The position numbers were made by a program, and so were the translations under genes. A stretch of DNA of 64,000 nucleotides, taken from assembly GCA_023663085.1 (NCBI GenBank), contig JAMPIB010000003.1, positions 1-64,000 of the forward strand. Direction: 5' to 3'. This stretch comes from Ruminococcus sp. (GTDB lineage: Bacteria; Bacillota; Clostridia; Lachnospirales; Lachnospiraceae). This document shows, piece by piece, positions 1-64,000 of this stretch. The notes under the pieces were generated by a model. It searched no databases and was not told where the DNA came from. It saw only the letters and a program-made list of their open reading frames with translations. The stretch's first letter is position 1, and each line of letters opens with the position of its first letter.

Positions 1-51
1 TATGACCCTCTGCTTGTAAGGCAGATGCTCTCCCAGCTGAGCTAAGATCCC
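1..51 (-). tRNA. tRNA-Val (anticodon TAC), 3' part cut off by window edge
   Basis: On the minus strand the sequence begins GGGATCTTAGCTCAGC at position 51, a typical acceptor/D-arm start. It continues through a D loop and an anticodon stem-loop with loop CTTACAA, giving anticodon TAC for valine. The T arm and 3' acceptor strand lie outside the window. A strong promoter lies upstream at 92-121. Confidence 0.9.
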
Positions 52-59
52 ATTCGATA

Positions 60-85
60 GCGGGTTGTCCGTTTTCACAACCCGC
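60..85 (-). other. 5' leader hairpin ahead of tRNA-Val
   Basis: GCGGGTTGT (60-68) and ACAACCCGC (77-85) form a perfect 9-bp stem with an 8-base loop. On the minus strand it starts about where transcription from the 92-121 promoter should start, 8 bases ahead of the tRNA. There is no T run after it on that strand, so it looks like a leader structure rather than an argS terminator. Confidence 0.5.
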
Positions 86-91
86 TTTGCT

Positions 92-121
92 AGTATACAA
101 TTAATCGCCCTGTCTTGTCAA
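92..121 (-). promoter_or_regulatory. Promoter of tRNA-Val
   Basis: Minus strand: -35 TTGACA (116-121) and -10 TATACT (92-97) with an 18-base spacer. It lies between the end of argS and the tRNA, so the tRNA has its own strong promoter. Confidence 0.7.
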
Positions 122-186
122 GAGGTTTCTTATTCTTTTTTCAGTCCTTTTTTCCTTTTTTTCCAGCCCATTGGCAAACTTATCAG

Positions 187-2037
187 CTACATCCTCTCCG
201 GCGCTGAAAAACCAAGCAGTTTGATGCACACTTCCAGAATATCTCTGGTCAGCATAAGCAGCGCTATCCAGCCGGCCTGTTTCTTTTTATCTTCCTGTGC
301 CAGAATCTTTGTCTCATGATAGAAATGATTAAAAGCATTGGCCAGATCATAGATATAAGCACAGATCTTATGTGGCGCCGCCTCATCATAAGCCGCTTCT
401 ATCATAGCGTTAAAACCAGTGATCTCCAGCATCAGCGCTTTTTCTGATTCACTTTCCGCCTCCCGCAGGGCAGATGTATCCAAAATTCTGTCATCATTTA
501 ATATACCGACAGTCCGGCCCAAATCCGCATCGCCCGCCTTAACGTCAGCAGAATCAGCATTATCTGCACAGTTCTCCTGCTCAAAGTATTTATTCAAGAT
601 CGACTTGATCCTGACGATCGTATAGAGAATATACGGCCCGGTATCTCCTTCAAAAGAAGTAAAACGGTCAATATCAAAAATATAATCTTTCGATGCCTGA
701 TTGGACAGATCGCCATATTTCACGGCCGAGAGCGCCACGATACCGGAAATCTCCCTGGCCTCTTTTTCGCTCATGGAGCGGTTTTCCGTGATCTTGCGGT
801 ACATTTCCTCATTAATCTCACGGATAAGACTTTCTAAGCGCATAACGCCGCCTTCCCTGGTCTTAAAAGGCTTGCCGCCTTTGCCGTTCATCGTACCGAA
901 ACCGATATGCAGAAGTTCCGTTTCCGGCTTCACCAGTCCGGTCTTTCTTGCACAGCGGAAGATCTGTTCAAAATACAGGTTCTGGCGCTTGTCCGTTACA
1001 TAGATCATTTTATCCGGCTGATATTTGTCCATACGGTCCATGATAGTCGCCAGATCGGTCGTATTATATAAAGCCGCTCCGTCTGACTTTAAGATAATGC
1101 AGGGGGGCATCTCCTTCGTATCAGTCTCTTCTTTTACATCTACGACCAGCGCGCCGTCGCTCTCATAAGCATAGCCGCCCTTTTTCATCTTCTCCACCAT
1201 ATCCGGAATGATATCCTGCACATCCGACTCGCCTTTCCAGAGATCGAATTCCACGTCCAGATTGCTGTAATTTTTCTTCAGATCTTCCACGGACACATCC
1301 ATGATATGTTTCCAGAGCGCACGGTAACCGCGCTCGCCAATCTGCAGTTTATGAGTCGCCTCCATCGCCTCTGCCTTATAGACCGCGTCCTCTTTGGATT
1401 TTGCGCTTGCCGTCGGATAAATTTCTTCTAATTCCGAGATGGTAAAAGGAGCCTCCGTCGGATATTCTCCCTGATAGTTTTCATCAAAATAAAGCAGTTC
1501 CGGCTGTCGTTTTTTTAATTCCGTGATAATCAGTCCCATTTGCAGACCCCAGTCCCCCATATGGATATCGCCGAGTACCTCATGTCCCGCATAGCGGCAG
1601 ATACGTTTGATACTCTCACCGATGATCGCCGGACGCAGATGTCCTACATGCAGGGACTTGGCCACATTCGGCCCGCCGTAATCAACAATGATCTTCTTAG
1701 GCCGCTTTGGCATCTGTAAGCCGTATTTTTCCTCTTTGCACATTTCCTGTAAATATTCTTTTACAACATTTTCCGTTACTTTCAGATTCAAAAATCCCGG
1801 CGGCACCGCCGTAACTTCGGAAAATACCGTACTGTCTTTTAACTTTTCCGCCACTTCGTCCGCAATCGCGATCGGCGCCTTATGGTATTGTTTAGCCCCG
1901 GCCATAGCGCCGTTGCACTGATATTCGCACAGGTCGGGTCTGTTCGATAAGGTCACCTTCCCCAGTTCCGCCTGATATCCCGCATCCACAAACGCTTTCT
2001 GCATCTCTTCTGAAATCAGATCCAAAAATTTTTTCAT
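187..2037 (-). CDS. argS: Arginyl-tRNA synthetase
   Basis: The 616-residue product charges tRNA-Arg with arginine in the cytoplasm. The class I HIGH signature appears as HVGH at residues 130-133, followed by a GDWGLQMG segment. As in many ArgRS enzymes there is no standard KMSKS; the equivalent region is the glycine-rich KGGKPFKTREGG stretch. An N-terminal ArgRS domain and a C-terminal anticodon-binding domain (ending LLGFSAPERM) are both present, and the length is usual for the family. It is the last gene of a co-directional run carA-carB-queH-argS and lies 67 bases after queH. That spacer holds a stem-loop (2072-2098). No T-box or other leader is seen in front of it. Confidence 0.95.
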   Translation of the reverse strand: MKKFLDLISEEMQKAFVDAGYQAELGKVTLSNRPDLCEYQCNGAMAGAKQYHKAPIAIADEVAEKLKDSTVFSEVTAVPPGFLNLKVTENVVKEYLQEMCKEEKYGLQMPKRPKKIIVDYGGPNVAKSLHVGHLRPAIIGESIKRICRYAGHEVLGDIHMGDWGLQMGLIITELKKRQPELLYFDENYQGEYPTEAPFTISELEEIYPTASAKSKEDAVYKAEAMEATHKLQIGERGYRALWKHIMDVSVEDLKKNYSNLDVEFDLWKGESDVQDIIPDMVEKMKKGGYAYESDGALVVDVKEETDTKEMPPCIILKSDGAALYNTTDLATIMDRMDKYQPDKMIYVTDKRQNLYFEQIFRCARKTGLVKPETELLHIGFGTMNGKGGKPFKTREGGVMRLESLIREINEEMYRKITENRSMSEKEAREISGIVALSAVKYGDLSNQASKDYIFDIDRFTSFEGDTGPYILYTIVRIKSILNKYFEQENCADNADSADVKAGDADLGRTVGILNDDRILDTSALREAESESEKALMLEITGFNAMIEAAYDEAAPHKICAYIYDLANAFNHFYHETKILAQEDKKKQAGWIALLMLTRDILEVCIKLLGFSAPERM

Positions 2038-2071
2038 CTTAAAAACCTAAGCCTTTCCCACATACTAATCC

Positions 2072-2098
2072 TTAAGATTCCGCTCCGCAGAATCTTAA
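2072..2098. repeat. Small palindromic hairpin (REP-like candidate)
   Basis: TTAAGATTC (2072-2080) pairs with GAATCTTAA (2090-2098), with GC-TCC-GC at the apex. It resembles hairpins at 2768-2792 and 26596-26630, which also carry a GAGCGGAAT/GAGGCGGAA-type string on the minus strand. It sits between queH and argS. Confidence 0.4.
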
Positions 2099-2104
2099 TT
2101 CCCC

Positions 2105-2746
2105 TTACACTCTGTTCCGCGCCCGTTCAGAATAAACGCACCCGCAGTAATCCTGTCGGTAAAGGTCATATTCTTTCGATAACACGATAGAACGCTGATA
2201 ACCGCCCCGTTTCTTAAAATCAGAGAGCAGCCAGTCTACGCCGTATTCCGCGGCCAGCTTCTCGCCGATCTCATTTAACTTAGCCGCGTTTTTAAGCGGA
2301 CTTATTGTCAATGTCGTTGCAAAATAGTCATAATCTCCGGCTTTCGCCCGCTCCGCTGTCTCCCGCAGCCGCAGCTCATAGCAGGCAAAACACCGCTCTC
2401 CGCCTTCGGGACACTGTTCCAACCCTTTGGCGATCCGGTAAAAACATTCCGGTTCATAGTCGCCTTCTATGATGCCGATAGGATATCCCTGTCCGTCCGC
2501 CCTTTCATTATATGCGGCTATCAGCCTTTTCTGCTCGGCGGCCCGTTTCTGATATTCGACATCGCTTGAAATATTGGGATTATAATAAAACACCGTTACC
2601 CGAAAATACTGCCGCAGATATTCCAGCACATAACTCGAACACGGCGCACAGCAGCTGTGCAGAAATAATGTCGGCGCATCAGGCCGCATTACGATCTGCT
2701 CTATTATCTTATCCAGTTCTTTCTGATAATTTCTTACGACGTTCAT
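2105..2746 (-). CDS. queH: Epoxyqueuosine reductase QueH
   Basis: The 213-residue product matches the QueH (former DUF208) family, which makes queuosine from epoxyqueuosine in tRNA and replaces the unrelated QueG. The visible signature is the cysteine cluster SCCAPC at residues 31-36 and a second pair in CFACYELRL near residue 120, together expected to bind an iron-sulfur cluster and metal. The adenosine-nucleotide-hydrolase-like fold is consistent with FYYNPNISS after the first cluster. The C-terminal CGC pair (DYCGCVYS) is also typical. It lies between carB and argS with short spacers and is probably co-transcribed. No other queuosine genes are in the window. Confidence 0.88.
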   Translation of the reverse strand: MNVVRNYQKELDKIIEQIVMRPDAPTLFLHSCCAPCSSYVLEYLRQYFRVTVFYYNPNISSDVEYQKRAAEQKRLIAAYNERADGQGYPIGIIEGDYEPECFYRIAKGLEQCPEGGERCFACYELRLRETAERAKAGDYDYFATTLTISPLKNAAKLNEIGEKLAAEYGVDWLLSDFKKRGGYQRSIVLSKEYDLYRQDYCGCVYSERARNRV

Positions 2747-2767
2747 TTATTTTCCACTCTAACTTCT

Positions 2768-2792
2768 ATGATTCCGCCTCGCGGCATCTCAT
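2768..2792. repeat. Small palindromic hairpin (REP-like candidate)
   Basis: ATGA (2768) and TCAT (2792) flank a CCGC-CTC-GCGG stem-loop in the carB-queH spacer. On the minus strand it reads GCGAGGCGGAATCAT, sharing GAGGCGGAA with the element upstream of the LacI gene at 26.6 kb. Confidence 0.3.
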
Positions 2793-2811
2793 AATCTTAC
2801 GGCAGATAAAC

Positions 2812-5800
2812 TCACGCTCTTCTGGCGATCGTCGCAATATCCACCAGATTCAGTTCTCCCTGTGAAGCCGCGTTTTCCAGGCTCGATACGAGCGCAGTCG
2901 CCGTATCCATAGCCGTGATGCAATAAACGCCTGTCTCTATGGCCGTTCTTCTGATCAGGAAACCGTCGCGGCTCTTGTCGCGTCCCTGTGTCGGTGTGTC
3001 AATGACCAGGTCGATTTCATGTCCTAAAATTAAATCCATGACAGTTGGGGATTCCTGAGAAATCTTATTGACTTTCCTCGCTTTGACCCCTGAATCATTG
3101 AGGGCGTCCGCCGTGCTTCTGGTCGCATATATCTTATATCCCAGCTTCTCAAAACGGCGCGCCACTTCTATCGCTTCACCTTTATCCGCGTCTTTTACGG
3201 TAATTATCATTCTCTTATATTTGGGCAGATTGACACCTGCGCCAAGGAACGCCTTATAAAGCGCTTCGTTAAAGGTTTTGGCGATACCTAGGCATTCACC
3301 CGTGGATTTCATCTCCGGCCCTAAACTGATCTCCGCCCCGCGTATTTTTTCAAAGGAAAATACGGGCATCTTGATGGCAAAATAATCCGCTGCAGGCTGT
3401 AATCCCGGTTCATATCCCAAATCACGTATCTTCTTGCCGATAATGACTTCCGTGGCCAGATCGACGATAGGGATACCCGTTACCTTGCTGATATAAGGCA
3501 CGGTACGGGAAGAACGAGGATTGACCTCGATTACATACACTTCATCATTTACCGCGATGAACTGGATATTAATTAAACCGATAACGTGAAGTGCCCTGGC
3601 CAGTCTCCTTGAATACTCCGCAATAGTCTCCTTGACCTTTTCGCTGACGGTCGGCGCCGGATAGACAGAAATACTGTCTCCGGAATGAACGCCGGTTCTT
3701 TCAATATGTTCCATGATGCCGGGGATCAGAATATCCGTGCCGTCGCAGACCGCATCAACTTCCAGTTCTTTTCCCTGCAGATATTTATCGACCAGAATCG
3801 GATGATCCTGCTCATAGCGGTTGATGACCGCCATAAATTCCTCGATCTCCTTATCGGATATGGCAATCTGCATCCCTTGACCGCCAAGCACGTAAGAAGG
3901 ACGTACCAGCACCGGATAACCGAGTCTGTTCGCCACTTCCTTGGCTTCTTCGGCAGTATAGACCGTACCGCCTGCCGCTCTGGGAATCTCCGTTTCTTCG
4001 AGAATCTTATCAAAAAGTTCCCGGTCTTCGGCCGCATCCACATCTTCCGCCTTCGTTCCGAGTATCGGCACACCCATTTTCATCAGGCTTTCCGTCAGTT
4101 TAATGGCTGTCTGGCCGCCAAACTGTACGACCGCGCCGTCAGGTTTTTCAATATTGACAATATTTTCCACATCTTCCGGGGTCAGCGGCTCAAAATAGAG
4201 TTTATCGGCAATATCAAAGTCCGTGCTGACCGTTTCCGGGTTGTTATTGATGATGACCGTCTCGTAACCTTCTTTGGCAAACGCCCATGTCGCATGGACG
4301 GAACAGTAGTCAAATTCGATACCCTGACCGATACGGATCGGACCGGAACCAAGCACCAGTACTTTTTTCTTCGGATGCGTCTCTTCCACTTCCGTCTCCG
4401 AACCGAATACTGAATAGTAATAAGGCGTGCTGGCTTCAAATTCGGCCGCACAGGTATCTACCATTTTAAAAGCCGCCGTGATGCCGTTTTCATAGCGCAT
4501 CTTCTTAATCTCGTCTTCTGTTTTCTTAGTCAGTCTGGCAATGACATTATCCGAAAACTCCAGACGTTTCGCTTCTTTTAACAGTTCTATCGTAAGCGGC
4601 CCTTTTTCGAGCGCTTCTTCCATTTCCGTCAAAATAGCAATTTTATCAATAAACCAGACATCCACCATGGTAATATCATGTATCGTCTCGTAGTCGATGC
4701 CTTTTCTAATGGCCTCGGCTATGATATAGATTCTCTGGTCATCCACGATCTTCATGCGTTCTATCAGTTCTTCTTTAGAAAGCCCTGTAAAATCATAGCT
4801 GCGCAGACAGTCTACGTGCTGTTCCAGCGAACGGATGGCTTTCATCAGCGCCCCTTCAAAGTTATCGCAGATACTCATGACTTCGCCGGTCGCTTTCATC
4901 TGCGTTGTTAATGTGCGCTTAGCCGTAATAAATTTATCGAAAGGCAGTCTGGGAATCTTGACCACGCAGTAATCGAGCGTCGGTTCAAAACTCGCGTAAG
5001 TCTTACCCGTAATAGCGTTTTTGATTTCATCTAACGTATAGCCGAGCGCGATCTTGGCCGCCACTTTAGCGATCGGATACCCTGTCGCCTTGGAGGCAAG
5101 CGCTGAAGAACGGCTCACACGGGGATTGACCTCGATAACACAGTATTCAAAACTGGTCGGATGCAGCGCGAACTGCACATTGCAACCGCCCGTGATCTGA
5201 AGCTCGTTGATGATATTGAGCGCCGAACTCCTGAGCATCTGATACTCCTTATCGCCGAGTGTCTGGGAAGGCGCCACAACGATACTGTCGCCCGTATGGA
5301 CGCCGACCGGGTCGATATTTTCCATATTACAAACAGTGATACAGTTGCCCGCGCTGTCGCGCATCACTTCGTATTCAATTTCTTTCCAGCCTGCGATACA
5401 GCGTTCCACCAGAACCTGTCCCACACGGGAAAGACGCAGGCCATTTGCCAGAATCTCTTCCAGTTCCGTCTGGTTATTCGCGATACCGCCGCCGGAACCG
5501 CCGAGCGTATAAGCAGGACGTAAGACTACCGGATAGCCGATCTTAGAGGCAAAAGCAACGCCGTCATCTATATTTTCCACTACCAGAGAGGGCGCACACG
5601 GCTCTCCAATCTTCTCCATCGTTTCCTTAAATTCCAGACGGTCTTCCGCTTTCTTAATGGTTGCGGCCGTGGTTCCTAAAAGCGTCACGCCGTGCTCTTT
5701 TAAGAATCCCGACTCATCCAGTTCCATACCGAGGTTTAACCCCGCCTGTCCGCCCATATTCGGTAAAAGGCTGTCCGGTTTTTCTTTGATAATGATCTGC

Positions 5801-6024
5801 TCTAACACTTTCGCCGTCAGGGGTTCAATATATACTTTATCCGCAATATCGCCGTCAGTCATGATCGTCGCCGGGTTGGAATTGACAAGGATGACTTCCA
5901 TGCCCTCTTCTTTCAACGAACGACACGCCTGCGTACCCGCATAATCAAATTCCGCCGCCTGTCCGATCACGATAGGTCCGGAACCAATCACCAACACTCT
6001 CTTCACATTCGGATTCTTAGGCAT
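2812..6024 (-). CDS. carB: Carbamoyl-phosphate synthase large subunit
   Basis: The 1070-residue product makes carbamoyl phosphate from bicarbonate, ammonia (delivered by CarA) and two ATP, feeding pyrimidine and arginine synthesis. It opens with the expected PKNPNVKRVLVIGSGPI segment. Two ATP-grasp synthetase halves follow; the second restarts near residue 555 with KKVLVLGSGPIRIGQ. Each half carries an EVNPR(V/S)SR metal/ATP site. The C-terminal MGS-like allosteric domain starts near residue 935 (MIITVKDADKGEAIEVARRFEKLG is its first strand region). Length is full. It follows carA by 21 bases, so the two are one transcript, with queH and argS after. Confidence 0.97.
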   Translation of the reverse strand: MPKNPNVKRVLVIGSGPIVIGQAAEFDYAGTQACRSLKEEGMEVILVNSNPATIMTDGDIADKVYIEPLTAKVLEQIIIKEKPDSLLPNMGGQAGLNLGMELDESGFLKEHGVTLLGTTAATIKKAEDRLEFKETMEKIGEPCAPSLVVENIDDGVAFASKIGYPVVLRPAYTLGGSGGGIANNQTELEEILANGLRLSRVGQVLVERCIAGWKEIEYEVMRDSAGNCITVCNMENIDPVGVHTGDSIVVAPSQTLGDKEYQMLRSSALNIINELQITGGCNVQFALHPTSFEYCVIEVNPRVSRSSALASKATGYPIAKVAAKIALGYTLDEIKNAITGKTYASFEPTLDYCVVKIPRLPFDKFITAKRTLTTQMKATGEVMSICDNFEGALMKAIRSLEQHVDCLRSYDFTGLSKEELIERMKIVDDQRIYIIAEAIRKGIDYETIHDITMVDVWFIDKIAILTEMEEALEKGPLTIELLKEAKRLEFSDNVIARLTKKTEDEIKKMRYENGITAAFKMVDTCAAEFEASTPYYYSVFGSETEVEETHPKKKVLVLGSGPIRIGQGIEFDYCSVHATWAFAKEGYETVIINNNPETVSTDFDIADKLYFEPLTPEDVENIVNIEKPDGAVVQFGGQTAIKLTESLMKMGVPILGTKAEDVDAAEDRELFDKILEETEIPRAAGGTVYTAEEAKEVANRLGYPVLVRPSYVLGGQGMQIAISDKEIEEFMAVINRYEQDHPILVDKYLQGKELEVDAVCDGTDILIPGIMEHIERTGVHSGDSISVYPAPTVSEKVKETIAEYSRRLARALHVIGLINIQFIAVNDEVYVIEVNPRSSRTVPYISKVTGIPIVDLATEVIIGKKIRDLGYEPGLQPAADYFAIKMPVFSFEKIRGAEISLGPEMKSTGECLGIAKTFNEALYKAFLGAGVNLPKYKRMIITVKDADKGEAIEVARRFEKLGYKIYATRSTADALNDSGVKARKVNKISQESPTVMDLILGHEIDLVIDTPTQGRDKSRDGFLIRRTAIETGVYCITAMDTATALVSSLENAASQGELNLVDIATIARRA

Positions 6025-6045
6025 TTTCTTTCCTCCATCTATCTT

Positions 6046-7236
6046 TTATCTTTTCGCCGTTGTCATCATCGTAATAAAGCGGTCAAACAAATCCCCCGAA
6101 TCCTGCGGTCCCGGACATGCCTCCGGGTGGAACTGCACGGTAAAGATATTTTTGCCCGTATAGGAAAGTCCCTCGTTCGTACCGTCGTTGACATTAATAA
6201 AGGCCGGCACAGCCACTTTGGGATCCAATTTGTCCATATCCACGACATATCCGTGATTCTGCGAAGAAATATAGACTCTTCCGCTTGCCAGATCTTTCAC
6301 GGGATGATTGCCGCCCCGGTGTCCGTATTTCATCTTAAACGTATCCGCTCCAGTCGCTAAAGCCATCAACTGATGTCCCAGACAAATAGCGAAAATGGGA
6401 ATGTCCGTATCATATAATTTTTTAATCTCGGCAATAATGCTCCCGCATTCTTTCGGGTCACCCGGCCCATTGGTGAGCATGATGCCATCCGGATTCCCGG
6501 CAATGACCTCCTCCGCTTCAGTCAGCGCCGGATAAACGGTCACATCGCACCCTCTGGCCGCCAACGAGTGGATGATATTATCCTTGGCACCGAAATCGAG
6601 CAAAGCCACTTTTAACCCCTGCCCGCTTAACTTACGCACCATGCTTGGCTTTTTCTCACGCGCACCTGCCTTATAACCTTCTGCATCAAAATGAGAACTT
6701 CCTGAGATCGGCCCGTTTTCCGAAAGCTCCCTTGTCCCCTTTACTTCATATTTATCTTTGCAGCTTACGACCTCTACTACTTTTCCCGTCGTATATTCTT
6801 TTAATTTTGGAAGGATTTCTTCTAACTGATACGCCTCGTTCGTGGTGATCATACCGTTCATGGTGCCCTTTTCGCGTAAAATCCTGGTCAGCGCTCTCGT
6901 ATCAATCCCCGCGATGCCCGGCACACCGTTTTTCTCAAGAAATTCCTGAATCGTCATATCACAGCGGAAATTGCTGGGAAGTCTGCTGAGTTCCCGCACG
7001 ATAAAACCATCCGGCCACGGTCTTAACGACTCCATGTCTTCCTTGCAGATACCGTAATTCCCGATAAGCGGATATGTCATGCAGACAGCCTGTCCCGCAT
7101 ATGAAGGATCTGTCAGCACTTCCAGATACCCCGCCATGGAGGTATTGAACACAATCTCACTGATGATCTCTTTCTGCGCACCGATATGCGTTCCCGTAAA
7201 TACAGTGCCGTCTTCCAAAATTAAGAATGCCTTCAT
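6046..7236 (-). CDS. carA: Carbamoyl-phosphate synthase small (glutaminase) subunit
   Basis: The 396-residue product hydrolyses glutamine and passes ammonia to CarB. The N-terminal CPSase domain starts MKAFLILEDGTVFTG. The class I glutamine amidotransferase domain carries the nucleophile in FAICLGHQL and the His/Glu pair in VQFHPEACPGP. The protein is slightly longer than many CarA proteins because of a linker between the two domains (about residues 172-205, ELSENGPISGSSHFDAEG). The gene starts the carAB transcript from the promoter at 7286-7315. The 3' end has a small 7-base duplication (AAAAGAT twice) overlapping the TAA stop. Confidence 0.96.
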   Translation of the reverse strand: MKAFLILEDGTVFTGTHIGAQKEIISEIVFNTSMAGYLEVLTDPSYAGQAVCMTYPLIGNYGICKEDMESLRPWPDGFIVRELSRLPSNFRCDMTIQEFLEKNGVPGIAGIDTRALTRILREKGTMNGMITTNEAYQLEEILPKLKEYTTGKVVEVVSCKDKYEVKGTRELSENGPISGSSHFDAEGYKAGAREKKPSMVRKLSGQGLKVALLDFGAKDNIIHSLAARGCDVTVYPALTEAEEVIAGNPDGIMLTNGPGDPKECGSIIAEIKKLYDTDIPIFAICLGHQLMALATGADTFKMKYGHRGGNHPVKDLASGRVYISSQNHGYVVDMDKLDPKVAVPAFINVNDGTNEGLSYTGKNIFTVQFHPEACPGPQDSGDLFDRFITMMTTAKR

Positions 7237-7285
7237 AAAATAACCATGCCTTTCTCTTAATGTAACTCTTTTGCGTAATCGTTTT

Positions 7286-7315
7286 ATTATAGCACAGGAA
7301 CTTGTCGGATTTCAA
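7286..7315 (-). promoter_or_regulatory. Promoter of carAB-queH-argS
   Basis: Minus strand: -35 TTGAAA (7310-7315), perfect -10 TATAAT (7286-7291), 18-base spacer. The leader before carA is about 45 bases, with no room or sign of a PyrR-type attenuator. Confidence 0.7.
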
Positions 7316-7349
7316 TGGCTTACAAAAGAGAATTATTATGCAAATATAT

Positions 7350-8459
7350 TTAATATAAAGAAAAACTTCCAAGTCCCTCTATATAGCGTTCCACCACCTC
7401 AAAGACGAAAATATCCGGTGACTGCTCTATCAAATTTTCATAAGTATAAACATTCCGGTGTATCATATAACTGTCATTAAACTGAGATGCCACATATATT
7501 GTCATGGCTGTAAAAAAAGAATCCCGTACAACGAACAGTTTCCTTGTATCCGCACCTTGGCAATGATAGATGATCTCTGTAGAAAAATCCCATTTTTCAT
7601 TGACCATATTATGCTCTTCATAACCCGAAATACTATATGAATTATCTTGAAAATCCCTCTTCATGTTTAAAATATTGGCTAAATCGCCGCCTGCCCATGG
7701 TTCTTTTTCAATCGTTATGTTTCCGTTTGTAATATCAGGTACATCAATTCCCAATTCGCTTAATAAGGCACGACTTCCTACATAGCCGCCTACATCATTC
7801 CAATGGGTATCCGTTTTATAATAGATATCCGTTTCCGGCAAATCAACCTTTGCCCTTGCCAATTCCTCATAAGGATATACAATTCTGATATTCGTATGAT
7901 TTTTAATATAATCTACAATTTGTAATGTTGCATAGCGATCCGCCGGTTCTCCATAAAACTCCGGCATCATTTCCGAATACATTCTTTCTTTATTTGGCGC
8001 CACAAAAATGACAAACTCTACTCCCTGCGCAGCAAGTTCTTTTTCAATTCCCAACAAATTTTCCGTTATAACCTGCAATTCTTCTTCTGAATAAATTCTT
8101 TTTCCCTGATAATCACTCATGGGATCGCCATCAGCGGCATCCGCATAAAAAAGCCAGCCTTCTTTTCCTATAATAACTCTATCGCTGGAAGAAGTATGAA
8201 ATAAATAATAGTCCAGTCGGCTGTTTAAAGAAATAAGCGCATTTTTAAACGGCAGATTATCATCAAAATAAGCCTCATAATGTGATGCAAACTCCCCATA
8301 CGTATCCAGACTGAATGCAGGCTTTGTTTCCAGATTTCTGTTTTCATAATTCGCAGCATCAAAAAATTTTCCAAACAATATCCAGAAAAAATACGGCAGA
8401 CATAATACAATAATAAACAAACCAAGATAAAGCTTTGTATAAGTACTTTTTTCTTTCAT
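7350..8459 (-). CDS. DHHW/AlgX-AlgJ-like SGNH O-acetyltransferase partner
   Basis: The 369-residue protein has one N-terminal membrane anchor (about residues 10-30) and an extracellular SGNH-like domain. The DHHW-family motif is present as DTHWND at 217-222 and the likely Ser-containing block is VVRDSFF in the C-terminal part. Proteins of this family work with MBOAT acyltransferases to O-acetylate surface polysaccharides; the MBOAT partner lies immediately upstream (15 bases). The encoded reaction is inferred from family and neighbour, since no sugar substrate is indicated. The sequence is visibly more AT-rich than the flanking carA and purL genes, which hints at a different history. Confidence 0.75.
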   Translation of the reverse strand: MKEKSTYTKLYLGLFIIVLCLPYFFWILFGKFFDAANYENRNLETKPAFSLDTYGEFASHYEAYFDDNLPFKNALISLNSRLDYYLFHTSSSDRVIIGKEGWLFYADAADGDPMSDYQGKRIYSEEELQVITENLLGIEKELAAQGVEFVIFVAPNKERMYSEMMPEFYGEPADRYATLQIVDYIKNHTNIRIVYPYEELARAKVDLPETDIYYKTDTHWNDVGGYVGSRALLSELGIDVPDITNGNITIEKEPWAGGDLANILNMKRDFQDNSYSISGYEEHNMVNEKWDFSTEIIYHCQGADTRKLFVVRDSFFTAMTIYVASQFNDSYMIHRNVYTYENLIEQSPDIFVFEVVERYIEGLGSFSLY

Positions 8460-8474
8460 ATTCCAGATTCCTCG

Positions 8475-9866
8475 CTAAAACTGAAAATAAATAAACGGAT
8501 TATAAGTATCGCTTACGATAGCCGCAATACATAATATCAACATGATCGCACAGTAGATAAATTCCGTTTTTGAGTATTTCCACCAATCCGCCGTTTTCCC
8601 TGAAAAAACTTTTTGGAGAAGGCCGCTCCCTGCCAGCGCACATATAAAAATAAATACGGCCTGTATACTTACATATTCCCATATAGAAGCGCCCTTCCCG
8701 TAATAGCGCCATGGCATCAACATCCTTACAATAAATCTCAACGCCTTTTTCAGATAATTCATGCGAAAAATGACCCAGCCAAAATTTACAACCAGAAAAC
8801 AGTAAATCCAGGAAACAAATTTATTCCGGTCTAAAATTTTTTTAAATCCCAGCCTTTCTATAATTGAGAAAAATCCATGATATAGTCCCCATATAATAAA
8901 GCTATAACTCGCGCCATGCCATAAACCTGTCAAGAAAAAAACAACAAATAAATTCACATAAGTACGTATTTTCCCCTTTCGATTACCTCCTAAAGGAATG
9001 TATATATACTCTTTGAACCACGAACTGAGCGAAATATGCCATCTTCTCCAAAATTCCTGTATTGACAGGGATAAATACGGATAGTTGAAATTCTCTGGAA
9101 TATGAAAGCCAAACATCCGCCCCAGTCCGATTGCCATATCAGAATAACCGGAAAAATCATAATAAATCTGGAAAGTATAAAATAAGGCCGCGACCCATGC
9201 CAATCCGCCATTGACCGCAGTAATATCCAGCGCAAAAATACTGTCAGCGCTTTTTCCAAGAACATTAGAGATCAATACCTTTTTAGATAATCCGTAAATG
9301 AATCTTCTAAATCCTTCGGCAATGCCCTCGCCTGTTATGATGCGGTTCTCAATCTGCTCATTAATATCTCTATACTTTACGATCGGCCCGGCAATCAATT
9401 GGGGAAAAAAGGAGATGTATAACGCAACGTTTACTATCTTCTTCTGCGCCTTTGTTTCCTTTCGATATACATCAACAATATAGGAAATTGCCTGAAAAGT
9501 AAAAAAAGAAATCCCTATCGGCAATCTGATGGCTGGTGCCGGAAACATCCCCCCCCGCATCAAATTATTTAATATTTCTACAACAAATGCCGCATATTTA
9601 TAATATCCAAGGATACCCAGATCAAAAACTATCCCAAAGATCAATATCACTTTTTTATATGCAAATCTGTCAATCCCCAATCCAACCAGCCAATTTAGTA
9701 ATATCATCAGGATCATTAAAAAAACTAAATAGGGTTCGCCCCATGCGTAAAAAATCAGGCTGGCAATCAATAAAAAGGCGTTTGACCATTTGGCCTGTAT
9801 AAAATAATTAATAACAAATACTAATGGAAGAAAACACCACAGAAAAATGGATGAACTGAAAACCAT
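8475..9866 (-). CDS. MBOAT family O-acyltransferase (AlgI-like)
   Basis: The 463-residue polytopic membrane protein starts MVFSSSIFLWCFLPLVF and has the AlgI/DltB-type MBOAT core: YSDMAIGLGRMFG, FWRRWHISLSSWFKEYIYIPLGGN, and the catalytic-histidine region FFLTGLWHGASYSF near residues 310-325. It would move acetyl groups across the membrane for the DHHW protein encoded just downstream. A good ribosome site (GGAGGAGG) precedes the ATG. A run of eight G (coding strand) at 9549-9556, codons about 104-106, could shift the frame by slippage. No clear promoter is seen between the purL terminator and this gene. Confidence 0.88.
   Translation of the reverse strand: MVFSSSIFLWCFLPLVFVINYFIQAKWSNAFLLIASLIFYAWGEPYLVFLMILMILLNWLVGLGIDRFAYKKVILIFGIVFDLGILGYYKYAAFVVEILNNLMRGGMFPAPAIRLPIGISFFTFQAISYIVDVYRKETKAQKKIVNVALYISFFPQLIAGPIVKYRDINEQIENRIITGEGIAEGFRRFIYGLSKKVLISNVLGKSADSIFALDITAVNGGLAWVAALFYTFQIYYDFSGYSDMAIGLGRMFGFHIPENFNYPYLSLSIQEFWRRWHISLSSWFKEYIYIPLGGNRKGKIRTYVNLFVVFFLTGLWHGASYSFIIWGLYHGFFSIIERLGFKKILDRNKFVSWIYCFLVVNFGWVIFRMNYLKKALRFIVRMLMPWRYYGKGASIWEYVSIQAVFIFICALAGSGLLQKVFSGKTADWWKYSKTEFIYCAIMLILCIAAIVSDTYNPFIYFQF
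9549..9556 (-). repeat. Eight-G homopolymer inside the MBOAT gene
   Basis: The plus strand shows eight consecutive C, i.e. G8 on the coding strand, in the MRGGMF codons near residue 104. Tracts of this kind are known slippage sites in phase-variable surface genes; variation here is inferred, not seen. Confidence 0.6.
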
Positions 9867-9898
9867 TTTAACCTCCTCCGCTTATGCAGACTCATATG

Positions 9899-9948
9899 AA
9901 AAAGCTGCCTGCAACTGTTCATTATGATAATGAAACATGTCAGACAGC
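9899..9948 (-). terminator. Terminator of purL
   Basis: GCTGTCTG (9941-9948 read on minus) pairs with CAGGCAGC (9904-9911), with further pairing inside, followed by a T run (9899-9903 on minus). It starts 15 bases after the purL stop. Confidence 0.65.
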
Positions 9949-9962
9949 CAAATATACAATCT

Positions 9963-12900
9963 TTATTTAAAATACCCAACGCCCGATTCAAATATCTTCA
10001 AGTCCTGCTCTCCGTAAATATTGACTGCCACGCCATCGCCTCTTCTTTCAGAGTGCGCCATCTTGCCAAAGCAGCGGCCATCGGGTGAGGTAATACCCTC
10101 AATAGAGGCATAAGAACCGTTGATATTCCAGTTTTCATCCATAGATACGTTTCCGTCCGCGTCCGCATACTGGGTTGCGACCTGTCCGTTTGCAAAAAGT
10201 TTATCAAGCCACTCTTTGGAGGCCACGAAGCGTCCCTCGCCATGCGAAGCCGGGTTTACATAAGTATTTCCCAATACGGCTCCCTGTAACCAGGGCGATT
10301 TGTTGGAAACCACTTTCAGATAGGCCATCTTGGAAATATGGCGGTTGATGGTATTAAAGGTCAGCGTCGGCGAATCCTCTTTCTGTCCCCGGATCTCTCC
10401 GTAAGGCACCAGCCCCAGCTTGATGAGCGCCTGAAAACCGTTGCAGATACCGAGTGCCAGACCGTCCCGCTTCTGTAAAAGTTCCATCACCGCTTCTTTG
10501 ATCTTCGCATTCTGGAAAGCCGTGGCAAAGAACTTCGCGGAACCGTCCGGTTCATCGCCGGCTGAAAAACCGCCGGGGAACATGATGATCTGCGCCTGTC
10601 TGATCGCTTTTTCAAATACGTCCACACTCTCCCGGATGTCCTGTGCTGTCATGTTTTTAAATACTTTCGTTATCACATCCGCTCCGGCGTTCTCAAACGC
10701 CTTCGCGCTGTCGTACTCACAGTTCGTTCCCGGAAAGACTGGAATAAAAACGGTCGGCCGCGCCGTCTTATGTTTGCAGACATAGACTTCCTGCTCCCGG
10801 TACACAGCAGAGGCAACCGCACTCTTATCTTTTCCTGCCGTATACGGGAAGACCTTGTCCAATCTGGACGTCCAGGGTTCTAACGCCTCTTCTATGGTAA
10901 TTTTCACATCGCCGTATACGAAGAGAGGTTCTTCCACCACCGTACCGATCAGGGTATAAGCTGAATCCTTTCCCTCGTCTGTCAGCAATATGCTCTTTGC
11001 CAGTGCAGGAATTGCCTCCGCCGGCATCTCCACAATGATATCGCCAAGCCCGTTAGCGAATAATTTTTCTTTCGCCAGATCTTTTTCTATTATAACGCCC
11101 AGCTTATTACCAAAGGCCATTTTACTGATGGCCGCCGCCGCACCCTTAGCGTCCAGCGCATAAGCGGAAACTATTTTCTTTTCTGACATGAGTGTCAGTA
11201 TATTATCATAGACTTTCATGACATCTGCAAAGACGGGCAGGTCGTACTCATCTTTTGCAATATGGAAACATACCAGTTTATTGCCTGCCTTTTTCAGTTC
11301 CGGGCTGATGATATTCTGCTGTCTGGAAATATCCACCGCAAAAGATACCAGTGTCGGCGGAACATCAATATCATTAAAGGTTCCCGACATGGAATCCTTA
11401 CCGCCGATAGAGGGCAGACCATAAGCCATCTGCGCCCGATATGCGCCAAGCAGAGCCGCAAAAGGCTGGCTCCAGCGCTGTGGGTCTTCGCTCATGCGTC
11501 TGAAATATTCCTGGAACGTGAAACGGATAGTCTTATAGTCTCCGCCATTGGCCACAATCTTCGCCATAGATTCCGTTATCGCATAGATTGCGCCATGATA
11601 AGGACTCCAGCTGGACAGATAGGGATCAAAGCCATAACTCATCATCGTTACCGTATCCGTCTTTCCTTTTAATACCGGCAGTTTGGCGATCATGGCCTGT
11701 GTCTCTGTCAACTGATACTTACCACCGTAAGGCATATAAACGCTGCCCGCACCGATCGAGGCGTCGAACATTTCCACAAGTCCCTTCTGGGAACACACAT
11801 TCAGATCGCCCAGCAGCGTAAGCCACGCTTTTTTCACATCGTCCTCCTGCAGGGCCTTTTCTACTGCGGGAACGGAAATTTTACGCAGATAATTATCCTT
11901 TGCTGCCGGCATATCCACATGCACCGTCGTCTCCTGATGCGCGCCGTTCGTATCCAAGAAGGCCCGTGAAATATTGACGATTTCCTTACCACGCCATAAT
12001 AACACCAGTCTCGGTTCTTTAGTCACATGCGCTACCGCAACGGCCTCCAGATTCTCCTGTGCCGCATATCCCAAAAATTCCTCCACATCCTTCGGTGAAA
12101 CGACGACTGCCATTCTCTCCTGGGATTCCGAAATCGCTAACTCCGTGCCGTCCAGCCCGGCATATTTCTTGGGTACCTTATCCAGATCGACGATAAGACC
12201 ATCCGCCAGCTCACCGATCGCTACCGACACGCCGCCAGCGCCGAAATCGTTGCATTTCTTAATAAGCCTGCTGACTTCCTCCCTGCGGAAAAGTCTCTGT
12301 ATCTTACGTTCTGTGGGCGCATTTCCTTTCTGTACTTCCGCACCGCACGTCTCGATAGAACTTTCCGTATGCACTTTGGAAGAACCCGTCGCTCCTCCGC
12401 AGCCATCGCGTCCTGTCCTGCCGCCGAGAAGGATGATGATATCGCCGGGATCTGACGTCTCTCTGATGACATTCTTTCGCGGCGCCGCGCCCATGACCGC
12501 GCCGATCTCCATTCTCTTGGCCACATAATCCGGATGATATATTTCCTTGACCAGTCCGGTCGCTAAGCCGATCTGATTTCCATAGGAAGAATAACCGCTG
12601 GCCGCGCCGCGCACCAGTTTCTTCTGTGATAATTTCCCTTTTAAAGTCTCCGCTACGGGCACTGTCGGATCGGCCGCACCTGTTACGCGCATGGCCTGAT
12701 ACACATAGCCTCTGCCGGAGAGCGGATCGCGGATCGCACCGCCCAGACAGGTTGCCGCCCCACCGAAAGGCTCTATTTCCGTAGGGTGGTTGTGCGTCTC
12801 GTTTTTGAAAAAGACAAGCCATTCCTCTTTTACCGGCCCGTCTCCATAATCCATTTCCACAGGAACAACGACCGAACAGGCGTTGATTTCCTCCGACTGC

Positions 12901-13787
12901 TCCATATCTTCCAGTTTTCCGTCCTTTTTTAACTTACGCATCGCCAAAAGCGCCAGATCCATCAGGCAGACAAATTTATCCTCCCGGCCTGCAAAGAGTT
13001 CTTCCCTCGCCGCCATATAGTCTTTATAAGTATCTTCTATCGGTTCCCGGTAATCGCCGTCTGCGAAAGTGACATCCTTTAATTCCGTGGAAAACGTCGT
13101 ATGCCGGCAATGATCGGACCAGTAAGTATCTAACACACGGATTTCCGTCATCGTCGGATCTCTGTGCTCTTCTTTCTGAAAATAATTCTGGATATGCAAA
13201 AAATCCTTAAACGTCATGGCCAGTCCCAGCGAATCGTACAGCTTACGCAGTTCTGTTTCCGGCATCGTAAAAAATCCCGTCATGATGGCCACATCCGCAG
13301 GCTCATCATAAACGGCGATCAGTGTATCCGGCTTCACCATATCTGTCTCGCGTGAGTCAACCGGATTGATACAATAGGCTTTTATTCTGGTAAATTCATC
13401 ATCGGATATTTGTCCTGTAATCAAATATGTGACAGCAGTCCGGATCACCGGTTCTTCATCTTCTTTCAGAAACTGCACACACTGCAGCGCCGAATCGGCA
13501 CGCTGATCGAATTGTCCGGGTAAAAATTCCACACCGAAGACTCTTCCCTGTGGAGGAATCTCAATTTCTTCCTTATATAAGATATCTACCGGAGGTTCGG
13601 AAAATACCGTCTTACAGGCTTTTTCAAAAATCTCGTCGGATATATTCTCCACATCATAGCGGATCAGCACCCTGACATCCTCTACTGAGGTAATCCCCAG
13701 ATAACTGGCGATCTCTTCTTTCAGTTCTTTCGCTTTGACGGCAAAAGGGGGCTTCTTTTCTACATAAATACGCTTCACATTTCCCAT
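9963..13787 (-). CDS. purL: Phosphoribosylformylglycinamidine synthase, single-chain
   Basis: The 1274-residue enzyme makes FGAM from FGAR, glutamine and ATP, the fourth step of purine synthesis. It is the large one-chain form that combines PurS-like, PurL and PurQ parts, in contrast to the three-subunit form of many Bacilli. Visible are the N-terminal PurS-like region, two AIR-synthase-like halves (TYWSDHCRHTTF near 230; GGKDSMSGTF near 820), and a C-terminal glutamine amidotransferase (PVFPGTNCEYDSAKAFE; nucleophile in LGICNGFQAL). It is not with the other pur genes at 51-54 kb. A TetR regulator gene lies 68 bases upstream in the same direction, with a terminator downstream. Confidence 0.95.
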   Translation of the reverse strand: MGNVKRIYVEKKPPFAVKAKELKEEIASYLGITSVEDVRVLIRYDVENISDEIFEKACKTVFSEPPVDILYKEEIEIPPQGRVFGVEFLPGQFDQRADSALQCVQFLKEDEEPVIRTAVTYLITGQISDDEFTRIKAYCINPVDSRETDMVKPDTLIAVYDEPADVAIMTGFFTMPETELRKLYDSLGLAMTFKDFLHIQNYFQKEEHRDPTMTEIRVLDTYWSDHCRHTTFSTELKDVTFADGDYREPIEDTYKDYMAAREELFAGREDKFVCLMDLALLAMRKLKKDGKLEDMEQSEEINACSVVVPVEMDYGDGPVKEEWLVFFKNETHNHPTEIEPFGGAATCLGGAIRDPLSGRGYVYQAMRVTGAADPTVPVAETLKGKLSQKKLVRGAASGYSSYGNQIGLATGLVKEIYHPDYVAKRMEIGAVMGAAPRKNVIRETSDPGDIIILLGGRTGRDGCGGATGSSKVHTESSIETCGAEVQKGNAPTERKIQRLFRREEVSRLIKKCNDFGAGGVSVAIGELADGLIVDLDKVPKKYAGLDGTELAISESQERMAVVVSPKDVEEFLGYAAQENLEAVAVAHVTKEPRLVLLWRGKEIVNISRAFLDTNGAHQETTVHVDMPAAKDNYLRKISVPAVEKALQEDDVKKAWLTLLGDLNVCSQKGLVEMFDASIGAGSVYMPYGGKYQLTETQAMIAKLPVLKGKTDTVTMMSYGFDPYLSSWSPYHGAIYAITESMAKIVANGGDYKTIRFTFQEYFRRMSEDPQRWSQPFAALLGAYRAQMAYGLPSIGGKDSMSGTFNDIDVPPTLVSFAVDISRQQNIISPELKKAGNKLVCFHIAKDEYDLPVFADVMKVYDNILTLMSEKKIVSAYALDAKGAAAAISKMAFGNKLGVIIEKDLAKEKLFANGLGDIIVEMPAEAIPALAKSILLTDEGKDSAYTLIGTVVEEPLFVYGDVKITIEEALEPWTSRLDKVFPYTAGKDKSAVASAVYREQEVYVCKHKTARPTVFIPVFPGTNCEYDSAKAFENAGADVITKVFKNMTAQDIRESVDVFEKAIRQAQIIMFPGGFSAGDEPDGSAKFFATAFQNAKIKEAVMELLQKRDGLALGICNGFQALIKLGLVPYGEIRGQKEDSPTLTFNTINRHISKMAYLKVVSNKSPWLQGAVLGNTYVNPASHGEGRFVASKEWLDKLFANGQVATQYADADGNVSMDENWNINGSYASIEGITSPDGRCFGKMAHSERRGDGVAVNIYGEQDLKIFESGVGYFK

Positions 13788-13855
13788 GATGAATCTGTTT
13801 CCTCCCGTGCTTTCTTAATTCCTGTTTTTTCATTCCAGTCTTTATTTTCCGGTAT

Positions 13856-14434
13856 TTATTCAATGACCAGACCTTCCATGATATAAAGCAGCTGTTCGTC
13901 TACCATTGCTTCTGTGATCCCCATTGTCTGGGAATTAATTTTCATACCTTCTAAAACATACATGATATTGTCAGCGGCGCCCTTGGGATTCTCACAATAA
14001 AATTCCCCGGAGGCGATACCGGTGTGGATCAGCTTCTCAATGACTCTCGATCCCGCTTCAAACTGTTTCTTAAGCATCAGCCCGCCCTGCTCCCTGTTTT
14101 CAAAAGCATACTCATACACGGCCTTGGTCAGATTATTGTTTTTACGCAGGAGTTCCTTTTTTTGCTCCTTCAAAAATAACGTGAGAATATTGGCCGCCGA
14201 ATCGTCCTCGCTGATGCTCTTCATAAAAATGTCATCCGTCTCGTTTGCCTCCTGTTCCAGCACCGCTAAGAGGATTTCTTCCGTACTGCCAAAATACAGG
14301 TACAGACCGCCGCGGCTGATATCGCAGGCTGCCACGATATCCTTCATCGTCACATTTTTATAGCCTTTCTCCACGAATACCCTGCGTGCCGTATCTAATA
14401 TGAACTGTTTCTTTTGTAATGATTTTTCTCCCAT
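13856..14434 (-). CDS. TetR/AcrR family transcriptional regulator
   Basis: The 192-residue protein has a standard N-terminal TetR helix-turn-helix: ILDTARRVFVEKGY, then TMKDIVAACDISRGGLYLYF around residues 28-48. The C-terminal ligand domain is variable and gives no clue to the effector. It lies between an unrecognised gene (58 bases upstream) and purL (68 bases downstream), all co-directional, so it may be co-transcribed with either. A purine role is possible only by position. Just after the stop, A-rich segments ending in GG recur about every 14 bases, a weak tandem repeat. Confidence 0.85.
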   Translation of the reverse strand: MGEKSLQKKQFILDTARRVFVEKGYKNVTMKDIVAACDISRGGLYLYFGSTEEILLAVLEQEANETDDIFMKSISEDDSAANILTLFLKEQKKELLRKNNNLTKAVYEYAFENREQGGLMLKKQFEAGSRVIEKLIHTGIASGEFYCENPKGAADNIMYVLEGMKINSQTMGITEAMVDEQLLYIMEGLVIE

Positions 14435-14462
14435 AACTATCCCCGCTCCTGATCTTCCTATC

Positions 14463-14502
14463 GTTTTTTGCCCTATACCATTCGCTTTTGCCTTATACCA
14501 TC
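14463..14502. repeat. 20-bp direct duplication over a stop codon
   Basis: Two adjacent copies (14463-14483 and 14484-14502) share TTTTGCC(C/T)TATACCATT/C. The second copy contains the TAA stop of the upstream 158-aa gene (14493-14495), so the gene's last codons look tandemly duplicated into the spacer. Confidence 0.7.
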
Positions 14503-14969
14503 GGTTTATCCCAAAATTCCAGATTTTCTTTCATTTTCCGCACAACATGCAGAAAAACGCCGTTTTTTACCGCTTCGGTCCACATCGTTCCCTTGGTCAT
14601 CCCGCCCATGACATATTTGGATAAAATACCCTGCAGGACATCCATATGTGTAATATCCGAACGCGAGATTGCCTGCAATTCGTCCTTTACCGTGCGCAGG
14701 CCGTGTCTGGAATAGATATATCTGTAGTTTCTGTCAAGCAGTTTCGTCCTCTGCACTGTCTTCACAAAATTAAGCAGCGTGGAATCATAGACAGGAAACG
14801 GAATAGAATGTTCCTCGATACCGGAACCGCTGAAAGTCTGCGATACGTTACCGCCGCCGCCCGACTTTTCTTCCAGCCAGGACAGATAACGGACTAACGA
14901 CTCCACATCCGGTTTATATTCCTGTACGATACGTCTTCTATATTCAATATCATCTTTCTCTACCGCCAT
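14493..14969 (-). CDS. Unrecognised 158-aa protein
   Basis: I do not recognise this family. The 158-residue product is soluble, without signal peptide or membrane segment. It starts MAVEKDDIEYRRRIVQEYKP and has a glycine-rich loop (SGGGGNV, about residues 36-42) followed by largely helical sequence ending EFWDKPMV. Segments such as LLDRNYRYIYSRHGLRT suggest a conserved fold and not a spurious frame, and codon use matches its neighbours. It precedes the TetR gene by 58 bases on the same strand and is divergent from the CE2 esterase. An extended -10 (15021-15029) may drive it. Confidence 0.7.
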   Translation of the reverse strand: MAVEKDDIEYRRRIVQEYKPDVESLVRYLSWLEEKSGGGGNVSQTFSGSGIEEHSIPFPVYDSTLLNFVKTVQRTKLLDRNYRYIYSRHGLRTVKDELQAISRSDITHMDVLQGILSKYVMGGMTKGTMWTEAVKNGVFLHVVRKMKENLEFWDKPMV

Positions 14970-15020
14970 ATAACCCCGCGCCTTTCTTCTTAATCATAAA
15001 AAAACACCAATGTCATAAAT

Positions 15021-15029
15021 ATTTTATCA
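15021..15029 (-). promoter_or_regulatory. Possible extended -10 of the 158-aa gene/tetR transcript
   Basis: Minus strand TGATAAAAT, an extended -10 form, with only a weak -35 match (TGTACT) 16 bases upstream. Low certainty. Confidence 0.35.
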
Positions 15030-15056
15030 TATATTTGTTAAAAGTACAGCAGAAAA

Positions 15057-15085
15057 TTGCTCTTGTTTTAAATACATGTTACAAT
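15057..15085 (+). promoter_or_regulatory. Promoter of CE2 esterase
   Basis: -35 TTGCTC (15057-15062), 17-base spacer, -10 TACAAT (15080-15085), about 50 bases before the ATG at 15135, which has an AAAGG ribosome site. Confidence 0.6.
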
Positions 15086-15134
15086 ATTATTAAATCCTGT
15101 TAAATATGTTAAATAAAAGAAAGGTTACTATATT

Positions 15135-16205
15135 ATGAATACTCTGCAAAGCTTATATGCCGACAGACAGCATGTCAAATACCTCGGCAGAACTTATTTT
15201 CACGATAACATCCTCTGGCTGGCTCTCTCCGGCAGCGGCGTCGAATTTGATTTCAAGGGCCGCCGCCTGGAACTTTTCCTGCAAGGTGACGACAATGCTC
15301 CGACACCAGTCACGGAAGATAAGGCCCGCGTGGCCGTATTTATTAACGATATCCGCGTGGCGGACGAAATGATCGTCCAGAGTAAGACACAGCTTACCCT
15401 GATCGACAATGATCTTACGGCCTCTTACCGCGTCCGCATCCTGAAATTGTCGGAAGCGCCCATGTCCATCGTCGGTATCAGCGGCCTTTGGGCCGATGCC
15501 GGGGCGCAGCTTACGCCTGCTCCGGAGGCCGCCCGCAAAATAGAATTTATCGGCGACTCCATAACCTGCGGCTACGGCATTGATGATGACAATTTAGAAC
15601 ATACCTTTTCCACCGCCACGGAAGACGTTACCAAAGCCTACGCCTATCTGAGCGCACGCGCGCTCCAGGCCGACTACAGCATGGTCTCCTACAGCGGCCA
15701 CGGTATCATCTCCGGTTATACGGAAAGCGACGAACCGTTACTGGACGAACTGGTTCCGCCCTTTTATCCGTTAGTCGGTTTTTCCAGAGGCACCTATGAA
15801 GGCGAGGCTGTTACCAGACGCGCCTGGGATTTCCACGCCTTTCAACCGGATCTGATCGTATTGAACCTCGGCACAAATGACGACAGTTATTGTCAGGATA
15901 TTAAAGAACGACAGGAAAAGTTCGCATCACAGTATACCGCTTTCTTAAAGGAAATACGCAGCCAAAATCCGCAGGCCGTCCTTCTCTGCTCCTACGGCAT
16001 CATGAACGACAGACTGCATCCTTATCTTGAAAAAGCGGTAAATGATTATAAAGACCAAAGCGGCGATACGAACATATACCGCATGGAGTTCCGGACACAG
16101 ACAGAAGCCGACGGCTATGTCGTTGACTATCATCCCAGCGTCAGGACGCATCATGGGGCCGCCTGGATGCTTGTCCAGAAGATCAAAGAGATCATGAACT
16201 GGTAA
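15135..16205 (+). CDS. SGNH/GDSL carbohydrate esterase, CE2-like
   Basis: The 356-residue protein has the two-domain shape of CE2 acetyl-polysaccharide esterases: an N-terminal jelly-roll (about 1-125) and an SGNH hydrolase domain. The nucleophile Ser is in IGDSITCGYG (GDS at 140-142), the Gly/Asn block in LNLGTNDDS, and the catalytic His in VVDYHPSVRTHH near the C terminus. Enzymes of this family remove acetyl groups from xylan or similar sugars. No signal peptide is seen, so it likely acts in the cytoplasm on imported oligosaccharides. It has its own promoter and is divergent from the TetR pair. An alternative is deacetylation of another acylated sugar. Confidence 0.8.
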   Translation: MNTLQSLYADRQHVKYLGRTYFHDNILWLALSGSGVEFDFKGRRLELFLQGDDNAPTPVTEDKARVAVFINDIRVADEMIVQSKTQLTLIDNDLTASYRVRILKLSEAPMSIVGISGLWADAGAQLTPAPEAARKIEFIGDSITCGYGIDDDNLEHTFSTATEDVTKAYAYLSARALQADYSMVSYSGHGIISGYTESDEPLLDELVPPFYPLVGFSRGTYEGEAVTRRAWDFHAFQPDLIVLNLGTNDDSYCQDIKERQEKFASQYTAFLKEIRSQNPQAVLLCSYGIMNDRLHPYLEKAVNDYKDQSGDTNIYRMEFRTQTEADGYVVDYHPSVRTHHGAAWMLVQKIKEIMNW

Positions 16206-16257
16206 GAAATCAGTAGAAACGCGTAAGAAAGAGACGCTTATAAAGGTTTACTTTTTC

Positions 16258-16286
16258 TTGTATTTATCGCACAAACGCCTTATAAT
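16258..16286 (+). promoter_or_regulatory. Promoter of the cyclic-nucleotide-domain gene
   Basis: -35 TTGTAT (16258-16263), 17-base spacer, perfect -10 TATAAT (16281-16286), between the CE2 stop and the next ATG. Confidence 0.7.
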
Positions 16287-16324
16287 AAAATAGAAAATAT
16301 TTTTAATATATGGGGGTTACTGAC

Positions 16325-18583
16325 ATGGCTGTAAAAGAATACACCGCGGGAAGTCTGCTCATCCAGAGTGAACAGGCTCTTACCGCTCTATACGTAATCG
16401 CAAAAGGGTCGGTGCGCGCCACCTATCCGGGCGGTGAATTTTATCTGCAAAAAGGAGATGTCATCGGCGTATGCGAACTTTTTTATGATTCCTATTTTAT
16501 TACCTACCACGCGGTAGAAGATACGGCGCTCGCCTCCTATTCGTGCACGAATGGGAATTTAATAGAGCTTCTGCGTACCAAATCCGACTTGTCCAATCTG
16601 ATCGTGTCCTCACTGTTCCGTCAGTTACAGGATATTCTCGATCAATATGAACTGATGCGTTTCGACTCGGATAATTTTTATCAATATCTGATGAAAAGTT
16701 ATTCCGAATACTGCCGCTTCACGGCCAAACACGGACTGGCTACCAGAGTCCTTCCGGGACTGGAAGATATATCCGAGATGGTGCTCGAAGAAGACGTTCC
16801 CGACTGGCTCCACCAGTATTACGGCCAGTTACAGCGCATCATGAAAAGCATCTCCGCCAAAGCGCAGATTGCCGATTTTGTGCTCGGTATGCTTTTAAAG
16901 GCAAGCCAGGACGTTTATGATATCATGTCGGTATGTCGTGAATTATATGACTACAAGGCGGAAATATCCAGTCTTTTGATGAATGAAAACCGTCTCGATT
17001 TCTTTGAACTATATACGAGTACATTATACAAGATCGGCGTTCACAGCGAAGATTCCACCGCTATCACCGCGGCGCTCGGTACCATGATGATCCAGTTGGA
17101 AAGCCAGGTTTCCATCGACCGTGACATGTATAAGGACCGCGTCAAAGAATATAAGGAAAAATTAGAGTCCTTAAGCCAGATGTCCGACTCCGATGCCGCT
17201 TCTACGACCGAAGAAGTCCCTGATCTGACGGATTCTCTGCATACAATCCTGCTTTATGCGGCCTGCGATGAGGAAACGAACGAATCCTTCAAGACCAACA
17301 TTGAAAAATATAATAAACTCACAGACAAAAGTGCGACCGACGACGCCAGCAGAAAACTGCGCCTGACGATCACCAAACTGTTTTATAAAGTGTATACTAA
17401 CGTATTTTTCAAAAGCATTACCGATCCCAAAGTACCTAAGATCGTAAAGATGTTCCTTAACTTCGGCTATGTGGATGAGAAACTGGCCGGCCTGGAAAAT
17501 GCCGCTTATCTTTATTCTATTGTAGATAATATACCCAGCGATCCTTCCCGTAACGTTTATACCGCTTATGAATGGTTGAAGGCTGTTTATGAAGGACAAA
17601 AGGCGCCGTGCCGTAATGAATTTGACAACGATTATGCGGCCTATGTACATGAGCTGAAAGTGACCGGTAAGATTTCCGCCGCCGAAGAGACGCCTATGCT
17701 CTCCGACCGGAAGAAGCAGGTACAGTTTGAACTCGACAATATGTTCCAATCCGTCAACAAAATAACGTTTGGACGTATCAGCATATTCTGTCCCGTTTTC
17801 TCAGAAAGCAACGTTTTAAAAGATCTGGATACTTCCCTTGTATCCGCAGATAAAGTCAAGGCATGTTTTGAAAAGATCCGCGCCACTGATTTCAGCGCCT
17901 ACTACAGAGACACCATGTACAGCAGGCCCGATATCGGCATTGCCAAAGAAGCCATCGGCGTGGAGGTGCTGCCCGACGTCATTCTGATGCCCAATGTCGG
18001 TATCCGCGGCGTCATGTGGCAGGAGATCGAAGGCCGGAAACGTACAACGCCTTCCCGTATGATGCTTTCTCTTTTCCAGATGGAAGATCTCGGCAACATC
18101 CTCGTGCGTCTGACCGGGGAGTACCGTTGGGAGATGTGCAAACGTATCCAGGGCGCACGCTGGAACGACGTATCCGAACCGTCGCTCACCAGCGAATACT
18201 TCGACTACATCCAGTTCTATAAGAAAAACAGAGATCTGTCGGCCGACGCCAAAGACAAAGTCAAACTCAGTATGCAGAAGGCCAAGAACAGTTACAAAGA
18301 AATGTTCATCCGCGATTATGAATCCTGGATCATTTATGAAGGCGCAGGTTCGCCCCGCCTGAACAAAGTAGCCCGCGGCATCCTTTTCGCACATTGTCCG
18401 TTCTCTAAAGAGATCCGTAATAAACTCAAGGTCAATCCGCTGTATAAGGACACTATGGACCGCTACGATATCAAACTGACCCAGAAGATACATCATATGG
18501 ATAACCTCTGCCAGAAGATACGCAATTCGGGCTCGGAGATACCGGAAGAAATCACAAAACAGAGAGAATATCTGATGAAATAA
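16325..18583 (+). CDS. Large cyclic-nucleotide-binding-domain protein, function unknown
   Basis: The 752-residue product begins with a CRP-type cyclic nucleotide-binding fold (about residues 1-110: YTAGSLLIQSEQALTALYVI, then GDVIGVCELFYDSYF). There is no CRP helix-turn-helix after it, so it is not an ordinary CRP regulator. The remaining 640 residues match no domain I can name. They look mostly helical, with a conserved-looking block near 530-620 (GVEVLPDVILMPNVGIRGVM, GEYRWEMCKRIQGARWND). No signal peptide or membrane segment is seen. I chose the ATG at 16325 over the one at 16310 because ATGGGGG just upstream gives the ribosome site. It is monocistronic, with its own promoter and a strong terminator. 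Confidence 0.75.
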   Translation: MAVKEYTAGSLLIQSEQALTALYVIAKGSVRATYPGGEFYLQKGDVIGVCELFYDSYFITYHAVEDTALASYSCTNGNLIELLRTKSDLSNLIVSSLFRQLQDILDQYELMRFDSDNFYQYLMKSYSEYCRFTAKHGLATRVLPGLEDISEMVLEEDVPDWLHQYYGQLQRIMKSISAKAQIADFVLGMLLKASQDVYDIMSVCRELYDYKAEISSLLMNENRLDFFELYTSTLYKIGVHSEDSTAITAALGTMMIQLESQVSIDRDMYKDRVKEYKEKLESLSQMSDSDAASTTEEVPDLTDSLHTILLYAACDEETNESFKTNIEKYNKLTDKSATDDASRKLRLTITKLFYKVYTNVFFKSITDPKVPKIVKMFLNFGYVDEKLAGLENAAYLYSIVDNIPSDPSRNVYTAYEWLKAVYEGQKAPCRNEFDNDYAAYVHELKVTGKISAAEETPMLSDRKKQVQFELDNMFQSVNKITFGRISIFCPVFSESNVLKDLDTSLVSADKVKACFEKIRATDFSAYYRDTMYSRPDIGIAKEAIGVEVLPDVILMPNVGIRGVMWQEIEGRKRTTPSRMMLSLFQMEDLGNILVRLTGEYRWEMCKRIQGARWNDVSEPSLTSEYFDYIQFYKKNRDLSADAKDKVKLSMQKAKNSYKEMFIRDYESWIIYEGAGSPRLNKVARGILFAHCPFSKEIRNKLKVNPLYKDTMDRYDIKLTQKIHHMDNLCQKIRNSGSEIPEEITKQREYLMK

Positions 18584-18604
18584 AAATTTTTCTATTACTA
18601 AAAC

Positions 18605-18638
18605 AAACAGGAGGAAACGGTCAATTTCCTCCTGTTTT
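18605..18638. terminator. Bidirectional terminator after the CRP-domain gene
   Basis: AAACAGGAGGAAA (18605-18617) pairs with TTTCCTCCTGTTT (18625-18637). T-rich tails occur on both strands, so it can also stop the convergent MFS transcript. Confidence 0.85.
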
Positions 18639-18674
18639 ATTATTTTACACCATTTTTTTACTTATGAAATCAAA

Positions 18675-18727
18675 TCTTCTATACTGAATCTTTTATACTG
18701 AACCTTCTATATACTGAATCTTCTATG
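18675..18727. repeat. 14-bp tandem repeat over the MFS stop codon
   Basis: About 3.6 copies of TCTTCTATACTGAA at 18675, 18689, 18703 (2 bases longer) and 18719. The last partial copy contains the TAG stop of the MFS gene (18723-18725). Confidence 0.7.
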
Positions 18728-20072
18728 CTTTTTCTTTATTCGTAGGTTTTACCAGTACCATACAAAGTACCAGAGCAATGATATAAAGTACGATCGTCGC
18801 ATACAGTACGCACTGATATCCTGTGGGGTTGACGGAAATGATCTCCACACTTCCATCCGCCAGCGCGTGTTCGATATCGACCGGTGTACCGAATTTATTA
18901 ACGATCCATGTCGCCATCTGGTTGCCCGTCAGTCCCGCGAAAGCCCATGCGGAAAGCGTGATCCCGTGTATCGCACTGATATTTCCCATACCATAATGGT
19001 CGGAAAGAAGAGTCGGTACATTGGAGAAACCGCCGCCGTATCCTGCGTTGACAACGAAAATAAGTCCCAGAACAAGAATGATCAACAACGTATTGCCCTC
19101 TCCGTTCTTGATACCGCCTGTTACCATGACGATGGCTGTAAAAGCGATCGAGAGGATGAAGATCAGTTTATAAATCGTATTCCTGTCTTTCATGCTGTCC
19201 GCCCATGCGGAGAAACCAAGACGTCCGCCGGCATTGAATACTGCGGATACTGTAGAGATAACGCCCGCAAAACTTGCCAGACCGATACATTTCACGATCA
19301 TCTTTTCCTGTGAGATCAGTGCCAGACCGCAGGTGATATTGATATAAAACATCAGCCAGATACCGATATAATTGGTCATCGGTTTCGTCTTTAAGACTGC
19401 CATGATGCTCTGGCTCTCATCCTTGCTCTGCGGCTCGTGCCAGTCGTCGGGTTTCTTTAATAAAAGGTGTCCGACAAACATCATCACAAAATATACAACT
19501 GCCAAGATCAGGAACATCTTATAGATACCACCGTCGCCGAGGCCATCTAACATCCCCTGCATGATCGGGCTGGCAATCGCTTTCGCCGCACCGAATCCTG
19601 CCACGGCCAGACCGGTCGCCAGACCTTTTCTGTCCTTAAACCAGAGCATCAGCGTCTTGACCGGAGACAGATATCCGGTTCCCAGACCAATACCCATGAT
19701 AAAACCATAACATATGTAAATTCCGACCAACGCTAACGCGCTCCCCTTATGCAGACCGCCGTAATAAATAAAGAATCCTGTGCCCGCCATTCCGGCCGCA
19801 AAACAGATGGCTGCGATCAGAGAAGACTTATGGATATCTTTTTCGACAACATTACCGAGGAAGGCCGCCGACATACCAAGGAAAAAAATGGCAAAACTGA
19901 ATGCCCATTCTGTCGCTCCCTTGGAAAAGCCGATGTAATCAGCGATTTCCTGGCTGAAGATCGACCAACAATAAACTGTACCGATACTGCAATGCAGCAG
20001 TAACGCGGGAATAGCCGCCCGAATCCACTTATTCGTGCGCCAGCCTCCCTTATCTTTTGCATTTTCTCCCAT
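18723..20072 (-). CDS. OFA-type major facilitator transporter
   Basis: The 449-residue protein has about 12 membrane segments and resembles the oxalate/formate antiporter (OFA) branch of the MFS. Visible are YCWSIFSQEIADYIGFSKG in the first helices, GLGTGYLSPVKTLMLWFKDRKGLATG in the middle and a second half restarting near LMFYINITCGLALISQEKM. Members move small carboxylates; substrates vary, and neighbours do not indicate one here. The start at 20072 fits the AAAGGAAG ribosome site better than the ATG two codons earlier (20078). It has its own promoter (20145-20173) and is convergent with the CRP-domain gene. Confidence 0.85.
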   Translation of the reverse strand: MGENAKDKGGWRTNKWIRAAIPALLLHCSIGTVYCWSIFSQEIADYIGFSKGATEWAFSFAIFFLGMSAAFLGNVVEKDIHKSSLIAAICFAAGMAGTGFFIYYGGLHKGSALALVGIYICYGFIMGIGLGTGYLSPVKTLMLWFKDRKGLATGLAVAGFGAAKAIASPIMQGMLDGLGDGGIYKMFLILAVVYFVMMFVGHLLLKKPDDWHEPQSKDESQSIMAVLKTKPMTNYIGIWLMFYINITCGLALISQEKMIVKCIGLASFAGVISTVSAVFNAGGRLGFSAWADSMKDRNTIYKLIFILSIAFTAIVMVTGGIKNGEGNTLLIILVLGLIFVVNAGYGGGFSNVPTLLSDHYGMGNISAIHGITLSAWAFAGLTGNQMATWIVNKFGTPVDIEHALADGSVEIISVNPTGYQCVLYATIVLYIIALVLCMVLVKPTNKEKA

Positions 20073-20144
20073 ACTCATCTTCCTTTACATTTTTATTTTA
20101 TAGTCGTGTATTTTTCTTGTTTTTCCCATAAATACACTAATACT

Positions 20145-20173
20145 ACTTTACACTAAACAGGTACAAATTTCAA
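20145..20173 (-). promoter_or_regulatory. Promoter of the MFS gene
   Basis: Minus strand: -35 TTGAAA (20168-20173), 17-base spacer, -10 TAAAGT (20145-20150). Confidence 0.5.
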
Positions 20174-20340
20174 TCTTATTTTTTCGACCATATTCATTCA
20201 TGATATAGTACAAAAAATTCTGTTTTTTCTGTTCTATATTTCATTCATTAATTGTAATATTTCGACAATAAAGCTAATATAGTTCTATTTTTTTGCAATA
20301 TATTCGTAGACTTTTCACTTTTTTAACGATATTATAAATA

Positions 20341-20440
20341 TAGACTTGATTACGGAAGTCAAGTCGGGTAATAGCAATTCCGGAAGAATTCCCCTTTTAC
20401 ACAACGAAACCCCCGAAGTTATCTTCGGGGGTTTTGTTGT
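20341..20440 (+). ncRNA. Candidate small RNA in the 20079-20552 gene-free stretch
   Basis: On the plus strand three stem-loops follow in order: GACTTGA/TCAAGTC (20343-20365), AATTC/GAATT (20376-20390), and a strong terminator with a T tail (20407-20440). A -10-like TATTAT lies at 20330-20335, with a weak -35 (TAGACT, 20307-20312). There is no open reading frame and no gene on this strand to account for the terminator. The linker GGGTAATAGC between the hairpins is free. It is an inferred RNA; the terminator may instead serve only the amylase on the other strand. Confidence 0.4.
20401..20440. terminator. Strong terminator after the amylase operon
   Basis: AAACCCCCGAAG and CTTCGGGGGTTT form a 12-bp stem with a 4-base loop, extended by ACAAC/GTTGT outside. 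Both strands have short T tails. On the minus strand it ends the importer-amylase transcript. Confidence 0.85.
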
Positions 20441-20542
20441 CCCGGTTTCTCCTCTTTACCAACGCAGCCTTTGCTGAATCCAAAACAGCCTCTGCTGTTA
20501 GCAGGACCTGCTCTGCAAGTCGGAAGCACTTTTCACCCTTCT

Positions 20543-20564
20543 GATCTTAAGATCATCTTAAGAT
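20543..20564. repeat. 11-bp duplication over the amylase stop codon
   Basis: GATCTTAAGAT (20543-20553) is followed directly by CATCTTAAGAT (20554-20564). The duplication covers the TGA stop at 20553-20555; each copy is itself palindromic. Confidence 0.65.
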
Positions 20565-22301
20565 AAGAACAGAATACCCCGGCATTGTCAACTTTCCGTC
20601 TGTTATTGTACTGTTTTCTTCTCCTGTCAGCAGTTCTCCGCATATATTTTCAGCCGTAACAGCATTTCCGTTTACGCCAAGCCCGCTGATATCAATCTCT
20701 CCACTCTCCGCTCCCGTATGGAATATCACGATTACCTCGGAACCTTCCCATGTCTTTTTCAAAATACAGAAATGCTCATCGGAAGAATCTTTTATATATT
20801 CCACCTCGCCTCTGGCGATCTCCGGATTCTGGTTCCTGATCTTGATGGCCTTCTTATAATAATGCCAAATGGAATCTTTATCCTGCGACTGCTCTTCGAG
20901 GCTCTCATATTTCATCTCGAAATCATCCATATCCGCAGGGCCATCGCACATACCCTCCGCATCCGCATTCTGGCTCCAGTACATGGGCGCACGCTTATTC
21001 TCATCCTTGCCGGAACCTTTCATGCCAAGTTCCTCTCCATAATAGATAAAAGCCGACCCGTTCATGAAAAGATTCATCGCCGCCGCCATCTTTACCTGAC
21101 GAAACGCATCTTCGCCCACATAATAGCCCGAACTCCTCGCCATATCGTGATTGGTATAAAAAGGCGCGTCGATATAGTTTTCATTATAGGCACCGAACGT
21201 CTCCTCCAGAGAGGCCACCGTCTCTCCATATCGTACTGTAGAAGAACCCTTGAGCGTTTTACAGATCAGCCCTTCCGCATCTGCAAAGGCAAAGTTGAAA
21301 AGACTGTCGATACCGCTGGCATAAAACTGTGAATAACTGTTAATGTCCATCCATGCTTCACCGACCAGATAGGCGTCTTCTTTTTCCGATTTGACTGTTT
21401 CAGTCAACCAGCCTAAAAACTCCACGCTCTGCGGAATACTTTCCGTATAATATTCTTTCACCGCATCGAGCCGGAAACCGCCGACTCCCATGTCCAGCCA
21501 GTATTTACATATCTGCGCGATCTCTTCCCGCAGCTTTTGTGAATCCAGATTCAGATCCGGCATCCCACTCCAGAAACGCGCCTCATAATACCAGTCTGCT
21601 CCCGCTACCTTCTCATAGCCCGTCGCGGGTTCTCTGGAAAAATTATAATACTCCACATACGGACATTCCGAGGCGTCAGGCTCTTCATCGCCTAAGTCCC
21701 GCAAATAAGCCGCTGCCTCTTGAAACCACGGATGCTCGGAAGAAGAATGATTGAGCACCAGATCCATGATGACCTTGATGCCCCTTTCCTCACAGGCCGC
21801 CAGCAGTTCCTTAAAATCCTCCAGCGTCCCGTAGGTTTCGTCAATCCCGTAATAATCCGTCACATCATATTTATGGTAGGTTGGCGAAGGATTCACCGGC
21901 ATCAGCCAGATCCCGTTACACCCTAAATCATCGTCCGTGCCATCATCCCCGTCATTGATATAATCCAGTCTGGAAATAAGTCCCTGCAGATCCCCGATCC
22001 CATCCCCATCACTGTCATAAAAAGAATACACGAACACCTCATAATAAGTCCGGTAATTATCGTCGATAACCTGCAGCGGGATCGTATCCGTCACATCCGG
22101 CACACCGGCCTCTTCAACCTCTGCCTCTCCCGCTTCTGCGTCCGCACCGCCTTCGATTCCTTCTGCCTCACCGCCACCGATTCCTGCATCCCTGCCTGCT
22201 TCACCTTCTGCCTCACCGCCCTGCGCCGCGCCATTCCCGCAGGCTGTCAGTCCGACCATACAACACACCAAGAACATCGCTATATATTTTCTTATCCTCA
22301 T
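20553..22301 (-). CDS. GH13 alpha-amylase-family lipoprotein
   Basis: The 582-residue protein is a surface lipoprotein: a signal peptide with lipobox LTAC, then a low-complexity Gly/Ala/Glu linker (to about residue 70), then a GH13 barrel. Catalytic-site blocks are visible: VIMDLVLNHSS, GGFRLDAVKEYY (nucleophile Asp), YLVGEAWMD (acid Glu) and FYTNHDMAR (third Asp). An Asp-rich DSDGDGIGDL stretch near the start may bind calcium. A short beta domain ends the protein. It would cut alpha-glucans outside the cell for the upstream importer. The ATG at 22301 fits the AGGAG ribosome site; a GTG two codons earlier lies too close to it. Confidence 0.9.
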   Translation of the reverse strand: MRIRKYIAMFLVCCMVGLTACGNGAAQGGEAEGEAGRDAGIGGGEAEGIEGGADAEAGEAEVEEAGVPDVTDTIPLQVIDDNYRTYYEVFVYSFYDSDGDGIGDLQGLISRLDYINDGDDGTDDDLGCNGIWLMPVNPSPTYHKYDVTDYYGIDETYGTLEDFKELLAACEERGIKVIMDLVLNHSSSEHPWFQEAAAYLRDLGDEEPDASECPYVEYYNFSREPATGYEKVAGADWYYEARFWSGMPDLNLDSQKLREEIAQICKYWLDMGVGGFRLDAVKEYYTESIPQSVEFLGWLTETVKSEKEDAYLVGEAWMDINSYSQFYASGIDSLFNFAFADAEGLICKTLKGSSTVRYGETVASLEETFGAYNENYIDAPFYTNHDMARSSGYYVGEDAFRQVKMAAAMNLFMNGSAFIYYGEELGMKGSGKDENKRAPMYWSQNADAEGMCDGPADMDDFEMKYESLEEQSQDKDSIWHYYKKAIKIRNQNPEIARGEVEYIKDSSDEHFCILKKTWEGSEVIVIFHTGAESGEIDISGLGVNGNAVTAENICGELLTGEENSTITDGKLTMPGYSVLILR

Positions 22302-22356
22302 ATCCACACTCCTTCTTCAATAACACTCCGCCAATCAAAGGTGAAACTCCAATCCG

Positions 22357-22391
22357 AAAAATGCAGACCGCCCCGAAAGACAGCCTGCATT
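22357..22391 (-). terminator. Attenuating hairpin between malG and amylase
   Basis: On the minus strand AATGCAG and CTGCATT enclose a G/C-rich loop and are followed by a T run. It would partly uncouple amylase from the transporter genes. Confidence 0.5.
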
Positions 22392-22418
22392 ATAAAATCT
22401 ACATCGTTGTGTCGTGCA

Positions 22419-23279
22419 TTAACCTTTGACCGCACCACCGGTAACACCTTCAACATAGTACTTCTGCAAGCATATGAAGAGAATGGTGACCGGAACGGCT
22501 ATCATCATACCGCCCGCACAGAATCTTGTAAAATAACCCTGATAATCGTTAGTCCATACCCAGCGCTGCATCGCTACCGCCACGTTGTAGCTGTCGGAAT
22601 AACCGAATGCTACATAAGATGCGAAGATGTAATCACACCAGGGAGCCATGAAAGCAACCAACGCCGCATAAATGATGATCGGTTTGGACATCGGCAGGAT
22701 CATTGTAAAGAATACTCTGGCTCTGGATGCGCCATCAATCCGCGCCGCTTCATCAAGCGCTTTGGGAATTGTATCGAAATAACCTTTTGTTACATAATAG
22801 CCCATACCGGAACTTGCTACCGAGATCAGTATCAAACCCGGAATTGCGCCTTCCTGTGTCAGACCGAACTGTTTTAACAGGAAGTAGAGACAGATCATGG
22901 TCAGGAATCCGGGGAACATTCCCAGGATCAGCCAGAATCTCATCAGGAAAGTACGGCCTTTGAAACGCATACGGGAAAGGGCATAACTTACGCACAATAC
23001 CACGATTGTCTGCAATACTGCTACGAAACAGGCAATAATCAACGTATTGCCATACCAGCGGACGAACTGGCTCTCGCTGCTCAACAGGAAAGCATAGGAA
23101 TCCAGTGAAAACTGTTTCGGCAGCAGATAATCCACCATACCGCCGCCACCTTCATTATAAGAACGAAGGCTCTGTAAAAACAGACATACGAACGGGAATA
23201 ACCAGATAATACTGATAATGATCAATACCGCATAAGTAATGGCATTGCCAACAGCTCTTTTTGTCTTCATTGATTTCAT
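22419..23279 (-). CDS. Sugar ABC importer permease, MalG-like
   Basis: The 286-residue inner-membrane permease has six predicted helices, starting at AITYAVLIIISIIWLFPF. The binding-protein-dependent permease EAA loop reads EAARIDGASRARVFFTMILP near residue 190. It pairs with the MalF-like permease: its ATG overlaps that gene's TAA stop by one base, indicating translational coupling. The family handles maltodextrins or galacto-oligosaccharides; both GH13 and galactanases are nearby, so the substrate is unsettled. No ATPase gene is in the operon. As in many Firmicutes, a shared MsmX-type ATPase elsewhere is likely. Confidence 0.9.
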   Translation of the reverse strand: MKSMKTKRAVGNAITYAVLIIISIIWLFPFVCLFLQSLRSYNEGGGGMVDYLLPKQFSLDSYAFLLSSESQFVRWYGNTLIIACFVAVLQTIVVLCVSYALSRMRFKGRTFLMRFWLILGMFPGFLTMICLYFLLKQFGLTQEGAIPGLILISVASSGMGYYVTKGYFDTIPKALDEAARIDGASRARVFFTMILPMSKPIIIYAALVAFMAPWCDYIFASYVAFGYSDSYNVAVAMQRWVWTNDYQGYFTRFCAGGMMIAVPVTILFICLQKYYVEGVTGGAVKG

Positions 23280-24682
23280 TATTGGAATCCCTCCTCATCT
23301 TTAACAGACGGCAGCATGCCGTACACAACAAGAGAAATTACAGCAGTTACAACGAATACCATGATACCGAGTACGGCAGCCATCCGGTAATTCGTATCGT
23401 TTACCGTCATCTTATACAGCCAGGTGACGAGCAGATCCGTATATCCCGCCTTGTTGGAAAGCGCCATGGACTGCGGCCCGCCCTGTGTCAAGAGGAAGAT
23501 AACGTTGAAGTTGTTGAGGTTTCCGGTAAACTGTGTCAACAGGAACGGGCCTGTTACGAACAGCATATAAGGAAGGGTGATGCTCCTAAACATCTGGAAA
23601 CCGCTCGCGCCGTCAATCCTTGCGCTCTCGTACAAGTCTTCCGGAATGTTCATCAAAAGTCCTGTCGTGATAAGCATCGTATAAGGAATACCAATCCACA
23701 GGTTGACTACGATAATAACTATCTTTGCCAGCGTCGGGTTTGACCAGAACGGGATATACGAATTGATCCAGCCCCATTTCATCAGATAGGTGTTGATCAG
23801 ACCATCATTGGCAAACATCTTGTAAACATATAACAGGGAAACAAACTGCGGAACCGCAATGGTCATAACGAGAATGGTTCTCCAGAGTTTCTTGAACTTG
23901 ATTCCCTTTTTATTTATCATAATTGCAACGCCCATTCCTGCAAAGTATGTGAGGAATGTTGCAAAAAACGCCCAGATCAGTGTCCAGCTCAGTACTGTAA
24001 AGAATGTGGAACCGATTCCGCCCGTACCGAAGGAGAACAGATTTTTAAAGTTTTCCAGACCAACCCAGGAAAAGAGATTCGTCGGCGGCTGGTGATTCGC
24101 GTCATAATTCGTAAACGCGATGCAGATCATGAAGATGATCGGCAATACGGTAAACACAAAAATGCCCATAACCGGCAATGCCAGCAATGTTTTATCAAAA
24201 TTGGAATCCAACAGAGAATGCAGATCCTTACTTACGGTAGAGAGTTCTTTGCCTGCCGCAAGGAGTTTCTCTTCGTTGCGGTTCTCCCGGATATTCATTC
24301 TCCATACCAAAATAAAAGCACAGATAACAATAATTGTCAAAATACTGTATAACAGGATAAGGAAACTGTTATCATTATAGGAATACGTTCCATTATCATT
24401 CATGACTCTGGCCACGGTTCCCAAAGTTCCTATATCCTTCAGATAATGTGCTCCAAAACCAACCATATAGAGCACGAATAACGCTTCTATCGCCAGATAG
24501 GCAATACCCCTTAAAAACTGCTTACGCATGATCGGGCCAAATCCCATGATCAGATAGGATACTTTGGTCTTCCAGTCCCCCTCTGTAAAGGTCAGGCCGA
24601 TTTCTTTGATATCATTTCCCAATCCACTGAAAAATCTGCCCACCGGATTTGCTTTAGCCTTGCCTGCAGCATCTTTTCCCAT
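23279..24682 (-). CDS. Sugar ABC importer permease, MalF-like
   Basis: The 467-residue permease is longer than most because of an N-terminal extension with extra helices, as in MalF/GanP. The core shows SYLIMGFGPIMRKQ, a periplasmic-type loop, and the EAA motif ESARIDGASGFQMFRSITLP near residue 370. I set the start at 24682 because GGGAGGG lies 8 bases before it; an upstream ATG at 24724 has no such site. It couples directly to the MalG-like permease. The 185-base spacer to the binding-protein gene holds three stem-loops. Confidence 0.9.
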   Translation of the reverse strand: MGKDAAGKAKANPVGRFFSGLGNDIKEIGLTFTEGDWKTKVSYLIMGFGPIMRKQFLRGIAYLAIEALFVLYMVGFGAHYLKDIGTLGTVARVMNDNGTYSYNDNSFLILLYSILTIIVICAFILVWRMNIRENRNEEKLLAAGKELSTVSKDLHSLLDSNFDKTLLALPVMGIFVFTVLPIIFMICIAFTNYDANHQPPTNLFSWVGLENFKNLFSFGTGGIGSTFFTVLSWTLIWAFFATFLTYFAGMGVAIMINKKGIKFKKLWRTILVMTIAVPQFVSLLYVYKMFANDGLINTYLMKWGWINSYIPFWSNPTLAKIVIIVVNLWIGIPYTMLITTGLLMNIPEDLYESARIDGASGFQMFRSITLPYMLFVTGPFLLTQFTGNLNNFNVIFLLTQGGPQSMALSNKAGYTDLLVTWLYKMTVNDTNYRMAAVLGIMVFVVTAVISLVVYGMLPSVKDEEGFQ

Positions 24683-24731
24683 ATTCAAATCCCTCCCGAC
24701 TAAGTAATGCCATACTTGATTCATTTAATAA

Positions 24732-24861
24732 CCCGGCAGAGAGCATGCTCCCTGCCGGTTGTTAATACTATGCCTTTCCCACAGCCCGCGATATTTGTGA
24801 CTGAAAGGAACAATATCCGCAAGACAAACAAGTTTGTCTGTGAAAAATTTTTAATTTTTCA
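24732..24861 (-). other. Three stem-loops between binding-protein and permease genes
   Basis: CCGGCAG/CTGCCGG around a palindromic GAGCATGCTC (24733-24758), AGACAAAC/GTTTGTCT (24822-24839) and TGAAAAATT/AATTTTTCA (24841-24861). No convincing T run follows the first. Such structures commonly protect the abundant binding-protein mRNA and lower permease output. Confidence 0.55.
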
Positions 24862-24866
24862 ACTTT

Positions 24867-26234
24867 TTATTGTGCATATGAAATACAGGTATCCTGGAAG
24901 TTCTGCAGCGCTGCCTTTAAGTCGTCATCACTTGAAGATGTGCTTAAAGTACCGGAGATGATATCATCACCAAGAGCCGTTGCCAGATTCCAGTAATCGC
25001 CAGGGTAGTTACCCTGCGGGATCGTGTTTGCAAGCTGTTCAGCCAGTGCGGAAAGAGCCTCGTCTGCCTGAACTGCGGAATCCTGCTGAGCCGTTACGTT
25101 AGAAGGACCCCAGCCTGCTTCCTGATAACGTGCAAGCTGTACTTCAGAACCTGTCAGATACTGAGCAAGCGCATGGCATACTGCAAGTTTGCCAGCGTCT
25201 TCCTGCGGTTTGATACCTAAGAGTTTGAATCCGCCGAAGCCGCTCAACTGATAAGTCTTACCATCAGAACCTTCAAAAGTAGGCAGTTTTGCACAGGCAT
25301 AGTTGTCACCAAAGATTTCTTTTGCTGCATCTGAATCCCATGTACCGTCAACGATAGCGCCGATGTTGGTACCGCTGGAAATGGAAGAACCATTCTGGAA
25401 GGATTTAGAAGAAGCCAGTTCGATGATCTCTTTTAAGGCAACCAGACCTGCGTCTGATGTATAGTCGATGTTGCATCCTGTAAAGTTACCGTCGTTGTCT
25501 GTATCATAAGTCAATGTACATCCTGTCGCAAAGAAGAATGCCGGCTGATACCATCCGGAGTTGATCTCGAAGTAGAAGTTCTTACCAGCTGCTTCACAGT
25601 CAGCAACGATCGCTTCTAAAGAAGTAGGATCTGTTACAACGCTGCTGTCATAATATAAGAAGTAACCGTTATCGGATGTCATCGGATATGCGTAAGTCAT
25701 ATCACCAACAACTGCTGCGCTTGCCGCACCTGCATCATTCTGAGCTGTAACAAAGTCTGCATTCTCATTGACGATCGGGCAAAGAGCGCCTGCTGAAACA
25801 AGACGTGTGATCTGATCCTGTGCGAAGCCGTACATATCTGCGCCGCCTTCCACGTCAGTGATCATGTTACCTGCCGCATCACCTTCACCTACAGGCTCAA
25901 CAGTTACTGTATAACCTGACATATCGGCATTTGCTGCTAAAAATTCTTCTGCTTTTTCCTTTGTAAAATCAACTACGTTCTCAGCCACCCAGATCGTAAT
26001 GGTGCCGGAACCGTACTCAACGGCCTCGCTGCCGCTGTCTGCTGCTGCGTCGCTGCTGTCCGCCGCATCGCTGCTGTCTGCTGCTGTATCCGTAGATGCA
26101 GAGTCATCTGCCGCCGGTGCGCTGTCAGCCGAAGTATCCCCCCCCGTTGTGTCGGAAGAGCCTCCACCACAGCCAACAAGAGTCGCAGCAACCATTGCTG
26201 TTGCAAGTAATGTTGCTAATACTTTTTTCTTCAT
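24867..26234 (-). CDS. Oligosaccharide-binding lipoprotein of the ABC importer
   Basis: The 455-residue protein is a family 1 solute-binding lipoprotein. It has a signal peptide with lipobox LVGC (Cys 22), a low-complexity Ser/Asp/Ala linker built from DAADSS-type units (to about residue 72), then a MalE-like fold (ITIWVAENVVDFTKEKAEEF; WYQPAFFFATGC; DGTWDSDAAKEIFG). It delivers maltodextrin or galacto-oligosaccharide to the two permeases. It is the first gene of the importer-amylase operon, behind promoter 26394-26422 and a palindromic operator. An eight-G tract (26138-26145) lies in the linker at about residue 30-32. Confidence 0.92.
   Translation of the reverse strand: MKKKVLATLLATAMVAATLVGCGGGSSDTTGGDTSADSAPAADDSASTDTAADSSDAADSSDAAADSGSEAVEYGSGTITIWVAENVVDFTKEKAEEFLAANADMSGYTVTVEPVGEGDAAGNMITDVEGGADMYGFAQDQITRLVSAGALCPIVNENADFVTAQNDAGAASAAVVGDMTYAYPMTSDNGYFLYYDSSVVTDPTSLEAIVADCEAAGKNFYFEINSGWYQPAFFFATGCTLTYDTDNDGNFTGCNIDYTSDAGLVALKEIIELASSKSFQNGSSISSGTNIGAIVDGTWDSDAAKEIFGDNYACAKLPTFEGSDGKTYQLSGFGGFKLLGIKPQEDAGKLAVCHALAQYLTGSEVQLARYQEAGWGPSNVTAQQDSAVQADEALSALAEQLANTIPQGNYPGDYWNLATALGDDIISGTLSTSSSDDDLKAALQNFQDTCISYAQ
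26138..26145 (-). repeat. Eight-G homopolymer in the binding-protein linker
   Basis: Plus strand C8 equals G8 on the coding strand, in the TTGGDT codons shortly after the lipobox. Gain or loss of one base would end the protein early. Confidence 0.6.
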
Positions 26235-26346
26235 AACTTTTTCCTCTCTCTCTTTGTTGCTTATTTTTTCTGTTTATATAAAATGCGTCGCCGCATCTTA
26301 TACCGATCTGTGCCGGCCGCCGGAACTGTCACGGCGAAGCGGGCGG

Positions 26347-26385
26347 TACGAAACTTACGCGATAATTTTTTCGTAAACTTTCGTA
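26347..26385. promoter_or_regulatory. Operator-like inverted repeat downstream of the importer promoter
   Basis: TACGAAACTTACG (26347-26359) and CGTAAACTTTCGTA (26372-26385) are near-perfect inverted arms 12 bases apart. They lie just past the expected transcription start of the binding-protein gene, the usual place for a LacI-family repressor. The LacI gene at 26691 is the likely source. The remaining leader to 26234 (about 110 bases) holds a GATGCG hairpin. Confidence 0.6.
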
Positions 26386-26393
26386 CTAGTATA

Positions 26394-26422
26394 AATGTAT
26401 CACTACCATAGCAATTTGTCAA
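26394..26422 (-). promoter_or_regulatory. Promoter of the importer-amylase operon
   Basis: Minus strand: perfect -35 TTGACA (26417-26422), 17-base spacer, extended -10 TGATACATT (core 26394-26399). Confidence 0.7.
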
Positions 26423-26595
26423 CCATTCTTTCGACATTTATGGTAAATTTGTCAATTAATCCTGTTTTTCAGGTAACATTTTTGTATATTTTGACAATCA
26501 TTATCTTCTTTCTTGAAAAATCTGATATTTTTTTATATATTAATTTATATATTCAGTTTTTTGTATTACAAGAAAATTGCTCCACAATTATCTTG

Positions 26596-26630
26596 GGAAG
26601 AATGCTCCGCATTCTTCCGCCTCGTCGAGG
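26596..26630. repeat. Double hairpin (REP-like candidate) upstream of LacI
   Basis: GGAAGAATGC/GCATTCTTCC (26596-26618, loop TCC) is followed by CCTCG/CGAGG (26620-26630). The region 26423-26690 otherwise holds only AT-rich sequence; I see no clear promoter for the LacI gene. Confidence 0.45.
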
Positions 26631-26690
26631 AATTTTCTAATTATATAAAAATACAAAAGATACTATCATGTGTGTAAGGAAGAATTCTCT

Positions 26691-27689
26691 ATGGCTACTA
26701 TCAAAGATATTGCAAGCAGGCTTGGCATCTCAGTCAGTACTGTCTCCAAGGGACTGAACGGCGCTAATGATATCAGCGAGCAGCTCAGACAGACCGTACT
26801 CGATACCGCGGTGGAAATGGGGTATACCACCAGGCAGATGCGGACAAAGGAAAACCCAAAACTCTGTATTTTTATCGAAAACATGGACTATCAGGAATCC
26901 GACCAGTTCGGTTATGATATCATCCTCGGCTTTAAACAGGCCGCGTATCCGGACTATGACGTATCCGTTGTGCCTGTCAGTCCCGCTTTCCAATCCGCCG
27001 AAAAATATGATACCTATATGCTAAAAAACGGTTATGTCGGCGCGTTCTTAGTCGGTTTTGCCCTACAGGACGCCTGGATGGAACAGCTGAATACGACAGC
27101 CATCCCCACCTCTTTATTCGATAATTATGTCCGTAAAAATCCTAATGTCAGTTATATCGGCACGGACAGTTTTGAAGGTCTCGACGACGCCATCGAGCAT
27201 CTGATCGGCCTTGGACACAGCAAAATTGCCATGATCAGCGGCTCTTCTCATTCCATGATAACCGAACAGCGGCGTCAGGCTTATATCGAAAGCATGGCCG
27301 CGCATGATCTTCCGATTGACGAACGCTGGATGCCCTACGGTTATTATGTGGCGGCCGCCGCCAGACCGCATGTGATGAACCTGCTCTCGCTCGGCGTCAC
27401 CGCCATTGTATGCGGTAACGACCTGCTGGCCTCCGGTGTACTGGAAGAATGCAGACTGCACAGTTTCCGCGTTCCGGAAGACGTCAGCATCATCGGTTTC
27501 GACGATATCCCGATCTCCGCACAGCTTGATCCGCCTCTTACGACTATCAGGCAGGATCGGATCGAACTCGGCAAATGCGGTTTTTATACCCTGCATTCAG
27601 CGATCAATCATGTGTCTGTCAGCAAAAACCTGTTACGGCCGCAGCTTATCGTCAGAAATTCTACCGGGCCGGCTAAACAGCTTTCGTAA
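26691..27689 (+). CDS. LacI-family regulator of the importer operon
   Basis: The 332-residue protein has the LacI helix-turn-helix at its N terminus (ATIKDIASRLGISVSTVSKG) and a periplasmic-binding-like effector domain (VGAFLVGFALQDAWMEQL; VSIIGFDDIPISAQLDPPLT). It is divergent from the sugar importer operon, whose promoter region has a palindromic operator, so control of that operon is the obvious role. I chose the ATG at 26691, with AGGAAG upstream, over an in-frame GTG at 26670. The last codons are repeated into the 3' spacer (27674-27713), followed by a terminator shared with the convergent GH53 gene. Confidence 0.9.
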   Translation: MATIKDIASRLGISVSTVSKGLNGANDISEQLRQTVLDTAVEMGYTTRQMRTKENPKLCIFIENMDYQESDQFGYDIILGFKQAAYPDYDVSVVPVSPAFQSAEKYDTYMLKNGYVGAFLVGFALQDAWMEQLNTTAIPTSLFDNYVRKNPNVSYIGTDSFEGLDDAIEHLIGLGHSKIAMISGSSHSMITEQRRQAYIESMAAHDLPIDERWMPYGYYVAAAARPHVMNLLSLGVTAIVCGNDLLASGVLEECRLHSFRVPEDVSIIGFDDIPISAQLDPPLTTIRQDRIELGKCGFYTLHSAINHVSVSKNLLRPQLIVRNSTGPAKQLS

Positions 27690-27713
27690 AACAGTTTTCC
27701 AAAACAGTTTTCC
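27674..27713. repeat. 13-bp tandem repeat over the LacI stop codon
   Basis: TAAACAGCTTTCG (27674), TAAAACAGTTTTCC (27687) and AAAACAGTTTTCC (27701) follow without gap. The first copy is coding and the second starts with the TAA stop. Confidence 0.7.
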
Positions 27714-27716
27714 ATT

Positions 27717-27746
27717 ATATGGCTCCCGGACAGGAGCCATATTTTT
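27717..27746. terminator. Terminator between convergent lacI and GH53
   Basis: ATATGGCTCC (27717-27726) pairs with GGAGCCATAT (27733-27742) and is followed by a T run on the plus strand. It also lies directly after the GH53 stop on the minus strand. Confidence 0.85.
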
Positions 27747-28849
27747 CAGTGAAAGTCCCGGATTGCCGCAAGTGCCGGCAGCGCATTGCCCTCGTAGTCA
27801 AACAGTGCCTGATTGGCCCACTCGTTGCCGCCGGGGCCTTTTTCATTCATATAGGCTATCGCTTCTTTAGAAGCCCAGCCCGACCCGGCTACCGGGATCC
27901 AGGCCGCCTCCCAGTAAAAGAAGCCGCATCCTTTCTGCTCCGGTACTTCTTTTAACAACTTACAGAAATCTTCCATGAAATGTTTCTGACCCTCTTTGGT
28001 CATCGGATAATCTATCTTCTCCACAAGTTCGGGTTTGGTGGCCATTCCTTTTCGTTCCTCCGGCCCTAATTTTTCATAAGAAGCATAATCCTCCATCGTA
28101 TGTCCCATGGACACTTCCACGACCATCAACTCTTTGCCGTAGCGGAGCGCGATATCGTTCATATTGTTGCGCAGATCGTCCATCGTCCCGTGCCAGAACG
28201 GATAATAAGACAGGCCGATGATCTGGAAATCCTCGCCTTTTTCCATGAAATGATCGAACCATTCCCGGTAAAGAGCATTGTTGCCGCCATTATCCAGATG
28301 GATAACAATTGGTATTTTATCGTCCACAGCCCTGACGCCCCGGATACCCGCATTCAAAAGCCTGGCCAGATTGTCATAGTCCGGCACCTGTCCGTACGGC
28401 CAGAGGATACCGCCTGTGACCTCGTTACCCACCTGTACCAGCGTCGGAAAAGCGTTTTCCTGTTTCATCGTCTCTAACGTCTCTTTCGTATAACGATACA
28501 CCGCGTCTTCCAACTGTTCCAGACCCATGCCCTGCCAGGCCTTGGGAACACGCTGCTTGCCGGGATCCGCCCAGAAATCGCTGTAGTGAAAGTCAAGCAG
28601 CACTTCCATATCCTTTGCCAGCGCCCGCTTCGCCAGTTCTATCGTGGTCGGCAGGTCGTTTGTCCCTGCCCCGTAAGGTTCCCCGGCCTCCGTATACGGG
28701 TCATTCCACAGGCGGAGCCGGACAGCGTTCACATCATAGCTTTGCAGAATGTCGAACACATCCTTCTCCTGACCGTGGTCAAAAAAACGCCCGCCCAGAC
28801 TCTCCACTTCTTTTAATGAAGAGATATCCATTCCCTTTATAAATTTCAT
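27746..28849 (-). CDS. Intracellular GH53 endo-beta-1,4-galactanase
   Basis: The 367-residue protein is a GH53 barrel that cuts beta-1,4-galactan chains. Family blocks are GMDISSLKEVESLGG at the start, VRLRLWNDPY, DFHYSDFWADPGKQ, the acid/base Glu in LVQVGNEVTGG, and the nucleophile Glu in LMVVEVSMGH. It ends with the GC(G)FFYWEAAWIPV block typical of the family. There is no signal peptide, so it likely works in the cytoplasm on imported oligosaccharides. It is the last gene of the operon of the 619-aa protein and the zinc-ribbon protein. It is a paralogue of the secreted GH53 at 36.7-38.8 kb. Confidence 0.92.
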   Translation of the reverse strand: MKFIKGMDISSLKEVESLGGRFFDHGQEKDVFDILQSYDVNAVRLRLWNDPYTEAGEPYGAGTNDLPTTIELAKRALAKDMEVLLDFHYSDFWADPGKQRVPKAWQGMGLEQLEDAVYRYTKETLETMKQENAFPTLVQVGNEVTGGILWPYGQVPDYDNLARLLNAGIRGVRAVDDKIPIVIHLDNGGNNALYREWFDHFMEKGEDFQIIGLSYYPFWHGTMDDLRNNMNDIALRYGKELMVVEVSMGHTMEDYASYEKLGPEERKGMATKPELVEKIDYPMTKEGQKHFMEDFCKLLKEVPEQKGCGFFYWEAAWIPVAGSGWASKEAIAYMNEKGPGGNEWANQALFDYEGNALPALAAIRDFH

Positions 28850-28873
28850 GTGTTATTTATCTCCATTCCGGAT

Positions 28874-29092
28874 TTAATCGAAATCAAATTTGGTAAAGCG
28901 TTTTTGTGCATCCTTATAACGGAATCTGACCAGTTCATTCTTCTCCAGAACATCTTCTTCCGTTCCCACATACTGACAGCGGATACAGTGGTATTCTTTT
29001 TTATCCTTATCATAAAACATGTCGATATCCAGATCTCTCATAAAGCAGGAGGGACACCTGTAATTTAATTTGCCTTTGCCAGATTGAGCCAT
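28874..29092 (-). CDS. Small zinc-ribbon protein
   Basis: The 72-residue protein carries two cysteine pairs, CPSC near residue 13 and CIRC near residue 37, which should form one zinc ribbon, followed by a charged C-terminal helix (LVRFRYKDAQKRFTKFDFD). I do not know its function. Its ATG lies inside the end of the 619-aa gene (28-base overlap) with an AAGGAGG ribosome site 10 bases ahead, so its translation is coupled to that gene. Its place between an enzyme-like gene and a galactanase suggests a role in the same regulon, but small zinc ribbons are often general nucleic-acid or protein adaptors. Confidence 0.75.
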   Translation of the reverse strand: MAQSGKGKLNYRCPSCFMRDLDIDMFYDKDKKEYHCIRCQYVGTEEDVLEKNELVRFRYKDAQKRFTKFDFD

Positions 29093-30924
29093 GTCGCAAA
29101 TACCTCCTTATCTTTCAACTTGGTCGTATAACCTAACGTAAACATCGGTGAGAAAGCGTAGCCTTCCTTGATATAACCGACAGCGTCTTTCTTTTCACAG
29201 CTTAAGGAAACCCTTGTCTCAATATCCGGGATCACGGAAATGACTTCCGTCGCGCCCTCCATCTGCTCCTCGCGGCATTTATATTCGTATTTGATGTTCT
29301 TAGAATCCGTACCGTTCGTGCAGGTAAGAGTGATATTGCTCATATCCTCGGAATATTCCGTCGTACCATAGCAGGCAACCATATATTCGTTGATCTCTAC
29401 TTCTGCGCTGGGATCGCTCATCTCCAGAATATTTCTCTCGATCTTGATCGCGGAGCTGCCCTCTTCAAAGTACATCTTCGTCTGTAGTTTTACGGTCAGG
29501 TCATAGAATTCGATATCCACAGGGTCAAGCGTTAAGATTCTCGTTTTCCCAGTTCCCGAAGCATTCTCCTCTTCCGAAAAATGCGCCTTCGTCCTGCACA
29601 GGCACAGATCCACTTCCTCGCCTTTATATGTCAGCTTGGCGCTTCTAACCGTACCTTCGCCCGCATAATGCGTAAAATAACCCGCTCTGTATTTTTCCTG
29701 AATGAGGAAAGGATAAGAAGCATCCGTTATATGCTTGGTACCGATTCCTACCGGCCATTCCAGTTTCGCCGCATAAGGACGCAGATCAACGATAGCGCCG
29801 CCCTGATCCATATTGGCGCAGACTCTCATGTAAGGGTCGCAGTACCAGAATAACTGTTTGTCCGAACCGTATAAGATATCTCTCCAAAGAGCGCATTCCG
29901 GCTCGGTAAGCGTCTTTTTGCCACGGTAATAATCTGCAAATTCCGCCATGGTCATATCGTCCAGTTTCCCTTCTTTTTTCAGCTGTCCATAATAAGCCAT
30001 GCCGTCTTCATAGGATTTCAATAACAGTTCATACGGCGCCTCCCAGCGTCCCATCTTATTCATCCAGCCGGGGCCTACGAACATCATATTGTAAGCATAA
30101 CCATTGTTATATTTTGCCAGATCGCGATACTGGTCGATCAGGTTATACAGATACGGATATTCCCATGTCTTGCTGTCATAACTCATACTGCGCAGAACAT
30201 TCTGCGGATGCGTACCGAAATTGGAGCCGTTACCGTCATAGCAGGCAAGCAGGTCGCGCGATAAGTGCGGGATTGCTACGATGCCGCTGTCTTCTTCTTC
30301 ATTAGCCGCCGGTGCATGGACGTTCTGCTTACTGGGGATCCACGGCGCCCACGGGCCGCCATCCATGAAGGTATACCAGGAGTTATTGCATGTATGATAT
30401 GCTTTGGGGCCTTCTTCCCAGCAGGTCGCAACGGCACATTTCACCATCGGATATTTCTCTTTGATATAATTGATCAGTTCTGCATCCATATAATAAGAGC
30501 CTGTAGACTCCGGATAGAAGCCGAAACGCTCATGGAATTTTCCGAAAACATCCTCTACGATAGAGATTTTGTCTTCCATGGAAAACATCCAGATACAGAA
30601 ATCTTTCGTTTTATATTTCTCACGGAACTCCTTGCAGGGCAGTCCCAATAAGGATAAGGCAATCTCGTCTCCGTACTTTTCATGATCCGCCTTGGCCAGT
30701 TCGACCGCCTCATCATTGAACAAAGAAGCGTATGTCATCTGGATCGTCGTTTTCAAACCGTTCTTATGTGCAATGGCCTGCTGTGTCTTAAAAATGTCCA
30801 GAGATTCTGTCAACAGGGCTTTTCTGCTGATATCTTCCTCTTTTCCGTGTCCGGTTACTTTCTCCGCATACTCAGGAACCATTTCCGGACGATGGATAAT
30901 GTTTACAATAAACTTGTTCTCCAT
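29065..30924 (-). CDS. Unrecognised 619-aa enzyme-like protein in the galactan operon
   Basis: I cannot assign a family with confidence. The protein is soluble, without signal peptide. The first 350 residues look like a (beta/alpha) barrel of the deacetylase or glycosidase kind, with acidic and aromatic blocks FYPESTGSYYMD (136-147), CWEEGPKAYH (168-177), PWAPWIPSKQ (191-200) and HLSRDLL (220-226). The last 250 are beta-rich, as in carbohydrate-enzyme sandwich domains. I set the start at 30924 behind a strong AAGGAGGG site; an upstream in-frame start at 30981 lacks one. It heads an operon with the zinc-ribbon and GH53 genes, and its promoter shares an operator-like motif with GH42. A role on galactan-derived sugar is inferred. 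Confidence 0.8.
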   Translation of the reverse strand: MENKFIVNIIHRPEMVPEYAEKVTGHGKEEDISRKALLTESLDIFKTQQAIAHKNGLKTTIQMTYASLFNDEAVELAKADHEKYGDEIALSLLGLPCKEFREKYKTKDFCIWMFSMEDKISIVEDVFGKFHERFGFYPESTGSYYMDAELINYIKEKYPMVKCAVATCWEEGPKAYHTCNNSWYTFMDGGPWAPWIPSKQNVHAPAANEEEDSGIVAIPHLSRDLLACYDGNGSNFGTHPQNVLRSMSYDSKTWEYPYLYNLIDQYRDLAKYNNGYAYNMMFVGPGWMNKMGRWEAPYELLLKSYEDGMAYYGQLKKEGKLDDMTMAEFADYYRGKKTLTEPECALWRDILYGSDKQLFWYCDPYMRVCANMDQGGAIVDLRPYAAKLEWPVGIGTKHITDASYPFLIQEKYRAGYFTHYAGEGTVRSAKLTYKGEEVDLCLCRTKAHFSEEENASGTGKTRILTLDPVDIEFYDLTVKLQTKMYFEEGSSAIKIERNILEMSDPSAEVEINEYMVACYGTTEYSEDMSNITLTCTNGTDSKNIKYEYKCREEQMEGATEVISVIPDIETRVSLSCEKKDAVGYIKEGYAFSPMFTLGYTTKLKDKEVFATWLNLAKAN

Positions 30925-30957
30925 ATTGCCCTCCTTTTGCTGTTTTCCCTTGATTTT

Positions 30958-30976
30958 ACCGATGCGCAATCGGTTG
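30958..30976. promoter_or_regulatory. Operator-like palindrome of the 619-aa gene
   Basis: ACCGAT and ATCGGT (30958-30974) flank GCGCA. The plus-strand string GCGCAATCGGTTG (30964-30976) matches the GH42 site at 34508-34520 in 12 of 13 bases. It lies 12 bases past the -10, ideal for a LacI-type repressor. Confidence 0.65.
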
Positions 30977-30987
30977 TTCATGTGCTT

Positions 30988-31016
30988 AGGATACCAAAGT
31001 GTATTATTGTTGTCAA
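30988..31016 (-). promoter_or_regulatory. Promoter of the 619-aa/zinc-ribbon/GH53 operon
   Basis: Minus strand: perfect -35 TTGACA (31011-31016), 17-base spacer, -10 TATCCT (30988-30993). Confidence 0.65.
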
Positions 31017-31067
31017 TGTGTATATTTGCCTATTTCACATGTTGAAAATTATATAATTTGCACAAAT

Positions 31068-31200
31068 GGCAAAATTGGTAAATTTCTGGCAAATTTGACA
31101 CATTTTGGCAAATTTGGTAAATTTCTGGCAAATTTGACACTTTTTTGGCAGATTTGATAAATTTCTGGCAAATTTGACACTTTCCCGGCAGATTTATCAT
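31068..31200. repeat. Seven-unit 20-bp repeat array
   Basis: GGCAAATTTG-type units start at 31068, 31088, 31107, 31127, 31147, 31167 and 31187, so the step is 19-20 bases. The second halves alternate between GTAAATTTCT and ACACTTTT forms, making a 40-bp higher-order unit. CAAATTTG is an 8-base palindrome. The array runs from the LacI stop codon to about 50 bases upstream of the -35 of the 619-aa operon. Confidence 0.85.
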
Positions 31201-32205
31201 CTACGGCGCAGTCGATTCCCGCATGGAGATCTGATAGCCGAGCAGCGTGCGCTTCTGCACGGTCTCCCCTTCTATCATTTTCAGAAGACTCCTGCAGGTC
31301 ATCTCTCCAAGTTCCTCCACGTCGAACTGGATTGACGTGATGGAAGGCATATGATTGGCTAAGAGCGAACTGTCGTAGAAAGAAGCAACCTTGATCTGTG
31401 CGGGCACTTCCACTTTCCATTTCCGCAGCGTATTTAACACACAGTTACACAGATAATCATCCATAGTAACGATACACTCTGCCTGTTCCTTCAACATTTT
31501 TTCCACGATAGCCGCCGCTTTCGCCTCATCTTCCACATCCATGAAGACATGTCCCTCCGCAGGCTCTTTCCCCTGTTTCCGGTAAGCCTCCAGAAAACCG
31601 CCTAAACGATTGCTGTTGACGATATAGTCCCGGCTGCCGCCGATCAGAGCTATTTTCTCAAGTCCCTGCGCCAGCAGCCTCTCCGTCAGTTCCCTGCAGG
31701 CGCTGTAGTGATCGTTGTCAATCTGGACTGCCTCCTCATCTTTCGTACTGCCGATGGTCACAAAGGGGATCCCCGTCTCTTTTAAATAAGCCACCGAAGC
31801 ATCCTCAACCAGCGTCCGCGTTAAAATAACACCGTCTACTTTATGATTGATCACCACCCGGTGCAGTCTGGAAATATCCTCTGGCATAACAACTGATATT
31901 AAAACATCATAGTCCAGCAGAGAAGCCGTCTTACTGATACCGAGCATACAGTTCTGGAAAAAGGGCAGTTCCACAAGGTTATAATTCCCCGGTATCACCA
32001 GTCCGATATTGTAAGTTCTGGACTGAGCCAGTCCTTTGGCTATCACATTCGGCCGGTAATCATGTTCCTCAATATAGCGGAGGACCTTCTCCCGCGTCTC
32101 CGCACCGATACGGCCCTTGCCGGAAATGGCACGGGAAACGGTGGTTTTGGATACGCCAAGTTCTTCGGCGATATCGTTAATGGTAAGGTTTTTGTCTTCT
32201 GACAT
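31201..32205 (-). CDS. LacI-family regulator, probable galactan regulator
   Basis: The 334-residue protein has a LacI helix-turn-helix (LTINDIAEELGVSKTTVSRA, residues 7-26) and the hinge segment YRPNVIAKGL, followed by the effector-binding domain (YNIGLVIPG; FVTIGSTKDEEAVQID; TRSLLKMIEG-like end). It lies just upstream of the 619-aa/GH53 operon, with the repeat array between them, and has its own promoter at 32280-32308. It is the best candidate for the protein that binds the GCGCAA-CGGTTG motif in front of that operon and GH42, an inference from position. Confidence 0.9.
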   Translation of the reverse strand: MSEDKNLTINDIAEELGVSKTTVSRAISGKGRIGAETREKVLRYIEEHDYRPNVIAKGLAQSRTYNIGLVIPGNYNLVELPFFQNCMLGISKTASLLDYDVLISVVMPEDISRLHRVVINHKVDGVILTRTLVEDASVAYLKETGIPFVTIGSTKDEEAVQIDNDHYSACRELTERLLAQGLEKIALIGGSRDYIVNSNRLGGFLEAYRKQGKEPAEGHVFMDVEDEAKAAAIVEKMLKEQAECIVTMDDYLCNCVLNTLRKWKVEVPAQIKVASFYDSSLLANHMPSITSIQFDVEELGEMTCRSLLKMIEGETVQKRTLLGYQISMRESTAP

Positions 32206-32279
32206 GGTAAAAGAAAGACTCCTTTCGTGTGAGCGGCAGATAAATACAGGTAAATATCTCCCAAGTTCTATCTATACAT

Positions 32280-32308
32280 AATATAGCGGATATTTAGGGG
32301 GAACGCAA
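32280..32308 (-). promoter_or_regulatory. Promoter of the galactan-locus LacI gene
   Basis: Minus strand: -35 TTGCGT (32303-32308), 17-base spacer, -10 TATATT (32280-32285). Confidence 0.6.
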
Positions 32309-32342
32309 TCCCCTCCACCCTCACCCCGCTGTCTCCTGTCTT

Positions 32343-34001
32343 CTATTTTTCCCCGACCTCACTCTTTGCCAAGACTGCTTTCAGTTTTTCCGATTCTGTT
32401 TCGATGACCTTTTTATCAATCCTCTGGAACAGTATATACACTTCGGGGACAGGGTATCCGGCGGGAACGGACTGTTTCTGCCAGATGTTGGGAATATCCA
32501 GCCACTTACAGACTTTTTCCGAAGAAAAAGGCAGAAAGGGATATAACAGTAGCGCCAGATTGGCGATGATCTGCACGCACTGGTACAATGTTTCCCTGCA
32601 GGCAGTCTCATCAGTTGTTCTGGTGATCCACGGCGCATTTGTATCAAAAAGTTTGTTGGCGGCCCTTACGAAATCAAAGATCTCATCGAGGGCATCTTTG
32701 AAGGCCCCGGCTTCTATCTGTCCGCCGACGCTTACAAAAAGCGCTTCGATCTGCTTATCCAGCGCTGTATCAAGTGTTCCTTCCGGCACGACCCCGCCCA
32801 GATACTTTGTGATAAAGGTCAGACAGTGGTTTACATAATTTCCATAAGCTCCCAGCAATTCCCCGTTATGACTGTGAACATATTCTCTCCAGGAAAAATC
32901 CGCATCCTTCTTCTCCGGGCCGTTGACCAGAAAAAAATAACGAATGGAATCCGCCTCGTAGTGCGCCAGAAGGTCTTTGACCCATATCGCATAATTCCGG
33001 CTCGTCGAAATCTTTCTTCCTTCCAGCGTCATATATTCGCTGGATATGATACGGTCGGGCAGATGCCAGCCTTTGCCATGCGCTGACAAAAGTGCGGGCA
33101 GTATAATTGTATGAAAAGGGATGTTATCTTTGCCGTGTACATAATAGTGAAGGGCATCCTTCCCCCAAAGCTTTTCAAAACCGGGGCCGCCTTTTTGGGC
33201 CGCTTCTTTGCTGGCTGACAGATAACCCAGAACATTTTCCGCCCAGATATAGATGGTCTTATCTTCGTATCCTTCCCGCGGCACTTTTATCCCCCACTCC
33301 AGATCTCTGGTCAGCGCACGGTCCCGCAGCCCCTCGTTTATATACTTTTTCGTAAAAGCGATCGCATTTTTTCTCCACTCCGGATGTGCGGCCGCCAGCT
33401 CTTTTAATTCCTTTTCCAGCGCGCTGACTGCGATATATAAATGTCTGGAATTTCTGAAACTGACTGGCTTTCCACATATGGTGCAGACCGGCTCTGACAG
33501 ATTTTCCGCATCCAGCACCGCACCACAGGCATCACACTGATCCCCTCTGGCATCCTGCCCGCACTTCGGGCATTTCCCCAATACGAAACGATCCGCCAAA
33601 AAAGTACCGCAGTTTTCGCAATATGCCGCCGGAGCCTCCCTTTCATATACATAGCAGCTGTTATATAATTCTCTGTGAAATTCCTGTACGAAAGTTTTAT
33701 GCTCCGTAGATGATGTTTTCCCATAAACGTCGTAACTGAAACCCAGTCTGGCAAAACAGTCGCAAAACTCTTCATGATAATGATCGCTGATCTCCTGCGG
33801 CGTCCGCTTCTCCTGTTTTGCACGGATGGCTACCGGCGTTCCATGACAGTCGCTCCCCGATACAAAACACACGTTATCTCCCAGCGCTCTATGATATCTG
33901 GCCAGCACATCTCCGGGCAGTAACCCCGCGATGTGGCCTATATGGAGCGAGCCGTTAGCATACGGCCACGCTCCGCCGATCAAAATAGTTCTCTTTTTCA
34001 T
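32343..34001 (-). CDS. metG: Methionyl-tRNA synthetase, short archaeal-like type
   Basis: The 552-residue enzyme charges tRNA-Met. HIGH appears as HIGH in SLHIGHIAG (residues 18-21). The zinc-knuckle region (about 125-180) has four Cys pairs (CENC, CPKC, CDAC, CTIC). The KMSKS loop reads GRKISTSRNYAI, as in the KFSTS-type enzymes of archaeal-like MetRS. The C-terminal tRNA-binding (EMAP-like) domain of longer bacterial MetRS is absent. It is controlled by a T-box leader with an ATG specifier codon. A second, standard metG may exist outside the window; this type is often an accessory copy. Confidence 0.93.
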   Translation of the reverse strand: MKKRTILIGGAWPYANGSLHIGHIAGLLPGDVLARYHRALGDNVCFVSGSDCHGTPVAIRAKQEKRTPQEISDHYHEEFCDCFARLGFSYDVYGKTSSTEHKTFVQEFHRELYNSCYVYEREAPAAYCENCGTFLADRFVLGKCPKCGQDARGDQCDACGAVLDAENLSEPVCTICGKPVSFRNSRHLYIAVSALEKELKELAAAHPEWRKNAIAFTKKYINEGLRDRALTRDLEWGIKVPREGYEDKTIYIWAENVLGYLSASKEAAQKGGPGFEKLWGKDALHYYVHGKDNIPFHTIILPALLSAHGKGWHLPDRIISSEYMTLEGRKISTSRNYAIWVKDLLAHYEADSIRYFFLVNGPEKKDADFSWREYVHSHNGELLGAYGNYVNHCLTFITKYLGGVVPEGTLDTALDKQIEALFVSVGGQIEAGAFKDALDEIFDFVRAANKLFDTNAPWITRTTDETACRETLYQCVQIIANLALLLYPFLPFSSEKVCKWLDIPNIWQKQSVPAGYPVPEVYILFQRIDKKVIETESEKLKAVLAKSEVGEK

Positions 34002-34041
34002 GGTCTTATTCCTCTTTTCTGATTATTTTCGCCTATATAAT

Positions 34042-34360
34042 AAAAAAACCCTCCTCTCTGAAAAATTTCTTTTTCAGGGACGAGAGCTGTTGCTTCGTGT
34101 TACCACCCCAAATTCACCCATACCTCACGATATGGGCCTTATCAACTACGGACGAGAAATGACTCCTCGATAGTCTATCACGATAACGGGTGAACCCGTC
34201 GCAGCCTTGGCCGGATCGTTTGTTACAGGTACTGGCGATCCGAACTTCGGTGCGCGGCTCCGAGACCATTTTCGACGGTTCCTTCCGTATCTGTTCTCAC
34301 CCTTCCAGACTCTCTGTGACGTATCTAACCGCTTACTCTTCTCTTCATTGCCTTTTTGAT
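34042..34360 (-). promoter_or_regulatory. T-box leader of metG (specifier ATG)
   Basis: On the minus strand Stem I starts with GCAATGAAGAGAAGAGTA near 34350 and includes the AGAGAG and GGTGAGAA elements. The specifier codon ATG is at 34267-34269, in GTCGAAAATGGTCTCGGAGC. The T-box core GGGTGGTAACACG lies at 34096-34108; its TGGT bulge fits an ACCA tRNA end. A terminator hairpin (CTGAAAAA/TTTTTCAG) with a T7 run closes it at 34042-34080. Uncharged tRNA-Met should therefore turn metG on. This fills most of the 579-base gap 34002-34580. Confidence 0.92.
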
Positions 34361-34381
34361 ATTATGGTATCATATGTGTTT

Positions 34382-34409
34382 ATTATAACATGACCGGGCG
34401 TATTTTCAA
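34382..34409 (-). promoter_or_regulatory. Promoter of metG T-box transcript
   Basis: Minus strand: -35 TTGAAA (34404-34409), 16-base spacer, perfect -10 TATAAT (34382-34387). Transcription would start about 25 bases before Stem I. Confidence 0.65.
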
Positions 34410-34422
34410 CTGGTTTTTGTTA

Positions 34423-34462
34423 TTTTGAACATTTTGAACATTTCACGAACATTTCATCAACA
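34423..34462. repeat. Four GAACA iterons between divergent promoters
   Basis: TTTTGAACA (34423), TTTTGAACA (34432), TTTCACGAACA (34441) and TTTCATCAACA (34452). They lie between the metG -35 and the GH42 -35. Confidence 0.6.
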
Positions 34463-34464
34463 TA

Positions 34465-34493
34465 TTTACCTTTCGCCCTTTTCATGCTAGAAT
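34465..34493 (+). promoter_or_regulatory. Promoter of GH42
   Basis: -35 TTTACC (34465-34470), 17-base spacer, extended -10 TGCTAGAAT (core 34488-34493). Confidence 0.55.
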
Positions 34494-34505
34494 TTTCATA
34501 CAACA

Positions 34506-34521
34506 CCGCGCAAGCGGTTGC
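34506..34521. promoter_or_regulatory. Operator-like site of GH42
   Basis: ACCGC-GCAA-GCGGT and, overlapping, GCAAGC-GGTTGC with a central CG as in LacI-family sites. GCGCAAGCGGTTG (34508-34520) differs by one base from the site before the 619-aa gene and lies 15 bases past the -10. Confidence 0.65.
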
Positions 34522-34580
34522 ATAGCACTGATCCGGCATCAATCCAATAGAAAAAAGGAAAAAAGAAAGGAAAACAGACA

Positions 34581-36644
34581 ATGAACGTAGACAAACTATT
34601 ATTCGGGGCGGCATATTATGACGAATACCTGCCTTATGACAGAATTGAAACAGATATGGAACTTATGGAAAAGGCGCATATCAACGTGATCCGTATTGCG
34701 GAATCCACATGGAGCACCTGGGAAGTCCAGGACGGCGTCTTTGATTTTACGCACTTACACCGTATGTTAAAGGCATCACAGGCGCATGGCATTCAGGTCA
34801 TCGTGGGTACGCCCACTTATGCGGTGCCGACCTGGCTTGTGGCCAGATATCCCGATATCCTCACGGAAACGCACTACGGGCCGGAGCGTTACGGCCGCAG
34901 GCAGAATATGGATATTACGCATCCCATGTATTTAAAATATGCCGAACGCCTTATCCGCAGATTGATGGAAGAAGTCAGACCTTATACGCATGTGATCGGC
35001 TTTCAGTTAGACAATGAAACCAAGTCTTATGATACCTGCAGCCGCTATGCGCAGGCTAAATTTGTCGAGTATTTAAAGGAAATTTTCCACAATGATCTGG
35101 ATGCCCTGAACCATGCGTTCGGTCTGGATTACTGGAGCAACCGCATCAACGCCTGGGAAGACTTTCCTGATGTGCGCGGTACTATCAACGGCAGTCTGGG
35201 AGCGGAATATCAGAAATTCCAACGTAAACTTGTCACTGATTTTCTTGCCTGGCAGAGCGCTGTCGTCAAAGAATATGCCCGCCCGGAGCAGTTCATCACC
35301 CAGAATTTTGACTATGACTGGCGCGGCTATTCTTTCGGTTTACAGCCGGAAGTCGATCAGTGGAAAGCCGGCGTTTTCGTAAGCGTTGCCGGATGCGATA
35401 TCTATCATCCTTCCGCGCAGGATCTGAGCGGTGCAGAAATCGCTATAGGCGGCGACATCGCCCGCTCTGTCAAAAAGGACAACTATCTGCTGCTGGAAAC
35501 CGAAGCGCAGGGCAATCTCGGCTGGCTCCACTATCCCGGTCAGTTAAGATTACAGGCTTTCAGCCACCTTGCATCGGGTGCCAATTCCGTTATGTACTGG
35601 CACTGGCATTCCATTCACAACGCTATTGAATCCTACTGGAAGGGTATCTTGAGCCACAATCTGAAAGAAAATGCAACCTACCGGGAAGTCTGCCGGATCG
35701 GGGAAGAATTTGCCGCTTACGGCGCACATTTAAAGAATCTGAAAAAGAAAGCGCAGGCCGCGCTCCTGCTCTCTAACGAGTCGCTTACGGGCCTGCAATG
35801 GTTCGCGATACACGAGGATCTGAAATATAACGATATCGTCCGCTGGATCTATGACGCGCTTTATCAGATGAACGTGGAATGCGATATTCTCTGTGACAGC
35901 GATACTGACCGTTTCAGTCAATATTCTTTATTAATAACACCTGCTCTTTACAGTGCTTCTGATACCTTAATAGAAGCTCTGCGCACCTATGTCAAGCAGG
36001 GCGGCCATCTGTTTTCCACTTTTAAAACAGCGGTCAGTGACCCTATGTTAAAAATTTATCATGACGACCAGCCGCACGCTCTGACGGAAGTTTTCGGCAT
36101 GACCTATGACCAGTTTACGAACGCCGTACATGTCGGCCTGGAAAATATCTCTTTCATCCCATCCAGCCCGGAAAAGGCCATAGAAAAAGATGAAGACAGG
36201 GACTCTGCAAACGCTGTGGGCAAAGAATCCATAGACTGCGTCCACTACTGGATGGAACTGTTACAGCCACAGACTGCCAGAAGCCTTGCCACCTACAAAC
36301 ATCCGCACTGGAATGCCTACAGCGCCATTACTCACAATCATTACGGCCAGGGAACCGCCACCTACGCAGGCTGTTATTTCGAGCAGTCCCTGTTAAAAGA
36401 ACTGCTGGGCTTTTTATGTACCGAAGCAGGCATAGCGCTTGCCGAAGAACAATTTCCTGTTATCATCAAACGCGGCGTAAACGATCTTGGTAAAAATATC
36501 ACCTACTATTTTAACTATTCGGATGATGAACAGAAGATTGCCTGGCATGACGGGGACGCGCATCTGCTGATGCAGGATAAGGAAATCCATGACGGCGATA
36601 TCATAACGCTGCCCTGCTGGGATTTTATTGTGCTGGAGAAATAG
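34581..36644 (+). CDS. GH42 beta-galactosidase
   Basis: The 687-residue enzyme releases galactose from beta-galacto-oligosaccharides. It starts LLFGAAYYDEYLP, the standard GH42 opening. The acid/base Glu lies in IGFQLDNETKSY (near residue 141) and the nucleophile Glu in YLLLETEAQGNLGW (near 302). The trimerisation domain with IYDALYQMNVECDILCD and a C-terminal beta domain follow, so length and order are complete. There is no signal peptide, so it acts inside the cell after import. It has its own promoter and operator, is divergent from metG, and converges on the secreted GH53 with which it shares a terminator. Confidence 0.95.
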   Translation: MNVDKLLFGAAYYDEYLPYDRIETDMELMEKAHINVIRIAESTWSTWEVQDGVFDFTHLHRMLKASQAHGIQVIVGTPTYAVPTWLVARYPDILTETHYGPERYGRRQNMDITHPMYLKYAERLIRRLMEEVRPYTHVIGFQLDNETKSYDTCSRYAQAKFVEYLKEIFHNDLDALNHAFGLDYWSNRINAWEDFPDVRGTINGSLGAEYQKFQRKLVTDFLAWQSAVVKEYARPEQFITQNFDYDWRGYSFGLQPEVDQWKAGVFVSVAGCDIYHPSAQDLSGAEIAIGGDIARSVKKDNYLLLETEAQGNLGWLHYPGQLRLQAFSHLASGANSVMYWHWHSIHNAIESYWKGILSHNLKENATYREVCRIGEEFAAYGAHLKNLKKKAQAALLLSNESLTGLQWFAIHEDLKYNDIVRWIYDALYQMNVECDILCDSDTDRFSQYSLLITPALYSASDTLIEALRTYVKQGGHLFSTFKTAVSDPMLKIYHDDQPHALTEVFGMTYDQFTNAVHVGLENISFIPSSPEKAIEKDEDRDSANAVGKESIDCVHYWMELLQPQTARSLATYKHPHWNAYSAITHNHYGQGTATYAGCYFEQSLLKELLGFLCTEAGIALAEEQFPVIIKRGVNDLGKNITYYFNYSDDEQKIAWHDGDAHLLMQDKEIHDGDIITLPCWDFIVLEK

Positions 36645-36662
36645 GCCATTGGCCTATTTCTT
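36637..36662. terminator. Shared terminator palindrome holding both stop codons
   Basis: AGAAATAGGCC (36637-36647), loop ATT, GGCCTATTTCTT (36651-36662). The TAG stop of GH42 (36642-36644) and the TAG stop of GH53 (36654-36656 on minus) lie symmetrically in the two arms; both genes end in codons AAA TAG. Confidence 0.85.
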
Positions 36663-38834
36663 ATGCAGATAAAAATCATCCAGCGTTCCCCAGCCTTTGG
36701 CCGCGCAGCTAATAGAGGCGCCGACCGTCAGCGTACCGTCGTCTCCTATCGTGATCTCGCTGATAACGGGATTCTTCCAGTTACACCAGCCATCCACTTC
36801 CGTATCCTGCGTCAACTGCTCCGTACCGTTATCCGCATAGATATACATCTGCGCATCCGCACCGGCATCGCCGCCCTGCAGATAGAGGCCGAATTCATAT
36901 GTTCCCGGTTCCAGACCCGTGACCGTCTGCTCCACGGTAAAGGAGACTGCGCTCTCCGACCAGAAATGCAGCGACATGACGCCACTGTAGGCATCTGACT
37001 CTTTATTCTGGAAATCCGTTGCATTACCCTCAATCTCCCACATGGAGGTATCTGCCTCTTCAAAACTGTTATTGGCCAGCAGATTCTGCTGATTTATATA
37101 TATAACAGCTGTTACTTTTTCTTCCGGTAACTGTTCTATTGTTGTAGACGTCGTTTCTGTTCCGTCCACTGAAACCGATTCATCCGTAAACATGCCGTTC
37201 ACCTCATATTCTCCGCTTACGGAAGTGTCGATTGCGGCAAGCGCCTCCTGATCCCATTCCACGCTCACTTGCGCGCTGCTTCTGTCATTGAATAAAACGG
37301 TCGCTTTTTCGGGCATTTCCAGTTCTCCGCCAAGCGGCACGTTGACCTCTACTACAGGAATACTCTCCACTTTCTGTTCTACCAGCGTACCGCAATGCAG
37401 ATATTTAAAGACTTTCAACGATTCCAGCGGATGCCCTTCAAAATCAAAGAGCGCCTGATTATCCCAGGAACTACCGCCGTAATTTTTGCCCGCATCCTTG
37501 GGGTCATAATCTCCCGCATAACTGGAAGCCCAGCCGGAACCTTTACTCTCCCATGCTTCTTTATTGGCGGCCAGTGCATCCGCAGCGCCTGCAGCCGTGG
37601 CATCATAGACATTGACCGGAATCCAGGCCGGTTCCCAGTAAAAAAGACCGAGTCCTGCATCGCCGATGCTGGCAACAGCCGCGCAGACGTCTCTGACTTC
37701 ATTGGCCTGTCCCTGCTCGTTCGCCGCATATTCCGGTACCAGACCACCCTCGTCAACGCTGTTGCCGGAGCCGTCACCGTCTCCTGTCGTATAAAGATAG
37801 GAATTTTCCGCTACCACTACTTTTTTCCCATATTCTCCGGATATGGTGTGAAGCACATCCGCCAGATTCTCCAACGTACCATGCCAGAACGGATAATAGG
37901 AGACGGCAAACACATCATAATCGACCTCTTTTTCCAATAATTTCTGCGCATTGGCAATCGTCCCGTCCTTATCGGAAATATCCGTAAAATGAACGGCGAT
38001 CAGGATATCCTGTCCCTTTTCCTGCGCTACTTCCCGGACAGCCTTAGAACCCGCCCGCAGAAGCTGGCCTTTTTTACCCCATTCGCTCTCTCCGGACATT
38101 CCGTTATTAATTTCGTTACCGATCTGCACCATACCGACTACCGCGCCCGCATCTATGATCTGTGTCAGACTTTCTTTCGTATACTGATAAAGCGCCTCCG
38201 ATTTTTCCTCAATAGACATGCCTTCCCAGGCTTTCGGGCACTGTTGCTTCGATGGGTCCGCCCAGAAATCGGAATAATGATAGTCCACGCAGAGTTTCAT
38301 GCCATAGGCCGCCGCCCTGACGCCGATCTTGGCCGCCGTATCCGTATCATTATGACCGCCGCCATAGCTGTTGCCCTCCGCGTCATAAGGATCGTTCCAT
38401 ACGCGCACTCTGATATAGTTCACGCCATTCTGAGCCAGCGTCTGAAATATATCCTGCTCCTGTCCTTCTTCGTTATAATAGACAACGCCGCTTTCTTCCT
38501 CCGCGATAACACTGGAAATATCCACGCCTCTGATAAAATCCGCCGCCAGACCCTCGATCGGTTCTACATATACGTCCGCTTCTTCCGCCTCTGCCGGCAG
38601 TTCATAGATAATGGGTGTTATTATATTGGCCGGACTTCCTGACGCCTCATTTCCGGCATCTTCTCCGGCCTGCTCTCCCGTATTATCAGCGGCTGCATTC
38701 TCATCCGTCGATATTCCGCTCTCTGTTTCCTGCGTATTCTCCGAAGCTGCTTTTTCTGCGCCGCCGCAGCCTGTCAACCCCAGTATCAGGCACATCGCAG
38801 GAATTGTTAAATAATGATTTAATTTCTTTTTCAT
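36654..38834 (-). CDS. Secreted GH53 endo-galactanase lipoprotein with CBM61-like module
   Basis: The 726-residue lipoprotein has a signal peptide with lipobox LTGC (Cys 23), then an acidic linker (to about residue 100). The GH53 catalytic domain (about 105-465) shows RGVDISSVIAEEESG, VRVRVWNDPYDAEG, DYHYSDFWADPSKQ, the acid/base in VQIGNEINNG and the nucleophile in VVVAENSYLY. An Ig-like domain (VNVPLGGELEMPEKATVLF, about 495-570) and a C-terminal CBM61-like galactan-binding module (NLLANNSFEEADTSMWEIEG onward, about 583-726) follow. It would cut type I galactan at the cell surface and supply oligosaccharides for import. It is convergent with GH42. A candidate -35 (TTGTAG near 38929) is weak. 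Confidence 0.93.
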   Translation of the reverse strand: MKKKLNHYLTIPAMCLILGLTGCGGAEKAASENTQETESGISTDENAAADNTGEQAGEDAGNEASGSPANIITPIIYELPAEAEEADVYVEPIEGLAADFIRGVDISSVIAEEESGVVYYNEEGQEQDIFQTLAQNGVNYIRVRVWNDPYDAEGNSYGGGHNDTDTAAKIGVRAAAYGMKLCVDYHYSDFWADPSKQQCPKAWEGMSIEEKSEALYQYTKESLTQIIDAGAVVGMVQIGNEINNGMSGESEWGKKGQLLRAGSKAVREVAQEKGQDILIAVHFTDISDKDGTIANAQKLLEKEVDYDVFAVSYYPFWHGTLENLADVLHTISGEYGKKVVVAENSYLYTTGDGDGSGNSVDEGGLVPEYAANEQGQANEVRDVCAAVASIGDAGLGLFYWEPAWIPVNVYDATAAGAADALAANKEAWESKGSGWASSYAGDYDPKDAGKNYGGSSWDNQALFDFEGHPLESLKVFKYLHCGTLVEQKVESIPVVEVNVPLGGELEMPEKATVLFNDRSSAQVSVEWDQEALAAIDTSVSGEYEVNGMFTDESVSVDGTETTSTTIEQLPEEKVTAVIYINQQNLLANNSFEEADTSMWEIEGNATDFQNKESDAYSGVMSLHFWSESAVSFTVEQTVTGLEPGTYEFGLYLQGGDAGADAQMYIYADNGTEQLTQDTEVDGWCNWKNPVISEITIGDDGTLTVGASISCAAKGWGTLDDFYLHKK

Positions 38835-38953
38835 AGTTAAATCAAACCCTCCCTTTCATCTGAAACAGATAAATTTTTACTTCCCGAAATGATATTTTCA
38901 GTTTACCATATCTTCCTGCCTGCCTACAACTTATTTTATATCATAAAAAGTTC

Positions 38954-38983
38954 TTGCCTAACCCCATCCACCTATGCTATAAT
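38954..38983 (+). promoter_or_regulatory. Promoter of tRNA-Trp (and the lipoprotein)
   Basis: -35 TTGCCT (38954-38959), 18-base spacer, perfect -10 TATAAT (38978-38983), about 25 bases ahead of the tRNA. Confidence 0.7.
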
Positions 38984-39014
38984 ATCTCTCGGTGGTTCGT
39001 TATTTACCACGCAT

Positions 39015-39085
39015 AGGGGCATAGTTCAAAGGTAGAACAGTGGTCTCCAAAACCATCGATGTGGGTTCGATTCCTACTGCCCCTG
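39015..39085 (+). tRNA. tRNA-Trp (anticodon CCA)
   Basis: Acceptor arms AGGGGCA (39015-39021) and TGCCCCT (39078-39084) pair fully, with G as discriminator. D stem GTTC/GAAC, anticodon stem GTGGT/ACCAT with loop CTCCAAA (anticodon CCA), T arm GTGGG-TTCGATT-CCTAC. The CCA end is not encoded. It is 71 bases long. Confidence 0.95.
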
Positions 39086-39087
39086 TT

Positions 39088-39621
39088 ATGAAAAGATCAT
39101 TTATCATCCTATTACTTTCGGCGCTTATGATGACCGGCTGCGGCAAGGAGACATTGCTTCTGACAGAGGCTGATTACGCGCTGAATCTGCAATCAAATAC
39201 GACAAGTAAAGGCATCGGTATCGGTGATACGCCAGAGGCGTTTTTAGAAGCCTATAGCGGTTATAATATCGAGACGACGAAAAACGGCGGCTCCTATCAG
39301 GCCCTGCCGGATGATGAGATTCCCTTTGAGGAACCCATCAAGACAATATTGCCTACTTTCTTCATTAATGGAGTCCCCGCAACGATTGAACAGATATGCG
39401 AAGAAAATGGAATCCAGCGGCTGGAATTATTACCGCTTCTCAGTTCCGAGGAATATCTGCAGGATCATACTGTAACTTATCATTACATAGTCTTCAGCTG
39501 GGAGAACGGCGTCATCACAGATATCCGCTCGGAGTACATGGACTACAACGAAGATGCTTCTTACTATGAAGAACTGGAAAAAGAAGAACTGGAAACCGGG
39601 GAACCGGAAACCGAAAACTGA
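39088..39621 (+). CDS. Small lipoprotein encoded directly after tRNA-Trp
   Basis: The 177-residue protein starts MKRSFIILLLSALMMTGCGKE, a clear lipoprotein signal with lipobox MTGC. The mature part is unrecognised; it has IGIGDTPEAFLEAYSGY and a final Glu-rich tail. The ATG is only two bases after the tRNA 3' end. The upstream 25 bases are tRNA and contain no ribosome site; reading frames that start inside the tRNA are not plausible. After tRNA maturation the mRNA would be nearly leaderless. The last 58 bases overlap the convergent ABC gene and consist of 15-bp repeats (from about 39573), the final copy including the TGA stop. Confidence 0.75.
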   Translation: MKRSFIILLLSALMMTGCGKETLLLTEADYALNLQSNTTSKGIGIGDTPEAFLEAYSGYNIETTKNGGSYQALPDDEIPFEEPIKTILPTFFINGVPATIEQICEENGIQRLELLPLLSSEEYLQDHTVTYHYIVFSWENGVITDIRSEYMDYNEDASYYEELEKEELETGEPETEN

Positions 39622-41357
39622 CTCTGATACAGATTCGCATAGAAGCCGTTCATGGCTAACAGCGTCTCATGATTTCCCTGTTCAATGATATTCCCATCTT
39701 TCATGACCAGTATCACATCCGCCTCTTTGATCGTAGACAGCCTGTGCGCTACGATGAAACTGGTGCGCCCTTTCATCATGGTGGCAAAAGCCTGCTGAAT
39801 TTTAATCTCCGTTCTTGTATCAATAGAAGAAGTCGCCTCGTCGAGGATCAGCATAGGCGGGAGGCAGAGCATGACTCTGGCAATACATAACAACTGTTTT
39901 TGTCCCTGGGAAAGACTGCCGCCATCTTCCGTGATCACGGTATCATAACCGTTTGGCAGACGTTTGATAAAGCTGTGCGCATGGGATGCTTTGGCGGCCG
40001 CAATGACTTCCTCTTCTGTAGCGTCCGGCCTGCCCATGATGATGTTCTCCCGTATCGTTCCGCTCTTTAACCAGGTTTCCTGCAATACCATACCATAACT
40101 TTCCCGCAGACTCTTTCTCGTCACTTCCCGGATATCATGGCCGCTCACACAGATTGCCCCTGCATCCACATCATAGAAACGCATGAGCAGATTGATAACG
40201 GTTGTTTTTCCACAGCCGGTCGGCCCGACGATGGCAATTCTCTGTCCCGGTTTTACTGCCAGATTAAAATGTTCGATCAGCTTTTTATCAGGCACATAGG
40301 AAAAACTGACATCCTGTAAGGCCACCGTGCCATCGACATGCTCCAATACAACCGCATTTTCCACTTCCGGTATCTGCGGTTCCTGCTCGATCAGATCGAA
40401 AATCCTCGCCGCACAGGCCAGCGCGTTCTGCAATTCCGTCACCACGCCGGATATCTCGTTAAAAGGTTTCGTATACTGATTGGCATAGCTTAAAAAGCAG
40501 GAAAGCTGTCCTACGCTGATACCGCCGCGAATGGCATAAATGGCGCCGGTAATGGCCACCCCCGCATAAACAAGGTTATTGACGAATCTGGTCGAGGGAT
40601 TCGTAATGGAGGAAAAAAAGATAGCCTTTAGGGAAGCATCCTGTAATCTGCCGTTGATCTCATCGAATTTCTTCAATGATTCATCCTCATGGGAAAAAGC
40701 CTGCACGATCTTCTGACTGCCTATCATTTCGTCGATAAAGGCCGTCTGCTCTCCCCTTGTCTCGGACTGTAATTTGAACATCAGAAAAGTCTTTTTGGCG
40801 ATAAATCCCGCTACCAGAAAAGAAAGCGGCGTAATGAGCACTACCACGAAAGTAATGCCCACATTGATGCTGAGCATGAAGCCAAGCGTCCCCAGGATTG
40901 TGATAACACCGGTAAAAAACTGCGTAAATCCCATTAAAAGACCATCCGCGAACTGATCCACGTCGGCGATCACACGGCTTACGATCTCACCGTAAGAATG
41001 CCCATCGATATATTTTAAAGGTAAGATCTCTATTTTCCGAAACGCCTCGTTGCGGATATCCTGTACGATGCGGTAAGCCATCTTGTTATTGCACACATTC
41101 ATGATCCACTGGGCAAGGGCCGTAATTAAAATAACGACTGCCATTTTTTGCAGGATAACAAAGATACCGCTAAAATCCACCAATCCTTTAGCCAGTATCA
41201 GGTCTATCGCCTCCCCCGTGAGAATAGGCAGATACAGGGTAAACGCCACAGTGATCGCCGCCGCTATGATAGAGACTGCCAGATAAATCCAGTATTTTTT
41301 GATATAATGAAGTACTTTTTTCAGAGTATCCTTCTGTTTTCCATGCGCTTTTTCCAT
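39564..41357 (-). CDS. ABC exporter half, canonical ATPase site partner
   Basis: The 597-residue half-transporter has six N-terminal membrane helices and a C-terminal nucleotide-binding domain: Walker A VGPTGCGKTT, signature SLSQGQKQLL, Walker B MLILDEATSS with the catalytic Glu, and H-loop VAHRLST. It forms a heterodimer with the upstream gene's product, which has a degenerate site, as in BmrCD/LmrCD-type multidrug or lipid exporters; the cargo is unknown. The C terminus continues past the usual end into a Ser-rich tail (SVSGSPVSSSSFSSSS) encoded antisense to the lipoprotein's repeat. It starts 33 bases after its partner gene. Confidence 0.92.
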   Translation of the reverse strand: MEKAHGKQKDTLKKVLHYIKKYWIYLAVSIIAAAITVAFTLYLPILTGEAIDLILAKGLVDFSGIFVILQKMAVVILITALAQWIMNVCNNKMAYRIVQDIRNEAFRKIEILPLKYIDGHSYGEIVSRVIADVDQFADGLLMGFTQFFTGVITILGTLGFMLSINVGITFVVVLITPLSFLVAGFIAKKTFLMFKLQSETRGEQTAFIDEMIGSQKIVQAFSHEDESLKKFDEINGRLQDASLKAIFFSSITNPSTRFVNNLVYAGVAITGAIYAIRGGISVGQLSCFLSYANQYTKPFNEISGVVTELQNALACAARIFDLIEQEPQIPEVENAVVLEHVDGTVALQDVSFSYVPDKKLIEHFNLAVKPGQRIAIVGPTGCGKTTVINLLMRFYDVDAGAICVSGHDIREVTRKSLRESYGMVLQETWLKSGTIRENIIMGRPDATEEEVIAAAKASHAHSFIKRLPNGYDTVITEDGGSLSQGQKQLLCIARVMLCLPPMLILDEATSSIDTRTEIKIQQAFATMMKGRTSFIVAHRLSTIKEADVILVMKDGNIIEQGNHETLLAMNGFYANLYQSQFSVSGSPVSSSSFSSSS

Positions 41358-41377
41358 TTATTTCCATTCCTTTCCAT
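41348..41377. repeat. 10-bp tandem repeat at an ABC start codon
   Basis: On the minus strand ATGGAAAGGA, ATGGAAATAA and ATGGAAAAAG follow each other; the third is the start of the ABC gene (41357). The three ATGs lie in three different frames. Confidence 0.75.
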
Positions 41378-41390
41378 GCTAAATCCTTAT

Positions 41391-43112
41391 CTAAACCTGC
41401 GAATAATATATCTCCTTATATACCTCGCAGCCCGCAAGCAGTTCTTCATGCGTACCGATCCCTGCCACTTTGCCGTCTTCCAGAACGATGATCTGGTCTG
41501 CATGTTGGATAGAGGAAGTCCTCTGTGATACGATAAAGACTGTCGTATCGCCTTCCATCCCGCGTATCGCCTTGCGCAGGCGGGCGTCGGTCGCATAATC
41601 GAGAGCCGAAGCGCTGTCGTCTAAGATCAGTATCTCCGGGTTTTTTACGATAGCACGCGCTATGGTAAGCCGCTGTCTCTGACCGCCGGATAAGTTTTTG
41701 CCGCCCTGCGCGATCTGTTCTTCCAGTTTGCCGGGTTTGGCATCTACAAACTCTTTGGCCTGCGAAATCTCCAGCGCCCTATCCATTTCCTGCGTCGTAG
41801 CGTCCCCTTTGCCCCAGGCCAGATTTTCCCGGATCGACCCCTGAAAAAGAACGGCTCTTTGCATGACCATACCGACCTTTTCCCGAAGCTGTTCCATGCT
41901 ATACTCCCTGACATCGCGTCCGTTTATCCGCACACAGCCTCTCGTCGCATCATAAAAACGCGGGATCAGATGCACGAGCGAAGATTTTCCGGAGCCTGTA
42001 CCGCCGATAATACCGACTGTCTCCCCTTTTTTTACCTTAAAATCTATATCGCTCAACGATTCGGCGCCTGCCCCCTGATACGTCAGCCCTACATGATCGA
42101 ACTCCACAGCATAGAGACTGTCCGCCTCCTCTATTGGCATATCCTGTATACTTTCCTTCCATTCCATAGAAGACTGCATCTCAAAAACGCTCTCGATACG
42201 GTTCGCACAGGCCAGCGCCTTGGTAATGGTAATGATCAGATTGGCCAGTTTGACAAGTTCGATGAGAATCTGCGACATATAATTGACGAGCGCCACCACT
42301 TCACCCTGTGTGATATAGCCGTTATCCACCCGCACGGCGCCCGTATAGATCAGTACAATTGTTGCTGCGTTGACTACAATATAAGTGACCGGATTAGTCA
42401 ATGCAGAAATTTTACCGACGAATAGCTGCATATGTGTCAGCCCGGCATTGCTCTGCTCAAATTCTTCCATTTCCTGCTTTTCTTTATGAAAAGCGCGGAT
42501 GACCCTGACGCCGGTCAGATTCTCTCTCGTCTTGCCGAGTATCTTATCCAGTCCGGCCTGTACTTTCTTATAAAGCGGCATGGTGATCATCATGATGCCG
42601 AACACAACGATGGACAGAACGGGTATCGTGACTACAAAGACAAGCGCCGCCTTAAAATCAATGGTAAAGGCCATGACCATGGCGCCGAATACGATAAAAG
42701 GCGAACGCAGAAACAGACGCAGCACCATGTTGACGCCGTTTTGTACCTGATTGGCATCGGAAGTCATACGCGTGATCATCGTAGAAGTCCCCAGCGTATC
42801 CATCTCGGTAAAGGACAGACTCTGGATATGTTTAAATAATGCATGTTTTAACTGCGTGGAAAAACCTACCGCCGCTTTGGCCGCAAAGTACTGCGCTGTA
42901 ATGGAACAGGTCAGTCCGATCAGTCCTAACAGGATAAGGATAAGACCCATGCGCAGTACATACGGGATATCCCCCTGCGCTATGCCTGTATCTATGACCG
43001 CCGCCATCACGAGCGGTACGAACAGTTCAAAGCCCGCCTCCAGCATTTTAAAAAGCGGCGCCAGTACGGTCTCTTTTTTATAGTCTTTCAAAAAAACAAG
43101 CAATTTTTTCAT
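41391..43112 (-). CDS. ABC exporter half with degenerate ATPase site
   Basis: The 573-residue half-transporter has an N-terminal six-helix domain (LAPLFKMLEAGFELFVPLVM) and a nucleotide-binding domain with Walker A IGGTGSGKSS and signature NLSGGQRQR. The residue after Walker B is Asp (LILDDSAS) where canonical proteins have Glu, and the H-loop His is replaced by Gln (IVSQRTS). These changes mark the non-hydrolysing half of a heterodimeric exporter. The downstream gene encodes the canonical half. It follows the LCP gene by 97 bases with no terminator in its own path; the LCP gene's terminator lies in that gap. Confidence 0.92.
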   Translation of the reverse strand: MKKLLVFLKDYKKETVLAPLFKMLEAGFELFVPLVMAAVIDTGIAQGDIPYVLRMGLILILLGLIGLTCSITAQYFAAKAAVGFSTQLKHALFKHIQSLSFTEMDTLGTSTMITRMTSDANQVQNGVNMVLRLFLRSPFIVFGAMVMAFTIDFKAALVFVVTIPVLSIVVFGIMMITMPLYKKVQAGLDKILGKTRENLTGVRVIRAFHKEKQEMEEFEQSNAGLTHMQLFVGKISALTNPVTYIVVNAATIVLIYTGAVRVDNGYITQGEVVALVNYMSQILIELVKLANLIITITKALACANRIESVFEMQSSMEWKESIQDMPIEEADSLYAVEFDHVGLTYQGAGAESLSDIDFKVKKGETVGIIGGTGSGKSSLVHLIPRFYDATRGCVRINGRDVREYSMEQLREKVGMVMQRAVLFQGSIRENLAWGKGDATTQEMDRALEISQAKEFVDAKPGKLEEQIAQGGKNLSGGQRQRLTIARAIVKNPEILILDDSASALDYATDARLRKAIRGMEGDTTVFIVSQRTSSIQHADQIIVLEDGKVAGIGTHEELLAGCEVYKEIYYSQV

Positions 43113-43141
43113 AAAAACGTTACCCTTTCGCTCTATACATC

Positions 43142-43175
43142 AAAACAGCAGTTCAACATTTCATCAAACTGCTGT
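43142..43175 (-). terminator. Terminator of the LCP gene
   Basis: Minus strand: ACAGCAGTT and AACTGCTGT form a 9-bp stem with a 13-base loop, followed by TTTT. Confidence 0.6.
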
Positions 43176-43184
43176 AAGGCATTC

Positions 43185-43217
43185 TCTATATCTTATCTAT
43201 ATCCTGTATCTATCTGG
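43185..43217. repeat. 11-bp tandem repeat over the LCP stop codon
   Basis: TCTATATCTTA (43185), TCTATATCCTG (43196) and TATCTATCTGG (43207). The last contains the TAG stop of the LCP gene (43210-43212). Confidence 0.55.
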
Positions 43218-44340
43218 TATATTCATCCGTCTGCTGCGCTATTTCCTCGCTGAGGGCCGTAACCTGTCTGGAAGGTTTATAGATCTTATCCCCATACAAA
43301 AGTTCATGCAGCATCCTCACATTCTCTTCTAAAGACATCGGTATGATGCAGTCGCCCTTACTGCCGATCGTCGCATTGGTTCGCTCGCTTTCAAAAGGAA
43401 ATCCGTCCGACTCGACCACATCATATTCTGCGACTGTTCCCAGAACGCTGACGATCTCATTGACTGTCAGAGACGTATTGACGGAAGGCAGTACCGCCGT
43501 TACTACTTCGGTTAACGTGGCAAGAGAAGCATCTTTTGCCTTTATCATCATGGCGCCCAGCACATCCCTCTGTCTCTCGGCCCGTCTGAAATCATCACCC
43601 TTGGTATAGCGGATACGGCAGTAGGCCGTAGCCTGCATTCCGTTTAATGTCTGTACGCCGGTCCTGGTCACCGGGGTATAATCGACCCCCATTTCCTCCG
43701 CCATACAAAGCTGGTAGTTGTTCAGATGATTGATCTCCGCTTCGGTAATCTCCATCTCGATACCGCCGAGAGCATCAATCGCCTCGATCAGGCCGCTGAA
43801 TCCTATCGTTACATAATCGGTGATATCCAGATCCAGATTGATATTCAGCATATTTATCGCCTGCTCCGGCCCGCCGCTGGCATAAGCGCCGTTACATTTA
43901 TTATATTTGTCGTTTCCCAGATTCAGATAAGTGTCGCGATAAACGGAAACGAGTTTTATTTCGTGAGTATCCTGATTGATACTGGCGATAATGATCGTAT
44001 CGCTTCTGGTGCCTTTGCCCAGATCGCCATCTCTGGCATCCACCCCGAATAGGGCGATATTCCTGTATCCTTTAAATTCGGGAGCTTCTTCCCGTTCCGT
44101 CCTCGTCTCTACGACTTCTTCATTGATGACGATTTTTTCCGTATCAATGTCTGTTCTTTCTATCTCGTTTGTTGTCGTAATGATAATATATAATACGCCG
44201 ATCGCTATCAATAAAACCAGAACTTCTATTATCAGCAGAGGAATGTTCCAGCCGCGCCGTTTCTTAACAGCCGCTTTTTCCTCCGCCTTCTCAGACGATA
44301 CGCTTTCCTCTATCTGAGAATCCTGCATCTGTTCACTCAT
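43210..44340 (-). CDS. LytR-CpsA-Psr family wall-polymer transferase
   Basis: The 376-residue membrane protein has a short acidic cytoplasmic N terminus, one transmembrane helix (about 32-53) and an extracellular LCP domain. Typical blocks are IALFGVDARDGDLGKGTRSDTIII, LVSVYRDTYLNL, the YVTIGFSGL strand, and YCRIRYTKGDDFRRAERQRDVL with the phosphate-binding Arg residues. Such enzymes join wall teichoic acid or capsule polymers to peptidoglycan. It is separated from radA by a 133-base gap that carries a weak promoter, and it ends in a tandem repeat followed by a terminator. Confidence 0.92.
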   Translation of the reverse strand: MSEQMQDSQIEESVSSEKAEEKAAVKKRRGWNIPLLIIEVLVLLIAIGVLYIIITTTNEIERTDIDTEKIVINEEVVETRTEREEAPEFKGYRNIALFGVDARDGDLGKGTRSDTIIIASINQDTHEIKLVSVYRDTYLNLGNDKYNKCNGAYASGGPEQAINMLNINLDLDITDYVTIGFSGLIEAIDALGGIEMEITEAEINHLNNYQLCMAEEMGVDYTPVTRTGVQTLNGMQATAYCRIRYTKGDDFRRAERQRDVLGAMMIKAKDASLATLTEVVTAVLPSVNTSLTVNEIVSVLGTVAEYDVVESDGFPFESERTNATIGSKGDCIIPMSLEENVRMLHELLYGDKIYKPSRQVTALSEEIAQQTDEYTR

Positions 44341-44369
44341 AGTGACTCCTCTATTTTTGCCATTGTCAT

Positions 44370-44397
44370 ATCTTATTCATCTTATCACATTACACAA
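44370..44397 (-). promoter_or_regulatory. Possible promoter of the LCP gene
   Basis: Minus strand: -35 TTGTGT (44392-44397), 16-base spacer, -10 TAAGAT (44370-44375), 29 bases before the start codon. Confidence 0.35.
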
Positions 44398-44473
44398 TAT
44401 TTGAAAATATATAACAGGTGTTTGTTCACACTTTGTTAATAAACATCACAATTTTGTCATATATTGTCAATGC

Positions 44474-45844
44474 CTAGATAAGATCGATGGCATCCTGTAC
44501 GGAAGATACACCTATGATCTTAACACCGCTTTTTTCCCGGATCTGTCTGATACATACTTTCGGCACGACACAGGTGGAAAAGCCGAGTTTGGCCGCCTCC
44601 TGAATGCGCTGTTCTATCATGCTGACACCGCGCACTTCCCCGCTTAGACCAATCTCGCCAAAAGCCGCCATATGATCGTCGATCGGACGATTTTTAAAGC
44701 TGGAGGCAACTGCCATTGCTATTCCCAGGTCGATGGCCGGCTCTGTGATCTTCATGCCGCCCGCCAGATTGACGTAAGCATCGCAATCGGACATTTGCAG
44801 TCCCAGCCTTTTTTCTAAAACGGCCATGAGCAGGTTGACCCTGTTAAAATCAGTACCGATGGCCTGTCTTCTCGGAAAACCGAAATTGGTATGACAGACT
44901 AATGCCTGAATCTCGAACAAAATAGGTCTGGTTCCTTCCATAGAACAGGAAACAATGGAACCGCTCGCCCCTTCCGGTTTGCCGTCCAGCATAAACTCCG
45001 AAGGGTTGGCGACTTCCGTAAGCCCCTCTTCCTTCATCTCAAAGACTCCTATTTCATTCGTGGAGCCGAACCGGTTCTTCACACCGCGCAATATCCGGTA
45101 AGAGGCATGTCTGTCCCCCTCAAAATAAAGCACGGTATCCACCATATGCTCAAGCACTCTCGGACCTGCCACAGTCCCCTCTTTGGTCACATGCCCTACG
45201 ATAAAAATGGATGTGCCGAGCCCTTTGGCAAGCTGTAAGAAGACACCTGTCGCCTCCCTGACCTGGGATACGCTGCCCGGCGCTGCCGAGACAGTTTCCT
45301 GATACATTGTCTGGATAGAATCAATGATCGTGATATCCGGCATCAGGTGCCGTATGGTCTCTTCTATCGTTTCCAGATTCGTTTCACACAACAGATACAG
45401 ATTCTCCCCGAACTCCCCGATACGATTGGCTCTGAGTTTGATCTGTCTGAGGGATTCCTCTCCGGAAATATATAATACTTTTTTCTGATCCATCGCCATA
45501 TAACGGCATACCTGCAATAACAGCGTAGATTTGCCGATACCCGGATCGCCGCCTACAAGGATCAGAGAACCGGGTACGATACCGCCTCCAAGCACCCTGT
45601 CCAGTTCCTCCATGTGAGTGGACATTCTCTCCTCTTCCTGTAAAGTGATCTCAGAGAGTCTGGAAGGTTTCGCATTTTCCCGCGCCGCCTTAGCGGTAGC
45701 GGTAGCGCCGGAGCCTCTGGTACTTACTTTTTCCTCCACGAAACTGTTCCATTCCCGGCACCCCGGACACTGTCCCATCCATTTGGAAGACTCATAACCG
45801 CAGTTCTGGCAATAAAAAACAGTTGTTATTTTTGCTTTTGCCAT
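44474..45844 (-). CDS. radA: DNA repair protein RadA
   Basis: The 456-residue ATPase helps branch migration in recombinational repair. The N-terminal zinc finger is CQNCGYESSKWMGQCPGC (residues 13-30), the Walker A motif GGDPGIGKSTL (near 97-107), and the RadA-specific motif KNRFGST (near 260). A C-terminal Lon-protease-like domain ends the protein. It closes the gntR-clpC-136aa-radA run, the same clpC-radA order seen in Bacillus, although mcsA, mcsB and disA are absent here. Confidence 0.96.
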   Translation of the reverse strand: MAKAKITTVFYCQNCGYESSKWMGQCPGCREWNSFVEEKVSTRGSGATATAKAARENAKPSRLSEITLQEEERMSTHMEELDRVLGGGIVPGSLILVGGDPGIGKSTLLLQVCRYMAMDQKKVLYISGEESLRQIKLRANRIGEFGENLYLLCETNLETIEETIRHLMPDITIIDSIQTMYQETVSAAPGSVSQVREATGVFLQLAKGLGTSIFIVGHVTKEGTVAGPRVLEHMVDTVLYFEGDRHASYRILRGVKNRFGSTNEIGVFEMKEEGLTEVANPSEFMLDGKPEGASGSIVSCSMEGTRPILFEIQALVCHTNFGFPRRQAIGTDFNRVNLLMAVLEKRLGLQMSDCDAYVNLAGGMKITEPAIDLGIAMAVASSFKNRPIDDHMAAFGEIGLSGEVRGVSMIEQRIQEAAKLGFSTCVVPKVCIRQIREKSGVKIIGVSSVQDAIDLI

Positions 45845-45866
45845 AAAAAAATTCCATTCTGCGCTT

Positions 45867-46277
45867 TTATTTTACAATCTTTACGCTTACTTCACCTGCT
45901 CCGGAAAGTTCTACGCTGATATTCAGCTTTCCGCCCAGATTTGTCTTCATCCTGCCGATCTTTGCCTCGTTTACAAATACATCATACTCTGTCTCGTCTT
46001 CGAGTCCTACGGTGATCTGCGCGTCTTCGTCCCCTTCTACCTTAAATTCCACACCATTTTCCTTCTCCACGAAATGACTGACGCTGGTACCCGGTACGGA
46101 TTCATAAGAAAACATCCCGTTTTTCTCCAGTTTGGTGATACTCTTATAGGTCTTCACCTTCAACAGATCACCTTCATGCTCAAAATCCTCCACCTTTGCC
46201 TTTGCCGCCAGTTTGTGATTACCGAAACTGATCGTTCCATCTGTTTCTGCCCGAAGCAATTCCTCTACTACAGCCAT
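45867..46277 (-). CDS. Small conserved protein between clpC and radA
   Basis: The 136-residue protein is soluble and beta-rich, starting MAVVEELLRAETDGTISFGNHKL and ending SGAGEVSVKIVK. Database entries for similar Clostridia proteins are sometimes labelled endosialidase or chaperone, which the sequence itself does not support: no enzyme motif is visible. I would treat it as unknown. It lies 27 bases after clpC and 22 before radA, so it is co-transcribed with the stress genes. The alternation of charged strands (FKVEGDEDAQITVGLEDETEYDVF region) suggests a small beta-sandwich. Confidence 0.75.
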   Translation of the reverse strand: MAVVEELLRAETDGTISFGNHKLAAKAKVEDFEHEGDLLKVKTYKSITKLEKNGMFSYESVPGTSVSHFVEKENGVEFKVEGDEDAQITVGLEDETEYDVFVNEAKIGRMKTNLGGKLNISVELSGAGEVSVKIVK

Positions 46278-46304
46278 TGTTCTTCCTCCTACGTCCTTTT
46301 GTGT

Positions 46305-48764
46305 TTATTCATCATCATAATCGTCTAATACTCTGAATACTACTTTTTTATTTTTCAGTCCTGCCGAAACTCTGTCGCCGTTTCCTATCGCACCGGAAAG
46401 TATCTCCTGTGCGAGCATATCCTCAATTTCTGTCTGGATCGCCCTTTTCATCGGCCTTGCACCCATTTTGGCATCCATGTATTTATCTATGATATAGTCC
46501 TTTAATGTCGGCGTGAGCGTCAGTTCAATCCGCATCTGCTCCTTACAGCGTCTGGCCAGATTTTTGGAGAGCAGCGTCACGATCTCCTTCATATTATCGC
46601 GGTTGAGCGGATGGAATACCATAATTTCGTCAATCCTGTTGATGAACTCCGGTTTGAATATCTTTTTCACTTCTTCCATCACATTGGACTTCATCTTTTC
46701 ATAGTCCTGCTTCTCGGAATCTCCGGCTAAAAAGCCGAGATTTTTCGGTTCCATGATCCGCTGCGCTCCGGCATTGGACGTCATGATGAGAATGGTATTT
46801 TTAAAGCTTACCTTCCGGCCCTTGGAATCCGTGATATGCCCGTCGTCCAGCACCTGTAAGAGAATGTTGAACACATCCGGGTGCGCCTTCTCTATCTCGT
46901 CGAATAAGACCACGGAATAGGGATTTCTCCTGATCTTCTCGCTGAGCTGTCCGCCTTCTTCAAAGCCCACATATCCCGGAGGCGAACCAATCATCTTGGA
47001 AACCGAATGGCCTTCCATATATTCCGACATATCGACACGTATCAGTGCGTTTTCCGAACCAAACATCGCTTCTGCCAGCGCCTTGGAAAGTTCCGTCTTG
47101 CCGACACCGGTAGGCCCTAAGAACAGGAACGAGCCAATCGGCCTGTTGGGATCCTGTAATCCCACCCGCCCGCGGCGCATTGCTCTGGCCACGGCACTGA
47201 CCGCTTCTTCCTGCCCGATGACACGCTTATGCAGGATGGATTCCAGTTTTAACAGTTTCTCACTTTCTTTTTCAGCCAGCTTTTTCACAGGGATCTTCGT
47301 CCAGAGAGAGACCACTTCCGCAATCTCATTTTCTCCGATCCGATAGTCTTTGAGCAGTTCTTCTTTTTCAAAACGTCTCCATGCCCGTTCGTATTTCTTT
47401 ATCAGTTCATCCTGTTTCTTTTTCAGTTCTGCGGCCTGGGTAAAGGCTTCTATGCGGATAGAGCGTTCTATCTGCAGATCCATATGCTCGATCTCCATCG
47501 CCAGAGTTTTCAATTTCTCCGGCTGTTTGCCGCTGTCCAGTCTGGCTGCAGCTGCCGCTTCGTCGATCAGATCTATGGCTTTGTCCGGAAGATTCCTGTC
47601 ATTGATATATCTTGCCGATAATTTGACTGCTGCCATGATCGCCGCCGGATCTATGACCACTTTATGATGATCTTCGTATTTATGCGCAATACCGAACAGA
47701 ATGCGCTGAGCTTCTTCTATCGTAGGCTCTTCTATCGTCACAGGCTGGAACCTGCGCTCTAAGGCTGCGTCTCTTTCGATATATTTACGGTACTCGGCAA
47801 TGGTTGTCGCACCGATCATCTGGATCTCCCCTCTGGCCAGAGACGGTTTTAAGATATTGGAGGCGTCGATTGCGCCCTCTGCGCCTCCCGCGCCGATAAT
47901 GGTGTGTATCTCATCCAGAAAAAGAACGATATTGCCATCCTCGATGACTTCACGGATCACTTTTTTGATCCTCTCTTCAAATTCACCGCGGTATTTACTG
48001 CCGGCTACCATTCCCGACAGATCGAGGGTCATGACACGTTTATCCATAACGGTAAAAGGAACGTCGCCCTCTACGATGCGCATGGCCAGTCCCTCTACTA
48101 CCGCAGTCTTGCCGACACCCGGTTCCCCGATCAGACAGGGGTTATTCTTGGTTCGTCTGCTTAAGATCTGTATCACGCGGCGTATCTCATCTTCCCTGCC
48201 GATGACCGGATCGAGTTTCCCTTCTCTTGCAAGTGCCGTCAGATCCCTGCTGTACTGTTCCAGAGTAGAAGTTCCGCCTTTTTTCCGGCCCTGTTTTTTC
48301 CCCAGGTCTTCCTTATACAGAGATTTATCTTCTCCCATGGCTGCCAGTACTTCCACATACAGTTTCTGAACGGATATCCCCATCGTATTGAGCAGTCTGA
48401 CGGCGACGTTTTCTCCCTCTTTTAATAAGGCGAGCAGGATATGCTCGGTTCCTATCTTATCACTGTGAAAACGTTCCGCCTGTCTGCGCGCTTCATCCAG
48501 TACTTTCTCCGCCCTTGGCGAATACCCGTCGCGCTCCGCCAGCATGACAGTACTGTCCGGAGCGATCAGATCCTGTATCATCTCTCTTAACCGGTATTCC
48601 TCCACACCGCTCTCGGTAAGCACGGTGGCTGCAACTCCTGTATTTTCTTTCAAAAGACCGAGAAGGATATGTTCAGTTCCTACATAGCTTTGTCTCAAAC
48701 TTCTGGCGGCACGTTCAGCCAACGCCAGCGCCATCCTCGCCTTGTCCGTAAATTTTGGCTGCAT
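46305..48764 (-). CDS. clpC: ClpC ATPase, AAA+ unfoldase
   Basis: The 819-residue protein unfolds substrates for ClpP. It has the double Clp N domain ([13 protein letters not shown] and [14 protein letters not shown]), first AAA+ module (Walker [11 protein letters not shown] near 206), the UVR/M-domain ([20 protein letters not shown] near 420) and second AAA+ module ([13 protein letters not shown] near 548). The start at 48764 has GGAGGAG 7 bases ahead; a TTG two codons upstream is less likely. It follows the GntR gene by 2 bases (TGA-TC-ATG), so translation is coupled. Regulation seems to pass through this GntR repressor and not CtsR. Confidence 0.96.
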
Positions 48765-48766
48765 GA

Positions 48767-49141
48767 TCAAACTCCTCCATAATCCTCATATATTTCATCA
48801 ATAAGAGAATGCACTTCTTCTCTTGAAATATTCTTACACCAGGCTTTTGCCAGGATCACCTGCAAAGCCCCCTTCATCTCTTCCACAGCCTGCATCTTAT
48901 CAATATCGATGGCGATCACCGCGCCTTTTCTCCTGTCTACCTTCACAAAGCCTTCCTGCCTGAGCACGGAATATGCTTTATTGACAGTGTGCATATTGAT
49001 ACCGATATTCTCCGCAAGCTGCCTTACCGAAGGAAGTACGTCGCCCTCTCTGAGTCTGGCAGTCGCAATCCCTAAAACAATCTGGTTTCTAAGCTGTAAA
49101 TAGATTGCTTCATCACTGTTAAAATCAATTTCCAGTATCAT
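48767..49141 (-). CDS. GntR-family (YtrA-like) regulator
   Basis: The 124-residue protein has the winged helix of GntR proteins (YLQLRNQIVLGIATARLREGDVLPSVRQLAENIGINMHTVNKAYSVLRQEG) and only a short dimer tail, as in the YtrA subfamily. It lies at the head of the clpC operon, two bases before clpC, where ctsR sits in Bacillus. The promoter spacer and -35 are covered by an inverted repeat (49187-49213), a probable autoregulatory site. Its signal is unknown. Confidence 0.9.
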   Translation of the reverse strand: MILEIDFNSDEAIYLQLRNQIVLGIATARLREGDVLPSVRQLAENIGINMHTVNKAYSVLRQEGFVKVDRRKGAVIAIDIDKMQAVEEMKGALQVILAKAWCKNISREEVHSLIDEIYEDYGGV

Positions 49142-49176
49142 AAGTGCCTCCGTTTCAGCACAAGTTCATCTTTTTT

Positions 49177-49205
49177 ATTATAACAAGGAGACGGTTTCCT
49201 TGCAA
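49177..49205 (-). promoter_or_regulatory. Promoter of gntR-clpC-radA
   Basis: Minus strand: -35 TTGCAA (49200-49205), 17-base spacer, perfect -10 TATAAT (49177-49182). Confidence 0.75.
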
Positions 49206-49213
49206 CCGTCCCC
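49187..49213. promoter_or_regulatory. Inverted repeat over the gntR-clpC -35 region
   Basis: GACGGTT (49190-49196) and AACCGTC (49204-49210), extended by GG/CC, 7-base spacer. It covers the -35 box and spacer and lacks a T tail, so an operator is more likely than a terminator of the upstream SH3 gene. Confidence 0.55.
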
Positions 49214-49262
49214 TGTAGCTACTTTGCTCGTGTTCTTGCCATGTTCTTTCATCTGCTGCGCA

Positions 49263-50375
49263 TTATGCGTCTTTTCCGCCATCCTTCATATTCAGAAACT
49301 CAAATTCAAAATCGTCATCGACCATGAAATTCTTGGCTTTTCTCTTCGGCTGCGTCTTTACCTGGGCATCGTCTTCTTCATAAGAAACTTCTCTTGCCGG
49401 CATCCTTCCAGAATCTGACGTTCTCTTACGCGGCGCGGGCTGTCTGTCGTCACGCGGCGCGCTCTTACGCCTCGGAGCGTCTTTGTCGTCTTCACGGCTC
49501 CTGCTCTCACGCCCCCGCTCTTCACGTCCTCTTTCGTCGCGTCTTCTCTCCTCGCGGCCTCTGTCTTCGCGTCCTCTATCTTCACGCCGTCTGCTCTCAC
49601 GCCTTCTGTCGTCTTCCTCTTCTTCGTCCTCGTCATCCTCATCCTCATAGTCCTCATAATAAACATCCCGCAGTTTGAAGATCATGACACCTACGGCAAT
49701 ACCTAACAATACGATGATGACAGCCAGAACGATGATGACGATACGCTGTTTAACGACCGTCTTGGCGTCTAACGCATTATTCAGACTCTGCGCATGAGCT
49801 GCATTCAAAACCGCCTCCAGTTCCTGCTGATAAGTCTCGCCTGATGTACGATCATAGAGATACCACACATACTCACCCGCATCATTCATCTTATATACAA
49901 GTTCATAATCTGCATTCTGTACCGGTTCCGGCTGCGGCTCCACTGTTTCCACGGGCTCTTCCGGCTGCGGCTCTTCCACCGGTTCCGGTGCGGGAACCAT
50001 TTCTCCTAAATTGACCAGATCGGAGCGGACATACCCCGTCTTCTCCGTACCATCTGTCCCGGTAAAAGTAATATAATACCACGGTTTATCGCTGCCTGCC
50101 GTCTGTCCGCTGATGATGACAGTTGTGTTCTGCGGCAGCGAGTCTACTACAGCATTGCTGGTAGAAGCGCCGCTTCTGACCTTCGCCACTTCCACCTTAA
50201 TGGCTGCATACTGGGCATCCATTGGCGTCTCCGCCGGAATTTCCGCTCCCGATGCGGTTCCTGTGGCCTGCACCCGGCCGAGCGTCGGCTGCGCCATAAA
50301 GAAAAGCAGAGCGCACACCATTATGATAGTCCCTTTCAGCAGACTTCCTTTACTATGTTTCCACCATTTTTTCAT
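49263..50375 (-). CDS. Membrane protein with SH3 domain and Arg/Glu-repeat tail
   Basis: The 370-residue protein has an N-terminal signal/anchor (13-35), an extracellular bacterial SH3 domain (about 57-121; VAKVRSGASTSNAVVDSL), a Pro/Glu linker (EPVEEPQPEEPVETVEPQ), a transmembrane helix (208-234) and a cytoplasmic tail. The tail is first acidic (241-256) and then an Arg-Glu repeat (REDRGRE-type units, 257-298), ending in KR-rich sequence. SH3 domains of this kind bind cell-wall peptides, so it may sense or tether the wall. The tail's role is unknown. It follows the zinc-ribbon gene after the pur operon. Confidence 0.8.
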   Translation of the reverse strand: MKKWWKHSKGSLLKGTIIMVCALLFFMAQPTLGRVQATGTASGAEIPAETPMDAQYAAIKVEVAKVRSGASTSNAVVDSLPQNTTVIISGQTAGSDKPWYYITFTGTDGTEKTGYVRSDLVNLGEMVPAPEPVEEPQPEEPVETVEPQPEPVQNADYELVYKMNDAGEYVWYLYDRTSGETYQQELEAVLNAAHAQSLNNALDAKTVVKQRIVIIVLAVIIVLLGIAVGVMIFKLRDVYYEDYEDEDDEDEEEEDDRRRESRRREDRGREDRGREERRRDERGREERGRESRSREDDKDAPRRKSAPRDDRQPAPRKRTSDSGRMPAREVSYEEDDAQVKTQPKRKAKNFMVDDDFEFEFLNMKDGGKDA

Positions 50376-50416
50376 TTTGATACCCCGTATCTTTCTTTGA
50401 TTTCTTTTGTCTGTAA

Positions 50417-50881
50417 CTATTTATCGCGGACGAATCGTTTAGCGCCTTCCTCGCCGCTGCGATCCTCCATGCCAAAGCCGGCCATCGTCTTCTCATGTTT
50501 CTTACGCGCCTTTTCTTCCAGAACATGTTTATATTTCACTTCACACTGTGGGCAGACTCTTCCGGAGCGGATACTCGCGCCGCACATCTCACATTTCATA
50601 AAGGAATTGGAACCTTCCGCGATCTCTAAGCGCGATTCTTTTAACATCGTGCGGATGGTCTTTTGTTTGACGCCTGTTGCATCCGATACCTGCGCCGCCG
50701 TAGCGCCGCCATGTTTCTCCACATAGTTGCGTACCTTGCCGTAATCATCATAAGCAATAAACTTACATTTCGCGCATCTGTACTCGCCGCATCCCATAAA
50801 CTTCATATCACCGCCGCATTCAGGGCATTTTACAGGCCGGTGATACACATCACTGTCTTGAAAATCTCTTACGTGATTCAT
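50417..50881 (-). CDS. Zinc-ribbon/HTH protein, YvyF-like arrangement
   Basis: The 154-residue protein has three Cys pairs at the ends and a helix-turn-helix between: CPEC (19-22) and CAKC (36-39), then ATAAQVSDATGVKQKTIRTM (about 60-80), then CEMC (97-100) and CPQC (110-113), with a Lys-rich C-terminal helix. This arrangement resembles the flagellar-operon protein YvyF of Bacillus, but no flagellar gene is near, so I would not carry over that role. It lies 31 bases after purD on the same strand and 41 bases before the SH3 gene. Confidence 0.75.
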   Translation of the reverse strand: MNHVRDFQDSDVYHRPVKCPECGGDMKFMGCGEYRCAKCKFIAYDDYGKVRNYVEKHGGATAAQVSDATGVKQKTIRTMLKESRLEIAEGSNSFMKCEMCGASIRSGRVCPQCEVKYKHVLEEKARKKHEKTMAGFGMEDRSGEEGAKRFVRDK

Positions 50882-50912
50882 ACTCCTTCCCCCTTTTCAC
50901 CCTACAGATATT

Positions 50913-52184
50913 CTATGCTTCATCTATGGCCCTGCCAATATCATGCCTCATATATTTATTGTCGAATATGACCCATTCCGCCGCCTGATAAGCATTCTCC
51001 CGCGCTTCGCGAAGCGTCTTTCCCTTAGCAGTCACACCCAGCACGCGGCCGCCGTTTGTAACGATTTTATCGCCTTCCAGTTTCGTTCCTGCATGGAAAT
51101 AGTAATATCCTTCTTTATCCGCAAACTGCCCCGTCCACTTAATGGGAAATCCCTTTTCATAGGATTCCGGATATCCCTCAGAAGCCAGTACCACGCAGAC
51201 CGCCGCGTTATCTTCAAACTGCAGGCCGATCTGATCCAGCGTGCCGTCTATACAGGCATCCATGACTTCTATGATATCGTTTTTCATCCTCGGCAGCACG
51301 ACCTGCGCCTCCGGATCGCCAAAACGGGCATTGTATTCCAGTACCCGCGGACCTTTCTGCGTAAGCATCAGCCCGAAGAAGATGACTCCCTTAAAAGGTC
51401 TTCCTTCCGCCGCCATGGCATCGACTGTCGGCTGGTAAATATATTTCTGACAGAACGCGTCCACCTCCTGCGTATAAAAAGGACTGGGGGAAAAGGTTCC
51501 CATACCGCCCGTATTCAGACCGGTATCGCCATCGTGCGCCCGCTTATGGTCCTGTGCGGAAGTCATGATGCGGATGGTCTTGCCATCCACGAACGAAAGA
51601 ACGGAAACCTCCCTGCCGGTCAGAAACTCTTCAATTACCATGCGGCTGCCCGCGGAACCGAACTTTTTATCTTCCATAATGGTCTTGACGCCATCTTTGG
51701 CCTCTTCCAGTGTATTGCAGATCAACACGCCCTTACCGAGCGCCAGACCGTCAGCCTTTAATACTACAGGCATAACAGCTGTTTCTAAATAGGCGAGCGC
51801 TTCTTTCGGATCATCAAACGTTTCATAAGCCGCCGTGGGAATGTTGTATTTCTTCATCAGGTCTTTGGAAAACGCCTTGCTGGCCTCTAAGATGGCCGCA
51901 TTCTTTCTCGGCCCGAAAGCGCGCAGTCCCGCAGCCTCCAGTTCATCTACCAGCCCGCCGGCCAACGGGTCGTCCGGCCCTACAATGGTAAGGTCTATGG
52001 CCTTTTCCCTGGCAAAAGCCACTATTTTATCAAATTCCATGACGCCGATGGGTACGCACTCCGCTATCTGTCCAATGCCCGCGTTTCCCGGCGCACAGTA
52101 TATTTTATCCACATTTTTATTTCTGGCAACACTGACAGCGATCGCATGTTCCCTGCCCCCGCCGCCTACGATCAATACTTTCAT
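50913..52184 (-). CDS. purD: Phosphoribosylamine-glycine ligase
   Basis: The 423-residue enzyme makes GAR from phosphoribosylamine, glycine and ATP. It begins MKVLIVGGGGREHAIA and has the ATP-grasp blocks VLKADGLALGKGV, LNTGGMGTFSP and ARFGDPEAQVVLPRM. It is the last pur gene of purE-purM-purN-purD, 41 bases after purN. Length is standard. Confidence 0.97.
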   Translation of the reverse strand: MKVLIVGGGGREHAIAVSVARNKNVDKIYCAPGNAGIGQIAECVPIGVMEFDKIVAFAREKAIDLTIVGPDDPLAGGLVDELEAAGLRAFGPRKNAAILEASKAFSKDLMKKYNIPTAAYETFDDPKEALAYLETAVMPVVLKADGLALGKGVLICNTLEEAKDGVKTIMEDKKFGSAGSRMVIEEFLTGREVSVLSFVDGKTIRIMTSAQDHKRAHDGDTGLNTGGMGTFSPSPFYTQEVDAFCQKYIYQPTVDAMAAEGRPFKGVIFFGLMLTQKGPRVLEYNARFGDPEAQVVLPRMKNDIIEVMDACIDGTLDQIGLQFEDNAAVCVVLASEGYPESYEKGFPIKWTGQFADKEGYYYFHAGTKLEGDKIVTNGGRVLGVTAKGKTLREARENAYQAAEWVIFDNKYMRHDIGRAIDEA

Positions 52185-52225
52185 ACTAATACCATGCCTT
52201 TCTCTTTACCCGCAGTCTTCTCATG

Positions 52226-52882
52226 TCAGAGCCGCAGATCTTCGCTTTCTTCCTGGCCGCGGTCAATCCGTACTCTGCCGCCATGCACCGTTACTCTGCC
52301 GTTGGCGATCAGATTGACAGCCTGTGGCAGGATCTGCCATTCCGCCTCTTCCATGACCCTCTGCTGTAAGCTCTCCGGGGTATCGTCTTCTTGCACAGAC
52401 ACCGCTTTTTGTAAGATGATAGGCCCGGTATCCGTTCCCTCGTCCACGAAATGCACAGTGGCTCCGGTCACTTTCACGCCCTTTTTTAACGCTTCTTTAT
52501 GTACTTTCAACCCATAAAATCCTTTTCCGCAAAAAGAAGGGATCAGGGACGGATGGATATTGATGATGCGGTTCTGATATTTCTCTGTCATCTTAGGCGG
52601 CAATACTACCAGAAATCCGGCCAGTACGATGAGATCCGGTTCCGCCTCATCCACCGCCTCTAAAAAACTCTCATAAAACTGTTCTCTGTCCACGTAATCC
52701 TTCGGCGATATGTAAAACTCCTCTATTCCCGCCATCTTCGCACGCGTCAGCGCATAAGCATCACGGTTGTTACTGATCACACGGACAATCTGTGTGTTAG
52801 TCACTTTCCCTTTGCCGATACCATCCAGCAAAGCCTGTAGATTCGTACCGCCGCCCGATACGCACACGACTACTCTCAACAT
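52226..52882 (-). CDS. purN: Phosphoribosylglycinamide formyltransferase
   Basis: The 218-residue enzyme adds a formyl group from 10-formyl-THF to GAR. It shows [17 protein letters not shown] at the start, the catalytic block [20 protein letters not shown] and the [19 protein letters not shown] block with the essential His and Asp. Its ATG lies 7 bases inside the end of purM, so the two are translationally coupled. Confidence 0.96.
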
Positions 52883-53901
52883 AAGGTCACTCCTTTTTCT
52901 CCGGCAATGATCTCACCGATCCGGTAAGGCGTCTCTCCCGCCGCGCGCACAGCCTCCATCGTCTTATCGACATCCGCGTTCTCTACCGCGAGCACCATAC
53001 CGAGTCCCATATTATAGGTATTATACATCATCTTTTCTTCTAAACCGCCGGTCTTTTGTAATAACTGAAAGATTGGCAGGACCGGATAACTGCCCTTCTC
53101 AATTCTGGCATTGACGCCTTCGGGTAACATTCTGGGAATATTTTCATAAAAGCCGCCGCCGGTAATATGGCTGCATCCTTTTATGATAACACCTGTTTCT
53201 TTTATGGAACGCAGCGCTTTCACATAAATCTTCGTCGGCGCGATCAAAGCCTCGCCAAGCGTCGTTCCCAGCTCCTCATAATAAGTATCCAGACTTTCCT
53301 TCGTCATCTCAAAGACTTTTCTGACCAGGGAAAAGCCGTTGCTGTGTACGCCGGAAGAAGCGATACCAATAAGCGCATCGCCCGGTCTGATCTGCTTACC
53401 TGTGATGAGGTCTTTCTCGTCCACGATGCCGACCGCAAATCCCGCCAGATCGTATTCATCCTCCGGATAAAAGCCCGGCATTTCCGCCGTCTCGCCGCCG
53501 ATCAGCGCCGCTCCGGACTGGATACAGCCGTCGGATACGCCCTTTACGATAGTCGCTATCTTTTCGGGGAAATTCTTGCCGCAGGCGATATAGTCCAGAA
53601 AAAATAAGGGTTCTCCGCCCGCGCAGGCAATATCGTTGACGCACATGGCCACACAGTCAATGCCCACGGTATCATGTTTATCCATTAAAAAGGCCAGTTT
53701 TAACTTGGTTCCCACGCCATCCGTGCCGGAAACCAGCGTCGGCTTTTCCATATCTTTCATCTTTGCAAGGGAAAAGGCGCCCGAAAATCCGCCAATCCCG
53801 CCGAGTACTTCCGGTCTGGCCGTCTCTTTGACATATTTTTTCATAAGTTCCACTGATCTGTAACCGGCTTCGATATCGACGCCTGCTGTCTTATAGTCCA
53901 T
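52876..53901 (-). CDS. purM: Phosphoribosylaminoimidazole synthetase
   Basis: The 341-residue enzyme closes the imidazole ring to give AIR. Blocks are [52 protein letters not shown] and [14 protein letters not shown]. The start at 53901 has GAAGAGG upstream; an in-frame GTG six codons earlier overlaps that site and is less likely. It follows purE by 21 bases. Confidence 0.96.
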
Positions 53902-53922
53902 ATAACTTTTCCTCTTCACCTT

Positions 53923-54429
53923 TTATGCGTTGTAATTTTTGTATCCTGTCTCCTGCAATCTGGCGTCTTTGGCCTGTACGCTCTCTTTTAAGGACTGCGT
54001 ATAGTCCTTTAACTTCTGTAAAAGCGTCTCGTCAGATGCCGCCAGAATTTTCGCCGCCAGAATGCCCGCATTCTGCCCGCCGTTAATGGCCACGGTCGCT
54101 ACCGGGATACCGGAAGGCATCTGGACGATGGAATATAAAGAGTCCACGCCGCCCAGATCTGACGTCTTCATGGGAATGCCAATAACAGGCAGCGGAAAGA
54201 TCGCCGCGCACATACCCGGCAGATGCGCCGCCTTGCCCGCTCCGGCTATGATGACCTTAAAGCCTTTTGCCTCCGCGCCCCTGGCATATTCAAAGAAAAC
54301 ATCCGGTTCCCTGTGTGCGGATATGATCTTCATTTCATAAGAAATACCCAACTGTTCCAGAATGTCCGCCGCTTTTGCCATAACGGGCATATCCGAATCA
54401 CTTCCCATTACGATTCCTACCTGTGCCAT
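53923..54429 (-). CDS. purE: N5-carboxyaminoimidazole ribonucleotide mutase
   Basis: The 168-residue enzyme converts N5-CAIR to CAIR. It opens with VGIVMGSDSDMPVM and carries AHREPDVFFEY and the AAHLPGMCAA loop. It is the first gene of the purEMND cluster. Upstream (54430-54575) there is a -35-like TTGACA at 54557-54562 with only a weak -10, and a 9-base duplication (CTATACTAT) near 54445. I found no purine riboswitch core. No purK is seen next to it. Confidence 0.96.
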   Translation of the reverse strand: MAQVGIVMGSDSDMPVMAKAADILEQLGISYEMKIISAHREPDVFFEYARGAEAKGFKVIIAGAGKAAHLPGMCAAIFPLPVIGIPMKTSDLGGVDSLYSIVQMPSGIPVATVAINGGQNAGILAAKILAASDETLLQKLKDYTQSLKESVQAKDARLQETGYKNYNA

Positions 54430-54575
54430 CTTTTTGTCCCTTCTATACTATCTATACTATTCTATCGATCCTCTGTATCCTGTTTTATATCCGTCTCTTC
54501 TCTACAACATCTTGTGGAAGAACAATATATTTCTTCCTATAGTGTACTAGATTTTCTGTCAATACGCAATATCTT

Positions 54576-56663
54576 TTATGAAAAAGCCTCGTTTAATGTT
54601 TCCGTGCCCGCCAGAACGAATCTGCCCTCTATGATAATGGGTATGACTTCGCCGCTTTTCGCAACGACCGACAACTCTCCCAATTCGTCGTAGGGAATCG
54701 TCACATCCGTATGGCAGTTAAAATAAGCTTTGGTCATATCTTCATCACGCAACAGGGAAATCTCGTTATCTTTGGCCACGATCTCCTTGCCATCCGGATT
54801 ATAGACCCGGACTTCCTCGGCATGGGAATAACAGGTATCGCCAACTGCAAAATGCGGGCCGGTCTTTTCCGCGATAAGGATAGGCAGTTTATCTTCTATG
54901 CCATATTTTCTGGCCGCCACATAAGCGGTCGTATTCGTACCGATGGCAAATTCGCCGATCGGCAGGCTCTCATGATGATGCAGTACGTTATCTTTGATAT
55001 ATTTGCGGTTTTCTTCTTCCGTCTGGAAATTCGCACAGGAATAGTCTCTGACCATACCATCTGCAAAACGCAGCGAGAAATCCTTATATTCGAGTCCATG
55101 CAGAAAAACCCTCGTCACATGCAGGACGCCTTCTGTTCCCGCAAGCAGCGGAGAGGTAAATACTTCTCCGACCGGGATATTGACATCCGCCACACAGTTT
55201 TCAAAGTTTGTTTCTTTCTCCGGATGAGCCAGCGTATGGAGGTTCACCTTCAAGTCCGTGCGGTTGTTCCCCATCCCTTTTATCAACACATAGTCACCCT
55301 GATCGAGCGTGTCGATGATCGTCTGCTGTATCCTGCGGTACAGCTTATAATCCAGCGTATTGATACGGATGATCTCATCAAAGATCTCGTCATATTTCTC
55401 GCCGATATCCGGTATGGGAAAGGCGATGATCGTAAAGCTGGTCTCCTCCCCTTTCATATAGCGGTTTTGCATAACACCTGCTTTGGAAACAAATTCCACT
55501 GTCATCTTCTGCTGTTTATCGCTAAGGCGCGCGGCCGCTTCCTTATTTTGCGGTACAAACGGCGTTTCGCCGAACGTATCCTGACAGGCCGGACCGCCGA
55601 AGACGCCCGCTTCTTTTTTAAAGCGCTCCCACACGTTCTGCAGGCATTCCAGCCGTCTTTCCGACAACTGTTTATCCAGAAAAAGGGCCAGATCCTCCTT
55701 ATGGTCGTAATCGAACTGTTTATTGGGGTCCGCCCCATAATAACCGACCTTATTGACGCCGAACCCGCGGAAGATATTCTGCGCGTTCCGGTAAATGGTC
55801 GGTTTCAGACCAATGGCGTCAAAATTGTCCACCGCCGCCCTTATCATACGCTCAAAACCGAGCGCATAACGGATATTGACAGTTTTTTTGATGGAAATAT
55901 CTTTATTCCCCGTCTCAAAACCAATGCGATAGCCTTCCGTATACGTGTCCGCCATCAGACGTATCGTCTCCTCCGGCAGTTCGTTCATATGTCTGGCAGT
56001 CTGCAATTCATTCTCTGAAATATATTCGCCAAAATAGTACAGATACCGCAGATCCGTCAAGTCCTTCTCCATAATGATACGGCATGCAAAATCTTTCTCC
56101 GGCAGGAGGATATCGCCTATCTTCTCTGCGCTTTCTTCTTCATAGTAATCGCTGATATACCAGTATATCGCCTGTTTTATCTCTTCTGTCAGAGCCTCTT
56201 TGGTAACACCTTCTTCCGCGCCCGTAAAAAGCTGATAGATTTCCAGTAAAAGCTCCATACGGATGAGCATATTGAACCTGGACTGCTCATAAGCCGCCAC
56301 GATCATATAGCGCAGTTCCGCATACAGAAAGGCTAAAAGCCTGCCCATATCGGTGCCAAAACAAGCCGCGGCATAAGCCGGATCGGCATAACTTTTGGCA
56401 TAATTTTCCGGCAGGATATCTTCATAAAGCGCCTTATTGTGCGCCTGCAGTTCTTCCATTGAAGCCGTATAAAGTCTGCCCTCCGCCACAAAATCCCATG
56501 TTTCTTTCATAAATAATACGAACTTTGCCATCCCCGCAAAGTAATCCTCATATGCACCGCCGCATTCTTTTTCTCCCGGTATCTGCGCTATCCTCTCCAG
56601 AGCCAGGTTAAAGCGCTCCTGTTCCAACTCCGCCTTTTCTTCCGCTGATATCAATTCCTGCAT
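54576..56663 (-). CDS. M29-like aminopeptidase with N-terminal extension
   Basis: The 695-residue protein has an N-terminal helical extension of about 330 residues and a C-terminal aminopeptidase T/M29-like domain. The metal-site blocks are NIPVGEVFTSP, LPIGEFAIGTNT, TGPHFAVGDTCYSHAEE and FNCHTDVTIP. M29 enzymes are usually near 400 residues, so the extension is notable; it may form part of the assembly or limit substrate access. The start at 56663 has GGAGG 6 bases ahead, better than a GTG six codons upstream. It is a cytoplasmic enzyme for peptide turnover. It stands between purE and two small membrane-protein genes. Confidence 0.8.
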   Translation of the reverse strand: MQELISAEEKAELEQERFNLALERIAQIPGEKECGGAYEDYFAGMAKFVLFMKETWDFVAEGRLYTASMEELQAHNKALYEDILPENYAKSYADPAYAAACFGTDMGRLLAFLYAELRYMIVAAYEQSRFNMLIRMELLLEIYQLFTGAEEGVTKEALTEEIKQAIYWYISDYYEEESAEKIGDILLPEKDFACRIIMEKDLTDLRYLYYFGEYISENELQTARHMNELPEETIRLMADTYTEGYRIGFETGNKDISIKKTVNIRYALGFERMIRAAVDNFDAIGLKPTIYRNAQNIFRGFGVNKVGYYGADPNKQFDYDHKEDLALFLDKQLSERRLECLQNVWERFKKEAGVFGGPACQDTFGETPFVPQNKEAAARLSDKQQKMTVEFVSKAGVMQNRYMKGEETSFTIIAFPIPDIGEKYDEIFDEIIRINTLDYKLYRRIQQTIIDTLDQGDYVLIKGMGNNRTDLKVNLHTLAHPEKETNFENCVADVNIPVGEVFTSPLLAGTEGVLHVTRVFLHGLEYKDFSLRFADGMVRDYSCANFQTEEENRKYIKDNVLHHHESLPIGEFAIGTNTTAYVAARKYGIEDKLPILIAEKTGPHFAVGDTCYSHAEEVRVYNPDGKEIVAKDNEISLLRDEDMTKAYFNCHTDVTIPYDELGELSVVAKSGEVIPIIIEGRFVLAGTETLNEAFS

Positions 56664-56713
56664 GACCGCCCTCCATAACACATGTTATTTAAATTAATCT
56701 TTCTATATTACCA

Positions 56714-57043
56714 TTAACCGCCGATCTCGTAGGCACCCGCATACAAAATTGCGCTCACCACAAGCAGGGCCAGCACATTTAATAAGATTCCCAGATAAGA
56801 GAAAAAATAGTATCTGTCCCGTTCCGTTTTGGAGATCAGCCCCAGCGCCACGCCGACAAACGCAAAAATTGTCACCAGAAGCGCCGCCGCGCCATACTGT
56901 CCCGGAATGTCCCCGGCATTTTTGTAACTCATGATGAGCGTATAGGCAAGCGTTGTCAGGGAAATGATACCCAGTATCGTAGCCATGATCCCCCGCCCCG
57001 AATGGCTCTTATTCGTAAACATATAGCTGTTTTTATGACTCAT
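56714..57043 (-). CDS. Small membrane protein (DUF6142-like)
   Basis: The 109-residue protein has three predicted membrane helices (about 20-38, 50-70, 80-103) after a polar N terminus (MSHKNSYMFTNKSHSGRG). The arrangement fits a small Clostridia membrane family, probably DUF6142; function unknown. A terminator (57061-57098) separates it from the 50-aa gene, and the peptidase gene follows it by 50 bases. Confidence 0.7.
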   Translation of the reverse strand: MSHKNSYMFTNKSHSGRGIMATILGIISLTTLAYTLIMSYKNAGDIPGQYGAAALLVTIFAFVGVALGLISKTERDRYYFFSYLGILLNVLALLVVSAILYAGAYEIGG

Positions 57044-57060
57044 ATGGATACCTCAATCGC

Positions 57061-57098
57061 AAAACAGGTATTTCCATCGGAAATACCTGTTCATTTTT
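57061..57098. terminator. Terminator hairpin before the DUF6142-like gene
   Basis: AACAGGTATTTCC (57063-57075) and GGAAATACCTGTT (57079-57091) form a perfect 13-bp stem with a 3-base loop. A T4 run follows on the minus strand and T5 on the plus strand. Confidence 0.8.
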
Positions 57099-57249
57099 AA
57101 AATATAATCTTGTTCCTGCCGGCCAGAAGTTTTGCGCCGCCGATAATGAGCAGGATACCGCTTGTGATCCCCAGAACCAGCGCTACGACTCCGACCGCAA
57201 TATTCATTGCGCCTGTGCCGCTCATTGTTTTATATGTTTTTTCTTCCAT
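57097..57249 (-). CDS. 50-aa single-helix membrane peptide
   Basis: The 50-residue product starts MEEKTYKTMSGTGAMNIAVG and continues with a hydrophobic helix (about 15-42, VVALVLGITSGILLIIGGAK) and a basic end (LAGRNK). The ATG has GGAAAGGG 11 bases ahead. It lies between pyrE and a strong terminator, which supports it as a real short gene. Function unknown; it may be a membrane microprotein. Confidence 0.6.
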   Translation of the reverse strand: MEEKTYKTMSGTGAMNIAVGVVALVLGITSGILLIIGGAKLLAGRNKIIF

Positions 57250-57288
57250 TTCTGACACCATCCCTTTCCACAATCGTTATCATCCGCA

Positions 57289-57966
57289 TCATTTTACGCC
57301 ATACTGCTCATAGTAGGCATCAATCGCAGCTTTCAATGTATCATCAATGTAGACTTTCCCCTTACAGGGTTTATTATACAGACATGTTACCACATCATCC
57401 ATAGTCACGATAGCATTTGCCTCAAAACCGTATTTTTCCCTGATCTCATCGAGTGCGCTCTTCGTGCTCGTCAGACCTCTCTCCATACGGTTTAAGGATA
57501 CCATAAGTCCCTTGATCTCCACATCGGCCTGTGCCTTGATGATGGGGAAAGTCTCTTCGATGGATTTGCCGGAAGTTGTTACATCCTCGATAATGACTAC
57601 CTTATCGCCATCCTTTAATTTACTGCCTAAAAGGATGCCCGTATCGCCGTGGTCTTTTACTTCTTTTCTGTTGGAGCAGTATCGCACTTCTTTCCCGTAT
57701 AAGCTGCTGAGCGCCATTACTGTCGCTACTGCCAGCGGGATTCCCTTATATGCCGGGCCAAAAAGTACGTCAAAGTCCAGCCCGTAGTGATCGTGGATGG
57801 CCTTTGCATAGTATTCTCCCAGCCTGTTTAACTGTATACCTGTCACATAAGCGCCCGCATTCATAAAAAAGGGGGACTTTCTACCGCTCTTTAAGGTAAA
57901 ATCGCCGAATTTGAGCACCTGACAGTCTACCATAAATTCAATAAATTCCTGCTTGTATTTTTCCAT
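57289..57966 (-). CDS. pyrE: Orotate phosphoribosyltransferase
   Basis: The 225-residue enzyme makes OMP from orotate and PRPP. It shows FGDFTLKSGRKSPFFMNAG, YKGIPLAVATVMAL and the PRPP loop VVIIEDVTTSGKSIEE. It follows pyrF by 26 bases in one operon. pyrK and pyrD, which often stand between these genes in Clostridia, are missing here. Confidence 0.96.
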   Translation of the reverse strand: MEKYKQEFIEFMVDCQVLKFGDFTLKSGRKSPFFMNAGAYVTGIQLNRLGEYYAKAIHDHYGLDFDVLFGPAYKGIPLAVATVMALSSLYGKEVRYCSNRKEVKDHGDTGILLGSKLKDGDKVVIIEDVTTSGKSIEETFPIIKAQADVEIKGLMVSLNRMERGLTSTKSALDEIREKYGFEANAIVTMDDVVTCLYNKPCKGKVYIDDTLKAAIDAYYEQYGVK

Positions 57967-57992
57967 TTTGTAATACCTTTCTCTCAGCCCTT

Positions 57993-58940
57993 TCAGTGCG
58001 CTCTATCCAGCGCCCCGGCAATATCTTCTTTCATGGCCAGAACCGCCTCCCTTGATGCCTGTGCAAAATGCTCTGCGCCATACTTTGCATATGCCTCCTG
58101 CTGATAAGCCGCGATAATGCCTCTGGAAGAATTGACGATCGCGCCGAGTCCATCTTCGTTAAAGAAATGGACAAGGTCAGCGCCTTTACCGCCCTGTGCG
58201 CCGTATCCCGGTACCAGAATAAAGGCTTTGGGCATGATCTTACGCAGGAGTTTACCCTGCTCCGGATAGGTTGCGCCTACGACCGCGCCTACATAACTAT
58301 AGCCATCTCCCATACAGTCGGCGCCCCACTCGGCAACCTTCTCCCCGACTATTTCATAAAGCGGTCTTTCTCCGGCGCCGTTTTCCTCTTTTACGAGACG
58401 ATCCTGAAACTCGCCGCTGCTGGGATTGGATGTCTTTACCAGCACAAAAATGCCTTTTTTCTCTTCTTTACATACTTTAATGAACGGTTTCACGCCATCC
58501 GAACCAAGATAGGGATTGACCGTCACAAAATCTTCATCAAATCCTCTGCAAAGGTTAGCGCCGACCGTCACGCCGCCAAGGTGCCCTACGGCATAGGCTT
58601 CGGAAGTAGAACCGATATCCCCGCGCTTGACATCTCCGATAACGACCAGACCTTTTTCCTTACAGTATGACACTGTCCGTTTGAAAACTTCCATTCCTTC
58701 GATACCAAACTGTTCGTACATGGCGACCTGCGGTTTCACGGCCGGGATCAGATCGTAAATGGCATCGACAATTTCTTTATTAAATGACCAGACTGCCTCT
58801 GCGGCGCCTTTTAAGGTTTCTCCATATTCTGCGAATGCCTTCTTCTGTAAATGTTCCGGCACATACTTTAACATGGGATCTAAGCCGACCACGATCGGTG
58901 CTCCGGTCTTTTTGATATTCTGGATCAATCTGTTTATCAT
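57993..58940 (-). CDS. pyrF: Orotidine-5'-phosphate decarboxylase, type 2
   Basis: The 315-residue enzyme makes UMP from OMP. It is the longer type 2 form. Blocks are PIVVGLDPML, VKPQVAMYEQFG, the catalytic VIGDVKRGDIGST (Asp-Lys pair), TVNPYLGSDGVKPF and LVPGYGAQGG. It follows the Nudix-like gene by 48 bases and is transcribed with it and pyrE. Confidence 0.96.
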   Translation of the reverse strand: MINRLIQNIKKTGAPIVVGLDPMLKYVPEHLQKKAFAEYGETLKGAAEAVWSFNKEIVDAIYDLIPAVKPQVAMYEQFGIEGMEVFKRTVSYCKEKGLVVIGDVKRGDIGSTSEAYAVGHLGGVTVGANLCRGFDEDFVTVNPYLGSDGVKPFIKVCKEEKKGIFVLVKTSNPSSGEFQDRLVKEENGAGERPLYEIVGEKVAEWGADCMGDGYSYVGAVVGATYPEQGKLLRKIMPKAFILVPGYGAQGGKGADLVHFFNEDGLGAIVNSSRGIIAAYQQEAYAKYGAEHFAQASREAVLAMKEDIAGALDRAH

Positions 58941-58988
58941 GGATATGTCTGCTCCTTCGTTTTCCTTCTATCGCACTAAAGGCTTACA

Positions 58989-59393
58989 TTATAAGGTCTT
59001 GCCTTTCAGATCCTGCAGTACGAACTGGTTCTCGATATACTGTTCAAACTGGTCTCTTCTCACCCATTCGTATTCGCCGTAATCTTCGGCCAGAACGATA
59101 TGACTCTCATCATCCCCGGAAATGGAACAGATATAAGCGATGCCGACACAGTGCGTATCACCGAGCACGCTTGACCACGTATATTCTATTTTTTCAATTT
59201 TACCGTCTATAGACAGCAGTTCGTGGATGGCACGAAGGACTGCTTCATCGGGTGCTTCTCCGTGATTGACTTCCGTATCGACAAACTCCCATACAAAAGG
59301 TTCCGGAATACGGTCGTCCACCCAGCGTTTTAATAACAGGTACTTATCACCTTTTTTGATGATTCCTTTTACTCGTAAGAAAGTACTTTCCAT
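58989..59393 (-). CDS. Nudix-fold protein with degenerate Nudix box
   Basis: The 134-residue protein has Nudix-fold features (FLRVKGIIKKGDKYLLLKRW; WEFVDTEVNHGEAPDEAVLRAIHEL). In the Nudix box, the first Gly is Thr, the Glu after Arg is Ala, and one of the metal-binding Glu residues is Leu, with a shift before the last Gly. Catalysis of the normal type is unlikely. It is the first gene of the nudix-like-pyrF-pyrE operon, directly behind the promoter, so a regulatory or nucleotide-binding role in pyrimidine synthesis is a possibility (inference). Confidence 0.75.
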   Translation of the reverse strand: MESTFLRVKGIIKKGDKYLLLKRWVDDRIPEPFVWEFVDTEVNHGEAPDEAVLRAIHELLSIDGKIEKIEYTWSSVLGDTHCVGIAYICSISGDDESHIVLAEDYGEYEWVRRDQFEQYIENQFVLQDLKGKTL

Positions 59394-59437
59394 ATTGCGC
59401 CCTCATTCTTTCTTTTCTTTGCTTTGACCTACTAAAT

Positions 59438-59466
59438 ATAGTATCATTGCCCCAAGAACTTGTCAA
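59438..59466 (-). promoter_or_regulatory. Promoter of nudix-like-pyrF-pyrE
   Basis: Minus strand: perfect -35 TTGACA (59461-59466), 17-base spacer, -10 TACTAT (59438-59443). No PyrR attenuator is visible in the short leader. Confidence 0.75.
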
Positions 59467-59475
59467 CAAACATCA

Positions 59476-60519
59476 TCATCTTGTTTTTAAGAACTGATTC
59501 TCCCGCCGGGCGACCTCATCATCCGGATAGGATTTGAGATAATCGTTCATAAGGACCGCGGCGGTCGTATAATCCTCCATATATTCATAAGCCACGATCT
59601 CATTGAACTTTAATGTCTGCATCATATCATTGCCTTCGATGGCCATACCATCCTGAAACGCCATCAGCGCCAGTTCATACTCTCCCATCTGCATACGGCA
59701 GAGGCCCAGCTGGTTATAGATCTCCGCCTTGCTCTGGTCATTTAAAGTATAATCGCTGTAAATACTGGAAGCGTAATTATAATCGCCAAGCGCCTCATAC
59801 GTCCTGCCCAGATAAAGCGACACTTCGTAATCCGAGGTTACTTTTACCCGCAGAAGATGCTCTCTGGCATTTTCATAATCTTCCAGATAATAATAAATGC
59901 GTCCCACATCATAATCAGAAATACTTTTCTCATTATCGGTGATGACCTGCTGTAAATACTCTTTGCCGACTTCCTTATAGCCGTTATCGACCAGCGCCTC
60001 ATAGATCCGGATCAGACGGTCATAGTCCTGCGCATCCAGCTTCATAGTATCATCGAAGTCCTGTTTGGCACTGTCATAGTCACCGTTATAAAGTTTCACG
60101 CAACCCCGCAGATAATAAGCATCCGCCTCGCCGGGCCGCAGTCCTAAAATAGCGTCATAGGAACGGATCGCCTCCTCCGCCTGCCCGTTTCTAAAATAGG
60201 CCGCTGCCAGATAATAATTGATATCAAAATCAATATCCCGCACAGTCCCGTCGCTTAACTGCAGAGCCCTTTCAAAATAAGAAATGGCATTCTCATATTG
60301 GGAAAGTCCCATATAGGCAATGCCCATTCCCCGGCAGATCTGCCGTTCATCCTCATTCTCCGCAAGCGCTGTATTAAAAAGCTGCAAAGCCTCTTCATAC
60401 TCCAGATTCTGCACAGCCGCCATGCCCGCGCTCACATTATCCGTTTTATCCTCCATACCGCATCCCGCAAGGGACACCATCGCCGCGATACTTAGGGCAA
60501 GTACTTTTTTTCTCTTCAT
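59476..60519 (-). CDS. TPR-repeat lipoprotein
   Basis: The 347-residue lipoprotein has a signal peptide with lipobox LAGC (Cys 20) and about eight tetratricopeptide repeats, for example MGIAYMGLSQYENAISYFER and YYLRGCVKLYNGDYDSAKQD. TPR lipoproteins act as scaffolds for partners at the outer face of the membrane; the partners are not known here. It follows the YdcF-like gene and has a promoter with a duplicated -10 (60591-60619). The stop lies in a small GATGATGATG run. Confidence 0.88.
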   Translation of the reverse strand: MKRKKVLALSIAAMVSLAGCGMEDKTDNVSAGMAAVQNLEYEEALQLFNTALAENEDERQICRGMGIAYMGLSQYENAISYFERALQLSDGTVRDIDFDINYYLAAAYFRNGQAEEAIRSYDAILGLRPGEADAYYLRGCVKLYNGDYDSAKQDFDDTMKLDAQDYDRLIRIYEALVDNGYKEVGKEYLQQVITDNEKSISDYDVGRIYYYLEDYENAREHLLRVKVTSDYEVSLYLGRTYEALGDYNYASSIYSDYTLNDQSKAEIYNQLGLCRMQMGEYELALMAFQDGMAIEGNDMMQTLKFNEIVAYEYMEDYTTAAVLMNDYLKSYPDDEVARRENQFLKTR

Positions 60520-60590
60520 TTTGTTTTCCTAATCTATCTCTGTTGTCATATTATCCGTATCATATCCGCCTGTATCCATCTTATTTATCC

Positions 60591-60619
60591 ATCTTATCAA
60601 AAAAAAGGAAACTATTCAA
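60591..60619 (-). promoter_or_regulatory. Promoter of the TPR lipoprotein
   Basis: Minus strand: -35 TTGAAT (60614-60619), 17-base spacer, extended -10 TGATAAGAT (core 60591-60596). A 13-base duplication (ATCCATCTTATTT / ATCCATCTTATCA) adds a second TAAGAT box 13 bases downstream. Confidence 0.6.
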
Positions 60620-60658
60620 GATGGGCCGCAACAAAATCATACGACAGGCAAGTTCTTC

Positions 60659-61420
60659 TCACATCAGGTTCCCGCAGAAAAGGTCTTTTAAGATCCCGAA
60701 AAACTCCCGCACCATGTTATTCAGCTGAAAATAGACATTGGAGGGCGCAGAAATGCCGCATACGTCTTTGATCCCCATATGTCTGGCCAGATGAACGCCC
60801 CGGAAGACATGGAAATTGTTGGTCACGATCCCCACGCTGTCGTGTTCTTCATCCAGAAACGCCATGCTGAAAGCAATGTTCTGTGATGTATCCGTCGATT
60901 TATCTTCTAATAAAATACGCTCTGCATCAATGCCTCTGCCCACAAGATAGTCATACATGCCCTGCGCTTCTGTGCACGGCTCGTTAGGCCCCTGTCCGCC
61001 GGAAACGATACAGATGGTATCCTCATTCTCCACAAGATACTCATAAGCCTCATCAAGCCGGAATTTTAAGGCCGCAGAAGGCCCTTTTTCCTTAACCTGT
61101 GCGCCGAGCACGATAATATAGTCTAAATCCGCCTTTCCCTTGGCCTTAAAACCGCTGATGACACAGCCCTCCACGATAACGAAGGCCAGAATGCCGATTA
61201 TAATAACAACCGTTATGGTTTTCTGTAAAAAAGAGGGCAGTCTGCTCCACAAATGGAAATGTATGAAAAACGTAAGGCCGAGGAAACAGATGCCTCCCAG
61301 CCCCCATATCATATAAAAACGTGTTCCCGACTTGATGCTGTATATCAGAAAACAGTAACCGAAACAGAACAGACTACACAGGATACACAGGATCTCCCAT
61401 AGGATCTCTTTTTTCATCAT
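60659..61420 (-). CDS. YdcF/ElyC-like DUF218 membrane protein
   Basis: The 253-residue protein has three N-terminal membrane helices (to about residue 85) and an extracellular DUF218 domain: LDYIIVLGAQVKEKGPS, ICIVSGGQGPNEPCTEAQGM, RILLEDKSTDTSQNIAFS and VGIVTNNFHVFRGVHLAR. Relatives SanA, ElyC and YdcF are tied to envelope integrity and lipid-carrier use, but the exact reaction is not settled. I chose the ATG at 61420 (AGGAG 10 bases ahead) over an upstream TTG. It lies between the large lipoprotein pair and the TPR gene. Confidence 0.88.
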   Translation of the reverse strand: MMKKEILWEILCILCSLFCFGYCFLIYSIKSGTRFYMIWGLGGICFLGLTFFIHFHLWSRLPSFLQKTITVVIIIGILAFVIVEGCVISGFKAKGKADLDYIIVLGAQVKEKGPSAALKFRLDEAYEYLVENEDTICIVSGGQGPNEPCTEAQGMYDYLVGRGIDAERILLEDKSTDTSQNIAFSMAFLDEEHDSVGIVTNNFHVFRGVHLARHMGIKDVCGISAPSNVYFQLNNMVREFFGILKDLFCGNLM

Positions 61421-61450
61421 TTCACACAAGCTCCTTTTGTAATTCAGCTT

Positions 61451-62752
61451 TTACATCATGCTGTCCACTATGCGCCCGGTCTCAAAAAACAGCTCCAGCG
61501 CCTCTGTGAGAGAATCGGATATGACAGCCTTCTGCCCGCTTTCCATATCAATGTGGGTGTAAGCATAGACCATATACAGATTATCATCATCTTCCGCCAT
61601 ATAGATAACCCCTGCGTCCGCTTCATCATCATAGTGCTCTACCACTGTCATCCTGATGGTACGTCCGAGGAAAGTGATACCGATATCCTCAATTTTCAGG
61701 CTCTCCAGTTCATCCTCAAACTCCTCCTCCCAGAGTTCTTCCAGCGATTCCATGTCTTCCAGAAACATATCTACGATACCATAAGCTTCTTCCGGCTCCA
61801 TGATGTAGATACAATCCGCGGCCGTCTGCAAATCGCCTCCCGGCGTAATAACAGTCTCATACCCATCCGTCAGCTCTTCATCAATGGCCCAGCCATCCGG
61901 CAGAGCAAAGGCCAATGAATAGACTTCAAAATTATTTCTGTTATATTTATCTTCAAATTCCTGCTGCTTATCCTGCGCAAAACTCTGATTCCAGCCAAGT
62001 TCCAGTTCATAAAAATCATTCAGTTCCGCTATCAGTGCCTCTGTTTCTTCCGTCACGTCCTCTTCATTGACCGTAACGGTCACTAAAGCCATCACATCAT
62101 CACCGAAGCGGTAAAGTCCATAAGCGCAATAATGCGGTACATACTCTTCGTTCCAACTGTCATATTCCATATAGCTGACTTCGCATACCGCGCCGTCCTC
62201 TATCTCCCGGATATTCCCGATGTTGATATCATAATAGGTGTCATAATAAGCCATTTCCCCATCCACATACTTTTGCAGATTGTTTTGCAGGGAATAGTTT
62301 TTGGCCTTATATTGCAGGTAAGGCTCCAGATCGACCTTGACATAAACGCCTGCATATTCGCTCCGCGCCGAGGTGCCGGAGATGCGCGGATGGTCTTCTT
62401 TGGGGATATAAACGCTGAATACGGTTTCCTGTCTGGAAGTCTTCCTGCTCGTGGAAATGCGTTCTTCCGCCAGATACTGAAATCCCCTGTAACCCTGCGC
62501 CTCCGCCGAGCCGAAGCGGATACCGCTTCTGAATGCGGCATCTTCCCCAGTCTCTTCCGGCATTTCTTCTGCTGATCCTTCCGTATCCGCCTCATTTGAC
62601 GCGGTGTTCTCTTTATGATTAGCATCCAGTTCTTCTCTGGCCTGTTCTTTTCTTCTTTCCAGATCCGAAGCTGCGGGACGCGCGGCGCCGCAGGCTGTCA
62701 TTTGTAACATTATCGCGATGCACAGGAACAATATCGTCATTTTTCTTTTCAT
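61451..62752 (-). CDS. Lipoprotein, first of a tandem paralogous pair
   Basis: The 433-residue lipoprotein has a lipobox MTAC (Cys 21), a charged linker, and a two-part mature region. It shares lines such as (K/Q)GYRGFQYL, SVYIPKEDHPRISG and FYELELGWNQSFAQD with the gene just upstream on the strand (62842-64000), so the two arose by tandem duplication. No enzyme motif is visible. The pair is probably a Lachnospiraceae-type surface lipoprotein family of unknown role. Confidence 0.8.
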   Translation of the reverse strand: MKRKMTILFLCIAIMLQMTACGAARPAASDLERRKEQAREELDANHKENTASNEADTEGSAEEMPEETGEDAAFRSGIRFGSAEAQGYRGFQYLAEERISTSRKTSRQETVFSVYIPKEDHPRISGTSARSEYAGVYVKVDLEPYLQYKAKNYSLQNNLQKYVDGEMAYYDTYYDINIGNIREIEDGAVCEVSYMEYDSWNEEYVPHYCAYGLYRFGDDVMALVTVTVNEEDVTEETEALIAELNDFYELELGWNQSFAQDKQQEFEDKYNRNNFEVYSLAFALPDGWAIDEELTDGYETVITPGGDLQTAADCIYIMEPEEAYGIVDMFLEDMESLEELWEEEFEDELESLKIEDIGITFLGRTIRMTVVEHYDDEADAGVIYMAEDDDNLYMVYAYTHIDMESGQKAVISDSLTEALELFFETGRIVDSMM

Positions 62753-62841
62753 ATCGCCATTTATTTCCTCATTTTATGACAGATGCCAGTCTCCTGCATT
62801 TCAGAAAACCGGCATCCGTAATTTACTATTGATCTCTTGTC

Positions 62842-64000
62842 TTATCTTAATACGCCTGTCTCAAAGAGCTTATCAAGAGCCGCCCTTACATCCGTTTCCG
62901 CATCCGGGCCTTCTCCTGCCCATACGACCGCGTAGATCGCATACTGCACGTAGTTATCCTGCGCCAGATAGAAAATACCCAGATCGTAACCATCTTCTTC
63001 TTCCAGGTGCATTTCTATTTTGAGCGTTCTGCCAAGGAAAGTCTCGCCGGCATCTTCTACAACGACATTCGAGACATCATCTCCGAAAGCCTCTTCAAAA
63101 TAGCTTGTCGTATAGTCTATATCAGAAAGCATATCGTCGATCATGTCGGGTTCACCCGCATAATCTTTGGCTACGGAGATATAACCGATACCGTAAGCGT
63201 CGCCGTTTGGCCCGAAAATATCTTCATCATAGGTGCTCTCGCTCTCGTCTTTATCCCAGCCATCCGGCAGTTCAAAGGAGATATAACCCAGATTGAAAGC
63301 GTCTGCATTGTATTCATCACTGTTCTCAAAGGCCGCTTTCTTTGTTTCCGCAAAAGATTCATCCCAGTTGATGTCCAGTTCATAGAATGAAGAAACTTCG
63401 TCTAAGAGTGACTGTGTCTTGCCCGTCGTCTCCTCTGCTTCTATACGGATATCAATGACCGCCATGACATTATCACCCATATCTCTTAAGCAGAAAAGTT
63501 CATAATAAGGTGTATATGTGCTGTCATAGGAACTGTACTCCAGATAAGTCACTTCACAGATCGCACAGTCGTCGCCGAGTTCCTCTATCTCACCGATCTC
63601 CAGACCGTAGTAGTCGGAATATAACTCACCGTCTACATATTCTTCCAGATTCTCACGCATCGTGTAATCTTCCCACTTATACTGGAGATAAGGATCGACG
63701 TCAACTTCTACTGTGACGCCCATACGCTCACATCTTGCAGAACCGCCGGAAACACTCGGATAATCGCCATCCGGAACGAAAACGGAAAAACTTGCCTTAT
63801 CGCCGGATTTGGTATTGGATGTGGAAACAAGTTCCTCCATCAGATATTCAAATCCTGTATATCCTTTCGCTTCATCAGAACCGAAAACAATGCCGGAGGC
63901 CGTTTTTACTTCTTCCTCTTCCTCAACCTCTTCTTTTACTTCCGTTTCTTCCTCTTCGGTATCTTCCCCTTCTGTCTCTTCCTGTGCGGTGTCGTCCTCC
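62842..64000 (-). CDS. Lipoprotein-like paralogue, 5' part cut off by window edge
   Basis: The frame is open to the window end, so the start is missing; at least 385 residues are present. The visible N-terminal part is a Glu-rich linker (EETEGEDTEEEETEVKEEVE), then KGYTGFEYLMEELVSTSN and SVFVPDGDYPSVSGGSARCE, aligning with the neighbouring lipoprotein throughout. An internal ATG at 63840 is not the true start because the homology continues upstream of it. A signal peptide and lipobox are expected outside the window. A hairpin-like region (GATGCC/GGCATC) lies in the spacer to the next gene. Confidence 0.8.
   Translation of the reverse strand, partial: EDDTAQEETEGEDTEEEETEVKEEVEEEEEVKTASGIVFGSDEAKGYTGFEYLMEELVSTSNTKSGDKASFSVFVPDGDYPSVSGGSARCERMGVTVEVDVDPYLQYKWEDYTMRENLEEYVDGELYSDYYGLEIGEIEELGDDCAICEVTYLEYSSYDSTYTPYYELFCLRDMGDNVMAVIDIRIEAEETTGKTQSLLDEVSSFYELDINWDESFAETKKAAFENSDEYNADAFNLGYISFELPDGWDKDESESTYDEDIFGPNGDAYGIGYISVAKDYAGEPDMIDDMLSDIDYTTSYFEEAFGDDVSNVVVEDAGETFLGRTLKIEMHLEEEDGYDLGIFYLAQDNYVQYAIYAVVWAGEGPDAETDVRAALDKLFETGVLR

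Follow-up and report, generated by a model that had tools for sequence, protein, structure and literature searches.

Two promoters of a galactan-utilization locus in a Ruminococcus species carry nearly the same 13 bases just downstream of their predicted -10 boxes. This raises the question whether both are operators of one regulator, which regulator that would be, and whether a 619-residue protein of no named family (u619) belongs to galactan breakdown. The window, that is the whole stretch of 64,000 nucleotides analysed here, is part of a 3.4-Mb draft genome; its features are listed in Table 1. The two 13-mers that the preliminary description had reported are indeed found at 30964-30976 and 34508-34520, with 12 of 13 bases identical. 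GCGCAAKCGGTTG has no exact match in the 64 kb beyond these two, and allowing up to 3 mismatches gives no enrichment there (22 matches, against a mean of 31 expected). The window by itself is thus barely beyond chance, and the case has to be built from relatives. Five further matches to GCAANCGNTTG in the window's genome were inspected (L001, L003, L006, L010, L011); all lie inside open reading frames and were taken as chance.

Table 1. Features of the galactan locus and its surroundings in the window
Feature	Position	Strand	Basis and remarks
Intracellular GH53 (GH53i), endo-beta-1,4-galactanase	27746..28849	-	Pfam Glyco_hydro_53; 24 bases past the zinc-ribbon gene
Zinc-ribbon protein (znr)	28874..29092	-	two CxxC; 28-base overlap with the end of u619
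u619, 619-aa protein	29065..30924	-	GH57/deacetylase-like N-terminal domain and mutarotase-like C-terminal beta-sandwich (low-confidence models)
LacI-type operator core (predicted)	30966..30977	.	GCAATCGGTTGT; transcribed strand ACAACCGATTGC; central CG 30971-30972
Predicted promoter of u619 gene	30988..31016	-	TTGACA, 17, TATCCT; core begins 10 bases after the -10 hexamer
lacIA, LacI-family regulator, proposed repressor	31201..32205	-	Pfam, co-occurrence with the motif; recognition-helix region SKTTVSRAISGKGRIG
Accessory methionyl-tRNA synthetase (metG), outside the regulon	32343..34001	-	between lacIA and GH42; splits the promoter region that is divergent in relatives
T-box leader of metG	34073..34357	-	Rfam RF00230, 91.8 bits, just below the gathering score of 93
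Predicted promoter of GH42	34465..34493	+	TTTACC, 17, TAGAAT; core begins 16 bases after the -10 hexamer
LacI-type operator core (predicted), before GH42	34510..34521	.	GCAAGCGGTTGC; central CG 34515-34516
GH42 beta-galactosidase	34581..36644	+	Pfam Glyco_hydro_42 and 42M

The element conserved in the window and its relatives, GCAANCGNTTGC, is an even palindrome centred on CG, as is usual for LacI-family operators. It is exact before GH42 and has 1 mismatch before u619. Upstream regions of orthologues found among 48 genomes of the genus were searched for sites, defined as GCAANCGNTTGC with at most 1 mismatch; regions shorter than 50 bases and those whose match started after residue 12 were excluded, and some of the retained regions are shorter than 400 bases. 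A site is present before u619 in 39 of 42 regions and before GH42 in 26 of 38, whereas in 100 runs of Markov-1 resampling the mean was 0.6 (maximum 3) for u619 and 0.61 (maximum 4) for GH42. The near-identity of the two 13-mers might be a coincidence, as the absence of enrichment among looser matches in the window would allow, but the counts in relatives far exceed the resampled maxima and leave this reading a negligible chance. For lacIA, whose upstream regions share the gap with GH42, 31 of 42 contain a site. Among the control regions, GH53i has 1 in 38 and znr 1 in 42, both of which are the same place, within u619 coding sequence of G042; the second LacI gene of the cluster (lacIB) and the sugar-binding-protein gene of the ABC transporter (SBP) have none (0 of 27 and 0 of 22). 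The motif had been expected before orthologues of u619, GH42 and GH53 alike; this holds for the first two (39 of 42 and 26 of 38), and GH53i, with its single instance in 38, has no site of its own. The longer palindromes that were thought to enclose the 13-mers, ACCGC..GCGGT and ACCGAT..ATCGGT, are present in the window, yet occur in 1 of 38 GH42 and 1 of 42 u619 upstream regions. They look accidental, and we rejected them as the operator, since among the regions searched they are confined to the window.

The position of the element relative to the promoters is also conserved. Before u619 the block consists of TTGACA (37 of 39), an extended -10 box and then RCAACCGWTTGCGC; the core starts 10 bases after the -10 box in 31 of the 39 genomes with a site and 12-16 bases after it in the other 8. 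The preliminary description had put the 13-mers 12-15 bases past the -10 boxes, which comes close to the gaps of 11 (30993-30988 to 30976) and 14 (34488-34493 to 34508) that we measured. The sites are past the predicted transcription start and could form a 4-bp stem, so they might instead act as an RNA element within the 5' leader. However, the distance between core and u619 start codon ranges from 49 to 232 bases, and a single palindrome lies within the gap between divergent lacIA and GH42 genes in 25 of 29 relatives (genes within 1.6 kb; the four gaps without a site are those of G012, G032, G036 and G041). Moreover, an Rfam scan of 26000-40000 gave just a tRNA at gathering scores. We regard an RNA element as highly unlikely.

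Which LacI protein would bind these operators? The protein encoded between the two sites, lacIA, has a LacI helix-turn-helix and a periplasmic-binding-protein-like domain (PF00356, PF00532 and PF13377, the latter two Peripla_BP_1/3, all above the Pfam cut-off). In the genus genomes with u619, lacIA and the site before u619 are both present in 39, both absent in 3 and never found one without the other (Fisher 9e-5, a value that ignores relatedness, with lacIA-less genomes being few (3) and two of these, G007 and G021, alike). In the third, G011, lacIA is missing from the interval between u619 and GH42, there is no good-scoring lacIA elsewhere, and the 200 bases that separate its u619 and GH42 genes carry no site, so that both promoters are siteless. 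The DNA-binding domain of lacIA is near-constant in the genus, reading SKTTVSRA-I/M-SGKGRIG in most. Two distant lacIA homologues with SASTVSRA have GCAAACG-type sites nearby (L229, L234), a pairing that we take as a hint.

The second LacI-family protein of the window (Pfam), lacIB at 26670-27689, is encoded in the same cluster and might bind the sites instead. Yet 10 genomes that lack a lacIB match at E 1e-80 still have the site, while G011 keeps lacIB (77%) and has neither lacIA nor site. The divergent promoter of lacIB itself is siteless on the lacIB (0 of 27) as well as on the SBP side (0 of 22). Control by lacIB is therefore hardly credible, and the proposed link of the motif to the intervening LacI gene is supported, since the presence of the motif tracks lacIA and not lacIB. 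A different sequence, AGTACGAAAGTTTACGAA on the minus strand at 26370-26387, lies just after the predicted -10 box of the sugar-binding-protein gene and has a similar counterpart in G008; it is a candidate lacIB site. A motif common to lacIB/SBP promoters was sought in 10 of them, and a GTACGAAA-type stretch, found in 5 of 10, was all that emerged.

Cre boxes, the binding sites of the global catabolite regulator CcpA, resemble LacI-type operators, and their consensus is TGNAANCGNWNNCW. The GH42 site, written as TGCAACCGCTTGCG, is a near fit to this consensus, and the best solved relative of lacIA by sequence is a CcpA. The B. subtilis gan operon is described as having a cre box in addition to GanR control (PMC5472308), and CcpA regulons were reported in every Firmicutes group analysed in a survey of the family (PMC4052901). 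Within the window's genome, lacIA is outscored for CcpA by other LacI proteins (best 212 bits), and a divergent CcpA may act at the sites. However, our search, which took in 30 of the 48 genus genomes, found a CcpA above the NCBIfam TIGR01481 cut-off (442.35 bits) in none of 49 genomes (these 30 included), as compared with 2 of 14 control genomes, and lacIA itself reaches 169 bits, below that cut-off. Genomes without lacIA also lack the site, which argues against CcpA. Furthermore, matches to the pattern are sparse (at most 7 listed per genome, counting both strands) and often lie at galactan genes, unlike what a global regulator would produce. We therefore consider it improbable that the sites are cre boxes.

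Taken together, the retention of the motif in orthologous promoters, its dependence on lacIA and the position of the core past the -10 box support in silico the LacI-operator reading of the preliminary description, and both sites are very probably operators of one local LacI-family repressor, lacIA, in a galactan regulon. Without inducer, a lacIA dimer would occupy GCAANCGNTTGC just past the -10 boxes and would thereby keep both GH42 and the u619-zinc ribbon-GH53 run from being transcribed. A product of galactan breakdown, most likely beta-1,4-galactobiose or galactose, would then free lacIA from the operator. We infer binding by lacIA, repression rather than activation, and the identity of the inducer. 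Repression by blocking RNA polymerase is suggested because the operators lie a few bases past the predicted transcription start, and the inducer is proposed because B. subtilis GanR is described as responding to beta-1,4-galactobiose (PMC5472308).

The regulon is likely to extend along the gene run that starts with u619. In the genus, znr accompanies u619 in 42 of 42 cases and GH53i is nearby in 38 of 42. The conserved run together with the shared motif strongly supports, in silico, the earlier proposal that u619, the zinc-ribbon protein and the intracellular GH53 belong to the GH42 regulon. GH42 itself is not always a member, since six genomes in which it is remote from lacIA have no site before it (G002, G003, G033, G034, G039 and G025, the last with up to 2 mismatches allowed). 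The lacIA-less genomes G007 and G021 have no operator and no intracellular GH53 in the stretch; they keep u619 and the zinc-ribbon gene adjoining a secreted-type GH53 (L148, L149).

In the window, the upstream regions of the ABC transporter and of the secreted GH53 are without a GCAANCGNTTGC-type site; in relatives the smaller secreted GH53 has one in 3 of 10 upstream regions. Twenty off-cluster regions with sites in relatives were examined from a longer list. In 8 of the 20 the site lies 18-114 bp before large secreted proteins, in 2 it lies 83 bp before galK-galT (two species), 9 sites are within open reading frames and 1 precedes an unassigned gene. Two such secreted proteins were scanned (L312, L314), and both are very large GH53 proteins with FIVAR domains. 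For galK, 30 of 40 matches were examined. A site with at most 1 mismatch precedes 10 of these 30 and a site with 2 mismatches a further 6; the galK of the window has none. Counting up to 2 mismatches, galK sites occur in 15 of the 24 lacIA-bearing genomes and in 1 of the 6 that lack lacIA, the exception being a 2-mismatch site in G015. It is uncertain whether galK is a general member of the regulon.

Beyond the genus, the best 80 of 397 loci of u619 homologues were studied, 46 of which are extra-genus (L196-L241). In 30 of these 46 a site lies between genes and close to a mapped one, and in 16 there is no such site; a site directly precedes u619 in 11 of 46. Each of the nine loci whose lacIA homologue shows 51-60% identity contains an intergenic site. 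Among the 80 loci, that of bacterium 1xD42-87 (L186) has lacIA and the site; in that of Roseburia hominis An869 (L225), u619, the zinc-ribbon gene and GH53 are present, and the stretch contains neither lacIA nor a site. In five loci (L208, L220, L226, L233, L236) the site precedes an ABC-transporter operon. There, a lacIA-type site is followed by SBP, two permeases and u619, and in 4 of the 5 loci GH53 comes after these. No such site precedes the transporter in the window's genus (0 of 22 for SBP), where it lies opposite lacIB in many genomes, the window's included. The predicted control of the transporter is thus different between the genus and other Lachnospiraceae, a change of wiring.

What, then, are u619 and its partner? 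The overlap of the two genes is preserved in 79 of the best 80 of 397 loci, and the pair adjoins GH53 in 71 of the same 80 and in 39 of the 46 extra-genus loci. Named relatives with a u619 gene are mostly labelled Lachnospiraceae, and the remaining named genera presumably belong to this family too. Within the genus u619 is 88-97% identical, as compared with 55-73% for lacIA and 65-83% for GH53i; such conservation is expected for a tightly constrained step. No Pfam or NCBIfam family matches u619 at E 0.001, and a single-sequence PDB search was empty. The cut-off of DUF3863 is not reached by u619 either, the nearest approach being one distant homologue (E 0.022, 14 bits as against 27). AlphaFold2 models (mean confidence 61.8 and 57.0) suggest a GH57/deacetylase fold and a mutarotase-like sandwich; because this confidence is low, we make no claim about an active site. 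A profile match to 3lm3 (BDI_3119, a putative glycoside hydrolase/deacetylase) has 12% identity, and u619 differs from it by its extra predicted mutarotase-like C-terminal sandwich. E170 and D224 of u619 are invariant in 15 homologues; in the alignment 3lm3 has Ser in the E170 column and Asp in the D224 column. E170 and D224 may correspond to the catalytic Glu and Asp of GH57. CE4 deacetylases use a metal-binding triad Asp-His-His, and no His is invariant across the 15 u619 homologues, with the pocket coming from a low-confidence model. Judging from the fold and profile matches, u619 is probably an uncharacterised carbohydrate-active enzyme. A more specific proposal is that u619 and znr form a galactan enzyme that works inside Lachnospiraceae cells and represents a new carbohydrate-active family with the GH57/deacetylase fold; it would act on GH53-made galacto-oligosaccharides and be controlled by the same LacI operators as GH42. 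In our estimation this proposal has an even chance of being right.

The arrangement in the window has its own peculiarities. The accessory metG is sporadic, with matches in 4 of 21 genus genomes (its own included, two of them partial), and among the mapped stretches it lies between lacIA and GH42 in the window only. No operator was found in the lacIA upstream region of the window. As GH42 has the operator and lacIA none, auto-control of lacIA has probably been lost in the window's species. Between lacIA and the u619 promoter, at 31064-31202, there are six overlapping 40-base AT-rich copies with TGGCARATTTGRYA and a period of about 20, which is near two helical turns; the genome's 5 exact matches all fall there, and the repeat is absent from 60 stretches of relatives searched.

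LacI-type regulation of galactan use has been described before. B. subtilis GanR is a LacI-family repressor of galactan use with beta-1,4-galactobiose as inducer (PMC5472308), and the locus described here resembles it in having a LacI-family repressor over galactan-use genes. There are also differences. The GanR motif, AGTAAA-N4-TTTACT, precedes the ganS -35 box, whereas here GCAANCGNTTGC lies downstream of the -10 box, and neither GCAATCGGTTGT nor GCAAGCGGTTGC has the AGTAAA-N4-TTTACT form. GanR reportedly does not control galETK (unpublished data in PMC5472308), while in two of the species studied here a site precedes galK-galT. Five genes, ganSPQAB, make up the gan operon in that account, which names neither a u619-like nor a zinc-ribbon gene (PMC5472308). 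According to the LacI-family survey, most sites are even palindromes with a central CG, and in local regulons the regulator adjoins its targets and frequently regulates itself (PMC4052901); lacIA of the window fits this pattern except that it has no operator of its own. The main text of this survey contains no words beginning with Lachnospira. Predicted arabinogalactan loci with GH53 were reported for Roseburia faecis, R. hominis and R. intestinalis, and the R. intestinalis loci list ABC transporters and LacI regulators as in the window; the description of these loci names no operator and no u619-like protein (PMC5320581). In the open-access literature we found no paper on a galactan LacI operator or DUF3863. 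What the present analysis offers is a predicted operator and regulon through which a large group of gut Firmicutes would control galactan use, and a link between the galactan pathway and a conserved, uncharacterised protein pair, u619 and znr, of which u619 would be missed by Pfam or NCBIfam annotation. LacI control of galactan genes is already known and the locus studied here is a further case with its own operator; what is new is the pair of u619 and znr.
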